DNA of 64,000 bases from contig NZ_CP073063.1 in NCBI RefSeq assembly GCF_022654015.1, forward strand, positions 992,001 through 1,056,000, in the 5' to 3' direction. The position numbers and the translations under genes were made by a program. This stretch comes from Brevundimonas diminuta (GTDB taxonomy: Bacteria; Pseudomonadota; Alphaproteobacteria; Caulobacterales; Caulobacteraceae). Positions within the stretch are counted from its first letter, which is position 1, and each line of letters starts with the position of its first letter. Below are positions 1-64,000 of this stretch, piece after piece. A model generated the notes under the pieces. It worked only from the letters and a program-made list of their open reading frames with translations, was not told the DNA's origin and searched no databases.

Positions 1-1
1 C

Positions 2-2398
2 GACGCGGCCGACCGGCCCGTCGATTACAGGATCGTCGAGGGCAACAAGGCCTTCGAGGAGATGACCGGCCTCGTTGACCCCTACGGCAAATGGGTCAGC
101 GAGATCGCGCCAGGCCTGGAGCAGCACTGGTTCGATCTTTATGGCGGCGTGGCGCGCACGGGCGAGCCGGTCCGGTTCGAAAACCCGGCCGACATCTTCG
201 GTCGCTGGTATGACGTGCAGGCGCTGCGGATCGGCCAGCCGGGCGCCTGGCAGGTCGCCATCCTGTTCAACAACATCACCGAGCGAAAGCAGAGCGAGAC
301 GCGCCAGAACGCGCTGCTGGAGCTGAACGACGCGATCCGCGACCTGACCGACGCCGGCGATATCGCCCAGGCCTCGGCCGAGGTTCTGGCCCGCACGATG
401 GGCGTCAGCCGGGCGGGTTACGGGACGGTGGATACGGTCGCGGAGACCATCACCATCGCGCGCGACTTCAACCAGCCGGGGGTGAGCAGCATCGCCGGCG
501 TTTTGTCGTTCCGCGACTACGGGTCCTATATCGAGGACATCAAACGCGGCGAGACGGTGGCGATTGACGACGTCGCCCGCGATCCCCGCACAGCGGATAC
601 GGCCGAGGCTCTGAAGGCCATCAGCGCCGGGTCCTTCGTCAACATGCCGCTGATGGAACAGGGGCGGGTCGTGGCGATGGTGTTCGTCAATCATGCGACG
701 CCGCGTCATTACACCGACAGCGATCTGAGGCTGATGCGAGAGGTGGCGGAGCGGGTGCGCTCGGCGACCGAGCGCGCGCGCAGCGAGGCGGCCCTGCGCG
801 AGAGCGAGGCCCAGTTCCGGGTCTTCGCCCAGGCCACGCCGATTCAGATCTGGGCCAGCTGGGCGGACGGGTCGCTGTATTGGTTCAACCCGCAGGTCTA
901 TGCCTATTCCGGCCTTGCAGAGGGCGCGTTGGACGGCACGACCGGGTGGGGCAAGGTCGTTCACCCGGACGACCTGGACTGGGCGTCCGAGCGATGGGTC
1001 CAGGCCCTGACCAGCGGCCAAGTCTATGAGAACGAGTTCCGCATCCGCCGCCACGACGGCGTCTATCGCACCTTCATGGTGCGGGCCGAGCCCGTCCACG
1101 ACGAAGAGGGGCGGATCCTGCGCTGGGTTGGCTCCAACACTGACATCGAGGACCTGCGCCGCCAGTCGGCCGAACTGGCGCGATTCAACGAGACGCTGGA
1201 AGAACAGGTCGCCGAACGCACCAGCGCCCTGATGCAGGCCGAGGAGGCGCTGCGTCAGAGCCAGAAGATGGAGGCGGTCGGACAGCTGACCGGCGGTATC
1301 GCCCATGACTTCAACAATCTGCTGGCCGGGATCAGCGGCAGTCTGGAACTGATCACCAACCGGATCGCCCAGGGGCGCCACGCCGAGGTGGAGCGGTTCA
1401 CCGTGGCGGCGCAGGGGGCGGCGAAACGGGCAGCGGCCCTGACGCACCGGCTGCTGGCCTTCTCGCGGCGTCAGACGCTGGATCCCAAGCCGACCGATCC
1501 CAACCGCCTGATCCGCGGGATGGAGGACCTGGTGCGGCGTACGACAGGGCCAGGCATTGAGGTCGAGGTGGTCGCCGGCGCCGGTCTGTGGCCCGTGCTG
1601 ATCGATGCGCACCAGCTGGAAAACGCGGTGCTGAACCTGTGCATCAATGCGCGCGACGCCATGCCGAACGGGGGACGGCTGACCATCGAGACCGGCAACC
1701 GCTGGATCGACGCGCGCACGGCCAAGGCTCAGGATCTGGAGCCGGGCCAATATGTCTCCATCTGCGTCAGCGACACCGGCACGGGCATGGCGCCCGAGGT
1801 GGCGGCCCGCGCGTTCGAGCCCTTCTTCACCACCAAGCCGCTTGGCGAGGGGACGGGCCTGGGTCTGTCGATGATCTATGGCTTCGTGCGCCAGTCGGGC
1901 GGGCAGGTGCGGATCTATTCCGAGGCGGGCGAGGGGGCGATGATCTGCCTTTATCTGCCGCGTCACTTCGGCGAGGTGGACGACGCCGATCTGATCCCCG
2001 AGGTCGAACAGGCCCCCCGCGCCCAGGCTGGCGAGACGGTGATGGTCGTGGACGACGAGCCGACGGTGCGAATGCTGGTCGCCGAAATCCTGCATGAGCT
2101 GGGCTATCAGTGCATCGAGGCGTCGGACGGCGCAGCGGGGCTGAAGCTGCTGCAATCGGGCGCGCGGATCGACCTGTTGGTGACCGATGTCGGTCTGCCG
2201 GGCGGGATGAACGGGCGTCAGATGGCGGATGCGGCGCGGATCGATCGACCCGATCTGAAGGTGCTGTTCATCACCGGCTATGCCGAGAATGCGGTGGTCG
2301 GCAACGGGCACCTGGACCCCGGCATGCACGTCATGACCAAGCCCTTCGCCATGGAGGCCCTGGGCAGCCGGATTCGCGAACTGATCGAGGCCCGCTAG
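2..2398 (+). CDS. Hybrid sensor histidine kinase (PAS-GAF-PAS-HisKA-HATPase-receiver), 5' end outside window
   Basis: The reading frame is open from base 2 and the residues before the first ATG (62) read as PAS-domain sequence (DYRIVEGNKAFEEMTGL), so the gene begins upstream of the window. Numbering from the ATG at 62: rest of a PAS domain to about 72, a GAF domain about 80-225, a second PAS (PAS_3 type) about 245-365, a short coiled coil, and HisKA with the H-box GGIAHDFNNLL (phospho-acceptor His415). The HATPase follows with N-box near 525 and GEGTGLGLSM near 595, and a C-terminal receiver carries acceptor Asp709 in LLVTDVGLPG. It should autophosphorylate and pass phosphate to its own receiver. 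No transmembrane segment is visible in this part, so the sensed signal is probably cytoplasmic; the ligand is unknown. The stop overlaps the convergent hydrolase stop through a shared CTAG. Confidence 0.93.
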   Translation, partial: DAADRPVDYRIVEGNKAFEEMTGLVDPYGKWVSEIAPGLEQHWFDLYGGVARTGEPVRFENPADIFGRWYDVQALRIGQPGAWQVAILFNNITERKQSETRQNALLELNDAIRDLTDAGDIAQASAEVLARTMGVSRAGYGTVDTVAETITIARDFNQPGVSSIAGVLSFRDYGSYIEDIKRGETVAIDDVARDPRTADTAEALKAISAGSFVNMPLMEQGRVVAMVFVNHATPRHYTDSDLRLMREVAERVRSATERARSEAALRESEAQFRVFAQATPIQIWASWADGSLYWFNPQVYAYSGLAEGALDGTTGWGKVVHPDDLDWASERWVQALTSGQVYENEFRIRRHDGVYRTFMVRAEPVHDEEGRILRWVGSNTDIEDLRRQSAELARFNETLEEQVAERTSALMQAEEALRQSQKMEAVGQLTGGIAHDFNNLLAGISGSLELITNRIAQGRHAEVERFTVAAQGAAKRAAALTHRLLAFSRRQTLDPKPTDPNRLIRGMEDLVRRTTGPGIEVEVVAGAGLWPVLIDAHQLENAVLNLCINARDAMPNGGRLTIETGNRWIDARTAKAQDLEPGQYVSICVSDTGTGMAPEVAARAFEPFFTTKPLGEGTGLGLSMIYGFVRQSGGQVRIYSEAGEGAMICLYLPRHFGEVDDADLIPEVEQAPRAQAGETVMVVDDEPTVRMLVAEILHELGYQCIEASDGAAGLKLLQSGARIDLLVTDVGLPGGMNGRQMADAARIDRPDLKVLFITGYAENAVVGNGHLDPGMHVMTKPFAMEALGSRIRELIEAR

Positions 2399-3363
2399 AG
2401 CCGGGCGTTCAGCCAGGTGCGGATCGCCTTGCGGGCGCCGCGCGCGGCCGGGCCGCCGAAATGCAGGAAGCCGTGCGGGGTGTCGGGCACGCGGATCAGG
2501 TCGGAGTCCGACGCCTCGCCCCAGCGCGTGGCCATCAACAGACTGTCCTCGAAAAGGGGATCCTGTTCGCCGGCCAGGAACAGGGCTGGCGGCAGGCCGG
2601 TCAGGTCGGCATACAGGGGCGAGACGTCAGACTGGCGCAAGGCCGCCTCGTCGCGATCCGGCGCCAGGCGCGCCAGATCGGCCTGCATCGTCGGGCCATT
2701 GAACAGCAGGGTCTCTGGTCCCGCAGAGCGCACGCTTTCGGTGCCCGACAGGTCGAAGACGCCGTAGGTGAAGACGCAGCCCTTCACCAGATCGATCAGC
2801 CCCTGGTCGCGCAGGGCGACGGCGGTCAGGGCGGCCAAATGCCCGCCGGCGGATTCGCCCGCCAGAAACAGGGTCGAGGCGCCCAGTCGATCGACATTGG
2901 TGACCGTCCAGTAGGCGGCGGCCAGACAGTCGGCGATGGCGGCGTCGATATAGATCTGGCGCCGTTCGGACAGCAGGCGATAGTCCACCGAGACGACGCA
3001 GAAGCCATGGTGCGCCAGATGGGCGTTCAGCCGGTCGTTCAGCCCCGCGCTGCCCAGCACCCAGCCGCCGCCGTGGATATCCAAGATGACGGCGCGGGGC
3101 GTGCCCGTCGGATGCAGGATGCGCAAGGGAACGGGGTGATCGCCGTCCGTCTGGACGATCTCGACGGTCACGCCGCGCTTCCTGAGACGCGGCGTGGTGA
3201 CCCGGCCGGCGGCGGCGTCAAGCCACAGCGACAGCCGCTGGCCCGCATCGATCCGCCAGCCGTCGGTGCGCAGACGCGGCGCGCGGGCGAGGACGGCGTT
3301 GATCCGCCGCACCGCCGCCTGCTGGGGCGGGGCGAACTCGACGAGGTGGCTGCGCAGGGTCAT
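2395..3363 (-). CDS. Alpha/beta hydrolase, hormone-sensitive-lipase type carboxylesterase
   Basis: 322 residues from the ATG at 3363. A TTG 24 codons upstream (3435) would add an Arg-rich stretch without a clear ribosome site, so the ATG is preferred. The oxyanion motif HGGGW is at about 97-101 and the nucleophile elbow GESAGG places Ser at about 171. The probable Asp (EQDPLFEDS) and His (PHGFLHF) of the triad are near the C-terminus. This arrangement is that of the HSL/bacterial esterase family, cytoplasmic enzymes that cleave short-chain acyl esters. No signal peptide is seen. It is convergent with the sensor kinase and has no operon partner, so the natural substrate cannot be named. Confidence 0.85.
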   Translation of the reverse strand: MTLRSHLVEFAPPQQAAVRRINAVLARAPRLRTDGWRIDAGQRLSLWLDAAAGRVTTPRLRKRGVTVEIVQTDGDHPVPLRILHPTGTPRAVILDIHGGGWVLGSAGLNDRLNAHLAHHGFCVVSVDYRLLSERRQIYIDAAIADCLAAAYWTVTNVDRLGASTLFLAGESAGGHLAALTAVALRDQGLIDLVKGCVFTYGVFDLSGTESVRSAGPETLLFNGPTMQADLARLAPDRDEAALRQSDVSPLYADLTGLPPALFLAGEQDPLFEDSLLMATRWGEASDSDLIRVPDTPHGFLHFGGPAARGARKAIRTWLNARL

Positions 3364-3455
3364 GAAGCTTGAGTGTGCGGCGGCGGGTTTGGTTTCAAGT
3401 CGGCGCCTTCGGCTCAGCCTCGTCAGCCACGACAAAGCCGGTTATCGTCCGCCCC

Positions 3456-3629
3456 ATGAAACGGCTTACCCCCTTCGGCGTCCTGCTGATCTTCGGCCTG
3501 ATTGGGCTTTTGACGGGCAAGTTCGGCCTGTGGTTCGCGTTCGGCCTGGTCGCCTGCATCGCCGTCAGCGTGATGCAGAACCGGGGCGCGGCCAAGACGC
3601 CGCCCGGGGATCCAGACAGTCAGGGTTAG
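3456..3629 (+). CDS. Small membrane protein, unknown function
   Basis: 57 residues starting at the ATG at 3456. Residues 6-43 are almost wholly hydrophobic with one break around GKFG, fitting two short membrane helices or a hairpin, followed by a hydrophilic tail rich in Pro, Asp and Gly. It lies between the divergent hydrolase and the convergent ABC-F gene. The overlapping reverse frame is not protein-like. No family is recognised. The call rests on composition and a sensible start, so it is tentative. Confidence 0.5.
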   Translation: MKRLTPFGVLLIFGLIGLLTGKFGLWFAFGLVACIAVSVMQNRGAAKTPPGDPDSQG

Positions 3630-3671
3630 GACCTCAAGCCGTCCTCGCCAGGGTGACGAGCCGTTCGGTCT

Positions 3672-5489
<1,818 letters not shown>

Positions 5490-5592
5490 GGGCGGCCATA
5501 TAGATGAGGGGAAGGCCAACCGCCATCGGCGTTGACGGTTAGCGGCCGACACGGTGTAGTTCGTGCGCGGTTTGCACGCGGGGGATGCAGGG

Positions 5593-6180
5593 ATGGATAT
5601 GACGTCGAACGGACGCGGGGACGCCCCAAAACGAAAGCCGGGGCGGATCTTCTATCTGCTGGCCGCGCTGCCGGCGATCTGCGGGATCGTGGCGATGGTC
5701 GTGCTGCTGGCGACGAAACTGCCGGCGCTGGACGACGGGCTGGAGCAGATCGTCGTGCCGGGCGGCCGCGATCTGGCCTTGAAACCGGGCGACCACACGG
5801 TTTTCCTCGAATACCGCAGCGTCGTCGATGGGCGGGTCTATGTCGTCGAGGACGTGAACGGACTGGCGGTGAAGGTCCAGGCCGCGGATGGAACGGCGGT
5901 GCCGACGCGGACGCCAGGCGCCAGCTCGACCTATACGTTCGGCGGACGGCAAGGGCAGTCGATCCAGGCGTTCCGCATCGACAGGGCCGGGACCTACCGC
6001 GTGTCGGCGGATTACGACGGCCGTGATGGGCCGCAGGCCGTGATCGCCGTGGGGCGGGGCTTCATGACCGGGATGTTTGTGACCATCCTGTCGGCGCTGG
6101 GGGCGTTCTTCGGCGGTGTATTCCTGTCGGTCATCGGCATCGCCTGGGTGGCCTGGAGCCGACGGCGGACACCGCGCTGA
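5593..6180 (+). CDS. Predicted membrane protein, two transmembrane segments, unknown function
   Basis: 195 residues from the ATG at 5593 (an ATG two codons later is also possible). One hydrophobic helix is near residues 20-43, followed by about 110 hydrophilic residues predicted to be beta-rich and probably periplasmic, then a second helix near 160-187 and a short basic tail. A segment of the form GTYRVSADYDG suggests a small beta-sandwich. No family is recognised. It stands divergent from the ABC-F gene, about 100 bases away. Confidence 0.7.
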   Translation: MDMTSNGRGDAPKRKPGRIFYLLAALPAICGIVAMVVLLATKLPALDDGLEQIVVPGGRDLALKPGDHTVFLEYRSVVDGRVYVVEDVNGLAVKVQAADGTAVPTRTPGASSTYTFGGRQGQSIQAFRIDRAGTYRVSADYDGRDGPQAVIAVGRGFMTGMFVTILSALGAFFGGVFLSVIGIAWVAWSRRRTPR

Positions 6181-6199
6181 CCTTGGCAACGAAGGCGGA

Positions 6200-6227
6200 T
6201 TGACAGTTACCGTCCGGTTGGTATGTA
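6200..6227 (+). promoter_or_regulatory. Promoter with embedded palindrome, probable autoregulated tetR-SMR promoter
   Basis: TTGACA at 6200-6205 is followed after 16 bases by TATGTA at 6222-6227. Between them lies the palindrome ACCGTCCGGT (6209-6218), a common core in TetR-family operators. The predicted transcription start, 6-8 bases after the -10, falls on or next to the ATG at 6234. The regulator would thus block its own promoter. Both halves are inferred by eye. Confidence 0.5.
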
Positions 6228-6233
6228 GCGGAG

Positions 6234-6812
6234 ATGGACAGCACCACACGCCGTCGCGCGCCCGACGACACCCGCGCCGAGATCATTGAAAAAGCCCTGG
6301 AGGTCGCCGCCGAGCTGGGGGCGTCAGGCTTTACGCTGGATGCGGTGGCGGGGCGGACGAGCGTCAGCAAGGGCGCCCTGCTGCATCATTTCTCCAGCAA
6401 GATCGCGCTGTTGGAGGGGATGGTCGATCATCTGGGGCGGATGCATACGGACACGATTCTGGCCGAGGCGGCACGCGATCCCGAACCCTATGGCCGGAAT
6501 GCGCGGGCCTATCTTAGGGCGACGGTCAATGAGCCGGTGACGCCGCAGGACGTCAGCATCGGAAGGGTCATCATGGCCGCCTGCGCCATCGATCCGGCGT
6601 TGGCGCAACGCTGGAACGGCTGGATCGACAAGGTGAAGGTGGACGATCCCAGCGATCCGGTCGGGGCGGACGATGCCCTGATGCTGAGGCTGATCGCCGA
6701 CGGCTTGTGGATGTCGGACCTGTTCGGCACCCATGCGGTGTCGCCGGAACAGAGACAGGCGCTGCTGTCGCTGCTGACGCCCGGCCATCCGATCACGGCG
6801 AACGACGCATGA
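6234..6812 (+). CDS. TetR/AcrR family transcriptional regulator
   Basis: 192 residues. The N-terminal helix-turn-helix (about 14-60) has the TetR signature with FTLDAVAGRTSVSKGALLHHF. The remainder is the helical ligand-binding and dimer domain, whose ligand is unknown. The stop overlaps the start of the SMR exporter gene (ATGA at 6809-6812), so the two are translationally coupled and the regulator most likely controls that exporter. A GGAG sits directly against the ATG, too close to serve as a normal ribosome site; the message may be leaderless. Confidence 0.92.
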   Translation: MDSTTRRRAPDDTRAEIIEKALEVAAELGASGFTLDAVAGRTSVSKGALLHHFSSKIALLEGMVDHLGRMHTDTILAEAARDPEPYGRNARAYLRATVNEPVTPQDVSIGRVIMAACAIDPALAQRWNGWIDKVKVDDPSDPVGADDALMLRLIADGLWMSDLFGTHAVSPEQRQALLSLLTPGHPITANDA

Positions 6813-7147
6813 GTCTCGTGACGTGGGCCGCGCTGCTGGGCGCCATCGCGCTGGAGGTGGCGGGCACGACGATGCTGCAGGCCTCGCAGCAGTTCACCCG
6901 GGTCTGGCCCACGGCGGGGATGGCGGTCTGCTACGCCCTCGCCTTTTACCTGCTGTCGCTCGCCTTGCGGCAGATGCCGGTTGGGATCGCCTATGCGATC
7001 TGGAGCGGGTTGGGGGTGGTGCTGATCTCGGTGATCGGAACGGTGGTGTTCCGCCAGCGGCTGGACCTGCCGGCCATGGTCGGGCTGGCGCTGATCGTCG
7101 GCGGAGTGGCGGTGATCAACCTGTTCTCCAAGACCGTCGGGCATTGA
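6809..7147 (+). CDS. Small multidrug resistance (SMR) family transporter
   Basis: 112 residues with four hydrophobic helices, the standard size for the EmrE/SugE family. The conserved membrane Glu used in proton-coupled drug binding is at position 16 (GAIALEVAGTT). The family motif around Pro and Gly in helix 2-3 (MPVGIAYAIWSGLGVV) is present. SMR proteins are inner-membrane antiporters for quaternary ammonium cations or guanidinium. The conserved WSG motif does not by itself separate the drug-type from the guanidinium-type subfamily. It is coupled to the TetR gene by a four-base overlap. Confidence 0.92.
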   Translation: MSLVTWAALLGAIALEVAGTTMLQASQQFTRVWPTAGMAVCYALAFYLLSLALRQMPVGIAYAIWSGLGVVLISVIGTVVFRQRLDLPAMVGLALIVGGVAVINLFSKTVGH

Positions 7148-7187
7148 GGCTGTGACAAGCGACGGCGCGGCGCGTATGAGGCGCGCC

Positions 7188-7643
7188 ATGCAGCCCTACT
7201 GGGAAACCAAGACCCTGGCCGAGATGTCGCCTTCCGAGTGGGAGGGCCTGTGCGACGGGTGCGGGCTGTGCTGCGTGATCCGGTTCGAGGACGAGGATAC
7301 GGGCGAGGTCATTCCGACGCGGGTGCACTGCAAGCTGTTCGATCCGGAGGCCTGCGCCTGTTCGGACTATGCGAACCGCAAGGCCCAGGTGCCGGACTGC
7401 ATCAAGCTGACGCCCGGCAATATCGAGGCGTTGGAATGGATGCCCAAGTCGTGCGCCTATCGCCGGCTGCACGAGGGGCGGCCGCTGGCGAAATGGCATC
7501 ATCTGATCTCGGGCAGTCGCGAGACGGTGCATACGGCGGGCGTGTCGGTGCGGGGCCAGACGATTTCGGAGCTGTCGCTGGCCGAGCCGGAGGATGCGCT
7601 GGATTTCGAGGCGCCGGAATGGGCGGTCGAGCGGGGCCGGTAG
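7188..7643 (+). CDS. YcgN/UPF0260 family cysteine-cluster protein
   Basis: 151 residues from the ATG at 7188, chosen because family members begin close to the PYWETKTL motif; an ATG at 7176 and a GTG at 7152 are possible. The N-terminal Cys cluster LCDGCGLCC (about 22-30) and later Cys residues (HCKLFDPEACACSDY, VPDC, KSCAYR) are the UPF0260 pattern, related to YkgJ zinc/iron-chelating proteins. The molecular role of the family is not established. Monocistronic by position. Confidence 0.87.
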   Translation: MQPYWETKTLAEMSPSEWEGLCDGCGLCCVIRFEDEDTGEVIPTRVHCKLFDPEACACSDYANRKAQVPDCIKLTPGNIEALEWMPKSCAYRRLHEGRPLAKWHHLISGSRETVHTAGVSVRGQTISELSLAEPEDALDFEAPEWAVERGR

Positions 7644-7765
7644 TGATAGGGTAGCACCCCCTAGCCAGCGCAATGACGCTGGTTGAAAGGCTGCGAAAAC
7701 AATCCGTTGGCGAATTATGTGAGCGTTCTTCCGGCCTGAGGACGCTGGTCCGCTATGGTTTGGGC

Positions 7766-8203
7766 ATGACGGGAAATCAGGACGACGAAGAGAGCGGCTG
7801 CGGCGCGCGCGAGACGGCTGCGTCTTGCGCGGGGTGGATGGAGCCCCTGTTCCTGATGATGAAGGCCAAGATCGAGGAGACCGCGAAGAGCGTCTGCGAG
7901 ACCGACGTCAAGGACGCCGCCGTCGCCGAAAAGGTCGCGCGCCAGATCGGGGTGATCGCGCGGTCGGCCAAGGCGGTCGAGGCGATGCGGCTGCTGTGCC
8001 TGAGCGACAACGAAGAGGACGAGATGGGTGGACGAACCTACGACCCCGCCGAGGACGAGCGAATCCGAAGAGAACTGCTCGTTGAATACGCGCGGCTTGA
8101 TCGAATTCTGGAAGAGAAGAACGCCGAAGCTGCTGAAAGAGCGCGAGCTAAGGCTGCATCGCAATCACTGTCGGCTGGCGAAGCATCAGTTTCCGCCGAC
8201 TGA
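7766..8203 (+). CDS. Putative GTA small terminase (g1-like)
   Basis: 145 residues from the ATG at 7766; an ATG at 7673 would add a poorly protein-like extension. It is acidic and helical with a charged coiled-coil tail, and lies directly upstream of the large terminase, which is the position of g1 (small terminase) in alphaproteobacterial GTA clusters. Residues about 25-80 (WMEPLFLMMKAKIEETAKSV and following) resemble a helical DNA-recognition region. Identification rests mainly on position. Its last 176 bases overlap the terminase large subunit gene in another frame. Confidence 0.6.
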   Translation: MTGNQDDEESGCGARETAASCAGWMEPLFLMMKAKIEETAKSVCETDVKDAAVAEKVARQIGVIARSAKAVEAMRLLCLSDNEEDEMGGRTYDPAEDERIRRELLVEYARLDRILEEKNAEAAERARAKAASQSLSAGEASVSAD

Positions 8204-9347
8204 CGACGACCTGAAGACCTGGCTGCTGCTGGGCGGCCGGGGATCGGGCAAGACCTTCGCCGGGTCGGTCTGGATCGACATCATGGCGCGAGAGCTGCCC
8301 GGCATCACCCTGGCCCTGGTCGGCCCCGCCCTGCACGATGTGCGCGAGGTGATGGTGGAGGGGGCGTCGGGGATCAAGGCGCTGGCGGAGCCGGGCGACC
8401 GCCCGCGTTGGGAGGCGGGGCGGCGTCGGCTGGTTTGGGACAATCAGTCGGCCGCCTACGCGTTTTCGGCCGAGGATCCCGACAGTCTGAGGGGGCCGCA
8501 GTTTCACGCGGCCTGGGCGGACGAGTTCTGCGCTTGGCGGCGGCCGGAGATGGTGCTGTCGAACCTGAGGTTCGGGTTGAGGCTGGGGGCCTCGCCGCTG
8601 CTGGCGGTGACGACGACGCCCCGGCCGATCCCGGCGCTGAGGCGGTTGATGGCCGAGGCGGGGACGGTGACGGAACGGGCGGCGACGGCGCTGAACGCGC
8701 AGAACCTGTCGCCCGGCTTTCTGGCGCATCTGAACGACGTCTATGGCGGGACGCGGCTGGCGGCGCAGGAGCTGGAAGGCGTGGTGGTCGAGGGCGAGGG
8801 CGCCCTGTTCCGCATTGCGGACCTGAAGCGGGCCAGGGGCGCGCGGCCGGCCGAACTGGACCGGATCTTCGTGGCGGTCGATCCGCCGGCGACCGCGACC
8901 GGAGACGCCTGCGGCATCGTGGTGGTCGGGCGAAAAGGTCGCCAGGCCTTCGTGCTGGCCGACCGGACGGTGCAGGGGCGCTCGCCCCAGAGCTGGGGCG
9001 GGGCCGTCAGCGCGGCGGCGCACGAATTCGGCGCGCACGAGGTGGTCGCCGAGAGCAATCAGGGCGGCGACATGGTGCGCTCGGTCCTGGCCATCAGCGC
9101 CTGTCCGTGCCGGATCGAGATGGTCCACGCCTCGCGGTCCAAGGCGGCGCGGGCCGAGCCGGTGGCCCTGCTCTACGAACAGGGGCGGGTGGTCCACTGC
9201 GACGCCTTCCCGGCGCTGGAGGAAGAGATGCTGGCGCTGGGCAGCGAGGGCGGACCCAGCCCGGATCGGGCCGACGCCCTGGTGTGGGCGATCACGCGGC
9301 TGATGCTGGGGCCGCAGTCGGCGGGACCGCGGTTGCGGGGGCTTTAG
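8028..9347 (+). CDS. GTA/phage terminase large subunit (g2-like)
   Basis: 439 residues from a GTG at 8028, preceded by an AG-rich stretch. Later TTG codons would shorten the overlap with the upstream gene, so the start is uncertain. Walker A is LLLGGRGSGKT (about 67-77) and Walker B is in FHAAWADEFCAW. The C-terminal half is the RNase H-like nuclease with acidic residues in FVAVDPPAT and PDRADALVWA. This is the DNA-packaging motor that fills the prohead; GTA versions package random host DNA. The gene appears intact although downstream capsid genes are broken. Confidence 0.92.
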   Translation: MDEPTTPPRTSESEENCSLNTRGLIEFWKRRTPKLLKERELRLHRNHCRLAKHQFPPTDDDLKTWLLLGGRGSGKTFAGSVWIDIMARELPGITLALVGPALHDVREVMVEGASGIKALAEPGDRPRWEAGRRRLVWDNQSAAYAFSAEDPDSLRGPQFHAAWADEFCAWRRPEMVLSNLRFGLRLGASPLLAVTTTPRPIPALRRLMAEAGTVTERAATALNAQNLSPGFLAHLNDVYGGTRLAAQELEGVVVEGEGALFRIADLKRARGARPAELDRIFVAVDPPATATGDACGIVVVGRKGRQAFVLADRTVQGRSPQSWGGAVSAAAHEFGAHEVVAESNQGGDMVRSVLAISACPCRIEMVHASRSKAARAEPVALLYEQGRVVHCDAFPALEEEMLALGSEGGPSPDRADALVWAITRLMLGPQSAGPRLRGL

Positions 9348-9379
9348 AGCCTCAAGATTTCAACGACAGGAGAGACGAT

Positions 9380-9667
9380 ATGCCGGCCATTCCGGAGCGG
9401 GACGGATTGCTGAACCATGGGCGCGACGCGGGCGGGCCGGCGAGGCGCGCGGCGTCAGTGACGCCCAACGATGCGGCCGATCTGACGATCTATGCGAAGG
9501 CGCTATACGTCGGTGGGGCAGGCAATGTCCGCGTGCTGACGGTCGGGGCTGAGGACGGGGACGCCGTGACCTTCGCCAACCATCCGGTGGGGTGGTTGCC
9601 GGTTCAGGTGCGCCGGGTGCTGGCGACCGGGACGACGGCGACGCAGATCGTGGCGGCCTTCGACTGA
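9380..9667 (+). CDS. Spike base protein, Rhodobacter GTA Rcc01079-like
   Basis: 95 residues, preceded by the ribosome site AGGAGAG. Short beta-rich protein with the pattern DLTIYAKALYVGGAG then VTFANHPVGWLPVQVRRVLA and a C-terminal TGTTATQIVA. I recognise this as the small spike-base family typified by Rcc01079, a head-spike component of the R. capsulatus GTA. The stop overlaps the ATG of the next gene (TGATG at 9665-9669), coupling it to the SGNH hydrolase. In R. capsulatus the spike genes lie away from the main cluster; here they are between terminase and portal. Confidence 0.65.
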   Translation: MPAIPERDGLLNHGRDAGGPARRAASVTPNDAADLTIYAKALYVGGAGNVRVLTVGAEDGDAVTFANHPVGWLPVQVRRVLATGTTATQIVAAFD

Positions 9668-10794
9668 TGTCGGGTGTCGAGATCGCAGCGGCGACGGCGG
9701 CGCCGGGCGGGGTGCTGGGGAGGGCGCGGTTTTCCGTGCCCGACCTGCCCGTCTGGTCGGCAGCGGTCAGGACCATGCAGGCGGGTGGGCGCGAGGCGCG
9801 GCTGCTGTGCATCGGCGACAGCGTGACCCAAGGTTATGGCGCGGTCTCCGGAGGCTGGACGCCGAACGGTCGGGCGAGCGCCTGGCCCGAGCGGCTGGCG
9901 GCGATGATGAGCGCGCGGGGCCTGCCGGCCTCGGCGGCGTCGGTCGCGGGCGCGGGGGCGGCGGATGGGGCGAGCGGAGGCTATTCGGCCTATGACCCGC
10001 GCGTGACGATGGGCGCCGGCTGGAGCGTCAACGCCCTGACCGGGATGGGCGGCAAGCTGTTTTCAGGCGCGGCGTCGTCGACGGGCGTCTGGAGTTTTCA
10101 GCCGGACGGGCCGGTCGATCGGTTCGACCTGTGGGCCGTAACCAATACGGCGCTGGGCGTGCTGACGGTCGAGACGGACGGGTTGGTGCGGGCGACGGTG
10201 AACACCACCAAGGCGGCGTCGATGGAGGTTGCGACCGTGGCCTTTCCCGAGACGACCGGGCCGGTGAGCGTGCGCTGGGCCTCGGGCGGGGCGGTGTTCA
10301 TCGCGGGCGGGATCGCGTGGCGCTCGGACGTGCGCCGGACGCGGGTGATCAACGCCGGGTGGGGCGGGGCCCGGATCGCGGACTGGATCACGACGGATCA
10401 GCCGTACCGGGCCTATGGATCGATCCCGGCGGCGGCGCCCGATCTGTCCGTCGTGTGCCTGACCATCAACGACTGGAATGCGGGCACGGCGGTCTCGACC
10501 TACAAGGCCGGGCTGGGGACGCTGGTGGATCGGTGCCTGACGACGGGGGACATTCTGCTGATGACGGGCTGTCCGTCCGACCCGGCCCAGGGCAAGGCGA
10601 GCTATGCCGCGCAAGCCGCATTGCGGGACGCGGTGTTCGAGGTGGCGGCGACGCGAGGGTTGGCGGCGCCCATCGACGGGACGGCCCTGTTCGGCGGCAG
10701 TTTCGCCAGCGGTCTGATGTTCGATTCCGTCCATCCCAATGCGGCGGGCCAGGCGAGGATCGCCGAGGCGGTGCGGGCGCGGATGATGATCTGA
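9667..10794 (+). CDS. SGNH/GDSL hydrolase, putative particle spike or fibre esterase
   Basis: 375 residues. Block I GDSVTQGYG carries the catalytic Ser (about residue 51). The Gly/Asn blocks are in VINAGWGGA and CLTINDWN, and the Asp-His pair is in DSVHPNAAG near the C-terminus, so all four SGNH blocks are present. Between blocks I and II a beta-rich insert of roughly 130 residues looks like a carbohydrate-binding or jelly-roll module. There is no signal peptide. Translational coupling to the spike-base gene suggests the product is carried on a particle and removes acetyl groups from surface polysaccharide. That role is an inference. Confidence 0.75.
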   Translation: MSGVEIAAATAAPGGVLGRARFSVPDLPVWSAAVRTMQAGGREARLLCIGDSVTQGYGAVSGGWTPNGRASAWPERLAAMMSARGLPASAASVAGAGAADGASGGYSAYDPRVTMGAGWSVNALTGMGGKLFSGAASSTGVWSFQPDGPVDRFDLWAVTNTALGVLTVETDGLVRATVNTTKAASMEVATVAFPETTGPVSVRWASGGAVFIAGGIAWRSDVRRTRVINAGWGGARIADWITTDQPYRAYGSIPAAAPDLSVVCLTINDWNAGTAVSTYKAGLGTLVDRCLTTGDILLMTGCPSDPAQGKASYAAQAALRDAVFEVAATRGLAAPIDGTALFGGSFASGLMFDSVHPNAAGQARIAEAVRARMMI

Positions 10795-10832
10795 GGTTGG
10801 CGCGCGCGCTCGTGCGATGGTAACCGTGGCGG

Positions 10833-11882
10833 ATGGGGGAGCGGTTCCACGGGGTGCAGGCGCTGCGGTTCGCGGCGGCGACGGCGGTGGTCGTCACGCA
10901 CGCCGTGGACCTGGCGGGGACGCGGCTGGGGCTGGAGACGGCGCTCACGCACGGTAGTTTGGCCGGCGGCACGCTGGAGAACTTCGGCGCCATGGGCGTG
11001 GACGTCTTCTTCGTCATCAGCGGCTTCATCATCGCCACGACGACGCAGGGGCAGACGGGTGTGGGCGCGGCCGGGGCCTTCCTGTGGCGGCGGTTTCGGC
11101 GGGTGGCGCCGATCTACTGGCTGCTGTCGCTGCCGATCCTGATCGGCATGGCGCGGGGCGGGACGCTGAGCCCGGAGGTGGCGGCGGCGACGTTCCTGTT
11201 CTGGCCATTCAGCGGACTGGAGATGACGTTTCCTGCGCTGGGGCCGGGGTGGACCCTGTGTTTTGAAATGCTGTTCTACGCCGGGTTCGGGCTGGCCATG
11301 GCGGGCGGCCGTCGGTTCGGCTTTGGGCTGGTCGGGGCCTATGCGGCGATGCTGGCGGCCGGATTGGTCGTGGCGGCGCCGGTTCTGAGGTTCTGGGGCG
11401 CGCCGATCATTCTGGAGTTTCTGCTGGGCGTGGGGATCGCCTGGGTGTGGCGGTCGGCGCCGCGTCGGCTGGGGGTGTGGGCGGTCGGTCTGGCGATGCT
11501 CGGGTTCGGGCTGGGCCTGGTCTTCGGCTATGGCGGCGTCGACGATGTGCGGGCGTTGAACGATCCGTGGAACGGGTTGAGGCGGGCAGCGGTCTGGGGG
11601 TTGCCCAGCGCGCTGCTGGTGTTCAGCGTGGTGCGGATGGAGCGGACGGACCGGGCGCCGGGACGGCTGTCGCGGGCGGCGGCCTTCATGGGGGATGCGT
11701 CCTATTCGATCTATCTGGTCCATGTGCTGGTCATCCGCGCGCTGGGGCGCATGTTCGAGAGCGGGATGGTGGCCCCGCCGGGGGATGCGGTGGTGGGGCT
11801 GACCGTGATCGCTAGTCTGGCGGCGGGGGCGGTCGTGCATGTGTGGATCGAGCGGCCGCTGTTGCGGCTGATGACGCCTTAA
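10833..11882 (+). CDS. Acyltransferase 3 family membrane protein (OafA-like)
   Basis: 349 residues with about ten hydrophobic helices. The N-terminus GVQALRFAAATAVVVTHAVD and the following VDVFFVISGFI are hallmark motifs of the acyltransferase-3 family, with the catalytic His in the first helix region (VVVTHAVD). Members move acetyl or succinyl groups onto exported polysaccharide, O-antigen or peptidoglycan. It follows the SGNH hydrolase by 38 bases on the same strand inside the GTA cluster, pairing an O-acylating enzyme with a likely O-deacylating one. Confidence 0.87.
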   Translation: MGERFHGVQALRFAAATAVVVTHAVDLAGTRLGLETALTHGSLAGGTLENFGAMGVDVFFVISGFIIATTTQGQTGVGAAGAFLWRRFRRVAPIYWLLSLPILIGMARGGTLSPEVAAATFLFWPFSGLEMTFPALGPGWTLCFEMLFYAGFGLAMAGGRRFGFGLVGAYAAMLAAGLVVAAPVLRFWGAPIILEFLLGVGIAWVWRSAPRRLGVWAVGLAMLGFGLGLVFGYGGVDDVRALNDPWNGLRRAAVWGLPSALLVFSVVRMERTDRAPGRLSRAAAFMGDASYSIYLVHVLVIRALGRMFESGMVAPPGDAVVGLTVIASLAAGAVVHVWIERPLLRLMTP

Positions 11883-11907
11883 AGACACCGCCCTTTGCTT
11901 CACACGC

Positions 11908-12003
11908 CGTCATCCTAGGCCTTGTGCCTAGGATCCATAGAACACCGGACTTAAGCGGCGAGCACCGTGAGTATGGGTCCTCGGGACAAGCCCGAGGATG
12001 ACG
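11908..12003. repeat. Intergenic inverted-repeat element
   Basis: Two 32-base arms, 11908-11939 and 11972-12003, are inverted copies that match at most positions. Each arm is itself a small hairpin: TCCTAGGCCTTGTGCCTAGGA on one side and TCCTCGGGACAAGCCCGAGGA on the other. The 32-base centre shows no gene. It fills the gap between the acyltransferase and portal genes. The form is that of a dispersed REP/MITE-like palindrome; copy number cannot be judged from one window. It may also act as a terminator. Confidence 0.7.
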
Positions 12004-12025
12004 AAACTAAAAGGAAATCGACACG

Positions 12026-13198
12026 ATGGTTTCGATCCGGTGGCCGTTCGGCCAGGCGGGGCGCGTGCGCGCGCCTGAGGGCAAGGAGAGCCGGGCGGGC
12101 GGGGTGATCGCCTTGTCGGGGGTGGGACGGCCGCGGTGGACACCCAACGACTACGCCAGCCTGGCGCGCGAGGGATATCAGAAGAATGCGGTGGCCTATC
12201 GCTGCATCCGCATGATCGCCGAGGCCGCGGCGGCTGCGCCGTTCGTGGTGTTTGTGGACGGGGTGCGGAGCGATGATCATCCGCTGGCCAAGCTGATCCG
12301 CAGGCCCAATCCCGAGCAGTCGGGGGCGGAGCTGATGGAGGCGGTCTATGGCGCGTTGCAGGTGTCGGGCAACGCCTATGTCGAAGCGACCGGGGATGCG
12401 GACGGGGACGGGGCGCCGGACGAGCTGTGGGCGCTGCGGTCGGATCGGGTGAAGGTGGTTCCGGGCCGCTCGGGCTGGCCCGAGGCGTGGGATTATTCCG
12501 TAGACGGACGGTCGGTGCGGATCGGGCGGGCGGCCGACGGCTGGGCGCCGGTGATGCACCTGAAGCTGTGGCACCCGCTGGACGACTGGTACGGGCTGTC
12601 GCCGCTGGAGGCGGCGGCGCAAGGGGTGGATGCGCACAATGCGGCCGGCGCCTGGAACAAGGCCCTGCTGGACAATGCGGCGCGGCCGTCGGGGGCGCTG
12701 GTCTATGGGGCGCGGAACGGCGAGCGGCTGACGGACGGACAGTTCGAGGCGCTGAAGGATCAGCTGTCGTCCGTCTATGCCGGGGCGACAAACGCCGGGC
12801 GGCCGATCCTGCTGGAAGGCGGGATGGACTGGAAGCCGCTGAGTCTGACACCGGCGGAGATGGATTTCACGGCCGGAAAACATGCGGCGGCGCGCGAGAT
12901 CGCCCTGGCGTTCGGGGTGCCGCCGCAGCTGCTGGGGATACCGGGCGATGCGACCTACGCCAACTATCGCGAGGCCAATGCGGCCTTCTGGCGACAGACG
13001 GTGATCCCGCTGGTGAAGAAGGCGGCGGGGGCGATGACGGGTTGGCTGGGCGAGCGGTTCGCGGGATGCGAGATCCGCGCGGACCTGGATGCCGTCTCGG
13101 CGCTGCAGCCCGAGCGGGACGCCCTGTGGGCGCGGCTGGAGGCGGCGAGCTTCCTGACGGACGAAGAGCGTCGGCGGATGGCGGGGTTGGGGGCATGA
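12026..13198 (+). CDS. GTA/HK97-type portal protein (g3-like)
   Basis: 390 residues, the usual length for GTA portals. The N-terminus with GYQKNAVAYRCIRMIAEAAA, the segment HPLAKLIRRPNPEQSGAELM and the later FGVPPQLLGIPGDATYANYREA are the HK97-family portal motifs. The portal forms the dodecameric ring through which terminase loads DNA. Its stop overlaps the next start (ATGA at 13195-13198). No frame damage is visible. Confidence 0.92.
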   Translation: MVSIRWPFGQAGRVRAPEGKESRAGGVIALSGVGRPRWTPNDYASLAREGYQKNAVAYRCIRMIAEAAAAAPFVVFVDGVRSDDHPLAKLIRRPNPEQSGAELMEAVYGALQVSGNAYVEATGDADGDGAPDELWALRSDRVKVVPGRSGWPEAWDYSVDGRSVRIGRAADGWAPVMHLKLWHPLDDWYGLSPLEAAAQGVDAHNAAGAWNKALLDNAARPSGALVYGARNGERLTDGQFEALKDQLSSVYAGATNAGRPILLEGGMDWKPLSLTPAEMDFTAGKHAAAREIALAFGVPPQLLGIPGDATYANYREANAAFWRQTVIPLVKKAAGAMTGWLGERFAGCEIRADLDAVSALQPERDALWARLEAASFLTDEERRRMAGLGA

Positions 13199-13425
13199 CC
13201 GAACATCATATCCGGCGCGTGCCGACGGCGCTGCTGATCGCCGTCGTGGTGCAGACGGTGGGCGGCCTAGTCTGGGCCGGGGGCGCCGCAGCGCGGATCG
13301 CGACGTTGGAGCAGCGGGTCGGGGAACAGAGGCTGGTCGCCGAACGACTGGCGCGGCTGGAGGTCCAGGGCGAGGCGACGGCGGCGGCGGTGGAGCGGAT
13401 CGAGCGTAGGTTGGAGGGGAAATGA
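13195..13425 (+). CDS. Small membrane-anchored GTA cluster protein (g3.5-like)
   Basis: 76 residues. One hydrophobic helix at about 10-32, then a coiled-coil tail with regularly spaced Leu, Val and Glu. Position between portal and protease, with four-base overlaps on both sides, matches the small unnamed gene between g3 and g4 in GTA clusters. No enzymatic motif is present and the function is unknown. Confidence 0.7.
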   Translation: MTEHHIRRVPTALLIAVVVQTVGGLVWAGGAAARIATLEQRVGEQRLVAERLARLEVQGEATAAAVERIERRLEGK

Positions 13426-13828
13426 GCGCACTGGCCATCGAAGGCTACGCCTCCCTGTGGGGCGTGGCGGATCTGAACGGGGACGTGGTGCAGGCGGGGG
13501 CGTTTGCGGACAGTCTGGCCAAGACGGGGCTGAAGGGGTGAGGATGCTGAATCAGCACGATGCGCGGGCGCCGGTCGGGGTCTGGGAGCAGATCGTCGAG
13601 GATGCGCGCGGCCTGTTTGTGCGCGGCCGGATCGAGGACTGGTCGGCCGAGGCGCGGTTCGCCGGGGCGCTGAGCCGGGCCGGGGCGCTGGACGGGCTGT
13701 CGATCGGCTACCGCACAGCGCGGGCCCGGCGTCAGGGACGGCTGCGCGTGCTGAGCGCGGTCGAGCTGTGGGAGGTGTCGCTGGTGACGTTTCCGATGCT
13801 GCCGGGGGCCCGGTTCAGTTCGGTTTGA
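13422..13828 (+). pseudogene. GTA prohead protease (g4-like), interrupted by a one-base frameshift
   Basis: The ATG at 13422 overlaps the previous stop. The first frame reads 39 residues (MSALAIEGYASLWGVADLNG at the start), typical of the HK97 prohead protease N-terminus, and ends at TGA 13539-13541. The rest continues in another frame from about 13540: VRMLNQHD, the diagnostic protease motif with its catalytic His, then ARGLFVRGRIE and LSIGYRT, through ELWEVSLVTFPML to the stop at 13828. Adding one G to the GGGG run at 13535-13538 restores a continuous product. So it is a pseudogene, a sequencing error or, less likely, a programmed frameshift. The enzyme would cut the capsid scaffold domain. 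Confidence 0.82.
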
Positions 13829-14027
13829 GGGTCGGGCAGAGACTTGGAGACGACGACGGCCGGAGGCGCATCCGTAGTCTCTCCGCAATGCTGACCCGGC
13901 ATGACACGCACGGCCACTGCGGGCCCGGCATCGGATCGTCTGGGATGAAAGAACAATCCAAACACGGCGCCTCCCCTTCTAACTTTGAGTTGGGAAGCGA
14001 AGCCGGAGCCGCAAAGCCTTGCCAGTT

Positions 14028-14846
14028 TCAGTTTGGCTTGAGGGCTTGGAAGGCGCCGTTGCGGTCGAGGGTTTCGGCGAGGGCGGCCATCTGGGCGCGG
14101 CCCTTCTTGCCGTGGAGATAGCGCAAGGCCCAGCCGGCGAGCACCAGGCCGAAGATCCAGCCGACGTGCAGCACCAGGTGGGCGAACAGGATGAAGACGG
14201 CCGCCAGCGCATAGGCGCCGAGATAGACCAGGGCCAGTTGGCCGCCGCGCGAGGCCGTGGGGTTGGACAGGCCGGCGATCATCTCGGCCAGGCTCGGTGC
14301 CGCGGCGGCGGACGGCAGGGCGTGGTCGGAGGGCTTTGAAGCCGGCTGGGGCGCCGGTTTGGATTGCGCTTTCGGCGCGACCTGGGCGGCGGGCGCAGCG
14401 GCCGGTCGGGCGGCGGGTTTGGGCCTGGGCGAGATCGGATCCGGCGTGCGCCGGGCGGGGCGGAACAGGATCGAGCGGCCCGTTTCGTCGACGGTGAAGA
14501 CCTCTTCGAAGGCGGTGGTCGAGAAGTCGATGTCGCGGGTGTCCTGGCCATAGCTTTGGCCGTGCAGGGCCGTCAGCCGGCCTTGGCGCAGCTCGATCTG
14601 GAAGCCGACCGGGTCGGCCAGGCCGGCGATCATCGCATGGACCGTGCCGAACAGGCCGGTGGCGTCCGGGTTGGCGATCGCGCGGTCCGCATCGACGACG
14701 ATCTGGGAATAGAGGCCTGCGCCGGTGTTGCGACGCAGGCCCGGCGAACTGGCGGCGACCTGGGCGCGCAGGTCCGGCACGCTGTCGCCCATCTGCCAGA
14801 TCATGGCGTCCATGACGGCGCTTTCGAGGGGCGTCAGGTGGGACAT
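14028..14846 (-). CDS. Unrecognised protein with C-terminal membrane segments, inserted in GTA cluster
   Basis: 272 residues in the opposite direction to the GTA genes. Residues 1-125 form a globular acidic domain. A Pro/Ala/Lys-rich linker follows (about 130-185), then two hydrophobic helices near 203-242 and a short basic tail. The end of the first domain contains STTAFEEVFTVDETGRSILF. No family is recognised. It separates the protease from the capsid remnant, so it arrived by insertion. About 200 bases between it and 13828 show no gene. Confidence 0.72.
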   Translation of the reverse strand: MSHLTPLESAVMDAMIWQMGDSVPDLRAQVAASSPGLRRNTGAGLYSQIVVDADRAIANPDATGLFGTVHAMIAGLADPVGFQIELRQGRLTALHGQSYGQDTRDIDFSTTAFEEVFTVDETGRSILFRPARRTPDPISPRPKPAARPAAAPAAQVAPKAQSKPAPQPASKPSDHALPSAAAAPSLAEMIAGLSNPTASRGGQLALVYLGAYALAAVFILFAHLVLHVGWIFGLVLAGWALRYLHGKKGRAQMAALAETLDRNGAFQALKPN

Positions 14847-14856
14847 GGGGAGGGCG

Positions 14857-15496
14857 TCACAGAGCAGGGAAGGGGCGACGACCGGAAGCTTTCGCCTCAG
14901 CGACGTAGTGATCGTTCATCTTGCGCAGCTGTGCTCGAAGGAAAAGCAGCAAGGCCAGTACAAACAAGGTCGTGAAGACAGGCCAATACGGGATGGTCGG
15001 TATCCCCAAGTGGCGGCTCAGGAAACCCAGCGGGTCGCGCAAGCCCGCCACCGCGCAGAACATGATCCACACGGAAATGGATACTACGTCGATCACGTTG
15101 TCGGTCGTTTTGGAAGGCGGAGCTCCCCATCGCGCGATCAACGCCTGAATGGAGCGTGGCACGGTTTCGACAGGCGGTTTCTTGGTGATGAGCAGGAATT
15201 CGCCGAGAGGAACAGGATCGAGTTCTTGCGATGTCTGAAGACGCTGTAGCGGCGACAGGCGACGCGCAAGAGCGCGCCGTTTGCGACGTGCGACGAAGGC
15301 GAGGCCATATTGAAGGCCCAAGGCGCCAAAGATCGCCAACACAGGCAATGCATAGACGATTTCGGGAACCGACCACTTCGTAGTGGTTCAAGACGGCGAC
15401 GGCCGTTAGCGGTACGAACGGCGCCCATATCCAGACGAGCTTGAGCAGCCAGGAGCGCTGCAAACCGTCCAATAATTTCGAGATCGTGTCGGTCAC
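14857..15496 (-). pseudogene. Four-helix membrane protein, frameshifted
   Basis: A GTG at 15496 opens a frame giving about 39 residues with one hydrophobic helix (LVWIWAPFVPLTAVAVLNHY). At about 15372-15387 the sensible sequence moves to a second frame, WSVPEIVYALPVLAIFGALG, which continues to the stop at 14857 with a basic loop and two more helices. The second frame has a stop just upstream of the switch, so the halves cannot both be separate full genes. The switch coincides with a short palindrome, ACCACT-TCGT-AGTGGT. One base removed here would restore about 212 residues. No family is recognised. It lies just upstream of the neighbouring reverse gene. Confidence 0.6.
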
Positions 15497-15541
15497 GCCT
15501 CGACCCTAACCGCAACACGCGGTTCTTCAACCGGAGATATC

Positions 15542-16220
15542 ATGAAAGAGACCAAACAGGCTTCCGGCTCGCCGGAGGCGCGCGATGTCGTGCGCGAGAT
15601 GATGGCGGCGTTCGAGGCGTTCAAAGGGGAGAACGACGCCCGGCTGGGCGAGATCGAGAACAAGGCGGCGGCCGATGTGCTGCTGGAGGAGAAGGTGGCG
15701 CGCATCGACCAGGCGGTCGCCTCGGCCCAGGCGCGGCTGGATCGGGTGATGAGCCAAAGCCGTCGCCCGGCGATCGGCGGCGAACCGGCCGAGCCGGCGT
15801 CTGCGCCCGAGGCGAAGGCGGCGTGGGACGGCTATTTGAAGACAGGTCAGTCTGGCGCGCTTGAGGTCAAGGCGGGCCTGTCGGGCGGCGCGACCTCGGG
15901 CGGCTATGTCGTGCCCTATGAGACCGAGCGGGCCATCGAGCGGCGTCTGATGGCGGCCAGTCCGATGCGCGAGATCGCCACGGTGCGCACGGTCGCGGCG
16001 GGCGTGTTCCGTAAGCCGGTGTCGACGGCGGGCGTGGCCTGCCGCTGGGTGGCGGAGACGGCCGCGCGGCCCGAGACGGACCCGGCGACCCTGGCCCTGC
16101 TGGACGACGCCATGGTCGATCTGGACGGATTGCCGGAGCCAAGGTCGCCCTCGCGGCGCGGGAGATTCAGCTTTCGTCAACGTCGACGGGTTGAACAACC
16201 CTAAGGGCCTGCTCTCCTAT
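15542..16220 (+). pseudogene. GTA major capsid protein (g5-like), internally deleted and 3'-truncated
   Basis: The ATG at 15542 follows a CGGAGA ribosome site. The N-terminal coiled-coil delta domain and the start of the HK97 fold (SGGATSGGYVVPYETERAIE, then SPMREIATVRTV) are well preserved. After AETAARPETDPATLA the usual stretch around the P-loop is missing and the frame jumps to LLDDAMVDLDG. Then at least two small indels follow. In other frames one can still read VALAARE and AFVNVDGLNNPKGLLSY up to about 16220, where the reverse-strand DUF805 gene begins. Two thirds or more of the capsid fold is gone, so no capsid can form from this copy. The annotated open frame stops at 16204. Confidence 0.8.
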
Positions 16221-16930
16221 TCGCCCTTCGGGTTCGGGCCGAAGCGGTTTTCGCCCTTCTGGCTGTCGGCGATGCCGATCCACAGCAGGAAGGCCAGGCC
16301 CAGCAGACCAGCGATGGCGAACAGGCCGAAGGCGGGGCCCATCAGGGCGAAGACGGCGGCCGGGTTACCCTCGTAGTAGTCTTCCGAATAGCCGTTGGCG
16401 ACGGCGGCGGCGACGACCATGGCGAAGCCGGCGAAGAAGGCCACGACCGAGCCGACCCAGGGAATGGCGATCAGCCAGCCGGTCTTGCCCATGTCGTGCA
16501 GGCGCTTCACCGAAATGGCCAGGTTGGGCCAGATCAGCACGATGCCGAGCAGGTTGATGAAGGGGATCCAACTAATGACGACGTTGACGCCCAGCAGGAT
16601 CAGCCAGCCGATCCAGAAATGGCTGCGGCGGACGCGGCCCTCGAAGGACAGGAACAGCTTCTGCCAGTCGAAGCCGGCGACGGCGGTCGAGGTCGAGCTG
16701 GCGTAACCGCCGGCGACGCCGGTGGTGGTGGGAGAACCCGCCAGGATCAGGATCTGGGTGGCGGCTGAGCCCTCGGGCACGAAGTCGACGCGGACGCCGG
16801 CGGCGGGCACGGCCGGCGATTGCAGCGCGGCCGAGGTGAAGTCGTAACGGGCGCCGTCGTCGCCGCTGATCAGACCGACGCCGGTCGTGGCGTCGTAGCT
16901 GAGAATTTCACCGCGCACTGAGATCTCCAT
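16217..16930 (-). CDS. DUF805 membrane protein with N-terminal cold-shock-like domain (copy A)
   Basis: 237 residues. The first 65 or so (RGEILSYDATTGVGLISGDD then RYDFTSAAL) look like a small OB/cold-shock-type fold. The remainder is DUF805: a helix after SFEGRVRRSHFWIGWL, further helices, and the family motif LAISVKRLHDMGKTGWL. DUF805 proteins are inner-membrane proteins of unknown role. The stop lies exactly at the end of the capsid remnant. A paralogue with the same architecture follows upstream on the same strand (16997-17656). Confidence 0.85.
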   Translation of the reverse strand: MEISVRGEILSYDATTGVGLISGDDGARYDFTSAALQSPAVPAAGVRVDFVPEGSAATQILILAGSPTTTGVAGGYASSTSTAVAGFDWQKLFLSFEGRVRRSHFWIGWLILLGVNVVISWIPFINLLGIVLIWPNLAISVKRLHDMGKTGWLIAIPWVGSVVAFFAGFAMVVAAAVANGYSEDYYEGNPAAVFALMGPAFGLFAIAGLLGLAFLLWIGIADSQKGENRFGPNPKGE

Positions 16931-16996
16931 GACTGGCGCCCAAGCCGGCGCGGCGGCAACATCGCCGACCCGTGCAATCCCAGCAACCCGAAAAGG

Positions 16997-17656
16997 TCAA
17001 GCTGGCCGATCCTGACGCGTTTGTAATGCGCGCGACCCCTTGGGCGGCGCGCCGTGGACGTTCGCTTCGGGTTGCGAGGGTAGAAGGCTGACGATGAAGG
17101 TGAACAGGCCGCCGACATAGGGGACGAGGCCGATCAGGATCAGCCAGCCGCTGAGCCCGACATCATGGAAGCGGCGGATGGATACGCAGACGTAGGGAAC
17201 GATCAGCGCGAAATACACCAGGGCGACGATGCAGATCCAGGCGACGCCCCAGGCCTCCATATCGTAGCCGGCCTCGGCGTCGAGGACGGCCAGACCGATG
17301 ATCGGCATGAAGGCGAGCATCAGGATCAGGAAGTGGAACAGGGCGAAGGACCAGTATTCCTTTCGCCGCGCCCGACCGTGGCCTTCGATATAGAGGTCGG
17401 AGATGCAGCGGACGAAATAGCCCCATAGGCCCAGGTCCGGTTCGGGGGCGTATACGGCCGGCGCCAAAGGGCCGTCGCGCAGGACCATCAGGCTGAGCGC
17501 CTGGTCGTCCTGAACCACGAAATCGACGCGGCGGCCGGGTTCGAGACCGGCGGCGGCCGAGGTGAAAGCATAGCGCTGCAAGTCGTCGCCGCTGATCAAC
17601 CCCTCGCCGGTCGTCGGATCGTAGCTGAGAATTTCGCCGCGCAAGGCCGTGTCCAG
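16997..17656 (-). CDS. DUF805 membrane protein with N-terminal cold-shock-like domain (copy B), start uncertain
   Basis: Paralogue of the neighbour at 16217-16930: RGEILSYDPTTGEGLISGDD and RYAFTSAAA, then the DUF805 part with ARRKEYWSFALFHFL and CVSIRRFHDVGLSGWL. By alignment to copy A the start should be at 17656, but that codon is CTG rather than ATG and no ribosome site precedes it. In-frame TTG (17644, 17743) and GTG (17713) exist; the outer two run into GTA remnant sequence. Copy B may therefore have lost its start at the insertion border, or use a rare codon. About 219 residues from 17656. Confidence 0.72.
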   Translation of the reverse strand: MDTALRGEILSYDPTTGEGLISGDDLQRYAFTSAAAGLEPGRRVDFVVQDDQALSLMVLRDGPLAPAVYAPEPDLGLWGYFVRCISDLYIEGHGRARRKEYWSFALFHFLILMLAFMPIIGLAVLDAEAGYDMEAWGVAWICIVALVYFALIVPYVCVSIRRFHDVGLSGWLILIGLVPYVGGLFTFIVSLLPSQPEANVHGAPPKGSRALQTRQDRPA

Positions 17657-17728
17657 GAAAAACGCGGCGTCGGCGCCGCCGCCAAGGTGTGGACCGCGCG
17701 GGCGGCATTGCACAACAGGAGAGTGTTC

Positions 17729-17960
17729 ATGGGCGCCTTTCAAGAGGTGCGCCTGCCCGCGCGGCTGGCGTTCGGTTCGACCGGCGGGGTGGAGCGTCGG
17801 ACGGAGATCACGACGCTGGCGTCGGGGTTCGAGCGGCGCTCCACGCCCTGGGCGCTGGGGCGCAGGCGGTATCTGATCGGGGCGAACCTGAGGTCGCTGG
17901 ACGACATGGCCGAGCTGGTCGCCTTCTTCGAGGCGCGGCGGGGTCCGTCGTGGTGTTTCT
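17729..17960 (+). pseudogene. GTA distal tail protein gene (g12/DUF2460-like), 5' fragment
   Basis: The ATG at 17729 has a good AGGAGA site at 17717-17722. The first 77 or so residues are the N-terminus of the DUF2460 family: FQEVRLPARLAFGSTGGVE, then RRTEITTLASGFERR and LDDMAELVAFFEARRG. DUF2460 is g12 of GTA clusters, the distal tail protein. Homology ends near 17960, where the usual C-terminal two thirds are missing and a different gene end takes over in another frame. Confidence 0.78.
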
Positions 17961-18432
17961 GGACGATCGGCTGGCGCGCGCGGAGATCGGGCGGAGCGAG
18001 CGAGGACTGCCGCTGGTCTGTCGCGCGGGGCCGGCTGGCGCGGCGCCGGGTGGAGCGGGGTTCAGCGACGCCCTGTTCGTGGCGAGGGGCGTGCATGATC
18101 GGCCTTGGTCGCCGTCTAGTCTGACGGTCGAGACGTCGGCCGAGGGTCTGGCAATCCGTTGGACGCCGCGTGCGCGGCTGTTCGGCGATGGCTGGGACGG
18201 GGAACCGACAGCGGTCGATCCGATGCGGTTCCGGCTGCGTGTGCGGGACGGAGATGTCGTGGTGCGGACAATGGAGGTGGAGGGCGTGTCGGGCTTCTAT
18301 GCAGCGGCTGACTTGGCGGCGGACTTCCCAGAAGGCGCGACATCGATGGCGCGGATCGCCGTGGCGCAGTGGGGCGAAGGGTTCGGGTGGGGCTCAGAAG
18401 CAGAGGTGGAGGCGGAAATCCGGCAGGTCTGA
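17955..18432 (+). pseudogene. GTA baseplate (megatron, g15-like) gene, 3' fragment
   Basis: From about 17955, in the third-position-shifted frame relative to the g12 piece, the translation reads LARAEIGRSERGLPL, then HDRPWSPSSLTVETSAEGL, IRWTPRARLFGDGW and FRLRVRDGDVVVRTMEVEG, ending at 18432. This pattern is what I know as the C-terminal end of the large GTA host-interaction/baseplate protein (g15): a fibronectin-like segment with a W-x-R-R/A-R-x-x-GD-W core. The protein is normally over a thousand residues; only about 158 remain. A deletion has fused the start of g12 to the end of g15, removing the genes between. Confidence 0.68.
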
Positions 18433-18522
18433 CGAAATAGGGCGGGTCCAGCCCTTTGCGCGGGGCGGGGCATGGCTTAACTGACGGCCTCTCGACCTTT
18501 TTCAGCTGGAGCGACAACGGAC

Positions 18523-19449
18523 GTGGCAGGCGACCCCTACAAGGAACTGGGCGTTTCGAAGGGCGCGAGCGCGGACGAGGTCAAGAAGGCGTATCGCAAG
18601 CTCGCCAAGGAGCTGCATCCCGACAAGAACCCCGGCGACAAGATCACCGAGGACAAGTTCAAACGGGTGACGGCAGCCTTCGACATCCTGGGCGACAAGG
18701 AAAAGCGCGCCAAATACGACGCGGGCCAGATCGACGGCGACGGCAACGAACAGTATCGCGGCTTCGGCGGGGGCGGTCGCGCCGGCGGCAACCCGTTCGG
18801 CCAGGGCGGCAATCCGTTCGGACAAGGCGGCGGGCCGGGCGGCCGCGCCAACTTCGAAGGCGTTGATCTGGACGATCTGTTCGGCATGTTTGGCGGGGCC
18901 GGGCGTCAGCGCGGCGCGCGGGACTTCACCTCACGCGGCCAGGACGTGAAGGCGACGCTGGACATCAGTCTGGAAGACGCCATCGCCGGGGCGACGCGGC
19001 GGATCCAGTTCTCGGATGGACGCACTCTGGACGTGACCATTCCCAAGGGGGCGTCGGAAGGCCAGACGATCCGCCTGCGCGGCCAGGGAGCGCCGGGGCG
19101 CGGGGCCGAGAACGGCGACGCCCTGATCGAACTGAGGATCGAACCGCACCCCATCTACAAGCGCGACGGGGCGGACCTGACGATGGACCTGCCGGTGTCG
19201 GTGCCCGATGCGGTGCTGGGCGCCAAGGTGCGAGTGCCGACGCCCGAGGGCGTGGTGCAGATGACGCTGCCGGCCGGATCGAACTCGGGCAAGGTGCTGA
19301 GGCTGAAGGGGCGCGGCGCGTTTGCGCAAGGTAGGCGCGGCGATCTGCTGGCGCGGGTGATGGTGACGCTGCCCGATACGCCGGACGCCGAACTGACCGC
19401 CTTCGCCGAGGATTGGCGGGCCAAGCGGCCCTATACGCCGGGGCGGTGA
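18523..19449 (+). CDS. DnaJ-family co-chaperone, CbpA-like (class II)
   Basis: 308 residues from a GTG at 18523. The J domain is at about 4-70 with the HPD motif (LHPDKNPGD) that stimulates DnaK ATPase, then a Gly/Phe-rich linker with repeated NPFGQGG units. The two C-terminal substrate-binding beta domains follow, with DVKATLDISLEDAIAGATRR and VTIPKGASEGQTIRLRGQG. The zinc-finger repeats of true DnaJ are missing, as in CbpA/class II proteins. It follows the GTA remnant by 90 bases; no heat-shock promoter was identified in front. Confidence 0.9.
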   Translation: MAGDPYKELGVSKGASADEVKKAYRKLAKELHPDKNPGDKITEDKFKRVTAAFDILGDKEKRAKYDAGQIDGDGNEQYRGFGGGGRAGGNPFGQGGNPFGQGGGPGGRANFEGVDLDDLFGMFGGAGRQRGARDFTSRGQDVKATLDISLEDAIAGATRRIQFSDGRTLDVTIPKGASEGQTIRLRGQGAPGRGAENGDALIELRIEPHPIYKRDGADLTMDLPVSVPDAVLGAKVRVPTPEGVVQMTLPAGSNSGKVLRLKGRGAFAQGRRGDLLARVMVTLPDTPDAELTAFAEDWRAKRPYTPGR

Positions 19450-19495
19450 GCGCGCTCAAGCCGCGCGAAGACTGGCAGCGCCAAAGGGAAAGAGC

Positions 19496-20656
19496 ATGAG
19501 CACGAAGCCTGATGTGAAGCCGGCGCGGCCGTGGTTTTCGGCGGGGCCGACGGCGAAGCGGCCGGGCTATGCGCTGGGTGGATTGCCGTCCGACCTGCTG
19601 GGACGCGGCATTCGCGCGCCGGAGGTGGTCGAGCGGTTCGCGCATGGCCTGCGGCTGACGCGCGAGGTGCTGGAAGTGCCCGACAGCCATGTGATGCTGT
19701 ATACGCCGGGGTCTGACACAGGCGCGGTCGAGGCGGCGCTGTGGGGGATGCTGGGCGCTAGGCCGGTGCATGTCGTGGCGTTCGAGAACTTCGGCCTGAC
19801 CTGGCTGGCGGACGTGAAGGATCATCTGGGGCTGGAGCCCGAGGCCCTGACGGCGCCCTGGGGCGAACTGCCGGATCTGAGCCGGGCGGACTGGTCCAAG
19901 GACGTGGTGTTCCCGTGGAACGGCACGACCTCGGGCGTGCGTGTGCCTAACGCCGACTGGATCGCCGATGATCGCGAGGGGCTGGCGATCTGCGACGCGA
20001 CGTCCGCCGCCTTCGCCATTCCGTTGCCGTGGGACAAGCTGGATGTCGTGACCTTCAGCTTCCAGAAGGCGCTGGGCGGCGAGGCGGGCATCGGGGTGAT
20101 GGTGCTGTCGCCGCGCGCGGTCGAGCGGCTGGATACATACCGGCCGGATCGAGCGATTCCCAAGCTGCTGCGGCTGACCGACGGCAAGGGACGGTTTGAT
20201 CGGGCGCTGGCGGACGGGGTGGCGATCAACACCTTCTCGATCCTGACCCTCGAAGACTGGATCGACGCCCTGGGCTGGGCGAAGGACATCGGCGGATTGA
20301 GCGAACTGATCCGGCGGACAGACGCCAACTACGCCGCGTTGGCGCAATGGGTGGAGCGAACCGACTGGATCGCCTTCCTGCCGGATCGAGCGGAGATCCG
20401 GTCGACGACCTCGGTCTGTCTGAAATTCACCGATGCGCGGATCGCGGCGCTGGACGACAAGGCGCAGAAGGCCTTCGTCGTGCGGTTCAAGGCCCTGCTG
20501 GAAGGCGAGGCGGCCGTGTTCGACATGGAGCCGCATCGCAATGCGCCGCCCGGACTGCGCCTATGGTGCGGCTGCACGGTCGAGACGGCCGATGTGGTTG
20601 CGGCGACGCCCTGGCTGGAATGGGCGTTCGAGACGGCGGTCGGCGAAGTCGGATAA
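19496..20656 (+). CDS. serC: Phosphoserine aminotransferase
   Basis: 386 residues, preceded by AGGGAAAGAGC. Fold-type I PLP enzyme; PLP-binding Lys is about 191 in VTFSFQKALGGEAG, and the N-terminal PWFSAGPTAKRPGY is the alphaproteobacterial SerC substrate loop. It converts 3-phosphohydroxypyruvate and glutamate to phosphoserine in serine synthesis and can act in pyridoxal phosphate synthesis. In many relatives serA lies directly downstream; here purA follows after 75 bases, and serA is not in the window. Confidence 0.92.
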   Translation: MSTKPDVKPARPWFSAGPTAKRPGYALGGLPSDLLGRGIRAPEVVERFAHGLRLTREVLEVPDSHVMLYTPGSDTGAVEAALWGMLGARPVHVVAFENFGLTWLADVKDHLGLEPEALTAPWGELPDLSRADWSKDVVFPWNGTTSGVRVPNADWIADDREGLAICDATSAAFAIPLPWDKLDVVTFSFQKALGGEAGIGVMVLSPRAVERLDTYRPDRAIPKLLRLTDGKGRFDRALADGVAINTFSILTLEDWIDALGWAKDIGGLSELIRRTDANYAALAQWVERTDWIAFLPDRAEIRSTTSVCLKFTDARIAALDDKAQKAFVVRFKALLEGEAAVFDMEPHRNAPPGLRLWCGCTVETADVVAATPWLEWAFETAVGEVG

Positions 20657-20731
20657 ATCCGCCTGACGGGACGACATCGGACGATTCCCTCGCTATAGGC
20701 TGCGCCCGCATTCCAGTGCGGAGAGACGGTT

Positions 20732-22027
<1,296 letters not shown>

Positions 22028-22109
22028 GACTTTGGAAGGGGCGGCGTGAGGCGGCGGACTACGCAGAAAGACCTATTCAACAGGTCTTAACCCGCGGGCA
22101 GTAAGGATA

Positions 22110-22946
22110 ATGGCTCCAAACTCGGAGTCTGATGTGTTCGCCGCAAACGCCAGAACCATAAGCCGCATGGAGCCTGCGCTTCGTCGGGTGGTCATCGTGG
22201 ACGCCAATCTGTCGTCGGCGCGACTGCTGACGGACATCGTCAAGGGCATGGGTGCGCGCGAGGTCTATTCAGAGGGTGACGAAGAACGCGCGCTGGAGCT
22301 GCTGCGCGACGTCGAGCCGGGCGTGATCTTTACAGAACGGTCCGGAGACAGGCTGAACGGCGAGACGCTGGCGCGGCGCATTCGGCGCTCCAGCATGTCG
22401 TGCCGCATGTCGCCGATCATCATGGTGACGGGCGAGGCGACCGCCGCGGCGATCAAGGGCGCGCGCGACGCCGGCATCCACGAGTTCCTGAGAAAGCCGT
22501 TCACGACCGGCGACCTGTTCAAGCGGGTCGAGAATGTGACGTTGAAGCCCCGGCCCTGGATCGAGGCGGTGGGCTATGTCGGACCGGACCGTCGCCGGTT
22601 CAACTCAGGTGAATATTCAGGCGCCCGCAAGCGCCGCAGCGATGGTGCAGCTGGAGGCGGCCCTGCCGAAATCCGAGATCAGGCATCGCGAATCCTGGTT
22701 TCGGCCATGTCGCAGTTCGAGCAGGACCCGTCGCAGGCGACGCGCGCCATACGGCAGCAGGCCGAGACGCTGAACGGTCTGGCCATCAAGACGGCGGACG
22801 CGCGACTGGCGATGGCTGTCGCGACCTTGCAGGCCTATGTGGCCAGCGGTCAGGTGACGAAGGCGGGACTGGCCCAGCCGATCGGCACGGTCGTAGCGGC
22901 TGCGAGAGCAGCCAACGATGCAGCGCCGGTGGCGCGCGCGTCGTGA
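22110..22946 (+). CDS. Receiver-like protein lacking the phospho-acceptor Asp, with helical C-terminus
   Basis: 278 residues; the start at 22110 is likely, with an internal ATG about 20 codons later. Residues about 25-150 form a CheY-type receiver: VVIVDANLSSARLL at strand 1, MSPIIMVTGEA at strand 4 and the conserved Lys in FLRKPFTTGDLF. At the acceptor position the sequence is PGVIFTERSGD, with Glu where Asp is expected, so it is either an unphosphorylated or constitutively active-like receiver. A linker with PDRRRF and a C-terminal helical region of about 90 residues follow. No DNA-binding domain is recognisable. Convergent with rpoH. Confidence 0.8.
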   Translation: MAPNSESDVFAANARTISRMEPALRRVVIVDANLSSARLLTDIVKGMGAREVYSEGDEERALELLRDVEPGVIFTERSGDRLNGETLARRIRRSSMSCRMSPIIMVTGEATAAAIKGARDAGIHEFLRKPFTTGDLFKRVENVTLKPRPWIEAVGYVGPDRRRFNSGEYSGARKRRSDGAAGGGPAEIRDQASRILVSAMSQFEQDPSQATRAIRQQAETLNGLAIKTADARLAMAVATLQAYVASGQVTKAGLAQPIGTVVAAARAANDAAPVARAS

Positions 22947-22953
22947 CGATAGA

Positions 22954-22987
22954 CGGTCCGCCGCACCGTTGAAGGCGAAGCGGACCG
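22954..22987. terminator. Hairpin between convergent genes
   Basis: CGGTCCGC at 22954-22961 pairs perfectly with GCGGACCG at 22980-22987 across an 18-base loop, in the short gap before the rpoH stop. There is no T tract on either strand, so simple intrinsic termination is not assured. Confidence 0.35.
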
Positions 22988-22993
22988 AGTTGC

Positions 22994-23881
22994 TCAGGCG
23001 TCGACCAGGTTCCGCTCTTCGGCTGCGGCGCGCATGGCCTTTTGCAGCTTCTCGAAGGCGCGGACCTCGATCTGACGCACGCGCTCGCGCGAGACGCCGT
23101 ACTGGCCGGCGAGCTCTTCCAGCGTGACCGGATCGTCCTTGAGGCGACGTTCCGTGAGGATGTGCTTCTCACGATCGGTCAGCTCTTCCATGGCCTCCTG
23201 AAGAAGGCTCATGCGGATGCCCTTTTCCTCGTCGTCGGCGAGCTGGGTTTCCTGAGACACGGCCGTGTCATCGGCCAGCCAGTCCTGCCACTCGCTTTCG
23301 CCGTCGGCGCGCAGAGGCGCGTTAAGCGAAGCGTCGCCGCCGAGACGGCGGTTCATGTTGGTGACCTCTTCCTCCGTCACGCCCAGTTTGGTGGCGATGG
23401 CGGCGAGGTGTTCAGGATGCAGATCGCCTTCCTCGAATGCCGAGATCTGGCTCTTGGCCTTGCGCAGGTTGAAGAACAGCTTCTTCTGCGCCGCGGTGGT
23501 GCCCATCTTCACAAGCGACCAGCTGCGCAGGATATACTCCTGGATCGAGGCGCGGATCCACCACATGGCATAGGTCGCCAGACGGAAGCCCTTGTCGGCG
23601 TCGAACTTCTTGACGGCCTGCATGAGGCCGACGTTGCCCTCGGAAATCACTTCGCCGATCGGCAGGCCGTAGCCGCGATAACCCATGGCGATCTTGGCCA
23701 CGAGACGAAGGTGTGAGGTGACGAGACGGTGGGCGGCTTCGGGGTCCTGGTGCTCGGACCAACGCTTGGCGAGCATGAACTCCTCGTCCTTGGTCAGCAT
23801 CGGAAACTTGCGGATTTCCGTCAGATAACGCGACAGGCCTTGTTCAGGCGACATCACCGCGAGCGTACTATTGGCAGCCAT
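22994..23881 (-). CDS. rpoH: RNA polymerase sigma-32 heat-shock factor
   Basis: 295 residues from the ATG at 23881, which has the strong site GGAGGG at proper distance; the open frame upstream is not used. Region 2 has LVTSHLRLVAKIAMGYRGYG and the core-binding LMQAVKKFDADKGFRLATYA with MWWIRASIQEYILRSWSLVK. The RpoH box follows with KKLFFNLRKAKSQI. Region 4.2 is VTLEELAGQYGVSRERVRQIE. It directs transcription of chaperone and protease genes after heat shock; stability is usually set by DnaK/FtsH. A promoter lies at 24060-24088. Confidence 0.96.
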   Translation of the reverse strand: MAANSTLAVMSPEQGLSRYLTEIRKFPMLTKDEEFMLAKRWSEHQDPEAAHRLVTSHLRLVAKIAMGYRGYGLPIGEVISEGNVGLMQAVKKFDADKGFRLATYAMWWIRASIQEYILRSWSLVKMGTTAAQKKLFFNLRKAKSQISAFEEGDLHPEHLAAIATKLGVTEEEVTNMNRRLGGDASLNAPLRADGESEWQDWLADDTAVSQETQLADDEEKGIRMSLLQEAMEELTDREKHILTERRLKDDPVTLEELAGQYGVSRERVRQIEVRAFEKLQKAMRAAAEERNLVDA

Positions 23882-24059
23882 ATACAGGTCCCTCCGACCG
23901 TCTTGAACGAGCGGGCTCTTCGTCATCGGCCACGGTGTGTGCGCCGACGTCTCACCCCTCAACCGGTAAAGTAGCGATGGGTTGCCGCCATTTTTAGAGG
24001 CGGATCGTCACACGAAAGCGTGACCGTGGCCCTGGCGCCACTCGCGCCGATCGACGTCC

Positions 24060-24088
24060 TATATAGAACTTTGTCAGTTGCTATTCAA
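24060..24088 (-). promoter_or_regulatory. Promoter of rpoH (housekeeping type, overlapping a heat-shock-like -35)
   Basis: On the minus strand TTGAAT (24088-24083) is followed after exactly 17 bases by TATATA (24065-24060). The -35 is preceded by C, giving CTTGAA, which is also the sigma-32 -35 consensus. It lies between the rluD stop and rpoH, leaving a 5' leader of about 170 bases. That leader contains small hairpins such as CCGCC...GGCGG near 23983-24002. Confidence 0.55.
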
Positions 24089-24111
24089 GACCTGCCTGGA
24101 CCAGCGGCGGT

Positions 24112-25131
24112 TCAGAGTTCGGCGAGGCGCGTTTCGAGACGCTGCATGTCGGACGGCGGCGCGGTCTCGAAGCGAAGCGTCTCGCCCGTGACAGGATGGA
24201 CAAAGCCCAAGACGGCGGCGTGGAGGGCCTGACGTTCAAGGCCCGCTTCGGCGATGGCGGCGCGGACGGGTATGGCGGGGCTGCCTGAGCCGTAGGTCGC
24301 GTCGCCGAGGATGGGCGCGCCCTTGGACGACAGGTGGACGCGAATCTGATGGGTGCGGCCGGTGTGCAGGGTGCAGGCGACGCGCGCGGCCATGGGCGCG
24401 CCGCCGGCTTTGGCTGGTTCGCCGTAGGTCGCCTGAACGGCATAGTCGGTGATGGCCTCGCGACCGCCGGCCTTGAGGACCGCCATCTTCTTGCGGTCGC
24501 CGGTGGAGCGGCCGATGCGGGTGTGGATGCGGCCGGTCGCGGGCGATGGCGTGCCGCGCGTCAGGGCGATGTAGGTGCGCTCGATGTCGTGCGCAGCGAA
24601 CAGGGCGGAGAGGCCGGCGTGGGCGCGGTCGGTCTTGGCGGCGACCATGACGCCGGAGGTGTCCTTGTCTAGCCGGTGGACGATGCCGGGGCGGGCGACG
24701 CCGCCGATGCCCGACAGGCTGTCGCCGCAATGGGCCAACAGCGCATTGACCAGGGTGCCGTCCGGCGTGCCGGGCGCAGGGTGGGCGGCCATGCCCGCAG
24801 GCTTGTCGATGACGATAAGGTCGGCGTCCTCGTAGAGAACGGTCAGGAGAATGGCTTGGGGCTGGGGCGTGGCCGGCGCGACGGGCGGCAGGGCGACGGC
24901 ATAGAGGCCGGGCTGGGCCTTGGCGGAACCGCTGGTCAGGACCGCGCCATGGCGACTGACGGCGCCTTCGGCCAGCAGGGCTTGGAGCCGGGCGCGCGAC
25001 AGGGTGGGGAAGGCGCCGGCCAGGGCCTTGTCCAGGCGAACGCCGGCCGCGTCGATGCGGGCCTCCAGCACCTCGGCGGGGTCGCCGGTCGCGGGGTCTT
25101 CGTCTTCGTCGATCTGATCTTGGGCGGACAC
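24112..25131 (-). CDS. rluD: Ribosomal large subunit pseudouridine synthase, RluD type
   Basis: 339 residues from a GTG at 25131 with GGGAGA upstream. N-terminal S4 RNA-binding domain (about 28-85: GVRLDKALAGAFPTLSRARL). The catalytic domain carries the RluA-family motif HRLDKDTSGVMV with the active-site Asp, plus HTGRTHQIRVH. It modifies uridines in 23S rRNA (helix 69 for RluD). It is followed on the same strand by rpoH, but that gene has its own promoter in the gap. Confidence 0.9.
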   Translation of the reverse strand: MSAQDQIDEDEDPATGDPAEVLEARIDAAGVRLDKALAGAFPTLSRARLQALLAEGAVSRHGAVLTSGSAKAQPGLYAVALPPVAPATPQPQAILLTVLYEDADLIVIDKPAGMAAHPAPGTPDGTLVNALLAHCGDSLSGIGGVARPGIVHRLDKDTSGVMVAAKTDRAHAGLSALFAAHDIERTYIALTRGTPSPATGRIHTRIGRSTGDRKKMAVLKAGGREAITDYAVQATYGEPAKAGGAPMAARVACTLHTGRTHQIRVHLSSKGAPILGDATYGSGSPAIPVRAAIAEAGLERQALHAAVLGFVHPVTGETLRFETAPPSDMQRLETRLAEL

Positions 25132-25214
25132 GTCGTCTCCCTAGCACGACCGGCCGCTTGCGCGAGGGGCGCGGGTGAGGCGATAGTCAAGCTTGGGGGC
25201 GTAGGGGACATCCG

Positions 25215-25850
25215 ATGAAGCGGTTGATGATCGCCGGGGGAGCGTTCGCCGCGGCGGCGTTGCTGAGCAGCTGCACGACCATGAGCAAGGACGAATGCCT
25301 GGCCGGGGCCTGGGGCGAGAAGGGCTATGCGGACGGGGCGTCGGGCTATCCGATGACGCGGCTGGACGACCACGCCAAGGCCTGCGCCAAGTTTCAGATC
25401 GCACCCAATCCAGCCGCCTATGGCTCGGCGCGTGAGGATGGCTTGCGGACCTACTGCACCTTCCAGCGCGGTTGGGAGGAGGGGCGGGCGGGCAATACCT
25501 ATTACGGCGTCTGTCGGCCGGAGGACGAGCAGGCGTTTCTGCCGGCCTATCGTGACGGCCGAATTCTGCATGAGGTCGAGGACGCCTACGAGACGGCGCA
25601 AGGCGCGCTGAGCAGCGCAGAGGCCCGGATCGAGAACCGCGAAGACAAGCTGGAAGCCAAGGAACGCGAACTGCGCGGCGAAGGCCTGACGGACGAAGAG
25701 CGGGAGCGCATTCGTGACCGCATTCAAGAGGTCAGAGGCGAAATCCGCGATGCGCGTCGCAATGCCCGAGAGGCACGCGACGCGCTGGATCAGGCGGAAT
25801 GGGACGTTCGCCGGGTGCGGCGCGAACTGAGCGGCCGCTACCCGGTCTAG
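25215..25850 (+). CDS. DUF2799-like outer-envelope lipoprotein with coiled coil
   Basis: 211 residues. The N-terminal signal is followed by the lipobox LLSSC (lipidated Cys about 21). The mature N-terminal half has KDECLAGAWGEKGYADGASG and several Cys residues, the DUF2799 pattern. Residues about 130-205 are a charged coiled coil very rich in Glu and Arg. Divergent from rluD and ending 9 bases from the fba stop. The function of the family is unknown. Confidence 0.8.
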   Translation: MKRLMIAGGAFAAAALLSSCTTMSKDECLAGAWGEKGYADGASGYPMTRLDDHAKACAKFQIAPNPAAYGSAREDGLRTYCTFQRGWEEGRAGNTYYGVCRPEDEQAFLPAYRDGRILHEVEDAYETAQGALSSAEARIENREDKLEAKERELRGEGLTDEERERIRDRIQEVRGEIRDARRNAREARDALDQAEWDVRRVRRELSGRYPV

Positions 25851-25859
25851 ACGACGGTC

Positions 25860-26945
25860 CTAGGCGGCCTTGACGGCGGCGCCGCGGAAGGACGGATCGA
25901 GGTCGCCCGAGGCGTAGCGTTTGGCCATCTGGGCGGTGGACAGCGGGCGGATCTTGGAGGCCTGGCCCTCGCAGCCGAACTGCTGATAGCGCTCCATGCA
26001 GAGCTTCTTCATCGCCTCCTTGGCGGGCTTCAGATAGTAGCGCGGGTCGAACTCGCCCGGCTTCTCCATCAGGGCTTTACGGATGGCGCCGGTGATGGCC
26101 ATGCGGTTGTCGGTGTCGATGTTGACCTTGCGCACGCCGTGCTTGATGCCGCGCTGGATTTCCTCGACCGGCACGCCCCAGGTCTGGGGCATTTCGCCGC
26201 CGTACTGGTTGATGATGTCCTGCAAATCCTGCGGCACCGACGACGAACCGTGCATCACCAGGTGGGTGTTGGGCAGGCGGCGGTGGATTTCCTCGATCAC
26301 ATTCATGGCCAGGACCTCGCCGTCCGGCTGACGCGTGAACTTGTAGGCGCCGTGGCTGGTGCCCATGGCGATGGCGAGGGCGTCGACCTTGGTGGCGGCG
26401 ACGAAATCGACGGCCTGATCCGGGTCGGTCAGCAGTTGCGAGTGGTCCAGCTTGCCTTCGAAGCCGTGGCCGTCCTCGGCCTCGCCCATGCCGGTTTCCA
26501 GCGAGCCCAGCACGCCCAGTTCACCCTCGACCGAGACGCCGCAGGCGTGGGCCATTTCGGTGACGCGACGGGTGACGTCGACGTTGTACTCGTAAGAGGC
26601 GGGGGTCTTGGCGTCCTCCTCCAGCGAGCCGTCCATCATCACGCTGGTGAAGCCGTACTGGATGGCGGTGGCGCAGGTCGCCGGGCCGTTGCCGTGGTCC
26701 TGGTGCATACAGACCGGGATGTGCGGATAGAGTTCGGCCAAGGCGTCGATCAGCTTGGCCAGAACGATGTCGTTGGCGTAGTTCCGGGCGCCGCGCGAGG
26801 CCTGGATGATGACGGGGGCGTTGACCTCGTGGGCCGCCTCCATGATCGCCAGACCCTGTTCCATGTTGTTGATGTTGTAGGCGGGCAGGCCGTAATCGTT
26901 CTCTGCCGCGTGGTCGAGCAGCTGTCGCAGCGTGATGCGCGCCAT
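25860..26945 (-). CDS. fba: Fructose-bisphosphate aldolase, class II
   Basis: 361 residues from the ATG at 26945, which has CAGGAG in front; the upstream open frame is discarded. Zinc-binding and catalytic motifs are seen: [44 protein letters not shown] and [11 protein letters not shown]. It interconverts fructose 1,6-bisphosphate with glyceraldehyde-3-phosphate and dihydroxyacetone phosphate. Together with pgk and gap on the same strand it forms a central-carbon cluster, gap-pgk-fba in transcription order. Confidence 0.95.
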
Positions 26946-27090
26946 GGGGTAGTCTCCTGAGCCGAATAGTCTTTTTTGGTTGGGCGAGAGATTAGACGCC
27001 GGACAGCGCGAAGTCACGCCGTGTTACAGCCGTTTCAACGCCGATTTCAAAGACAGGATGCCGGCGTGATCCGCCTGCATCGCTAAGCCT

Positions 27091-28287
27091 TTAGGCGCGC
27101 AGGGCCTCAACGCCGGGCAGAGGTTTGCCCTCCATCCATTCCAGGAAGGCGCCGCCGGCGGTGGACACGAAGGTCAGGTCTGCGCTGACGCCGGCATGGC
27201 CGACGGCCGCGACCGTGTCGCCGCCGCCCGCCACCGCGATCAGGGCGCCGGCTTTGGTGCGCACGGCGACGTGCTTGGCGGCCGCGACCGTGGCGGCGTC
27301 GAAGGGCGGCACCTCGAACACGCCCAGCGGACCGTTCCAGATCAGGGTCTTGGAGCCGTCGATGGCGGCGTTCAGGCGCGCGACGGTGTCGGGGCCGGCG
27401 TCCAGGATTTTGTCTTCAGTCGAGAGGGCTTCGCCTGTCTTGACGGTGCGGGCCTCGGCGCCGGGCTTGACCTCGGTCGCCACCACGACATCGACGGGCA
27501 GCAGGATGTCGCAGCCCTTGGCTTCGGCTTCCGCCAGGATTTCGCGCGCGGTGTCCGCCATATCCTTTTCGGCCAAGGAGCCGCCGATGTCGACGCCTTG
27601 GGCATAAAGGAAGGTGTTGGCCATGCCGCCGCCGATGGCCAGGGTGTCCAGCTTGCCGACCAGGTTCTTCAGCAGGTCCAGCTTGGTCGAGACCTTGGAG
27701 CCGCCGACGATGCCGACGACCGGCTTCTGTGGATTGCCGAGCGCCGCGTCTAGCGCGTCGAGTTCGCGGCGCATGGATTCGCCGGCGTAGGCCGGGATGT
27801 GGTGGGCGACGCCTTCGGTCGAGGCGTGGGCGCGGTGCGCGGCCGAAAAGGCGTCGTTGACGTACAGATCGCTGAGATCCGCCAGCTTCTGGGCGAAGAC
27901 CGGATCATTGGCCTCTTCCGCCGCATGGAAGCGCACGTTTTCCAGCAGGACCACGCCGCCCGCGTCCAGATCGCGAATGGCTTCTACGGCATAAGGACCG
28001 ATGCAGTCCTCGGCGAAGCGAACGGGGGCGCCGAGCAGTTGTTCCAGCGGCTGGACGACCGGCTTCAGGGTCATCGACGGAACGCGCTGGCCCTTGGGGC
28101 GGTCGAAGTGGGCCAGCAGGGCGACCTTGGCGCCGGCATCGCGCAGACGCTGGATCGTCGGCAGGGCGACCCGCAGCCGGGTGTCGTCCGTGACCTTGCC
28201 GCCCTCCATCGGGACGTTGAAGTCCACGCGGACCAGAGCCGTCTTGCCGGCGAGATCTGCGGCGTCGTCGAGAGTGCGGAAGGTCAT
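27091..28287 (-). CDS. pgk: Phosphoglycerate kinase
   Basis: 398 residues. The signature near the N-terminus, [20 protein letters not shown], and the C-terminal nucleotide loop [11 protein letters not shown] are complete. It transfers phosphate from 1,3-bisphosphoglycerate to ADP. Its start lies 4 bases from the stop of a small membrane-protein gene that separates it from gap; fba follows 145 bases downstream. Confidence 0.96.
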
Positions 28288-28291
28288 GACG

Positions 28292-28648
28292 TTATCCCAA
28301 AACAGTTTTGATGGCGCTGAAGAGGCCTAGGCCGGATGCCGCCACGATCAAACATGCCATCATCGAAATACTGGCTATTGGTCTGCGGACGGGCGCGCCG
28401 TCCAGAAGTTCGGAAGATTCAAAGCGGGTTCTGTTGAACCAGGCCAGGGCAAGGAAAAGCCACCAGCACAGCAGGGCGGCCGTCCACGCCGTCGCGTTGA
28501 TCCAACTGCCGCCGAACTTTAACAGAAGAAGCTGCTTGGAGGCCTCAAGCATGAGGCCGCCTGAAAGCGGCGCCGCGACAGCCGTCAACAGAATCAGGAT
28601 GCAGCCTGACCCTGCGTTTCTGACAGCCGTGCGACGCCCGGCTTTCAA
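28292..28648 (-). CDS. Small membrane protein between gap and pgk
   Basis: 118 residues from a TTG at 28648, which starts one base after the gap stop; no strong ribosome site is seen, so the start is uncertain. Three hydrophobic helices are visible: about 16-36, 52-71 and 91-112. The loop before the last helix is polar. No family is recognised. The tight fit between gap and pgk implies cotranscription. Confidence 0.6.
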
Positions 28649-28649
28649 G

Positions 28650-29657
<1,008 letters not shown>

Positions 29658-29835
29658 GGGAAGCTCCTCTGAACGGTAGGGTGTTGTGCGCTACATATAG
29701 GTTGGCGTCTCAATGGAGCGGTCGCGGACGGGTTTCAACCCCGCACACGTAACATGATGTGATGGACGGTTACGCTTCGAAAAACGCCTGCGTCAGCTTG
29801 AGGTAAGAAACACCCCTAGCGAGGTTCTTTTCGAT

Positions 29836-29863
29836 CCCCTGCGCAAAATTATTGCGACAGGGG
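29836..29863. repeat. Strong inverted repeat upstream of the ilv leader
   Basis: CCCCTGCGCAA (29836-29846) pairs with TTGCG-A-CAGGGG (29852-29863) to give 11 base pairs, one bulged A and a 5-base loop. It lies about 50 bases before the leader ORF in the gap-ilv intergenic region. It could be an operator for an unknown regulator or an RNA hairpin. The rest of the 29658-29915 interval shows no gene. Confidence 0.55.
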
Positions 29864-29915
29864 TTGTGCGACTCCAGCGGCTATGGTTTCTTGGAGTCAG
29901 AACAGGGAGCCGCCC

Positions 29916-30068
29916 GTGGCCACGATGACGCGCGACATGACGAAGGGACGCACCGCCAAGGCGGCCGCAGCCGTTCGCGCGCCTGTCGGCCTGGAAAGCC
30001 CTGTATTCCTCATTACCCTCGTACTTCTCGGCCTGCTTACGCAAGCGGCGTGGATGCACGCGACCTGA
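29916..30068 (+). CDS. Putative ilv leader peptide, rich in Val/Leu/Ile
   Basis: 50 residues from a GTG at 29916, six bases after AGGGAG. Codons 30003-30038 read VFLITLVLLGLL, nine of twelve being branched-chain residues. They use gta, ctc, ctt and att rather than the ctg/gtc/gtg/atc favoured by neighbouring genes. The stop (30066-30068) is 31 bases before a terminator hairpin. This is the layout of an attenuation leader for branched-chain amino acid genes. The alternative is a genuine single-helix membrane peptide. Confidence 0.55.
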   Translation: MATMTRDMTKGRTAKAAAAVRAPVGLESPVFLITLVLLGLLTQAAWMHAT

Positions 30069-30128
30069 CCTTAGATACACTCAGGATCGCCTCGCACCAC
30101 CCCGCCTCCGAAAGGAAGCGGGGTTTTT
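30033..30128 (+). promoter_or_regulatory. Candidate transcription attenuator of the ilvD-leuB operon
   Basis: Three mutually exclusive structures can be drawn. Hairpin 1:2 pairs CTGCTT (30033-30038, plus neighbours) with AAGCGG (30043-30048). An antiterminator pairs GCGGCGTGG (30045-30053) with CCACCCCGC (30097-30105), 8 of 9 positions. The terminator uses CCCCGCCTCC at 30100-30109. A ribosome stalled on the Val/Leu/Ile codons would free 30045-30053 and favour the antiterminator. Drawn by eye; no folding energy was computed. Confidence 0.45.
30100..30128 (+). terminator. Intrinsic terminator before ilvD
   Basis: CCCCGCCTCC (30100-30109), a GAAA tetraloop, then GGAAGCGGGG (30114-30123) with one mismatch, followed directly by TTTTT (30124-30128). 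It stands 31 bases after the leader ORF stop and 31 bases before the ilvD ATG, so it must be bypassed for operon expression unless a second promoter exists. Confidence 0.85.
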
Positions 30129-30159
30129 AGTGCGCGGCGGTTCGAAACGAACCGGACCG

Positions 30160-31899
30160 ATGACGCAAAATTCTACCTCCCAGCCCAAAAAGCCCAACGC
30201 GCGCAGCGCGGCGGTGACGGCTGGCCCGAACCGGGCGGCCGCCCGCTCATATCTGCGCGCCGCCGGCATGCAGGACGCCGACTTCGACAAGCCGATGATC
30301 GGCATCGTCAACACCTGGTCGACGGTCACGCCGTGCAACATGCACCTGGACCGTCTGGCCAAGGATGTGCGCGCCGGCATCGTCGCGGCGGGCGGCTATC
30401 CGGTCGATTTCAACACCATCGTCGTGACCGACGGCATCTCGATGGGCACGGCGGGGATGAAGGCCTCGCTGATCAGCCGCGAGGTCGTCGCCGACTCCAT
30501 CGAACTGGCCATCGAAGGCCACCAGCTGGACGGCGTGGTCTGCATCGTCGGCTGCGACAAGACGATCCCGGCGGCGGCCATGGCCCTGGCGCGGATGGAT
30601 ATCCCCGGTCTGGTCTATTACGGCGGCACCATCATGCCCGGCGTGATCGGGACCAAGGAAGTCTCGGTGCAGGAAGTCTTCGAGGCCATCGGAGCCCATT
30701 CGGCCGGGGCCCTAGACGACGAAGGTCTGAAGGCGGTCGAACAGGCCGTCTGCCCCGGCGCGGGGGCCTGCGGCGGCCAGTTCACGGCCAACACCATGGC
30801 CATGGCCCTGTCGGTCATGGGCATCTCGCCCATGGGCGCCAACGACGTTCCCGCCGTCGATCCGAGCAAGGCCGCCGAGGGCGAACGCTGCGGTCGACTG
30901 ATTGTCGAGCGCGTCTTCTCCGGCGACACGGCCCGCAAATACATCACCCGCGCCAGCCTGAAGAACGCCGCCGTCGCCGTCTCGGCCTCGGGCGGGTCGA
31001 CCAATGCGGTCATGCACCTGACGGCCATCGCGGCGGAGGCCGGGGTCGAGTTCGGCGTCGAGGACTGCCATCAGGCCTGCGTCGAGGCGCCGGTCATCTG
31101 CGACCTGAAGCCGGGCGGCCGCTTCCTGGCCTCGCACCTGTTCGCCGCCGGCGGCACGCGTCTGGTCACCCAGCGGATGGCCGAGGCGGGCAAGATCGTG
31201 AACACCCCCACCGTGACCGGCCGCAGCCTGTTCGCCGAGGCGGCCGAGGCCGAGGAGACGCCGGGTCAGGTGGTCGTGACCACCTTCGATGCCCCGGTCA
31301 TGGATCGCGGCAGCTTCGCCGTCATCTATGGCGACGTCGCCCCGGAAGGCGCGGTCATCAAGCTGACGGGTCACAAGGTCGATACGTTCGAGGGGCCGGC
31401 CTGCGTCTTCGACAGCGAGGAAGACGCCTTCCACGCCGTTCAGGACGGATCGGTCGGCGAGGGCGACGTGATCATCATCCGCTACGAAGGGCCCAAGGGC
31501 GGTCCGGGCATGCGCGAGATGCTGCAGGTCACCGCCGCCCTGAAGGGTCGCAGGATCGACAATGTCGCCCTGCTGACCGACGGCCGGTTCTCGGGCGCCA
31601 GCTACGGCTTCGTCGCCGGACACGTCTCGCCGGAAGCCGCCGTCGGCGGTCCGATCGCTCTCATTCGCGATGGTGACCGCATCACCATCGACGTCACCAA
31701 CCGCCGCATCGACGTCAATGTCGATCTGGCGACGCGCCGGGCGGGCTTTACGCCCCACGTAGTCCGTCCGGCGCGAGGTGTCTTCGCCAAATACCGCGCC
31801 TCGGTCGCCTCGGCCGCCCAAGGCGCCGTCACCATTCCCAACCCGCCGCCGGCCCAAGTCCCGGCAAGCCACAAAACCAACGCTGCTCAGGACGCCTGA
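30160..31899 (+). CDS. ilvD: Dihydroxy-acid dehydratase
   Basis: 579 residues from the ATG at 30160; a GTG ten codons earlier abuts the terminator and is rejected. The iron-sulfur Cys motifs GCDKTIPAAAMA and CPGAGACGGQFTANTM are present, as is GRFSGASYGFVAGHVSPEA. It dehydrates dihydroxy-isovalerate and dihydroxy-methylvalerate to the keto acids that become valine and isoleucine. First structural gene of an eight-gene operon; ilvC follows after 3 bases. Confidence 0.95.
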   Translation: MTQNSTSQPKKPNARSAAVTAGPNRAAARSYLRAAGMQDADFDKPMIGIVNTWSTVTPCNMHLDRLAKDVRAGIVAAGGYPVDFNTIVVTDGISMGTAGMKASLISREVVADSIELAIEGHQLDGVVCIVGCDKTIPAAAMALARMDIPGLVYYGGTIMPGVIGTKEVSVQEVFEAIGAHSAGALDDEGLKAVEQAVCPGAGACGGQFTANTMAMALSVMGISPMGANDVPAVDPSKAAEGERCGRLIVERVFSGDTARKYITRASLKNAAVAVSASGGSTNAVMHLTAIAAEAGVEFGVEDCHQACVEAPVICDLKPGGRFLASHLFAAGGTRLVTQRMAEAGKIVNTPTVTGRSLFAEAAEAEETPGQVVVTTFDAPVMDRGSFAVIYGDVAPEGAVIKLTGHKVDTFEGPACVFDSEEDAFHAVQDGSVGEGDVIIIRYEGPKGGPGMREMLQVTAALKGRRIDNVALLTDGRFSGASYGFVAGHVSPEAAVGGPIALIRDGDRITIDVTNRRIDVNVDLATRRAGFTPHVVRPARGVFAKYRASVASAAQGAVTIPNPPPAQVPASHKTNAAQDA

Positions 31900-31902
31900 C
31901 CC

Positions 31903-32916
31903 ATGGCCATCACCATCTACACCAACGAAGACATCAAGCCGGGCGCCATCGCCGGCCAGCGCATCGCCATCATCGGCTATGGCTCGCAAGGTCGCGCCCA
32001 CGCCCAGAATCTGAAGGACAGCGGCCATGACGTGGTCGCCGGCGTCCGTCACGGCGGCACGGGCTGGAAGCACGCCACCGCCGACGGCGTGCCGACCGCC
32101 GAGCCGGCCGAGGCCGTCAGGGGCGCCGACATCATCGCCATCCTGACCCCCGACATGGTTCAGGGCGACGTCTATCGCGACATCATCGAGCCGAACGCCA
32201 AGGAGGGCTCGGCACTGCTGTTTGCCCACGGCTTCTCCATCATCTACGAGCGCATCACCCCGCGCGCCGACATGGACGTGATCCTGGTCGCGCCGAAGGG
32301 ACCGGGCGACCTGGTCCGTCGTGAGTTCCAGCGCGGGCGCGGCGTGCCCAGCCTGTTCGCCGTCGAGAAGGACGTCACCGGCAAGGCGCGCGACCGGGCC
32401 ATGGGTTACGCAAAGGGCAACGGCGGCGCGACCGGCGGCCTGCTGGAAACCACCTTCCGCGAAGAGACCGAGACCGATCTGTTCGGCGAACAGGCCGTCC
32501 TGTGCGGCGGCGCCAAGGAACTGGTCATCCAGGGCTTCAACACCCTGGTCGAGGCCGGCTACCAGCCCGAGATCGCCTATTTCGAATGCCTGCACGAGCT
32601 GAAGCTGATCGTGGATCTGTTCTACGAGGGCGGCATCTCCAAGATGCACCACTTCATCTCGGAAACGGCCAAATACGGCGCCGTCGCCAGCGGCCCGCGC
32701 GTCGTGACCGAAGAGACCAAGGCCCGCATGAAGACCATTCTGGACGAGATCCAGGACGGCACCTTCGCGCGCAACTGGATCGCCGAGAACGAGGCCGGCA
32801 AGCCGCAATACGAGGCTTGGCTGAAGGCGGACCGCGAGAGCCAGATCGAACAGGTCGGCGCGCGTCTGCGCGAACGCATGGCCTGGCTGAACACGCCCAA
32901 GGCAGAAGCGGCCTGA
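31903..32916 (+). CDS. ilvC: Ketol-acid reductoisomerase (class I)
   Basis: 337 residues, the class I length. NADPH-binding loop [19 protein letters not shown] near the N-terminus. The C-terminal knotted domain has [20 protein letters not shown] and [11 protein letters not shown] with metal-binding acidic residues. It isomerises and reduces acetolactate and acetohydroxybutyrate. Placed between ilvD and ilvB with 3- and 19-base gaps. Confidence 0.96.
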
Positions 32917-32935
32917 TCGCCGCCTGAACGACCGG

Positions 32936-34648
32936 ATGACCCTGATGACCGCCGCCGCCTTCAAACCCTCAGCCGAGACCGCACCCCAGTCAGGTGCGCG
33001 TCTGCTGGTCTCCACCCTGGAGCGGCTGGGTGTGGAGGTGGTGTTCGGCTATCCGGGCGGCGCCATCATGCCGGTCTATGACGCCCTGGCCGGCTCCAAG
33101 CTGAAACACATCCTGGTCCGCCATGAGCAGGGCGCGGCCTTCTCGGCCGACGCCTATGCCAGGAAGAGCGGCAAGGTCGGCGTGTGCATGGCGACGTCCG
33201 GTCCGGGCGCCACCAACCTAGTCACCGGCATCGCCAATGCGATGATGGATTCGGTGCCGATCGTCTGCATCACCGGCAATGTCGCCCAAGGCTTGATGGG
33301 CACCGACGCCTTTCAGGAGATCGATATCCTGGGCGTCACCCTGCCCATCGTGAAACACTCGATCCTGGTCCGCTCGGCCGCCGAGGTGCCTGCCGCGATC
33401 GAGGAAGCCTTCCATATCGCCCGGTCGGGTCGCCCCGGCCCGGTTCTGGTCGACCTGCCCAAGGACGTGCAGTTCGAGACGACCGGCGACGACTACGGAT
33501 TTTCAATCCCCAACGAGACGGCACGCGTCGATCACGACGCCATTGCCGCCGCAGAGGCTGCGGTCCGCACGGCGAAGAAGCCGCTGGTCTATATCGGCGG
33601 CGGGGTGAAGATCGGCGGCGCGACCGAGGCCCTGCGCGCCTTCGTCGCCGCGACCGGCATCCCCCAGGTCTCGACCCTGAACGCCCTGGGCACGATCCCG
33701 ACTGACGCGCCGGGCATGCTGGGCATGCTGGGCATGCACGGCACGCGCGCCGCCAACCATGCGGTGCAGGACAGCGATCTGCTGATCGTCGTCGGCGCCC
33801 GGTTCGACGACCGCGCGACGGGCAAGCTGGCCGAGTTCGCGCCGAACGCCCGCATCGTCCATTTTGACATCGACGCGTCGGAAGTCGGCAAGCTGCGCAG
33901 CGCCAACGTCGCCGTCGTCGGCGAACTGCGCGAAGGCGTTGAGGCGCTGACGGCGCGGATGCGGTCGGGCGCGGCCCTGGACATCCAGGCCTGGGCCGAC
34001 GACTGCGCCGATGCGGCCAAAGCGGGCGCTCACCGCTATGATGCACCGGGCGAGGGGGTCTATGCGCCCGCCCTGCTGAAGGAAATCTCGGAAGCGGCCG
34101 GCGATGACTTCGTCGCCGCCTGCGACGTGGGCCAGCATCAGATGTGGGCGGCCATGCACTGCCGCTTCGCCAAGCCGGAAGCCCACATCACCTCGGGCGG
34201 CCTTGGCGCGATGGGCTTCGGCCTGCCCGCCGGCATCGGCGCCAAGCTGGCCGATCCTTCGGCGACCGTCGTCACCATCGCCGGCGACGGCGGCTTCATG
34301 ATGAACATTCAGGAGCTGGCGACGCTGAAGCGTTACGGCATCCCGTTGAAGATCGTGCTGATCGACAACTCGTCCCTGGGCCTGGTGCGCCAGTGGCAGG
34401 AGCTGTTCTTCGCCGAGAACTATTCCGAGATCGACCTGTCCGACAATCCGGACTTCGTGAAGGTCGCCGAAGCCTTCGGGATCGAGGCCTTCCGCATCGA
34501 TCGTCGCGATCAGGTGTCGGACGGCATCCAGCGCCTGCTGGCCGCCGACGGCCCCTGCCTGGCCCATGTGGTCATCGACCCCCGAGACAATGTCTGGCCG
34601 CTGGTTCCGCCGGGCAAGAGCAATGCTGAAATGATGGAGGGCTCCTGA
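32936..34648 (+). CDS. ilvB: Acetolactate synthase, large (catalytic) subunit
   Basis: 570 residues from the ATG at 32936, with a second ATG three codons on. The ThDP-activating Glu is in ILVRHEQGAAFSADAYAR, the FAD/central domain has VVGARFDDRATGKL, and the ThDP-Mg motif is IAGDGGFMMNIQELATL. It condenses pyruvate with pyruvate or 2-ketobutyrate at the branch to valine, leucine and isoleucine. The small subunit gene begins one base after its stop. Confidence 0.95.
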   Translation: MTLMTAAAFKPSAETAPQSGARLLVSTLERLGVEVVFGYPGGAIMPVYDALAGSKLKHILVRHEQGAAFSADAYARKSGKVGVCMATSGPGATNLVTGIANAMMDSVPIVCITGNVAQGLMGTDAFQEIDILGVTLPIVKHSILVRSAAEVPAAIEEAFHIARSGRPGPVLVDLPKDVQFETTGDDYGFSIPNETARVDHDAIAAAEAAVRTAKKPLVYIGGGVKIGGATEALRAFVAATGIPQVSTLNALGTIPTDAPGMLGMLGMHGTRAANHAVQDSDLLIVVGARFDDRATGKLAEFAPNARIVHFDIDASEVGKLRSANVAVVGELREGVEALTARMRSGAALDIQAWADDCADAAKAGAHRYDAPGEGVYAPALLKEISEAAGDDFVAACDVGQHQMWAAMHCRFAKPEAHITSGGLGAMGFGLPAGIGAKLADPSATVVTIAGDGGFMMNIQELATLKRYGIPLKIVLIDNSSLGLVRQWQELFFAENYSEIDLSDNPDFVKVAEAFGIEAFRIDRRDQVSDGIQRLLAADGPCLAHVVIDPRDNVWPLVPPGKSNAEMMEGS

Positions 34649-34649
34649 G

Positions 34650-34901
34650 ATGAGCAACACGATCCACATCCAGATCGACCGTGCGGACGGTTCGCTTCAG
34701 CGTCTCATCGGCCTGGTGGAGCGCCGCGGCTTCCACATCGACGGCATGGCCCTGGCGGACGAGGGCGCCTTCCGCCGCATCGCCCTGACCGTGCGCGGCC
34801 GCGACGCCAGCCGCTGCATGGACAACCTGGGTCGCCAGATCGACCGGCTGTTCGGCGTGCGCCGCATCAGCAACGACATTATTCAATCCGAGGCCGCGTG
34901 A
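34650..34901 (+). CDS. ilvN: Acetolactate synthase small subunit, short ACT-only form
   Basis: 83 residues, covering a single ACT domain: HIQIDRADGSLQRLIGLVE then FHIDGMALADEG and ending with RISNDIIQSEAA. Usual alphaproteobacterial IlvN/IlvH subunits are about twice as long with a second C-terminal domain. The size is like IlvM of the enterobacterial IlvGM enzyme. The subunit normally activates the catalytic subunit and gives valine feedback. The stop overlaps the leuA start (TGATG at 34899-34903). Confidence 0.82.
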   Translation: MSNTIHIQIDRADGSLQRLIGLVERRGFHIDGMALADEGAFRRIALTVRGRDASRCMDNLGRQIDRLFGVRRISNDIIQSEAA

Positions 34902-36148
34902 TGCACCCCGACAAAGTACGCGTATCGGGCGTATCGCGCACCGAGGAGATCGCCGCTGACCCCAACCGCGTCATCGTCTTCGACACGACGATGCGCGACG
35001 GCGAACAGGCCCCCGGCTTCTCCATGTCCGCCAAAGCCAAGGTGAAGATGGCCCATGTCCTGCGGGATTTGGGCGTCGACGTCATCGAGGCCGGCTTCGC
35101 CGCCGCCTCGCCCGGCGACGAGGACTGCATCCGCCGCGTGGCGGGCGAGGTCGAGGGGCCGGTCTTCTGCTCCCTGTCGCGCGCCAACGAAAAGGACATC
35201 GACGCCACCTTCCGCGCCTTGCAGCCGGCGCCGAAGTCGCATCGGCGTTGCCACACCTTCATCGGCACCAGCCCGATCCACCGCACCGCCAAGCTGAAGA
35301 TGTCCACCAATGAGGTGCTGTCGACCGCCGTGCGGTCGGTGGAATACGCCCGCAGCCTGTTCGACGACGTGGAGTTCTCGGCCGAGGACGCCTTCCGCAC
35401 CGAGCCGGAGTTTCTGGCCGATGTGCTGGAGGCCGCCGCCGACGCGGGCGCCCGCACCCTGAACGTGCCCGACACCGTCGGCTATGCGACGCCGCAAGAG
35501 GTGCGCGAGCGGTTCGCCGCCCTGGCCGCACGGATCAAGAAGCGCCATCCGCATGTGATCTTCTCGGCCCACTGCCACGACGACCTGGGCATGGCGGTCG
35601 CCAACTCCCTGGCCGCCGTCGAGGGCGGCGCGCGTCAGATCGAGGGCGCGATCAACGGAATCGGCGAGCGGGCCGGCAACTGCTCCATCGAAGAGGTCAT
35701 CATGGCGCTGAAGGTCCGCGAGGATCGCTATGGCGTCACGACCGGCGCCGACAGCCGTCATCTGGTGCGCGCCTCCAAGATTCTGTGCGAGATCACCGAG
35801 ACGGTCATCGCCCGCAACAAGTCGGTGGTCGGCATCAACGCCTTCGCCCATGAGGCGGGAATCCACCAGCACGGGATGCTGGCCGACAGTCGCACCTATG
35901 AGATCATGCGGCCCCAGGACGTGGGCTTCGAGGGCAGCTGGTTCGTGCTGGGCAAGCACTCGGGGCGTCACGCGATCGCCAAACGCGCCGAGACCATCGG
36001 CCGTCCCATCGAGGGCGAACGTCTGGCGGCGGTGGTCGCGGGCTTCAAGTCGCGCGCCGATCAGATCGGCGAGATCAATGACGCCGAACTGATCGCCATC
36101 ATCGACCGGGTCGATGGCGTGTCCGAGGTCGTGGCCCAATATGCCTGA
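34901..36148 (+). CDS. leuA: 2-isopropylmalate synthase, lacking the C-terminal regulatory domain
   Basis: 415 residues from the ATG at 34901. The TIM-barrel opens with [17 protein letters not shown] and has the HMGL-like second signature [20 protein letters not shown], with the metal-binding HxH in [15 protein letters not shown]. After the helical linker, ending in [10 protein letters not shown], the protein stops. The roughly 100-residue leucine-binding LeuA dimer domain of standard enzymes (about 510-520 residues) is absent and no remnant is seen. Leucine feedback may therefore be missing. The stop overlaps leuC by 8 bases. Confidence 0.9.
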
Positions 36149-37553
36149 TCCCAAGACCCTGTTCGACAAGGTGTGGGACGCCCACGTCGTGCGGCCGGAA
36201 ACGGCCGACACGCCGGGGGTGCTTTATATCGACCTGCATCTGGTCCACGAAGTCACCAGCCCCCAGGCCTTCAGCGAGATCGAGGCACGCGGGCTGAAGG
36301 TGCGCCGTCCCGACCGGACCTATGCAACCCTGGACCATTCCACCCCGACCCTGCCGGCGGGGCTGAACGGGCTGAAACCCTATGTCACGACCCAGGCCGA
36401 GGCCCAGGTCCATACGCTGGAGCGGAACTGCACCGCCCACGGCGTGCCGCTGGCGGGCTGGGGATCGGACGATCGCGGCGTGGTTCACGTCATGGGGCCG
36501 GAACTGGGTCTGACCCAGCCGGGCATGACGGTGGTCTGCGGCGACAGCCATACGGCGACGCACGGCGCCTTCGGCGCTCTGGCCTTCGGCATCGGCACCT
36601 CCGAAGTCGGCCACGTGCTGGCGACCCAGTGTCTGCTGCAACGCAAGGCCAAGGCCATGCGGGTGACCGTGACCGGCGAACTGCAGCCGGGCGTGTCGGG
36701 CAAGGATGTGGCGCTGGCCGTCATCGCCGCCATCGGCTTTGGCGGCGGCACCGGCTATGTCATCGAATATGCGGGCGAGGCGGTGCGGTCGCTGGACATG
36801 GAAGGGCGCATGACCCTTTGCAATATGTCCATTGAGGCGGGCGCCCGCGCGGGCATGATCGCGCCGGACCACACCACCATCGACTGGCTGCGCGGCCGTA
36901 AGCACGTGCCCGTCGATTATGAGACGGCGACGGCCGAATGGCTGAAGTTGGCCACTGATGCAGGCGCGGTCTTCGACAAGGAAGTGACCCTCGACGGCGC
37001 CGCCATCCGACCCATGGCGACCTGGGGCACGACGCCGGATGCGGGCGCGCCCATAGGTTCGCCTGTGCCGCAGCCTCAGTCGGACAGCGACCGCAAGGCC
37101 ATCGCCTATATGGGCTTTACGGCCGGGGAGGCGACGACCAGCCAGCCGGTGGATGTCGTTTTCATCGGCTCCTGCACCAACGGGCGCCTGCCTGATCTGC
37201 GCGCCGCCGCCGAGGTGCTGCGCGGCCGCAAGGTCAAGCCGGGTCTGCGCATGCTGGTGGTGCCAGGGTCCGAGGCCGTGCGTCGCGACGCAGAGGCGGA
37301 AGGCCTGGATCAGGTCTTCATCGCCGCCGGGGCCGAATGGCGCATTCCCGGCTGTTCGATGTGCATCGCCATGAACGGCGATTTCATCGCGCCGGGCCAA
37401 CTGGCCGTCTCCACATCGAACCGCAATTTCGAAGGGCGTCAGGGCAAGGACGCCCGCACCATCCTGGCCAGTCCGGCGACGGCGGCGGCGACGGCGGTCG
37501 CTGGGGTGCTGACCGATCCGCGCGTCTATTTGCGGGAGGCCGCCAATGTCTGA
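36141..37553 (+). CDS. leuC: 3-isopropylmalate dehydratase, large subunit
   Basis: 470 residues from the ATG at 36141, inside the end of leuA. Aconitase-family motifs: [19 protein letters not shown], the first cluster Cys in [16 protein letters not shown] and the pair in [11 protein letters not shown]. It isomerises 2- to 3-isopropylmalate together with LeuD. Overlaps leuD by 8 bases, so the two are translationally coupled. Confidence 0.96.
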
Positions 37554-38133
37554 ACCGTTTCGGGTTTTGACCTCCAAGACGGTCACCCTCAGTCAAGCCA
37601 ATATCGATACCGACCAGATCATCCCGGCGCGCTTCCTGACCACGACCACGCGCGAAGGGCTGGGCAAGGCCGCCTTCTATGACTGGCGCTACGAAGACGA
37701 CGGCTCGGAAAAGCCCGAGGCCATTCTGAACCGCATCGATCCGGCCGAACATCGCATCCTGCTGGCGGGCCGGAACTTCGCCTGCGGCTCGTCGCGCGAA
37801 CATGCCCCTTGGGCGCTGATGGACTACGGGTTCCGGGCGGTGATTTCGACCGAAATCGCTGACATTTTTACATCGAATGCGCTGAAAAACGGCCTGCTGC
37901 CCATCGTCGTCAGTCAGGCGGTTTGGGACGATCTGGCGTCGCAGCCTGACCAGCCGGTTACGATCGACCTCCAGGCCAATCAGATCCAGCGCGGCAATGC
38001 CGAACCCGTGCCGTTCGGGGTCGAATCCTTCGCCCGCCAATGCCTGCTGGACGGGGTGGACACCCTGGGCTGGCTGCAAGCAAACATGCCTGAAATCGAA
38101 GCCTACGAGCGATCGAAAGAGACCGTAAGATGA
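37546..38133 (+). CDS. leuD: 3-isopropylmalate dehydratase, small subunit
   Basis: 195 residues, typical length. The swivel-domain start [20 protein letters not shown] and the substrate loop [15 protein letters not shown] are present. It pairs with LeuC in the cytoplasm. Its stop overlaps the leuB ATG (ATGA at 38130-38133). Confidence 0.96.
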
Positions 38134-39236
38134 GCACCGCCGCCACCAAGACCTACAACATCGTCCTGCTGCCCGGCGATGGCGTCGGACCGGAGGTCAC
38201 ACGGGCCGCGCGCGATGTCCTGCGGGTCATCGGCGACTTCTATGGTCATCATTTCGAGTTCGCCGAGCATCTGATCGGAGGCGCGGCCCTCGACGAAACG
38301 GGCGAGCCCTTGCCCGAGGCCACGCGCGCCGCCTGCGTCGCGTCCGACGCCGTGCTTTTGGGCGCCGTAGGCGGGCCGAAATGGGATGGCGGCAAGGCGC
38401 GTCCGGAACAGGGGCTGTTGGCGATCCGCAAGGCGATGGGCCTGTTCGCCAATCTGCGGCCGTTGCAGGTGTCGCCGGTGCTGGCGCACCGCTCGCCGCT
38501 GAAGAAGGAGATCGTCGAGGGCGTCGACCTGATCGTCTTCCGCGAACTGACCGGCGGCGTCTATTTCGGCGAGAAGACCCGCACCCCTGATCGCGCCACC
38601 GACCTGTGCGAATACACCGTGCCGGAGATTGAGCGGGTGACCCGCGCCGCCTTTCAGACCGCCCAACAGCGTCGTGGCAAGGTGACCTCGGTCGACAAGG
38701 CCAATGTCATGGAGACCAGCCGCCTGTGGCGCGAGGTCGTGACCCGCATCCATGCCGAGGAGTTTCCCGACATCACCCTGGAGCACGCCCTGGTGGACTC
38801 CATGGCCATGCACCTGATCCGCAAGCCGCGCGACTACGACGTCATCCTGACCGAAAACATGTTCGGCGACATCCTGTCGGACGAGATTTCGGTGCTGGGC
38901 GGCTCCATCGGCCTGTTGCCGTCAGCGTCGCTGGGCGCGGGCGGGCCGGGCCTGTTCGAGCCGATCCACGGCTCGGCGCCGGACATCGCCGGTCAGGATC
39001 TGGCCAATCCGGTCGGCACCATTCTGTCGGCGGCCCTGCTGCTGCGTCACAGCCTGAAGCTGGAGGACGAGGCCGATTCCATCGAGGCCGCCGTCGCCGC
39101 CGTTCTGGCGGCCGGCGCCGTGACGGCTGACCTGGGCGGCGCGCTGGGCACGCGTGCGGCGACCGAGGCCGTTATCGACGCCATCCGCGCCATCCACTGG
39201 GCGGCGGCGCATCGGGTGCAGATGCATTGGGCCTGA
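38130..39236 (+). CDS. leuB: 3-isopropylmalate dehydrogenase
   Basis: 368 residues. LeuB family motifs: [41 protein letters not shown] and [25 protein letters not shown], with the metal Asp residues. It oxidatively decarboxylates 3-isopropylmalate with NAD to the leucine keto acid. Last gene of the ilv-leu operon; a hairpin with a T tract follows at 39306. Confidence 0.96.
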
Positions 39237-39305
39237 CGACTTAAACTGACGCTGAAAATCCTGCCGCTGAGCTTGGCTTTTCGGCATGGCGAATCCGATA
39301 TCGCG

Positions 39306-39342
39306 CCGCGCGATCGAAAGATCGTGCGGCCCTGATCTTTTT
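39306..39342 (+). terminator. Probable terminator of the ilv-leu operon
   Basis: CCGCGCGATC (39306-39315), loop GAAA, then GATCGTGCGG (39320-39329): ten pairs including one G-U. TTTTT follows at 39338-39342, eight bases past the stem, which is further than ideal. Confidence 0.5.
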
Positions 39343-39452
39343 GTTCATAACCGTTGCAAGAAAGTTGCGCCGTTCACGGTCTAGCCCCTTGCGCCTATCG
39401 CAAATGCGGTAAAATCTTCGCAACTGCGAGATTGCATAGGGGGTACTAGCTC

Positions 39453-40796
39453 ATGTTGCAGACCACGAAACGACTTACGGGAGCGGCTGCGCTCCTTCTT
39501 CCCACACTCTGTCTGATGGCGGCAGGCGCAGCCAATGCGCAGGACGCCGCGCCCACCTTGCTCGGCCACCAGGCTGCGCTTGAGCTGGACAGCGCCGGGG
39601 CCTCATGGCTCGGCACCTCGACCGCCCTGGTTCTGCTGATGACCCTCCCCGGTCTGGCGCTGTTCTATGGCGGCATGGTGCGCAAGAAGAACGTCATCGC
39701 CACCATCACCCAGTCCGTCGGCGTCTTCGCCGTAGTTTCGCTGGTATGGTTCATCGCCGGCTACAGCCTGGCCTTCGGCAAGAACGAAAGCGCCGGCCTT
39801 CAGCCCTTCATCGGCAGCCTGGACATGCTGTTCCTGAACGGCGTGTCGCTGAAGACCGCCAACGCCCTGCTGCCGGGCATTCCCGAGTTCCTGTTCATCT
39901 CCTTCCAGATGACCTTCGCCATCATCACCCCGGCGCTGATCACAGGCGCCTTCGCCGAGCGGTTCAAATATTCGGCGCTGCTGCTGTTCACCGCCCTGTG
40001 GTCGCTGCTGGTCTATGCGCCAATCTGCCACTGGGTTTGGGGCGGCGGCTTCCTGGGTTCGGCCGGCGTGCTGGACTTCGCGGGCGGCGCGGTCGTTCAC
40101 GTCAACTCGGGCGTCGCGGGCCTGGTCTGCGCCATCTTCCTAGGACGGCGTAAGGGTTACGGCACAGAGGTTATCACCGCCCACAACCCCGTCCTGACCA
40201 TGATCGGCGCCTCGCTGCTGCTGGTCGGTTGGATCGGCTTCAACGCCGGTTCGGCGGGCGCCGCTAACGACCTGATGGGCGTGGCGCTGCTGAACACCAT
40301 CCTGGCCGCCGCCGCCGCCGCCCTGACCTGGAAGGTCGTCGAATATATCGAGAAGAAGAAGGTCTCGCTGATCGGCATGCTGTCGGGCGTCGTCGCCGGT
40401 CTGGTCGCCATCACCCCGGCGGCCGGTTTCGTCGACCCCAAGGGCGCGGTAATCATCGGCCTGATTGCCGGTCCGGCCTGCTACGCCTCGTCGGTGTGGA
40501 TCAAGAAGCTGCTGCGCTACGACGACAGCCTGGACGCCTTCGGCATCCACGGCGCGGGCGGCCTGATCGGCGCCCTGCTGACCGGCGTGTTCGCCACGAC
40601 CGCGATCAACAGCCTGTCGGAAGGCGCCAATGTCGGCGCCCAGGCGCTGGGCCTGCTGTGGACCATCGTCTACAGCGCCGTCGGCACCCTGATCATCCTG
40701 TTCATCTGCAAGTTCACCACGGGCCTGCGCGTGAGCGAGGCGGAAGAAGCCGCCGGCCTGGACACCTCGCTGCATGGCGAGGCGCTGGAACACTGA
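39453..40796 (+). CDS. amtB: Ammonium transporter (Amt family)
   Basis: 447 residues. N-terminal signal sequence ending in ANAQ, then about eleven membrane helices. Family motifs include MTLPGLALFYGGMVRKKN and DFAGGAVVHVNSGVAGLV, with the pore His pair (VVHV and DAFGIHGAGGLIGAL). It is an inner-membrane ammonium channel. The PII gene glnK, usually directly upstream, is absent; leuB precedes and a TorF-type porin follows. About 215 bases upstream hold the leu terminator and no gene. Confidence 0.94.
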   Translation: MLQTTKRLTGAAALLLPTLCLMAAGAANAQDAAPTLLGHQAALELDSAGASWLGTSTALVLLMTLPGLALFYGGMVRKKNVIATITQSVGVFAVVSLVWFIAGYSLAFGKNESAGLQPFIGSLDMLFLNGVSLKTANALLPGIPEFLFISFQMTFAIITPALITGAFAERFKYSALLLFTALWSLLVYAPICHWVWGGGFLGSAGVLDFAGGAVVHVNSGVAGLVCAIFLGRRKGYGTEVITAHNPVLTMIGASLLLVGWIGFNAGSAGAANDLMGVALLNTILAAAAAALTWKVVEYIEKKKVSLIGMLSGVVAGLVAITPAAGFVDPKGAVIIGLIAGPACYASSVWIKKLLRYDDSLDAFGIHGAGGLIGALLTGVFATTAINSLSEGANVGAQALGLLWTIVYSAVGTLIILFICKFTTGLRVSEAEEAAGLDTSLHGEALEH

Positions 40797-40868
40797 GCTG
40801 AGATCGGGCGCGGCTCCCAAACCCGCGCCCGGCCTCGACCTCGTACAACGACAACAAGGGGATAGACT

Positions 40869-41564
40869 ATGAAGAAGACCATCATCCGCGCGGCAGCCGC
40901 CGCCACGCTGGCCGCAGGTCTGATCGGCCTCGCTGCGCCGGCCTCGGCTCAGAGCACCGTCGATGTCGCCTGGAACGTGGGCGTCGTCAGCGACTACGTC
41001 TTCCGCGGTTTCAGCCAGACCAGTGAAGACCCCGCCATTCAGGGCGGCGTCGATCTGACCTCGGGAAGCTTCTACGCAGGCGCCTGGGCCTCCAACGTCG
41101 ATTTCGGCGACGACACCGATGCGGAGGTCGATCTCTACGGCGGCTATCGTACCGAGGCCGGCGGCTTCGCGCTCGACTTCGGCGTGATCGGCTATCTGTA
41201 TGTCGGGGAGCCGGACGGCGCGGACTATAACTACGCCGAGTTCAAGGCTGCGGCCTCGCGCGCGGTCGGTCCCGCCACCTTTGGCGCGGCCGTCTATTAC
41301 TCGCCCGACTTCTTCGGCATCGACGACGAGGCGACCTATGCCGAGGTCAACGCCGCCTTCTCGCCGGCGCCCAAGTGGACGGTGTCGGGCGCGCTCGGCA
41401 AGCAATGGCTCGACGTCAGCGACGACTACACGACCTGGAACATCGGCGTCGGTTATGCCCTGACCGACAAGGTGGGCGTCGATGTCCGCTATCACGACTC
41501 CGATGTGGACGGCGTGCCCGGCGCCGAAGATCGGATCGTCGGCGCGGTGAAGCTCACCTTCTGA
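40869..41564 (+). CDS. TorF-family putative outer-membrane porin
   Basis: 231 residues, starting MKKTIIRAAAAATLAAGL with a signal peptide cleaved after ASAQ. The mature part is built of amphipathic beta strands with WNVGVVSDYVFRGFSQTSED, the signature of the TorF/gcw_chp family, and ends in Phe as outer-membrane barrels do. Such porins often accompany glnK-amtB, suggesting a part in nitrogen uptake. It is 72 bases downstream of amtB, so probably cotranscribed. Confidence 0.85.
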   Translation: MKKTIIRAAAAATLAAGLIGLAAPASAQSTVDVAWNVGVVSDYVFRGFSQTSEDPAIQGGVDLTSGSFYAGAWASNVDFGDDTDAEVDLYGGYRTEAGGFALDFGVIGYLYVGEPDGADYNYAEFKAAASRAVGPATFGAAVYYSPDFFGIDDEATYAEVNAAFSPAPKWTVSGALGKQWLDVSDDYTTWNIGVGYALTDKVGVDVRYHDSDVDGVPGAEDRIVGAVKLTF

Positions 41565-41587
41565 GCCGCGTCAGCCCGAAATGAGTA

Positions 41588-41619
41588 CGGCCCCGGAGCG
41601 CGATCTCCGGGGCCGTTTT
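41588..41619 (+). terminator. Intrinsic terminator between porin and glucoamylase genes
   Basis: CGGCCCCGGAG (41588-41598) and CTCCGGGGCCG (41605-41615) pair perfectly over 11 bases around a 6-base loop, followed by TTTT. It ends 5 bases from the stop of the convergent glucoamylase gene. Confidence 0.88.
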
Positions 41620-41623
41620 CGTA

Positions 41624-43996
41624 TCAGCGGGCGTAGCGGTCGTGGACGGGGTCGTAGCTGTCCCAGACCTTACCGTCGGCCAGCGACCGAAGCAGCTTCA
41701 GATACTCCGCGTGGGTCCAGGCCAGGGGCGTCGCCGAGTCCGTATTCTGACCCACGGCGTAATCCTTGGCCGTCGGGTTTCCGACGCCGTCCCACACCTG
41801 TTCGGCCAGCATCAGTCCGCCGTTGGCAAACCGCTCCATGCCGCGCACATAGGTTTGACGGATGGCGGCGATGTCGGCGGCCGAGGGGGCGCCGTTCACG
41901 CTGACGCGGGCCAGCTCATAGTGACCGCGCTCGCCCGTGAAGAAGGGCCAAACCCGGCCGCGCTGACCTGGGCTCATTTCTCCGCCGACGCCATAGTTGG
42001 CGCCCGTCAGATGGTCCTCGCCATAGCCATCGACGCCATAACGGCGCCAGCCCGGCGTCTTGTCGCCCTCGGGACCGAAGTCGTAGCGGACGCGATAGAG
42101 CGGCTCCAGCGACTGATCGTCATAGACGGGCAGGGTTGCCAGGATGTGCGGATCGTCGGCCTTGCGCACGCCATAGCGCACCAGTTCCAGGAAGCCGCCG
42201 TCCACGACCCGGTCTTCGGCCGGGGCGATCTGGCCGTTGGCGGCGCCGATCGGGGCCTTGTCGTTCGGGTTTTCGTTCTGGGTGATGCGGATGAAGTAGC
42301 GACCGTCGCCGAAGTCGCCGTTGGTGGTGAACATCCGGTCTTCGATCCTGGATGCATAGCTGTCGGCCGCGATCTGGTACCGCGTCGCGCCGGCGGCGTC
42401 GCCTGAGGCGCGCGCCATTTCGGCAGCCACAGTCAGGCCCGCGACCACGGCGGCGGTGCTGGACGGCGAATAGCCCTGCTGCTCTTCCCAGCGTTCCTGC
42501 TGAGTGAAGGGCGGCTTGATCTCCGCGTCGTTCCACATCAGCCCAATTTTGCCGCCGTCGACCAGGAAGTCGGCCGCCGGCTTCAGCATGGACCGATAGT
42601 GTTCGGTCATCTGGGCGTCGGACAGCCAGCCCATCTTCCACAGACGATAGCCCAGCATGATCGGCATGGCGGTCTGATCCAGCTGGACCGCGACCCACTC
42701 CAGTTCGCCGTCCACGTGCGTCTTCTGCAGGAACCAGCCGCCGGCGCCGGTGTTGCCGGGCGTGTTCGGTCCGACCTGGACCTGGGGCAGATAGTTGAAG
42801 GCCGCCAGCGGCGTTTCCTTGTCGCCCAGCGCCGCCAGAGCCATCGCCACCTGATAAAAGTCGCGCGGCCAGACGGCCTTGTAGCCGGTGGAGGACTTGG
42901 ACGCGTCCACCGTATCGCCCCACGGGTTCGACAGCGACGCGATCAAGGCGCCCGCATGGGTGCGATCCTCCTGCACCTTCAGCATCAGGGCCGAGGCGTA
43001 GGCCAGCTTGCCCCCGTCGGTCGCCTGTTCGGCGATGCGCGGCAGTTCGCTGAGAGAGCCGACATAGTCTTCCCAGCCGACGCGCTCGCCCTCGCCGTTG
43101 AAGCGGGCCAGCACCTCTTCCAGACCGGTCGCGAACGATCCGTCCGCCGTCGCGCGCGCCTCAGCTTCGCTGGCGCCGAAGCCGATGACGAAGTCGCGCG
43201 TGATCCGGCGGCTTTGGCGCAGGCGCGGCAGGGCCCCGGTCATCATCGTGTTACCGGTTTGATCGCCGGTCGAGGCGTAGGTCCAGTCCAGCTTGCCGTC
43301 CTTCAGATCGGTCAGACCGTCCGAGGCGCCGACGAAGCCGACGCTGGCCTTTTCGAAGGCTTCGCTGGGCTTCAGGAACAGGTGGGTATCGCCTTCCCAG
43401 GCGTGGAAGCCGTCGCGCGTGACCTGACCGCGATCCTCGACGCCGGTGTTGGCGACGTGCGGCTCCAGCATCAGATAGGGCGTCACATCGCCCTTCAGCG
43501 CCGTGATGGTGACGCGCAGCACCAGGGCGTTGCGGTCGGGATCGCTGAAGATCTGCTTTTCGATCTGGAAGCGGCCGTTCTTGTCCTGGGTCGTGACGCG
43601 ATAGGCCGGCGACAGCGGACGCCCCTGGGCGTCGACGTGCAGATATTCGGTGCGGCTGGTGGTGTCGTCGCCTTCGACGACCAGACCGTCCTGGGTCACG
43701 CCGGCGAAGCGCAGCGTCTTGATCTGGGCCTCATGGATCAGGCCATACATGGTCTCGGTGAGGACGCCGTCGGCGATGGAATACCAGACCTTGGACACCG
43801 CGCCGGTCGGGCCGCCGTCGCGATACTGGCCATCGACATAGGCCTCGTATGAGGCGCCGGCGCCGGTCTTGGCCGCGCTGGACCAGACGGGCGGGGCGCC
43901 GGGCGCGCCGGGCGCGACGCCCGATTGGGCGTTTGCGGCGGAAGCAAGCGCCAGGCCGGCGGCGCCGGCAAGGCAGAAGGTACGGAAGTGACGCAT
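41624..43996 (-). CDS. GH15 glucan 1,4-alpha-glucosidase (glucoamylase), secreted
   Basis: 790 residues from the ATG at 43996, which has GAGGA in front. Signal peptide to about residue 24 (ASAANAQ). An N-terminal beta-rich supersandwich domain is followed by the (alpha/alpha)6 GH15 domain with KAVWPRDFYQVAMALAALGD, ELEWVAVQLDQTAMPIML and GGFLELVRYGVRKADDP. The catalytic-base region near the end contains GRVWPFFTGERGHYELA. It releases glucose from the non-reducing ends of maltodextrins, probably in the periplasm. Last gene of the four-gene reverse operon. Confidence 0.9.
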   Translation of the reverse strand: MRHFRTFCLAGAAGLALASAANAQSGVAPGAPGAPPVWSSAAKTGAGASYEAYVDGQYRDGGPTGAVSKVWYSIADGVLTETMYGLIHEAQIKTLRFAGVTQDGLVVEGDDTTSRTEYLHVDAQGRPLSPAYRVTTQDKNGRFQIEKQIFSDPDRNALVLRVTITALKGDVTPYLMLEPHVANTGVEDRGQVTRDGFHAWEGDTHLFLKPSEAFEKASVGFVGASDGLTDLKDGKLDWTYASTGDQTGNTMMTGALPRLRQSRRITRDFVIGFGASEAEARATADGSFATGLEEVLARFNGEGERVGWEDYVGSLSELPRIAEQATDGGKLAYASALMLKVQEDRTHAGALIASLSNPWGDTVDASKSSTGYKAVWPRDFYQVAMALAALGDKETPLAAFNYLPQVQVGPNTPGNTGAGGWFLQKTHVDGELEWVAVQLDQTAMPIMLGYRLWKMGWLSDAQMTEHYRSMLKPAADFLVDGGKIGLMWNDAEIKPPFTQQERWEEQQGYSPSSTAAVVAGLTVAAEMARASGDAAGATRYQIAADSYASRIEDRMFTTNGDFGDGRYFIRITQNENPNDKAPIGAANGQIAPAEDRVVDGGFLELVRYGVRKADDPHILATLPVYDDQSLEPLYRVRYDFGPEGDKTPGWRRYGVDGYGEDHLTGANYGVGGEMSPGQRGRVWPFFTGERGHYELARVSVNGAPSAADIAAIRQTYVRGMERFANGGLMLAEQVWDGVGNPTAKDYAVGQNTDSATPLAWTHAEYLKLLRSLADGKVWDSYDPVHDRYAR

Positions 43997-44004
43997 TGTG
44001 GTCC

Positions 44005-44946
44005 TCACGGGTTGCGCGTGGGGGCGGGGGAAAGAAGGAAGGTCAAAGGCACGTCCAGCCGCTGGTTCCAGGACGCCTCGTTGTGGTGGGCGCCGGGGAA
44101 GACCAGGCTGCGGAAATCGCCGAGGCCATAGCCGCGACGGCGGAAGGTCTGGTCCACCTGGGTCTGGAAGACGGCGTAGAACTGATCCAGCGTCTCGTCG
44201 CCCCGGTCGAAATAAAAGCGGTGGTCGCCCGGCTCGGGCAGGCCGCGTTCGATCACGCCGGTCCAGGCCGCGACTAGGCGTTCGCGCCAGGCGTCCAGCG
44301 CCGCGCCGGGTTCAAGCCCTTCGACCTTCAGTGGCCAATGGGTGGACAGGCAGGCGGCGGCGGAAAAGACCTGCGGCCGTTTCATCACCGCATACATCGA
44401 AATCAGGCCGCCCATGCTGGAGCCGGCGATCATCGTGTCCTGCGGTCCGCTCAGGGTGCGGTAGGCGCCGTCGATGAAGGGCTTCAACTCCTCGACCAGG
44501 AACCGCAGATAGGCGTCGGACAAGGACGGACCGCCGTAGACGGCCTGGACTTCGTCGCGCATGTCGGCGGGAAGGGCGGCGATCAGGTCGGCGGGGACAT
44601 ATTCCCGCAGCCGCAGGTCCGTGTTCCAGATTCCCACCACGATCGGAGCCCGCACCTGACCGCTCGCGATCAGCCGCGTCAGATGCTCGTCGACGCCCCA
44701 TTCGCCGAAGTTGGCCGTGGCCGGATCGAACAGGTTCTGGCCGTCGTGCATATAGAGGACAGGCCAGGCGGCGTCGGTCGCCTCATATCCGGGCGGCAGC
44801 CAGACCGAGACGTTGCGCGCCTTCACATGGGCCGACGCGACCGCCTCATGCAGTACCAGCCGTCCGCCCGCGAGGGCGCCGTCGCCACGCGCCGGGCTGG
44901 CGAAGGGCAGGGCGGCCATGAAGGCCAGAAGACCCCGACGGTTCAT
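44005..44946 (-). CDS. Esterase-D-like alpha/beta hydrolase with signal peptide
   Basis: 313 residues from the ATG at 44946, overlapping the permease stop by a shared ATGA-type junction. The N-terminal signal begins MNRRGLLAFMAALPFASPA. Family motifs: PVLYMHDGQNLFDP, the nucleophile elbow IAGSSMGGLIS and a C-terminal GAHHNEASW with the probable catalytic His. This is the putative esterase/enterochelin-esterase fold. In a maltodextrin operon it may remove acyl groups from substituted sugars, but that is inference. Confidence 0.82.
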   Translation of the reverse strand: MNRRGLLAFMAALPFASPARGDGALAGGRLVLHEAVASAHVKARNVSVWLPPGYEATDAAWPVLYMHDGQNLFDPATANFGEWGVDEHLTRLIASGQVRAPIVVGIWNTDLRLREYVPADLIAALPADMRDEVQAVYGGPSLSDAYLRFLVEELKPFIDGAYRTLSGPQDTMIAGSSMGGLISMYAVMKRPQVFSAAACLSTHWPLKVEGLEPGAALDAWRERLVAAWTGVIERGLPEPGDHRFYFDRGDETLDQFYAVFQTQVDQTFRRRGYGLGDFRSLVFPGAHHNEASWNQRLDVPLTFLLSPAPTRNP

Positions 44947-46454
44947 CCGCGATGCTCCTTGACCATCAGCGCGCTGGCGGCGGCCAGAACGAAGGAGACG
45001 GCGCCCAGCACCAGGGCCCAGATCGCCTGACCATCGAACAGGGTCTTCAGGATCAGGCCCAGAATCGTCGCGGCCAGCAGCTGGGGCACGACGATGAAGA
45101 TGTTGAAGACGCCCATATAGACGCCCATTTTTCGGTCCGGCACCGCCGCCGACAGGATGGCGTAGGGCATGGAGACGATCGAGGCCCAGGCGAAACCGAC
45201 GCCGATCATCGGCAGCCACAAGAGGCCCGGCTCGCGGATGGCGAAGACGCCGAACAGGCCGGCGGCGCCCAGCAGCAGCATCAGGGCGTGGGTCGCCTTG
45301 CGTCCGATCCGTTTGGCGATGACCGGCAGGGTGAAGGCCGCCAAGGCCGCCACGCCGTTATAGACCCCGAACAGAACCCCCACCCAGTCCGCGCCAGTGG
45401 CGTAGGCGGCCGAGGTGGTGTCGGTGGCTCCGTAATGGACGCGGGTCACGGCCGCGGTGGTGTAGATCCACATGGCGAACAGGGCGAACCAGCTGAAGAA
45501 CTGAACAACGGCTAAACCGCGCATCGTCTCGGGCATGCGGAAGATGTCGTTCAGGATTTCGGTCGCGGCGTTGGTGATGCGGCGACGTTGCATCATGCCG
45601 ACGGCGATCTGCAGCAGGCCGAACCCGGCGAAGAACCCCGCCAGGATCAGTAACTCCTTCTCCAGATCGAGCGCGCCGATCAGCACGAAACCCATCCCGC
45701 CGAGGACGGCGCAGACCAGGCCCGACGTCATCCAGCCCTGAACGCTGCGGGCCGGCGCTTCGGCCTCGACGGGCGCGGTCGGCGCGTCGTCTCGGGCGCG
45801 TTCGAAGGCCGCGATCTGTTCGGGGCTGTATTCCTTGGTCGACAGCACCGTCCACAGCACGGCCGAGAACAGGCCGGCGGCGCCGACGTAGAAGGCGATC
45901 TTGACCGACAGGGGCACCACGCCCGCCTCTGCGGTCGAGGCGATATCGAAGACGTTGGACAGCAGCCACGGCAGGACCGAGGCGAAGACTGCGCCGGCGC
46001 CGATGAAAAAGCTTTGCATCGCATAGCCGGCGGTGCGCTGCTCCTCCGGCAGGTTGTCGCCGACGAAGGCGCGGAACGGCTCCATGGTGATGTTGATCGA
46101 GGCATCCATGATCCACAGCATGGCCGCGGCGAACCACAGGCTGGGGCTGTTGGGCATGGCGATCAGGGCCAGGGTGGTGGCGATGGCACCGACCAGGAAA
46201 TAGGGCCGCCGCCGGCCGAACCGGGTCCAGGTCCTGTCGCTGAAATGGCCGATGATCGGCTGGACCAGCAGACCCGTCAGCGGCGCGGCGATCCACAGGA
46301 TCGCCAGGCTGTCGACCTCGGCGCCCAGCGTCTGGAAGATCCGGCTGGTGTTGGCGTTCTGCAGGCCGAAGCCGATCTGGATGCCGAAGAAGCCGACGCA
46401 CATGTTCCAGATGGCCAGGCCGGACAGGCGCGGGCGGTGCGAGAGCAGGGTCAT
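44943..46454 (-). CDS. Sugar (probably maltose) MFS/GPH-type permease
   Basis: 503 residues with about twelve helices. The N-terminus MCVGFFGIQIGFGLQNANTS and the helix 2-3 loop GHFSDRTWTRFGRRRPYFL are those of the sucrose/maltose transporter group within the GPH/MFS families. A central cytoplasmic loop is charged. Caulobacter uses a permease of this kind (MalY) for maltose. It overlaps GH97 upstream and the esterase downstream by four bases each, which ties it to alpha-glucan use. Confidence 0.87.
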   Translation of the reverse strand: MTLLSHRPRLSGLAIWNMCVGFFGIQIGFGLQNANTSRIFQTLGAEVDSLAILWIAAPLTGLLVQPIIGHFSDRTWTRFGRRRPYFLVGAIATTLALIAMPNSPSLWFAAAMLWIMDASINITMEPFRAFVGDNLPEEQRTAGYAMQSFFIGAGAVFASVLPWLLSNVFDIASTAEAGVVPLSVKIAFYVGAAGLFSAVLWTVLSTKEYSPEQIAAFERARDDAPTAPVEAEAPARSVQGWMTSGLVCAVLGGMGFVLIGALDLEKELLILAGFFAGFGLLQIAVGMMQRRRITNAATEILNDIFRMPETMRGLAVVQFFSWFALFAMWIYTTAAVTRVHYGATDTTSAAYATGADWVGVLFGVYNGVAALAAFTLPVIAKRIGRKATHALMLLLGAAGLFGVFAIREPGLLWLPMIGVGFAWASIVSMPYAILSAAVPDRKMGVYMGVFNIFIVVPQLLAATILGLILKTLFDGQAIWALVLGAVSFVLAAASALMVKEHRG

Positions 46455-48517
46455 CCGCGTCGTGCCCGGCCGACCGGCACGAACCGGATCGCCTGACCGC
46501 CGCCGGGGGCCAGCGCCAGGGTCAGAGTGTCAGACGACGTCACCTCGCGCTGCTCGATGACGATGTCCTCGCGCTTGCCGCGATAGTCGGCGTCCGGTCC
46601 GTCGCGATAGATTTCGGCGCGATATCGACGGCCGGCGTCCAGGAAGTCGAGCGGGGCCTTCAGCACGCGAGGATGCTCGTCGGTGACGGCACCCAAGGCC
46701 CAGACATCCGTGCCGCGCTGCTTGCGAACCGTGACGACATAATCGCCCATGGCGGCGTCCAGCGTGCGGCTCTCGCTCCAGTCGACCGGCACATCCTTGA
46801 TGAATTGGAACGGGCCGGGGTTGGCCTCGTAGTTGACCAGCAGATCCGCCGCCATCTGGATAGGGCTGTAGATCACGACATAGAGCGCCAGTTGCTTGGC
46901 CCAGGTCGTCTGCACGCCTCCGGGGCTGCGCGTCTCCATGCCGAAGATGCCGGGCGTATAGTCCATCGGCCCGGCCAAGAGGCGGGTGAAGACCAGGTTC
47001 GGCTCATGCTCGGGCGGATTGCCGGGATTGCCCCAGGCCGAATATTCCATGCCGCGCTGGCCCTCGCGGCTGATGATGTTCGGATAGGTGCGGCGAAGGC
47101 CGGTGTCCTTGAACGGCTCATGGGCGTTCACGGCGACCTTGTGGCGATAGCCGGCCTCGACCACGCGCATATGATGCTGAGCCATGGCCTGGCTCTCGTG
47201 CCAAGCCATGACCATTTGTCCGTCCGGCCCGGCGACGCGGGCGCCTTGCGCGTCGGCGACATAGCCGGTCTTCACTGAATGGACGCCGAGGCGCTCATAA
47301 AGCGCCATGGCCGGCTCGAGCTGCTGCTCATAGTGGAAGGCGTTGCCGCCGGTCTCGTGGTGGCCGATCAGTTGCACGCCCTTGGACCGAGCGTGGGCGC
47401 AGACGGCCTCAATGTCGAAATCGGGATAGGCCTCGGTGAAGCTGAAGTCCGCGCCGTTGGCGAACCACTGGCCGTCCCAGCCCTTGTTCCAGCCTTCGAC
47501 CAGAACGCCACCCAGGCCGTGTTTGGCGGCGAAGTCGATGTGTTTGATCGCATTCTCGGTCGTGGCGCCGTGCTTGGGCCCGGAGTTCCAAGTCTTCAGG
47601 TCCAGGTGCATCTCCCACCAGACGCCGACGTATTTCATCGGCTTGAACCAACTGACGTCGCCCAGCTTGTTCGGCTCGTTCAGGTTCAGGATCAGGCTGG
47701 AATCCAGCAGGCCCGCCGCGCCGTCGCTGATCTGAAGCGTCCGCCAGGGCGTGTTGAACGGCGCCTCGCGCACCACCGCCGCATTGGTCAGGCCCGGCGT
47801 CAGCTGGGCGCGGAACTTCGTTTCCTCCGACCGGCGCAGGTTCATCCCGGCGTAGTCGATGCAGGCGGCCTCGTGGATCGAGACGTGTAGGCCCGACTGG
47901 CCCCGAACCGTCATCGGCGTCTGGGCGCTGCCGACCGCATCGATGGGCGTGCGGCTGTAGAGATATTCCTCGCGGTTCCATTCCCAGGCCGGGCACCATA
48001 GGGCCTCGCCGTTTTCGGCCAGGTTGAACTCGGTGATTTCCGAACCGATCCGGACGGTGGTCAGGCCGGCCTGCTGCGGGAACTCGTAACGGAAGCCCAG
48101 ACCGTCGTCGTACAGGCGGAAGACCACGTCCACGCGGCGTCGCAGACCGCCGGTCTCGGCATAGGCGACGCGCCATTCGTTGTAGTGGTTGCGGATGAAC
48201 TGCCGCTCGCCCCAAGGCTGCTCCCAGGTGTCGTCGACAGCGATCGGCTGGCCTGCGGTCAGGGTCAGGCCGCGCTCGATGGCTGGTGCGTCGGTCAGCA
48301 GGAAGCCCAGCTTGGACGGCGCCACGACGACCCGGCCCTGACGCAGCACCGAATACATCGGCCGCCCGTCGTTGTCAGTGAAGGCCTCGACCGTCAGCAC
48401 GCCGCCGGGCGAGGACGCCCGGGCATGGTTCGGCGCGGTTTGGGCGCGCACGCCCGTCGCCCCCAGAGCCAGGATCGATACGCCGCCAAGGGCCAGGAAG
48501 GATCTGCGCTGCATCAT
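46451..48517 (-). CDS. GH97 alpha-glucosidase (SusB-like), exported
   Basis: 688 residues from the ATG at 48517 behind GGAG; a second ATG follows at once. Twin-arginine-like signal (MMQRRSFLALGGVSILALG). N-terminal beta-sandwich, then the GH97 barrel with MKYVGVWWEMHLDLKTW, GVLVEGWNKGWDG and LIGHHETGGNA, followed by VAVNAHEPFKDTGLRRTYPN, the family's catalytic-face motifs. It cleaves alpha-glucosidic bonds of maltodextrins. First gene of the reverse operon, divergent from the LacI repressor. Confidence 0.9.
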   Translation of the reverse strand: MMQRRSFLALGGVSILALGATGVRAQTAPNHARASSPGGVLTVEAFTDNDGRPMYSVLRQGRVVVAPSKLGFLLTDAPAIERGLTLTAGQPIAVDDTWEQPWGERQFIRNHYNEWRVAYAETGGLRRRVDVVFRLYDDGLGFRYEFPQQAGLTTVRIGSEITEFNLAENGEALWCPAWEWNREEYLYSRTPIDAVGSAQTPMTVRGQSGLHVSIHEAACIDYAGMNLRRSEETKFRAQLTPGLTNAAVVREAPFNTPWRTLQISDGAAGLLDSSLILNLNEPNKLGDVSWFKPMKYVGVWWEMHLDLKTWNSGPKHGATTENAIKHIDFAAKHGLGGVLVEGWNKGWDGQWFANGADFSFTEAYPDFDIEAVCAHARSKGVQLIGHHETGGNAFHYEQQLEPAMALYERLGVHSVKTGYVADAQGARVAGPDGQMVMAWHESQAMAQHHMRVVEAGYRHKVAVNAHEPFKDTGLRRTYPNIISREGQRGMEYSAWGNPGNPPEHEPNLVFTRLLAGPMDYTPGIFGMETRSPGGVQTTWAKQLALYVVIYSPIQMAADLLVNYEANPGPFQFIKDVPVDWSESRTLDAAMGDYVVTVRKQRGTDVWALGAVTDEHPRVLKAPLDFLDAGRRYRAEIYRDGPDADYRGKREDIVIEQREVTSSDTLTLALAPGGGQAIRFVPVGRARRG

Positions 48518-48570
48518 GGGAACTCCGTTACGCCGCCTCTTGCCAACCGCCGCGAACGGTGGCTGAAATA

Positions 48571-48590
48571 TTTGCAGAAAATTTTGCAGC
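48571..48590. promoter_or_regulatory. Probable repressor operator in GH97-lacI divergent region
   Basis: The 103-base divergent gap contains TTTGCAGAAAATTTTGCAGC (48571-48590), an A/T-rich island with two TTTGCAG units. Closely similar sites occur in the alpha-amylase/TonB receptor gap, which suggests common control by the adjacent LacI-type protein. Confidence 0.5.
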
Positions 48591-48620
48591 TTCACCATGC
48601 TGCTGTGAGGACCCGCGACC

Positions 48621-49634
48621 TTGAGCCGCAAGACCACCCGTCTGGAAGACATCGCCCGCCTGGCCGGCGTGTCCATCGCCACCGCCTCGCGCGCCCTGAA
48701 CGACAGCCCCGCCGTCAACGATCGCACCAAACAGACGATCTGGAAGCTGGCGAAGGAACACGACTACCCGTTCCGCCGCCACATGCCCGCCGGCCCGATC
48801 GGCGCCCAAGGCACGATCGCCCTGGTGGTGCCCCGTCCACAGGGGCGCGAAGGTCGCCTCAGCGATCCCTTCTTCCTGGAGCTTCTGGCCGGGGTGGGCG
48901 AGGCGGCACGCGAACGCGGTTGCGACCTGCTGATGAGCCATATCTCGCCGGCCAACTATGACGAGCTGTCGGCCGCGCTGAACACCAGCCGGGCGGACGG
49001 CGTTATCTTCCTGGGCCAATCCAGCCTGCATTCGGCCTTCAACCGTCTGGTCGACGCCGACCATCGTTTCGTCGTCTGGGGCGCCGAACTGCCCGACCAG
49101 GACTATTGCTCCATCGGCTCGGACAACATCTCCGGCGGGCGCCGCGCGACGTTGCATCTGGCGCGGCTGGGGCGAAAGCGCATCGTCTTCCTGGGCGACC
49201 TGGATCCGCCCGAGGCCATGCAGCGGCATCGCGGCTATCTGGACGCCATGAGCCAGAGCGGGCTGGACGTGGACGCCGACCTGATCGTGCCTGCCCATTT
49301 CGAGGTCGAATCCGCTGAGGCCGCCGTGGACGCCCTGATCCGACGCGGCCTGGCTTTCGATGGCGTCGTGGCCGCGTCCGACCAAATCGCGCTCGGAGCC
49401 GTAAGGGCGTTGTTGCACGCCGGCGTCGAGGTGCCGGGCCAGGTCTCGGTCATCGGTTTCGACAATGTGCCGTTCAGCCGCTACTCGCGCCCGGCGCTCA
49501 GCACCATCGCCCAGGACACCATGAAGGCCGGCCGGTTGATGGTGTCCAAACTGCTGGATCACGGCGGCGCCGCAGCAGGCCGTTCCGAGCGCGTTCCGAC
49601 CGAGTTGATCGTTCGCGAGACCTGCGGCGGCTGA
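48621..49634 (+). CDS. LacI-family repressor of the maltodextrin locus
   Basis: 337 residues from a TTG at 48621 with GTGAGG upstream. N-terminal helix-turn-helix TTRLEDIARLAGVSIATASR with the hinge that follows. The periplasmic-binding-like effector domain covers about 65-330 with IALVVPRPQGREGR, GSDNISGGRRATLHL and VVAASDQIALGAVRAL. Located between the two amylolytic operons, it is the likely counterpart of Caulobacter MalI and probably responds to a maltose-derived sugar. Convergent with the alpha-glucosidase gene, 5 bases apart. Confidence 0.9.
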   Translation: MSRKTTRLEDIARLAGVSIATASRALNDSPAVNDRTKQTIWKLAKEHDYPFRRHMPAGPIGAQGTIALVVPRPQGREGRLSDPFFLELLAGVGEAARERGCDLLMSHISPANYDELSAALNTSRADGVIFLGQSSLHSAFNRLVDADHRFVVWGAELPDQDYCSIGSDNISGGRRATLHLARLGRKRIVFLGDLDPPEAMQRHRGYLDAMSQSGLDVDADLIVPAHFEVESAEAAVDALIRRGLAFDGVVAASDQIALGAVRALLHAGVEVPGQVSVIGFDNVPFSRYSRPALSTIAQDTMKAGRLMVSKLLDHGGAAAGRSERVPTELIVRETCGG

Positions 49635-49639
49635 CCCCG

Positions 49640-51283
49640 TCATCCGGCGTCGGCGAAGATCAGGCCGGCCAGCGGCCTCAGCGTCGACCCGTCCGTCTCG
49701 GTCCAGTTGACCGCCGCGATCCGGCGCGCGCCGGCAGGCGCAAACCAGTCCACGGCCTCGAAGCCCAGGTTGAACACGCACAGCAGACGCTCGCCGCCCT
49801 CGGCCCGTTCGAACCGGCGGAAGACCACGAGGTCGCCCGCGCTCTCGATCTCCAGCCCTCCGGTCCGCAGCGCCGGATGGGCCTGACGCAGGGCGATGAT
49901 GCGGCGCGCGGCGTGCAGGATCGATGTCGGGTCCGCCTCCTGCGCATCCACGGCCAGCGCCAGATGACGCGGATCGACCGGCAGCCAGGGCTCCACCGTC
50001 GAGAAGCCGGCGTTGGGCACCGAGGCCACCCAGGGAATCGGCGTGCGGGCGCCGTCGCGGCCCAGAGTCTCAGGCCAGTTGGCGATGGCCTCGGGGTCGA
50101 CCAGCCGCTCGAACGGCACCTCGGCCTGAGGCAGGCCTAACTCTTCGCCCTGATAGACGAAGACATTGCCGCGCAGGCACATCAGCAACAGCAGGGCCAT
50201 TTCCGAGAAGGCCTTCTCGTCCCGGCCCTGGGCCCAACGCGACACGGCGCGCGGCGCATCGTGGTTGGAGAAGGTCCAGGACGGCCAGCCCTCGCCCTGC
50301 TGATCCGGCCACATCCCATCGCCCACGCCGATCAGTTCGCTCTTCAGCGTATCGGCGTAGAGATAGAGGAAGCCGTAGGCCGAGTGCAGACGGTCGTTGC
50401 CGGCGGTGAATTCCTTCATCTCGCGGTCGGCGTGATCGCCGCCGACCTCCGCCACCGTGAACCGGCCTTCATAGCTGTCGGTCAGGGCGCGGATGCGGTT
50501 CAGGAAGCCGATGATGTCCGGGTGGGACTGGTTGTAGATCTTGTCCTGGAAGTCGAACGGCCGCGTGCGCTTCTTGCCGTCCTGGATCGGCGGATTGTCG
50601 CGCAAGGACGGGTCGTGGATGGCGAAGTTGATCGCATCCAGGCGGAAGCCGTCCACCCCCCTGTCCAGCCAGAACCGCGCCGCCGCGATCAGGGCGTCCT
50701 GAACCGCCGGATTCCTGACGTTCAGCTGAGGCTGGGAGGCGAGGAAGTTGTGCATGTAATACTGGCCGCGCCGCGCGTCCCAGGTCCAAGCCGGGCCGCC
50801 GAACACCGACTGCCAGTTCGACGGCGGCGAGCCGTCCGGCTTGGCGTCGGCCCAGACATACCAGTCGGCGTGGTCGCCGTTTCGGCTGGCGCGGCTGTCG
50901 GTGAACCAGGGATGTTCGTCCGAGGTGTGGGAGAAGACCTGATCGATGACGACCTTCAGCCCCAGGGCATGGGCGCGCGCGATCAGGGCGTCGAAGTCGG
51001 CCAAAGTGCCGAAGATCGGATCGACGTCGCAATAGTCCGACACGTCGTAGCCGAAGTCCTTCATCGGCGATGTGAAGAAGGGCGACAGCCAGATGCCATC
51101 CACGCCTAGAGAGGCGACATGGTCGAGGTGCTGGGTGATCCCCTTCAGATCGCCGACGCCGTCATCGTTGGAGTCGGCGAAGCTGCGTGGATAGATCTGA
51201 TACAGCACCGCGCCGCGCCACCAGTCGTGCGCCAATGCGGGGGCGGCGTCAGCCGTGGAAAGATCGAGGGGCAGGGCAGTCAC
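49640..51283 (-). CDS. GH13 alpha-glucosidase, cytoplasmic
   Basis: 547 residues from a GTG at 51283 that overlaps the alpha-amylase stop (GTGA). The open frame upstream belongs to a shadow of that gene. GH13 conserved regions: VVIDQVFSHTSDEHPWF, DGFRLDAINFAIHD with the nucleophile Asp, FTVAEVGG with the acid/base Glu, and WTFSNHDAPR. The DWWRGAVLYQIYPRSF start is that of oligo-1,6/alpha-glucosidases. No signal peptide, so it should finish imported maltose in the cytoplasm. Confidence 0.92.
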   Translation of the reverse strand: MTALPLDLSTADAAPALAHDWWRGAVLYQIYPRSFADSNDDGVGDLKGITQHLDHVASLGVDGIWLSPFFTSPMKDFGYDVSDYCDVDPIFGTLADFDALIARAHALGLKVVIDQVFSHTSDEHPWFTDSRASRNGDHADWYVWADAKPDGSPPSNWQSVFGGPAWTWDARRGQYYMHNFLASQPQLNVRNPAVQDALIAAARFWLDRGVDGFRLDAINFAIHDPSLRDNPPIQDGKKRTRPFDFQDKIYNQSHPDIIGFLNRIRALTDSYEGRFTVAEVGGDHADREMKEFTAGNDRLHSAYGFLYLYADTLKSELIGVGDGMWPDQQGEGWPSWTFSNHDAPRAVSRWAQGRDEKAFSEMALLLLMCLRGNVFVYQGEELGLPQAEVPFERLVDPEAIANWPETLGRDGARTPIPWVASVPNAGFSTVEPWLPVDPRHLALAVDAQEADPTSILHAARRIIALRQAHPALRTGGLEIESAGDLVVFRRFERAEGGERLLCVFNLGFEAVDWFAPAGARRIAAVNWTETDGSTLRPLAGLIFADAG

Positions 51284-53097
51284 GGCACGCTCTTGCAGAC
51301 GAGGTAATCGAGGGGGGGCACGCGAACGGCGACGCTGGCGGGCGCGGAGGAGTCGGGTGCGCAATCGCCGCGCACAGCTTGCCACCGCAGCGAGCCTGGC
51401 TCCACCTCGACTTGGGCGGCGACGGGCGCAGTGGAGGTGTTGAACAGGGCCAAGACCTCCGATCCGTCCTCGCCGATGCGAGACAGAGCGAACAGACCGG
51501 GCTTGTCGCCATAGGCGCGCACGACCTGACGGCCGCGTCGCAGGCCCGGCTCTTCGGCGCGGATGCGGGTCATCTCTGCGATTGCCTGATACAGCGGGGC
51601 GTCGGTGGAATAGGCCGGCTGGCGACCGCCGATCGGCGTCTCGTTCGCATAGACCGGCGTGCGGCTGGGCCACATGTCCTGGCGGGAGTTTCCGTATCCG
51701 CCCGCGCCGGCGAAACCCTGCTCATCCCCGTAGTAGAGGGTGGGCACGCCCCGGCTGAACATCATCAGGGCATGGGCCAGTTTGATGCGCGCCAGCACCT
51801 CGGCGTCGTCGGCGTTCGGATTGGCCTGTTTCACGAAAAAGCCGACCCGGCCCATGTCATGATTGCCCAGAAAGGTCGGCAGGATGGCGGCGGTTTCAGC
51901 GCCCTTGTCATAGATCGTGTCGGCGTCGAACAGCGTGGCCAGGGCGTCGGTCCCGACCTTGCCGGCCGCCACATCGGTCGCCTGTTTCTGGAACGGGAAG
52001 TCCAGCACCGCCGGATAGCCGTCGACCCGCGTGAACCGCGCCGTCACCGCCGGATCGGGATCATAGACCTCGCCGAAGATGTGGAAGTTCGGGATGCCCT
52101 TGGCCTCGGCGCGGGCGATCATGGCGGGGATGAAGGCCTGCCAGAAGCTTGGGTTCACATGACGGGCGGTGTCGATGCGGAAGCCGTCGATCCCGTATTT
52201 GTCGATCCAGCCGCCGAAGATGTCGATCATGCCCTGGATGACCACCGGGTCCTCGGTCAGCAGGTCGTCCAGCCCGGCGAAGTCGCCGTCCAGGCTGCTT
52301 TCGCCGGTGAAGGTGCTCTCGCCCCGGTTATGATAGTGGATCGGGTCGTTCAGCCAGGCCGGAACCTTGGCGTTCTCTTCGCCCGCCGGGACATAGGGCG
52401 TGTAGGCGTAGTCGGGCCGGGTCAGGCGCGAAAAGTCCCGACCGTCGAAACCCTCATTGATCGGCGCACCGTCGACGCCGCCGCGACGGGTGTAGGGATA
52501 GTCGGCGCGGCTGCGATAGGCGCAGCGACCCTCCGGGCATTCGCGATACTGGATGACGTCGGCGGTGTGGTTGGCGACGATGTCCAGATAGACCTTCATG
52601 CCGCGCGTGTGGGCCGCCTCGACCAGGGCGCGCATCGCAGCCTCGTCGCCGAAGTGTGGATCGACGGTGGTGAAGTCGGTGATCCAGTAGCCGTGGTGCG
52701 CCGCGCCGGTGTAGCCGCCATGGCTCTGCACAGGCTTGTTCTTGAACACCGGCGCCAACCAGACCGCCGTCGCGCCCAGCCCCTGGATATAGTCCAGCTG
52801 TTGGGTCACGCCGGCCAAGTCGCCGCCGTGATAGAAATCGGTATCGGCCGGATCGAACCCGCTTTTCAGCCGGTCGGCGGCGTAACCGCCGTGGTCGTTC
52901 GATGCATCGCCATTGGCGAAGCGATCCGGCAGCAGGAAGTAGATCACCTCGTCCTGTGGTAGGCGTTGACGCAGGGCTGACAGGGCGTCTTCGGCCTGGC
53001 GGGTTTGCGCCGTCGTCGGCGTTGCAAAGCCGCTCAGCAGAGCCGCCGCCGCCATCGCGGCGTGCAGTCCGGCCCTTCTAGGGGTTCCCCTTGCCAT
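51280..53097 (-). CDS. GH13 alpha-amylase, exported
   Basis: 605 residues from the ATG at 53097, with GGGAG in front; the upstream open frame is discarded. Signal peptide ending near TTAQ (about residue 31). GH13 regions: VYLDIVANHTADVIQ, DGFRIDTARHVNPSFW with the nucleophile, FHIFGEVYDPD with the acid/base, and FLGNHDMGR. The PDRFANGDASND segment is typical of bacterial cyclomaltodextrinase/alpha-amylase-like enzymes. It heads the two-gene reverse operon and is divergent from the TonB receptor. Confidence 0.92.
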   Translation of the reverse strand: MARGTPRRAGLHAAMAAAALLSGFATPTTAQTRQAEDALSALRQRLPQDEVIYFLLPDRFANGDASNDHGGYAADRLKSGFDPADTDFYHGGDLAGVTQQLDYIQGLGATAVWLAPVFKNKPVQSHGGYTGAAHHGYWITDFTTVDPHFGDEAAMRALVEAAHTRGMKVYLDIVANHTADVIQYRECPEGRCAYRSRADYPYTRRGGVDGAPINEGFDGRDFSRLTRPDYAYTPYVPAGEENAKVPAWLNDPIHYHNRGESTFTGESSLDGDFAGLDDLLTEDPVVIQGMIDIFGGWIDKYGIDGFRIDTARHVNPSFWQAFIPAMIARAEAKGIPNFHIFGEVYDPDPAVTARFTRVDGYPAVLDFPFQKQATDVAAGKVGTDALATLFDADTIYDKGAETAAILPTFLGNHDMGRVGFFVKQANPNADDAEVLARIKLAHALMMFSRGVPTLYYGDEQGFAGAGGYGNSRQDMWPSRTPVYANETPIGGRQPAYSTDAPLYQAIAEMTRIRAEEPGLRRGRQVVRAYGDKPGLFALSRIGEDGSEVLALFNTSTAPVAAQVEVEPGSLRWQAVRGDCAPDSSAPASVAVRVPPLDYLVCKSVP

Positions 53098-53144
53098 GAC
53101 GCTCACTCCCTTGCGTCTGGAAAGTGCAAAGCCTTCCAGATCGA

Positions 53145-53162
53145 TTTGCAAGATTTTGCAGC
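53145..53162. promoter_or_regulatory. Probable repressor operator near the alpha-amylase gene
   Basis: TTTGCAAGATTTTGCAGC at 53145-53162 contains the inverted repeat TGCAA-GATT-TTGCA and strongly resembles the site at 48571-48590. It lies about 50 bases upstream of the alpha-amylase ATG. Confidence 0.5.
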
Positions 53163-53317
53163 AATGGGCGGGGCTGTCAACGCGTCGCTGAAATGCTGCG
53201 ATGCGCCATGGAAATAGCGCGAAACCGCACATTCTCGCGCCTTGGCGGGCCATGAACGGGCGCGAAGTGCCACGGAAATCAGACGCCCGCATTAACTGCT
53301 TGCAACATTCCAAAAGA

Positions 53318-53335
53318 TTTGCATATTTTTGCGAC
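53318..53335. promoter_or_regulatory. Probable repressor operator near the TonB receptor gene
   Basis: TTTGCATATTTTTGCGAC at 53318-53335, a weaker relative of the 53145 site, sits about 50 bases before the TonB receptor start. A further TTGCAA half-site lies at 53300-53305. The 289-base divergent region otherwise shows no gene. Confidence 0.4.
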
Positions 53336-53386
53336 GGCTTCAGATCGCGACGTTCAGAATCGCGGTCAGCCCCAGGGAGGATGACC

Positions 53387-56188
53387 ATGTTCCAACGTCT
53401 CAACCGGCGCGCGCGCCTGCTATCCGGCGTCGCCTTCGGCGCAGCCGCCCTGATGGCGGTCGGCTCGGCCCACGCACAAACCGCCGCCGCGACAACGCAG
53501 GCCGACGATCAGGCGACGCAGGTCGATGAGATTGTCGTCACCGGCATTCGTCGTTCGATCGAAGCCGCGATCTCGGCCAAGGCCAACAACACCTCGATCG
53601 TCGAAGTCATCTCGGCTGAAGACATCGGCAAGCTGCCGGACGTCTCGATCGCCGAGTCCCTGGCGCGCCTGCCGGGCGTGACCATGCAGCGCCTCGACGG
53701 CCGCAGCCAGGCGATCTCCATCCGGGGCTTGGGCCCTGACTTCACGACCGCCCTGCTGAACGGGCGCGAACTGGTCACTACCGGCGACAACCGCGGCGTC
53801 GAGTTCGACCAGTTCCCCGCCGAACTGCTGAACAGCGTCGTCGTCTACAAGACCCCGGACGCGGCTCTGATCGGTCAAGGTCTGGGCGGCACCGTCGATC
53901 TCCGCACCGTTCGCCCGCTGGCCTATGGTCGCCAGGCCATCGCCATGAACTATCGCCACGAGTGGAACGAGCTGGGCGCCCTGAACTCGGGCACGACCGA
54001 TAACGGCGACCGCTACACCATCTCCTACATCGACCAGTTCCTGGACGGCACGCTGGGCGTGGCTCTGGGCTACGCCCACATGAGCTCGCCCTATCAGTCC
54101 GAGCGCTTCAACGCCTGGGGCTATCCCAACTACACGGACGGCAATCTGCTGACCGGCGGCGTGAAGCCCTATGTGATGTCGTCGGAGCTGGAGCGCGACG
54201 GCTATATGGGCGTGCTGGAATGGCGCCCGAACGATCGTATCCACTCGACGATCGACGCCTTCTATTCCGAGTTCAAGAACACCCAGGTCCTTCGCGGCAT
54301 CGAATTCCCGCTGGCCTGGGGTGGTTCCTCGGGTGACTGCACCGTGAACGTCCCGTCGGCGGTCTGCCGTCCCGGCCCCGCGCTGCGCCCTGGCTACACC
54401 GTGCAGGACGGCCTGATCGTCGCCGGCACCTGGGACAACATCAAGGGCGTGGTCCGCAACGACCTGAACAAGCGCGACAGCAACATCACCGCCCTGGGCT
54501 GGAACACCGAGTTCACGCTCAGCGACGATTGGTCGGCGAACCTGGACCTGAGCTATTCGAAGGTCGAGCGTAACGACATCATCCTGGAAACCAACGCCGG
54601 CACCGGCCGCAACGTCAATGGCGCGCTGGACACTCTGGGCTTTGAACTGACCGACGATGGCGTGACCCGCTTCACCAGCCGTCTGAACTACGCCGATCCG
54701 AACCTGATCAAGATCACCAGCCCGCAAGGCTGGGGCGGCGACGTCATTCCGGGCGGTCAGGCCGGCTATATGAACACGCCCTCCATCGAGGACGAGATCA
54801 AGGCGGCTCGCTTCTCCGTGACGCGCCAACTGCACCAGAGCCCGTTCAAGTCGATCGACTTCGGCGCCAACTATACCGAGCGTCAGAAGAGCTTCGTCAA
54901 CGATCAGTTCTATCTCGGCGTCCCCGGCGGCGGCGATTTGACCGTGCCTTCGGCCTTCCTGCTGGACCCGACCGACCTCGGCTATCTCGGCATCAGCGCC
55001 GTGCTGAGCTACGACGCTCTCGGCCTGGTCAACAGTGGCGCGCTGAACCGCGTCCGCAACCCGAACGCCGACGTCACCGCAGGCAACTGGGAAGTGACGG
55101 AAAAGGTCTCGACCGCCTACGTCCGCGCCAACATCGATCACAACTTGTTCGGCCGAGCCCTGACCGGCAACGTCGGCATGCAGTTCGTCTATACCGACCA
55201 AAGCTCCAGCGGCTTCTCGGCGCGGCAGGTCGGACCGGGCGTCTCCGAGACCATCGCGGTGACGGGCGGCGACGAATATCTGGAGATTCTGCCTAGCGCG
55301 AACTTCATCCTGGAAACCGGCGAGGACATGTTCGCGCGTCTAGCGGTTTCGCGCACCCTGGCCCGTCCGCGCATGGACGATATGCGCGCCTCGCGAAACT
55401 ACAGCTATAACCCCAGCTTGGCCCAATCGACCGACATCAACCGTTCCCCCTGGGGCGGCGGCGGCGGCAATCCGGAACTGCGGCCGTACATCGCGGACGT
55501 GATCGACGTGTCGTTCGAGAAGTATTTCGCCAACCGCAAGGGCTACATCTCGCTGGCGGCTTTCTACAAGAACCTGGAAAGCTACGTCTTTAATCGCAAT
55601 CAGATCTTCGACTTCACCGGCTATCCGATCGGCGTGATTTCGCCGACAAACCCCGAGCCGGCCTTGCGCCAAGGCCTGGTCGGCGCGCCTGACAACGGCG
55701 AAGGCGGCTGGATCAAGGGCCTCGAACTGTCGATCTCGGCGCCGTTCGACATCTTCCATCCTGCCCTGGAAGGTTTCGGCGCCCAGTTCAGCGCTTCGAC
55801 CACGGACAGCGAAGTCCAGCCCGATCCGACCCAGGCCCCGACCGCTCTCCCGGGTCTGTCGGAAAACGTGATCAACGGCTCGCTCTACTACGAGCGCTAT
55901 GGCTTCCAGTCGCGGATTTCGGCCCGCTATCGCTCGGATTACTTGGGCGAGGTCGCCGGCTTCGGCAACGGCCGCACCCTGCGTTCGGTGGCGGCTGAAA
56001 CGGTCGTCGACGCCCAGGTCGGCTATGAGTTCCAGTCCGGTCCGCTGGAAGGCCTGTCGGTTCTGGCTCAGGTCAACAACCTGACCGACGAGCCGTTCAA
56101 GACCTTCGAGAACGGCGATGAGCGCCGGACCATCGACTATCAGCACTACGGCCGCACCTTCGCTGTCGGGCTGAACTACAAGTTCTGA
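53387..56188 (+). CDS. TonB-dependent receptor for maltodextrins (Caulobacter MalA-like)
   Basis: 933 residues from the ATG at 53387, six bases after AGGGAGG; an ATG at 53381 is too close to that site. Signal peptide ending AHAQ. TonB-box region QVDEIVVTGIRRSIEAA, plug domain ISAEDIGKLPDVSIAESLAR with RLPGVTMQRLDGR and ISIRGLGPDFTTALLNGREL, then a 22-strand barrel ending in GLNYKF. The plug wording is that of the Xanthomonas/Caulobacter carbohydrate receptor class. It would carry maltodextrins over the outer membrane with TonB energy. Confidence 0.93.
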   Translation: MFQRLNRRARLLSGVAFGAAALMAVGSAHAQTAAATTQADDQATQVDEIVVTGIRRSIEAAISAKANNTSIVEVISAEDIGKLPDVSIAESLARLPGVTMQRLDGRSQAISIRGLGPDFTTALLNGRELVTTGDNRGVEFDQFPAELLNSVVVYKTPDAALIGQGLGGTVDLRTVRPLAYGRQAIAMNYRHEWNELGALNSGTTDNGDRYTISYIDQFLDGTLGVALGYAHMSSPYQSERFNAWGYPNYTDGNLLTGGVKPYVMSSELERDGYMGVLEWRPNDRIHSTIDAFYSEFKNTQVLRGIEFPLAWGGSSGDCTVNVPSAVCRPGPALRPGYTVQDGLIVAGTWDNIKGVVRNDLNKRDSNITALGWNTEFTLSDDWSANLDLSYSKVERNDIILETNAGTGRNVNGALDTLGFELTDDGVTRFTSRLNYADPNLIKITSPQGWGGDVIPGGQAGYMNTPSIEDEIKAARFSVTRQLHQSPFKSIDFGANYTERQKSFVNDQFYLGVPGGGDLTVPSAFLLDPTDLGYLGISAVLSYDALGLVNSGALNRVRNPNADVTAGNWEVTEKVSTAYVRANIDHNLFGRALTGNVGMQFVYTDQSSSGFSARQVGPGVSETIAVTGGDEYLEILPSANFILETGEDMFARLAVSRTLARPRMDDMRASRNYSYNPSLAQSTDINRSPWGGGGGNPELRPYIADVIDVSFEKYFANRKGYISLAAFYKNLESYVFNRNQIFDFTGYPIGVISPTNPEPALRQGLVGAPDNGEGGWIKGLELSISAPFDIFHPALEGFGAQFSASTTDSEVQPDPTQAPTALPGLSENVINGSLYYERYGFQSRISARYRSDYLGEVAGFGNGRTLRSVAAETVVDAQVGYEFQSGPLEGLSVLAQVNNLTDEPFKTFENGDERRTIDYQHYGRTFAVGLNYKF

Positions 56189-56213
56189 TTTCCCCTCTCT
56201 TCTGAGCAAACTT

Positions 56214-56243
56214 GGGCCGCCGCGTTCGCGAGGCGGCCCTTTT
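56214..56243 (+). terminator. Intrinsic terminator after the TonB receptor gene
   Basis: GGGCCGCC (56214-56221) pairs with GGCGGCCC (56232-56239) and is followed by TTTT. The loop GCGTTCGCGA can extend the stem inward. Confidence 0.85.
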
Positions 56244-56387
56244 CTTTGCCTGCGCCACGGGGTGGGGGAAAAGTTTCGTTACAGAGCGCGCTTTTCGGCT
56301 GGACGCGCCTTTCGCGATGGCCGAACCAAGCAGGATGAGAACCGCGCGACCACAGCGCGGCCGTTCGATTTCACTGGGGGATCATTC

Positions 56388-57662
56388 ATGACCGTTCCGG
56401 ACGCCGGAAAACGCCAGGGTGCAGGCCTGGCCTTCGCCTATGTCACCACGCTGTTCTTCGCCTGGGGCTTCGCCACCTCGCTGATCGATCCGCTGATCGC
56501 GGCGGTGAAGCGGGTGTTCGACCTGAACAACGCCGAGGCCTTCCTGACCACCTTCGCCTGGTTCATCGCTTACGGGCTGATGTCCCTGCCGGCCGCCTCG
56601 GTGCTCAGCAAGCTGGGTTACAGCCGCTCGATCATCGGCGCCCTGATCGTCATGGTCGCGGGCTGCCTGATCGTGCCGGCCGCAACCGCCGCCGACTGGT
56701 ATCCCGGTGTCCTGGTCGCTCTGTTCGTCATCGCCTCGGGCGTGACCCTGCTGCAAGTCGCGGCCAACCCGCTGGTCGCCGAACTGGGCAGCCCCAAGGG
56801 CGCCTCCAGCCGTCTGAACCTGTCGCAGGCCTTCAACTCGCTGGGTACGACTGTCGGACCTTATCTCGGATCACACGTTCTGCTGACGGGCGGCGTCTTC
56901 GCCGCCGGCGCCGTGGTGACCGCCGCAACGCGCACCCAGTCGCTGCGCAGCATCGACATGGCCTTCCTGGGCATGGGCGCCTTCTTTGCCTTGATCGCCG
57001 TCTTCATCTTCACCGCGCGCAAGAAGATCAATGCGGCGGCGCCGGAGTTTAACAACGCGGTCTCGCCGCTGAAGGCGCTGTCGTCGCCGTGGGCCGTGTT
57101 CGGCGCCCTGGCCATCTTCCTCTACGTCGGTTCCGAAGTCGCCATCGGCGGCATGTTGACCAACTTCCTTGAAAGCCCCGACATCCTGAACGCCCCGATC
57201 GAGACGGCGGGCAAGATGGTCGCCCTGTACTGGGGCGGCGCCATGGTCGGCCGCTTCATCGGTTCGCTCGTGCTGACCAAGGTTCGCCCCGGCATCGTCC
57301 TGGCCTTCTGCACTGTCGCAGCGGCCGTCCTGTGCCTGACCGTCAGCCAGATCGGCGGTCCGACGGCGGCCTATGCCGTCCTGTCGATCGGCCTGTTCAA
57401 CTCGATCATGTTCCCGACCATCTTCACCCTGACGCTGGAGCGGTCGACTGCGCCGACCTCTGCGACGTCGGGCCTTCTGGTGTTCGGCATCATCGGCGGC
57501 GCTCTGCTGCCACAGGTCGCGGCGCATATCGCCGATGCGGCCGGCAAGCTTCAGCCCGCCTTCATCGTGCCGATGCTGGGCTACGTCGGTCTGACCATCT
57601 TCGCCATCGGCTGCATCCGCACCAAGGCGCGGACCGAAGTGACCTCGACCGCCTCGCACTGA
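56388..57662 (+). CDS. FucP-type sugar:proton symporter (MFS)
   Basis: 424 residues from the ATG at 56388, preceded by GGGGG; the longer open frame upstream contains no good start. Twelve helices. The N-terminus LAFAYVTTLFFAWGFATSLID, LLQVAANPLVAELG and LNLSQAFNSLGTTVGPYLGS are signatures of the FucP/GluP fucose-glucose-galactose family. It is placed after the maltodextrin receptor and probably takes in glucose freed by the exported amylases; the substrate is inferred. A terminator follows. Confidence 0.9.
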   Translation: MTVPDAGKRQGAGLAFAYVTTLFFAWGFATSLIDPLIAAVKRVFDLNNAEAFLTTFAWFIAYGLMSLPAASVLSKLGYSRSIIGALIVMVAGCLIVPAATAADWYPGVLVALFVIASGVTLLQVAANPLVAELGSPKGASSRLNLSQAFNSLGTTVGPYLGSHVLLTGGVFAAGAVVTAATRTQSLRSIDMAFLGMGAFFALIAVFIFTARKKINAAAPEFNNAVSPLKALSSPWAVFGALAIFLYVGSEVAIGGMLTNFLESPDILNAPIETAGKMVALYWGGAMVGRFIGSLVLTKVRPGIVLAFCTVAAAVLCLTVSQIGGPTAAYAVLSIGLFNSIMFPTIFTLTLERSTAPTSATSGLLVFGIIGGALLPQVAAHIADAAGKLQPAFIVPMLGYVGLTIFAIGCIRTKARTEVTSTASH

Positions 57663-57683
57663 GCCGGTCGCCAGACAAGACGA

Positions 57684-57715
57684 AGGGCGCGGAGGTCAGC
57701 CTCCGCGCCCTTTTT
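57684..57715 (+). terminator. Intrinsic terminator after the FucP-type gene
   Basis: AGGGCGCGGAGG (57684-57695) and CCTCCGCGCCCT (57700-57711) pair perfectly over 12 bases around TCAG, then TTTTT. It may serve the convergent tetR gene as well, as a run of A precedes less clearly on the other side. Confidence 0.9.
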
Positions 57716-57731
57716 CATTTCGGCGATGGGA

Positions 57732-58301
57732 TCAGCCGTCGATCAGGGACTGAAGAATGGGCGCCAGTCGGTCGCGCATTTCCTCACATTGGGCGGGTTC
57801 GATGTTGAAGCTGCCGCCGCCCAGCTCACGACTGACCGACATGCCCATGATGAAGCCTGCCAAGAGCCGCGCGCGGACGGTGGCGTCCGGCCCGCTCAGC
57901 CATTCCTCCAGCGGACCGAAGAAGCGCTGGGTGCAGGTGTTCTGAACCATCTCCGACGCCTTTGCCGAGCCGATGGAGCGCAGCATGATCGACATGCCCT
58001 TCAGCTTTTCGGCCTTCTTGGGTTCAAAGACGATCTCATGCGCCACGCGCCGTCCGAAGTCGGCCTTTTCGCCCTGCATCAGGGCGCTGCCGTCGCCGCA
58101 ACTGTCCAGCGCGGCCAGGAACAGGTCGTCCTTGGAGCCGAAGTAGCGGCTGATCAGCGCCGCATCGACACCGACGTCGCGCGCGATGTCGCGCATGCCC
58201 ACGTCGTCATAGCTCTCGGCCGCGAATCTCTCGCGTGCAGCATCGAGAATGGCCGTGCGTGTGGCGGCGGCGTTTCTCGGGCGTGGGCCGGGACATAACA
58301 A
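57732..58301 (-). CDS. TetR/AcrR-family repressor of the RND operon
   Basis: About 189 residues from a TTG at 58301 with GGAG ten bases upstream; a TTG at 58352 would overlap the operator and is less likely. N-terminal helix-turn-helix: RTAILDAARERFAAESYDDV then GMRDIARDVGVDAALISRYFGSKDDLF. The C-terminal domain contains cysteines in a NTCTQRFF segment and resembles TetR_C of the transcriptional repressors of efflux pumps. Divergent from the RND adaptor gene with an operator between. Confidence 0.87.
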   Translation of the reverse strand: MLCPGPRPRNAAATRTAILDAARERFAAESYDDVGMRDIARDVGVDAALISRYFGSKDDLFLAALDSCGDGSALMQGEKADFGRRVAHEIVFEPKKAEKLKGMSIMLRSIGSAKASEMVQNTCTQRFFGPLEEWLSGPDATVRARLLAGFIMGMSVSRELGGGSFNIEPAQCEEMRDRLAPILQSLIDG

Positions 58302-58345
58302 GGTGATGACACTCCACAGACAATAACCGTAGATCACATATGGCT

Positions 58346-58405
58346 TTGTCAACGCCTGTTGACAAGCGCCACGGCTCCGACCATTAAGTCACCACGCGTT
58401 GACAA
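58346..58405. promoter_or_regulatory. Palindromic operator with divergent TTGACA promoter elements
   Basis: TTGTCAAC-GCCT-GTTGACAA at 58346-58365 is a perfect 8-base inverted repeat. A third half-site GTTGACAA lies at 58398-58405. Each arm contains TTGACA, a perfect -35 hexamer, one reading towards the RND genes and one towards tetR. A repressor bound here would shut both. The -10 hexamers are weak by eye (for example CATTAA at 58382-58387 for the forward promoter). Confidence 0.65.
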
Positions 58406-58469
58406 GGCCGACTCCCCATCGGCCTCTGTCCGCACGACAGGGATTTACCTCCGACAGGGAGATGCGCAG

Positions 58470-59672
58470 ATGCGCGGGCTGAAGATTGCGGCGGTATCCG
58501 TCATGGTGACGGGTGCGCTTTATGGTTGTTCCCCAAAGGCAGAGGCGCCGGCGCAAGGCGCGCCGCCCGTGACAGTGGCTGTCCCGCTGAAGCAGCAGGT
58601 ACGGGACTGGGACGAGTTCACCGGGCGCTTCGAAGCGGTCGAGAGCGTGGACGTGCGCGCCCGCGTCGGCGGCTATATCCAGGCCGTTCACTTCCGCGAC
58701 GGTCAGATGGTTCAAAAGGGCCAGCTGCTGTTCACCCTGGATCCGCGCCCCGCTCAGGCCGCGCTGGCCCAGGCTCAGGCCCAGGTGGCCCAGGCCCAGT
58801 CGCAACTGTCGCTGGCCCGCGCCAACCTGGCCCGCAGCGAAGCCCTGCTGGCCTCGCAGGCGGTGTCCAAGGCCGAATATGATTCCAACAAGGCGGCCGT
58901 CGATGCGGCCCAGGCCAATCTGGCGGCCGGCAACGCCGCCGTCCGCAATGCGCGTCTGAACCTGGAATACACCCGCGTCACCGCGCCGACCTCGGGTCGC
59001 GTGTCCGATCGTCGCGTCGATCCGGGCAATGTCATCGCCGGCGGTTCGTCGGCCGGCGACATCCTGACCACCATCATCTCGGGCGGCCCGATCCACTTCG
59101 TCTTCGACGGTTCGGAAGCGGTCCTGCTGAAATACCTGCGTCAGGGCGGCGCCAATCAGGGCGCGGTCGTCAACGTGCGCCTGCAGGACGAAAGCACCTA
59201 CAAGCACACCGGCCGGCTCGACTTCTCGGACAACGCCGTGGACACCGCCTCGGGCGTGATCCGTCTGCGCGCCATCCTGCCTAACGCCGACGGCTTCCTG
59301 CGCCCCGGCATGTTCGGCAACGCCCAGGTCGCGGGCGCGGGCGCCTATGACGCCCTGCTGGTGCCGGATTCGGCCATCGGCACCGATCAGGCCCGCCGCA
59401 CCGTCGCCGTCGTCAACGCCGACGGCACCGTGACGAACAAGGCCGTCCAGCTCGGCCCGATCGTGCAGGGCCTGCGCGTCGTCCGTTCGGGCCTGGCTCC
59501 AACCGACCGCGTCATCATTGCGGGTCTGCAACGCGCCGCCCAGCCGGGCTCCAAGGTCACGCCCAAGAACGGCAAGATCGAACCCATCGCCGGCGATGCG
59601 TCCCAGGCGCCAGTCACCCAGGCGGCGCCCGCGTCCAGCGCCTCCTTCGCCAACAGCCTGCCGGCCGGCTAA
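58470..59672 (+). CDS. RND efflux periplasmic adaptor (AcrA/MexA family lipoprotein)
   Basis: 400 residues from the ATG at 58470, behind AGGGAG; the longer open frame covers the control region. Lipobox ALYGC gives a lipid-anchored Cys near 19. Membrane-fusion motifs: VRARVGGYIQAVHFRDGQMVQKG (first lipoyl half), an Ala/Gln-rich alpha hairpin near 100-165, then YTRVTAPTSGRVSDRRVDPG. It links the RND pump to the outer-membrane channel. The permease follows after 3 bases. Confidence 0.93.
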   Translation: MRGLKIAAVSVMVTGALYGCSPKAEAPAQGAPPVTVAVPLKQQVRDWDEFTGRFEAVESVDVRARVGGYIQAVHFRDGQMVQKGQLLFTLDPRPAQAALAQAQAQVAQAQSQLSLARANLARSEALLASQAVSKAEYDSNKAAVDAAQANLAAGNAAVRNARLNLEYTRVTAPTSGRVSDRRVDPGNVIAGGSSAGDILTTIISGGPIHFVFDGSEAVLLKYLRQGGANQGAVVNVRLQDESTYKHTGRLDFSDNAVDTASGVIRLRAILPNADGFLRPGMFGNAQVAGAGAYDALLVPDSAIGTDQARRTVAVVNADGTVTNKAVQLGPIVQGLRVVRSGLAPTDRVIIAGLQRAAQPGSKVTPKNGKIEPIAGDASQAPVTQAAPASSASFANSLPAG

Positions 59673-59675
59673 GCC

Positions 59676-62600
59676 ATGAATATCTCCCGCTTCTTCATCG
59701 ACCGGCCGATCTTCGCGGCCGTGATCGCGGTGGTGATCTCCATCATCGGCATCGCCGCCTATCCGCTGCTGCCCCTGTCGCAGTATCCTGAGATCGCGCC
59801 GCCGACGATCACCATCAACGCCGCCTATCCCGGCGCCTCGGCCGAGACCCTGGCCGAAACCGTCGCCGCCCCCATCGAGCAGGAGGTGAACGGCGTCGAG
59901 AACATGCTGTACATCTCCTCCTCGTCCACATCGGACGGGGCAGTGGCCATCACCGTGACCTTCCAGCCCGGCACGGACCTGGATTCCGCACAGGTGCTGG
60001 TCCAGAACCGGGTTGCCCTGGCTGAACCCCGCCTTCCCGAGGCGGTTCGCCAGACGGGCGTTGTGGTCAACAAGGCCGAGAGCGGCTTCCTGATGATCCT
60101 TGGCCTGACGTCGCCCGACGGCACGCTGGATAACGACTATGTCGGCAACTACGCCAACTCCACGCTGCGGGACCGCCTGCTGCGGATCGAAGGTGTGGGC
60201 GCAGTGCAGGTGTTCGGCGGCGGCAACTATTCGATGCGCGTCTGGATTGACCCGGCCAAGGCGGCCGAGCGCGGTCTGACGGGCCCCGAGATCGTCTCGG
60301 CCCTCCGCGCCCAGAACGTCCAGGCCGCCGCCGGCTCCATCGGCCAGCCGCCGTTCCCCAACAGCGCAGCCGCCTTCCAACTGCCGGTTCAGGTCCAGGG
60401 TCGCCTCAGCGATCCCAATGAGTTCGCCAACGTCGTCCTGAAGACGGACGCCCAAGGCCGTGTCACCTATCTGCGTGATGTGGCGCGGATCGAACTGGGC
60501 GCCCAGGATTACGGCATCCGCGGCTTCTTCGATGGCCAGCGGGGCGTCGGCATCGCCATCGTTCAGCAGCCGGGCGCAAACGCCTTGGGCACCGCCGACC
60601 GCGTGCTGAAAGAGGTCGAGGCCCTGAAGTCCGAAGTGCCCGCCGGCATGAAGGTGGACGTGCCCTACAACCCGACCGAATTCGTCGCCGCTTCGGTGGA
60701 GTCGGTTCAGCACACCCTGGTCGAAGCCGTCATCCTGGTCATCATCGTGGTCATGGTCTTCCTGCAGACCTGGCGCGCGGCCATCATCCCCATCGTCGCC
60801 ATTCCCGTCGCCCTGGTCGGCACCTTCGCGGTGCAGCTGGCGCTGGGCTATTCGATCAACTCCTTGTCTCTTTTCGCCCTGGTCCTCGCGGTCGGCATCG
60901 TCGTCGATGACGCCATCGTCGTGGTCGAGAACGTGGAGCGGGCCATCAGCGAGGGCCTCAGTCCAAAGGAGGCCGCCTATCGATCGATGCAGGAGGTGTC
61001 CGGCGCCCTGATCGCCATCGGCCTTGTGCTGGTGTCGGTGTTCGTGCCGACGATGTTCGTGCCCGGCATCCCCGGCATCTTCTATCGCCAGTTCGCGGTC
61101 GTCATCGCCTCGGCCTCGGTCATCTCGCTGTTCGTGTCCCTGACCCTGTCGCCGGCCATGGCCGCCCTACTGCTGAAGCCGCACAAGAAGGATCACGAGC
61201 ATGCTCGCAAGCCGGGCGTCCTGGGCACGGTCGTCTATTACGGCGGCTGGGCCGGGCGGAAGTTCAACGAGGGCTTTGACTGGCTATCGGATCGTTACGG
61301 CCGCCTGACCGCGCGTCTGGTGCGCACGGTCGGTCTGGTTCTGATCATCTATGCCGGTCTTCTGGGCCTGACCGCCTGGCGTCTGGTGGATACCCCCTCG
61401 GGCTTTATCCCTGAACAGGATCAGGGCTTCCTGATCGGCGTCATCCAACTGCCGGCCGGCGCATCTCTGGACCGCACCCAGGCGGTGATGGAACGCGCCA
61501 CCAAGATCATCCAGGGCACTTCCGGGGTGAACGGCACCGTGGCCTTCGCCGGTCTGGACGGTTCCAGCTTCTCGTTCGGCTCCAACGCCGCCACCATCTT
61601 CGTGCGCCTGAACGGCTTCGAGGAACGCTCCAAGGAAGAGGCCGCCACGGCCCTGGCCGGCGCCATCACCCAGGCCACCGGACAGATCGAGGACGCGCAA
61701 ATCTTCGTCATTGCCCCGCCGGCGGTCCAGGGTCTGGGCACCGGCAACGGCTTCTCGATGATGATCCAGGACCGCGAAGGCGCCGGCTATCGTCCGCTGG
61801 AAGGCGCGACCTTCGCCATGATGGGCGCCGCCGCCCAGAAGCCGACCGAGGTCAGCCAGGTCTTCTCGACCTACAACACGGCCTCGCCGCGCATCACCGC
61901 CGACGTCGACCGTGACAAGGCGCTGATGCTGGGCGTTCAACCCAGCTCGGTCTTCGACACTCTCGGCGTCTATCTGGGCTCGTCCTACGTCAACGACTTC
62001 AACATGCTGGGCCGCACCTTCCGGGTGACGGCACAGGCGGAGCCGACGGCGCGCGACGACATCGCCGACATCGCCAATCTGAAGACCAAGTCGTCCACGG
62101 GCGCCATGGTGCCGATCGGGTCGGTGGCCAATCTGGTCAACGATTCCGGCCCGGCGCGGATCGTGCGCTACAACCTGTTCCCGGCCGCCGAACTTCAGGG
62201 CAACGCCGCGGCAGGGGTCTCTTCCGGCGAGGCGCTGCAGGTCATGGAAACCATGGCCGCCCAGACCCTGCCGCAGGGCTTCTCCTACGAATGGACGGGT
62301 CTGGCCTATCAGCAGAAGGCGGCGGGTTCCGGCGCGACGGTCATCTTCCTGATGGCGGTGGTGTTCGTCTTCCTGGTGCTGGCGGCTCAGTACGAAGCGT
62401 TCACGCTTCCGCTGGCGGTCATCCTGATCGTGCCGATGTGTCTGCTGGCGGCCATCATCGGGGTGAACCTGCGCGGCTTGGACAACAACATTTTGGTCCA
62501 GATCGGTCTGGTCGTTCTGATCGCCCTGGCGGCCAAGAACGCCATCCTGATCGTCGAGTTCGCCAAACAGGCCGAGGAAGAGCAGGGCATGAACCGGTTC

Positions 62601-62954
62601 GAGGCTGCGGTCGCCGCCGCCAAGACCCGCCTGCGTCCGATCCTGATGACCTCGTTCGCCTTCATCCTCGGCGTCGTGCCGCTGATGCTGGCCTCGGGGC
62701 CGGGCGCGGAGATGCGTCAGTCACTGGGCACGTCCGTCTTCTCGGGCATGCTGGGCGTGACCTTCTTCGGCCTGATCTTCACCCCGGTCTTCTATGTGGT
62801 CAGCCGCTGGCTGTCCTCGAAACTGCCGCAAGGCAAGAAGCCGACCCCGACGCCTGACCGTCCTTCGGACCGGGCCGTGCGTTATGACGAAACCAGCGAC
62901 CTGACCGATCCCAACGCGCCTGCACCCGCGACCGGCCGGGGAGGGGACATCTGA
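59676..62954 (+). CDS. RND efflux permease, HAE-1 family (AcrB/MexB type)
   Basis: 1092 residues, slightly longer than AcrB owing to a C-terminal tail rich in Pro, Asp and Thr. N-terminus SRFFIDRPIFAAVIAVVISI. The proton-relay Asp pair is in LAVGIVVDDAIVVVENVERA (TM4), and the Lys of TM10 is in VLIALAAKNAILIVEFAKQ. Two large periplasmic loops and twelve helices are present. It expels drugs, detergents or solvents using the proton gradient. Its stop overlaps the next start (ATG at 62954). Confidence 0.95.
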   Translation: MNISRFFIDRPIFAAVIAVVISIIGIAAYPLLPLSQYPEIAPPTITINAAYPGASAETLAETVAAPIEQEVNGVENMLYISSSSTSDGAVAITVTFQPGTDLDSAQVLVQNRVALAEPRLPEAVRQTGVVVNKAESGFLMILGLTSPDGTLDNDYVGNYANSTLRDRLLRIEGVGAVQVFGGGNYSMRVWIDPAKAAERGLTGPEIVSALRAQNVQAAAGSIGQPPFPNSAAAFQLPVQVQGRLSDPNEFANVVLKTDAQGRVTYLRDVARIELGAQDYGIRGFFDGQRGVGIAIVQQPGANALGTADRVLKEVEALKSEVPAGMKVDVPYNPTEFVAASVESVQHTLVEAVILVIIVVMVFLQTWRAAIIPIVAIPVALVGTFAVQLALGYSINSLSLFALVLAVGIVVDDAIVVVENVERAISEGLSPKEAAYRSMQEVSGALIAIGLVLVSVFVPTMFVPGIPGIFYRQFAVVIASASVISLFVSLTLSPAMAALLLKPHKKDHEHARKPGVLGTVVYYGGWAGRKFNEGFDWLSDRYGRLTARLVRTVGLVLIIYAGLLGLTAWRLVDTPSGFIPEQDQGFLIGVIQLPAGASLDRTQAVMERATKIIQGTSGVNGTVAFAGLDGSSFSFGSNAATIFVRLNGFEERSKEEAATALAGAITQATGQIEDAQIFVIAPPAVQGLGTGNGFSMMIQDREGAGYRPLEGATFAMMGAAAQKPTEVSQVFSTYNTASPRITADVDRDKALMLGVQPSSVFDTLGVYLGSSYVNDFNMLGRTFRVTAQAEPTARDDIADIANLKTKSSTGAMVPIGSVANLVNDSGPARIVRYNLFPAAELQGNAAAGVSSGEALQVMETMAAQTLPQGFSYEWTGLAYQQKAAGSGATVIFLMAVVFVFLVLAAQYEAFTLPLAVILIVPMCLLAAIIGVNLRGLDNNILVQIGLVVLIALAAKNAILIVEFAKQAEEEQGMNRFEAAVAAAKTRLRPILMTSFAFILGVVPLMLASGPGAEMRQSLGTSVFSGMLGVTFFGLIFTPVFYVVSRWLSSKLPQGKKPTPTPDRPSDRAVRYDETSDLTDPNAPAPATGRGGDI

Positions 62955-64000
62955 TGACCCGCAACAAGACCCTCAGCTTCCTGACCGCCGCGGCGTCGAG
63001 CGCCCTGCTCGCCGCCTGCGCGGTCGGACCTAAGGCGCCCGTCGCCGACCTGCCCGTCGCCGGCACGGGCGCGTTCGTCGGCTCGGCCAGCCCCACTGTC
63101 TCGACCGCTGCGGCGAGCGACGACTGGTGGCGGCTGTACGAGGACCCCACGCTGGACGCCCTGATCCAGCAGGCCTTCGCCGAGAACAACCAGCTCGAAG
63201 CCGCCTTCGCCAATCTGCGCGCGGTACGGGCGTCGCTGTCGGAGGCCCGCGTCGGCCGTTTCCCGACTACGACGACCAGCGCCCAGGCCCAGCGCAGCCG
63301 CGCCTCCGCCGCCACGGTCCAGGGCCTGCCAGCCGGGCAGGATGCGCCCGAGATCGACACCTATGACGTCGGCATTCAGGCGGCCTATGAGGTCGACCTG
63401 TTCGGACGGGTGGAATCCACCATTCGCGCCGCCCGCGCCGACGCCCGCGCCGCCGAGGCCGCCCTGGCCACGGTCCAGGTGACGGTCGCGGCCGAGACGA
63501 CCCGCGCCTATGCCGACACCTGCTCGGCCAATGCGCAGATCGCGGTGGCCGAACGGACGCTGGAGCTGCAACGCAACACAGCCAACCTGACCCAGACCTT
63601 GCTTGACGGCGGGGCGGGCACGGGGTTGGACGTGGCCAGCGCCCGCGCGGCCCTGGCCCAGACGGCGGCGACCCTGCCGACATTGCGCGCAACCCGTAAC
63701 GAGGCCCTGTTCCGCCTGGCGACCCTGACCGGGCGCACCCCGGCCGAAGCCAGCCAGGCCGCCGCCGCCTGCGTGCGTCCGCCCCAGCTCAGCCAGCCGA
63801 TCCCGGTCGGCGATGGCGCCGCGCTTCTGGCCCGCCGTCCCGACGTGCGCCAGGCCGAGGCCGAACTGGCCGCCGCCGCCGCGCGCGTGAACGTGGCGAC
63901 CGCCAACCTGTTTCCGCAGATCAGCCTGGGCGGCTCCTTCGGCTCCACCGCGCTGGAATCGGGCGAACTGGGCGACGACCAGAACTTCCGCTTCAGCTTC
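62954..64000 (+). CDS. RND outer-membrane efflux lipoprotein (OprM/NodT family), 3' end outside window
   Basis: The ATG at 62954 overlaps the permease stop. The visible 349 residues start with a lipoprotein signal whose lipobox LLAAC gives Cys near 22, then VGPKAPVADLPV. Typical family segments follow: DDWWRLYEDPTLDALIQQAF, YDVGIQAAYEVDLFGRVEST, a long helical part and LLARRPDVRQAEAELAAA, then NLFPQISLGGSFG. Trimeric channel through the outer membrane. The frame is open to base 64000, so the gene is cut by the window edge only. Confidence 0.94.
   Translation, partial: MTRNKTLSFLTAAASSALLAACAVGPKAPVADLPVAGTGAFVGSASPTVSTAAASDDWWRLYEDPTLDALIQQAFAENNQLEAAFANLRAVRASLSEARVGRFPTTTTSAQAQRSRASAATVQGLPAGQDAPEIDTYDVGIQAAYEVDLFGRVESTIRAARADARAAEAALATVQVTVAAETTRAYADTCSANAQIAVAERTLELQRNTANLTQTLLDGGAGTGLDVASARAALAQTAATLPTLRATRNEALFRLATLTGRTPAEASQAAAACVRPPQLSQPIPVGDGAALLARRPDVRQAEAELAAAAARVNVATANLFPQISLGGSFGSTALESGELGDDQNFRFSF

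What the first reader, a model, noticed from the sequence alone, without database searches (positions are those of the whole stretch)
7766..18432. Gene transfer agent cluster caught mid-decay
The order terminase small, terminase large, portal, small membrane protein, protease, capsid, distal tail, baseplate is that of alphaproteobacterial GTA clusters. Packaging genes and portal remain open and well formed, while protease, capsid and tail genes are frameshifted, truncated or missing and foreign genes fill the gaps. The connector, tube and tape-measure genes are wholly absent. The intact DNA-packaging end could be conserved by chance or retained for another use.
Basis: partly seen in the sequence, partly recalled or inferred. 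Interest (0 to 1): 0.7.

Follow-up and report, generated by a model that had tools for sequence, protein, structure and literature searches.

The report
Recently broken gene transfer agent cluster
A Brevundimonas-type bacterium carries the wreck of a gene cluster that once made virus-like DNA-carrying particles; internal deletions have broken it, close relatives still have the whole cluster, and other relatives have lost it in different ways.

Summary
Window 7766-18432 is an RcGTA-type gene transfer agent (GTA) head-tail cluster at the genus's usual site upstream of dnaJ, in a one-contig genome without a second copy of TerL, portal, capsid, g13 or megatron. The protease is frameshifted, the capsid truncated, g6-g11 and g13-g14 are gone; only the start of g12 and the tail of the megatron remain.

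Two readings fail. The "foreign genes" are not gap fillers: 9380-10794 are GTA head-spike genes, and the acyltransferase and DUF805 genes also sit inside near kin's complete clusters. The gaps are deletions of about 3.2 and 4.85 kb. Special retention of the packaging end gets little support: broken pieces and open genes alike stay near their background omega, so breakage is mostly recent; in 18 deleted clusters of the genus the edges tend to survive and the middle goes, and TerL is undetected in 7 of 18.

GafYZ candidates, ComEC and DprA are present, which fits a recent non-producer. Pseudogenised GTAs are already known in print. The repeated, partly coincident deletions are the interesting part.

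The parts
7766..8203 (+). putative small terminase (TerS), 145 aa; an upstream start at 7673 is possible; overlaps TerL
   Evidence: position and size only; no Pfam, PHROG, NCBIfam or PDB hit; conserved in kin
8082..9347 (+). TerL, open; start codon uncertain
   Evidence: Terminase_6N/6C; omega 0.025 on this branch
9380..9667 (+). GTA head spike base (Rcc01079 family), open
   Evidence: NF048002 E=1.6e-25; PDB 6tb9 Rcc01079 E=3.8e-7
9667..10794 (+). SGNH/GDSL protein in the place of the spike fibre (fibre role inferred), open
   Evidence: Lipase_GDSL_2 and PHROG tail protein; also in kin clusters
10833..11882 (+). acyltransferase 3, resident passenger gene, open
   Evidence: PF01757; same place in kin clusters
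12026..13198 (+). portal (g3), open
   Evidence: PF04860; Rcc01684
13195..13425 (+). small membrane protein (g3.5 position), open
   Evidence: ORF, and conservation in kin
13422..13541 (+). prohead protease g4, 5' piece; frame broken in a G run
   Evidence: sequence; tblastn in two frames
13457..13828 (+). prohead protease g4, 3' part in the other frame
   Evidence: Peptidase_S78 positions 50-152
14028..14846 (-). resident passenger gene, open
   Evidence: same place in kin; no Pfam hit
14857..15496 (-). second minus-strand passenger gene, frameshifted near 15372-15377
   Evidence: 211-aa open gene in G039, two frames here; not found in G068, G048, G062, G002
15542..16204 (+). major capsid g5, truncated; 54-bp deletion near 16098-16104 and two smaller deletions
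16218..16226 (.). junction of a deletion of about 3.1-3.3 kb (capsid 3' part to tape measure g11)
   Evidence: against G068, G039 and G048
16217..16930 (-). DUF805 protein, resident gene of the genus's clusters
   Evidence: PF05656; present in kin
16997..17743 (-). second DUF805 protein
   Evidence: PF05656; present in some kin, absent in G068 and G062
17731..17943 (+). distal tail protein g12, first ~70 codons
   Evidence: DUF2460 in the frame 17687-18124; no PDB hit for this piece
17934..17943 (.). junction of a deletion of about 4.85 kb (g12 to megatron)
   Evidence: against G068, G039 and G048
17944..18432 (+). megatron g15, last ~160 codons
   Evidence: NF048004 1139-1297/1299; RcGTA chain 6tba_8A 1162-1296/1304
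18523..19449 (+). dnaJ, the right-hand neighbour of the GTA site
   Evidence: PF00226, PF01556

Best explanation
It is the remnant of an RcGTA-type GTA head-tail cluster, inactivated mostly recently on this species' own branch by internal deletions. What is left is the two edges of the cluster (terminase, spike and portal on the left, megatron tail on the right) plus resident passenger genes. No particle is expected without capsid, connector, tube, tape measure and hub. The activator candidates GafYZ and two DNA-uptake genes remain, so the lineage is best read as a GTA non-producer that may still receive DNA. Shown: homology, synteny with complete clusters of kin, the deletions, no other copies found, presence of gafYZ candidates, comEC and dprA families. 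Inferred: survival of the edges by chance, loss of production, ability to receive.
For: GTA identity. Complete clusters at the same site in kin: (e.g. G068, about 93-94% identical DNA over its long aligned stretches). Deletion junctions. No other copies. Pooled broken fragments (499 codons): omega on this branch 0.105; the range with 2 delta lnL below 3.84 is about 0.05 to 0.21; omega 1 is worse by 35.8. If unconstrained time has omega 1, at most about 15% of the branch was unconstrained (my arithmetic). Edge survival in 18 deleted loci against 12 complete ones. GafZ candidate (DUF6456) and GafY-like gene. ComEC and DprA families.
Against: One 125-nt capsid stretch after the 54-bp deletion is only about 79-81% identical to its six nearest kin, gaps counted, while those kin are 96-98.5% identical to G068 there. 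That suggests older decay of that piece, a mutation-rich repair event or recombination, and is unexplained. TerL and TerS on this branch have lower omega than background (2 delta lnL 5.0 and 5.2; single genes, uncorrected), which leans towards retention rather than neglect. Production and reception were not tested.
Confidence: 0.85

Rival explanations
1. The packaging end (TerS, TerL, spike, portal) is kept by selection for a new use after loss of the capsid and tail.
For: All are open frames; omega on this branch is low for TerL (0.025, background 0.087) and TerS (0.037, background 0.229).
Against: Broken fragments also show low omega. Among 18 deleted clusters the first half of TerL is under 30% coverage in 7 and portal in 8, while the megatron tail is kept in 17. 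Near kin G039 has a TGA inside TerL.
Confidence: 0.07
2. It is a defective ordinary prophage, not a GTA.
For: HK97-type head genes; relatives of the portal occur in 1676 phage records.
Against: The best-ranked phage portal is 50% identical; RcGTA portal, capsid, spike base and megatron are the best PDB hits; a portal relative is in 107 of 120 relatives' genomes, and complete clusters lie at the same dnaJ-flanked site in the kin examined.
Confidence: 0.03
3. Some or all breaks are assembly or sequencing errors.
For: The protease break is a single frame break in a G run.
Against: One-contig genome, 99.99% complete; two deletions of about 3.2 and 4.85 kb, with the genes looked for (capsid rest, g13, megatron) found nowhere else; several separate lesions including a frameshifted passenger gene.
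Confidence: 0.04

Closest known systems
RcGTA head-tail cluster of Rhodobacter capsulatus (g1-g15)
   Same: gene order, and homologous portal, capsid, protease, distal tail, megatron and head spike base
   Different: here g6-g11, g13, g14 and most of g15 are deleted; the spike genes lie inside the cluster after terL (recalled: in R. capsulatus they lie elsewhere)
Caulobacter crescentus GTA (CcGTA) with GafYZ/RogA control (PMC9632790 and PMC11150451, passages seen)
   Same: split GafY/GafZ-like genes side by side in the genome
   Different: CcGTA makes particles; this cluster is not expected to
Pseudogenised or lost alphaproteobacterial GTAs, proposed as possible 'cheater' lineages (PMC10883770, passages seen)
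   Same: broken GTA genes in a genome whose relatives have the cluster
   Different: here deletion junctions, fragment omega and a genus-wide retention profile are given

Membership tests
remnant of an RcGTA-type GTA cluster | conserved head-tail gene order TerL-portal-protease-capsid-...-g12-g15 | tested here: met
   surviving parts are in this order; full order in kin at the same site
remnant of an RcGTA-type GTA cluster | structural proteins nearer to RcGTA than to phages | tested here: met
   PDB searches; best-ranked phage portal 50%; no phylogeny of phage and GTA portals was made
remnant of an RcGTA-type GTA cluster | complete cluster in close relatives, lesions in this genome, no second copy | tested here: met
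working RcGTA-type GTA | complete set of structural genes | tested here: not met
   g6-g11, g13, g14 absent, capsid and megatron truncated
working RcGTA-type GTA | GafA or GafYZ activator in the genome | tested here: met
   DUF6456 at G000:C1:965823-966224 and adjacent DnaA-C-like ORF; the DnaA-C score (28.9) is under Pfam's cut-off (31.5)
working RcGTA-type GTA | particles that package random host DNA | not testable with these tools
   needs an experiment
GTA 'cheater' (receives but does not make) | uptake intact while production is lost | tested here: inconclusive
   ComEC and DprA families present, but most control genomes have them too; receptor and uptake not tested

The most novel reading that the evidence does not exclude
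GTA loss in Caulobacterales is frequent and stereotyped: certain deletions recur at the same places because similar short DNA words lie inside conserved protein motifs. Three genomes of different genera (G099, G193, G119) joined TerL at its AAW-D motif to the megatron at its LW-D motif, where the two genes share words like TGGGC-GACG; and in the window's genus several deletions end within about 15 codons of each other, some 160 codons before the megatron stop, leaving the DNA upstream of dnaJ in place. The activator genes can outlive the structural genes, so the genus may be rich in fresh non-producer lineages. Probability lowered from 0.45 to 0.35 on rechecking: exact counts at seven junctions of the genus give only 0, 1, 5, 0, 2, 1 and 6 shared bases, two of them from poor alignments.
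Probability: 0.35. Interest if true: 0.6.

Novelty: new member of a known kind. Interest (0 to 1): 0.4.

Why it matters
How a lethal, group-beneficial trait such as GTA production persists is an open question (so stated in PMC10883770, passages), and the rate and route of its loss is a key unknown. This genus offers at least 18 clusters with differing deletions among 131 species genomes (a lower bound, since not every locus was read). Four of them (G000, G300, G301, G252) are about 93-96% identical in DNA, over their long aligned stretches, to kin that keep most or all of the cluster. Loss rate, order of loss and the fate of non-producer lineages could be measured there.

Tried and rejected
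Retention for a new use: tested by branch omega and by the retention profile; little support. In one search the one-omega fit for DUF805b did not converge (2 delta lnL 765) and that row is dropped; g12N had no change on the branch among the nearest kin and says nothing by itself, but it is in the pool. One search was the same analysis and timed out after one gene; one search was the same profile as with a wrong option and gave zeros.

Exapted truncated megatron: five genomes whose GTA locus lacks portal and capsid (G038, G099, G103, G119, G193) keep open frames of about 800-1000 aa of the megatron's C-terminal part. For G193 only the locus was read, not the whole genome. I considered a domesticated protein. 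The tree places four of them with complete copies of their own genus or family (G119 with support 73 inside a family group of 100); G103 has no genus mate there. In the four that I scanned (not G193) the cut lies inside the GTA TIM barrel (Pfam positions from 29, 69, 72 and 98 of 299). I favour separate deletions; how recent each is was not tested.

The decayed set: the 18 were picked by hand from hits and from reading loci. Left out: G028 (runs of N), G039, G044 and G256 (frameshifts only), and loci cut by contig ends. The 12 'complete' clusters are complete by coverage; frames were not checked in all, one search was cut in display, and its protease alignments of G002 and G012 run over one stop. 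TerL 'undetected' in G268, G286, G293, G297 and G247 could in part be replacement by a divergent terminase; not tested.

Microhomology at the window's junctions: BLAST overlaps of 4 to 10 nt shrink to 0 exact bases at the 4.85-kb junction with G039; by eye CGGGG is shared with G048 and TAT at the 3.2-kb junction with G068. So a repeat-driven mechanism for the window's own deletions is not shown.

Other unproductive calls: coordinate errors (4, 7, 8, 12, 13), a search term too short (46), a region one base too long (59), junction pattern not found in genome contigs (76; the window's own record may be left out there).
Full report
What is there. The window lies in a one-contig genome of 3,209,446 bases, 99.99% complete. 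It belongs to a genus whose named members are Brevundimonas: portal relatives at 85-98% identity include records of B. vesicularis, B. huaxiensis, B. intermedia and B. aurantiaca; the window's own record was not named. Family scans give TerL, spike base, SGNH protein in the place of the spike fibre, acyltransferase, portal, S78 protease, HK97 capsid N-terminal part, DUF2460 start and the last ~160 residues of a GTA megatron. PDB searches place the portal, capsid, spike base and megatron tail with the RcGTA particle; the SGNH protein's only hit is an esterase; the protease and g12 pieces and the presumed TerS found nothing.

Comparison with kin. Blastn of the locus against 20 fetched relatives and tblastn of GTA proteins against the same 20 and the window (display cut) show complete clusters at the same site in close kin. 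For G068 and G048 most long aligned stretches are 90-97% identical to the window. Matching contig lengths suggest that they are Brevundimonas sp. ASV9 and B. vesicularis NBRC 12165. The spike genes, acyltransferase, the minus-strand gene 14028-14846 and one or both DUF805 genes sit inside those complete clusters too. They are residents, and the window's gaps are deletions.

The lesions. Relative to G068, G039 and G048: 54 bp in frame and two smaller deletions in the capsid; about 3.1-3.3 kb from the capsid 3' part to the tape measure, joined at 16218-16226; about 4.85 kb from g12 codon ~70 to the megatron tail, joined at 17934-17943; a frame break in a G run of the protease; and a frameshift in a minus-strand passenger gene at about 15372-15377. 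No second copy of portal, TerL, capsid, megatron or g13 was found in the genome.

When. For terL+portal+TM it gives 0.035 against 0.056. Fragments and open genes were both constrained for most of the branch; breakage is recent, and dN/dS cannot show special retention. Two results point the other way. TerL and TerS alone are nominally below background. And the 125-nt capsid stretch beyond the 54-bp deletion is about 79-81% identical, gaps counted, to its six nearest kin, which are 96-98.5% identical to G068 there; I cannot explain that stretch.

Is the packaging end special? Survey of 120 relatives, own genome counted apart: a match at E <= 0.001 for TerL in 111, portal in 107, megatron (first 1063 residues) in 102, capsid in 101, g13 in 92 of 120; weak matches to other prophages are included. 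In the genus, a megatron C-terminal query matches 126 of 131 genomes, the window's own among them. From the loci read I took 18 clusters with deletions, the window's among them, all with differing breakpoints, and 12 complete ones. Genomes holding at least 30% of the complete clusters' coverage: TerL first half 11 of 18, portal 10, protease 11, capsid 8, g6-g9 3 to 4, g10 and g11 5, g12 7, g13 3, g14 2, megatron first fifth 2, last fifth 17. Both edges survive and the middle goes, as internal deletions between functional neighbours would give. The right edge survives more often than the left (17 v 11 of 18, Fisher p=0.04), perhaps because it carries sequence needed by dnaJ; that is inference. 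Bias: the set was gathered partly by megatron hits, so loci lacking the tail would be under-represented; 5 of 131 genomes lacked a hit.

Near the window, G300, G301 and G252 are deleted too, and G039 has a stop in TerL and a frameshift in g15. The left ends of these deletions differ from the window's, but the right end of G300's megatron deletion lies within a few bases of the window's, so a shared older event is not wholly excluded for that end.

Recurrent junctions. G193 came from a family survey (121 of 137 genomes matched). In G099, G193 and G119 TerL residue ~171 is joined to megatron residue ~474. A tree of the megatron C-terminal part places G099 with G198 and G193 with G194 (both 100% support), and G119 within its family, so the joins are best read as independent. 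The megatron site reads TGGGCCGACG in G198 and TGGAGCGACG in G194; TerL reads TGGGC-GA-GA in four other genomes held. Only G119 joins in register at the shared word; G099 and G193 are shifted and have lost bases. The TerL of the true parents was not held. In the window's genus several deletions (G000, G300, G011, G025, G031, G293) end near megatron codon 1060-1075. Exact shared bases at seven junctions of the genus are 0, 1, 5, 0, 2, 1 and 6 (G300 and G252 aligned poorly), so repeat-driven deletion is a hypothesis there. The truncated proteins cut the TIM barrel, which argues against a domesticated product. The dnaJ neighbour is seen beside GTA genes or remnants in other genera too, e.g. G099, G103, G119, G193, G091, G097.

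Regulation and uptake. A DUF6456 protein (GafZ candidate; of 14 control genomes the search rings only in Caulobacter vibrioides) is open at 965823-966224 with a DnaA-C-like ORF (GafY candidate, just under Pfam's cut-off) beside it, about 34 kb upstream of the cluster. ComEC and DprA families are present, as in most control genomes. That fits the idea in PMC10883770 (passages) that pseudogenised GTAs may be recent cheater lineages; it does not test it.

Print. Searches, judged from listings and from passages of a few papers, showed no paper describing this cluster or these junctions. PMC10883770 (passages) states that pseudogenisation and loss of GTAs occur in multiple alphaproteobacterial lineages; PMC6821227 (passages) lists RcGTA-like clusters in 78% of Caulobacterales OTUs; PMC9836097 (passages) says that GTA clusters lie predominantly in GC-skew peaks. 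Only open-licence PMC papers were searched.

Noticed in passing
window 7001-15000: GC skew is raised over most of the GTA block (0.16-0.24 per kb at 7001-15000, against 0.05-0.11 at 1-7000), as PMC9836097 describes for GTA clusters.
   Followed up: no
window 11905-12005: A repeat-looking stretch with inverted-repeat character (judged by eye) sits just before the portal gene.
   Followed up: no
L032:4160-4375, L033:6790-7000, L036:8390-8500: Kin clusters carry roughly 80-190-bp GC-rich, inverted-repeat-looking intergenic inserts at varying places that the window lacks; they recall the repeated terminators reported in the Caulobacter GTA cluster (PMC11150451, passages).
   Followed up: partly
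window 16098-16222: This capsid stretch is about 79-81% identical to nearest kin that are 96-98.5% identical to one of them there.
   Followed up: partly
L095:9757-12370, L069:8323-10933, L068:8173-10770: Three genomes of different genera share the same TerL-megatron deletion junction to within a few bases.
   Followed up: yes
L083:8699-11056 (G028): The megatron of G028 appears split between two distant places, its 3' part with dnaJ-serC-purA; runs of N elsewhere in the cluster make a scaffolding error possible.
   Followed up: no
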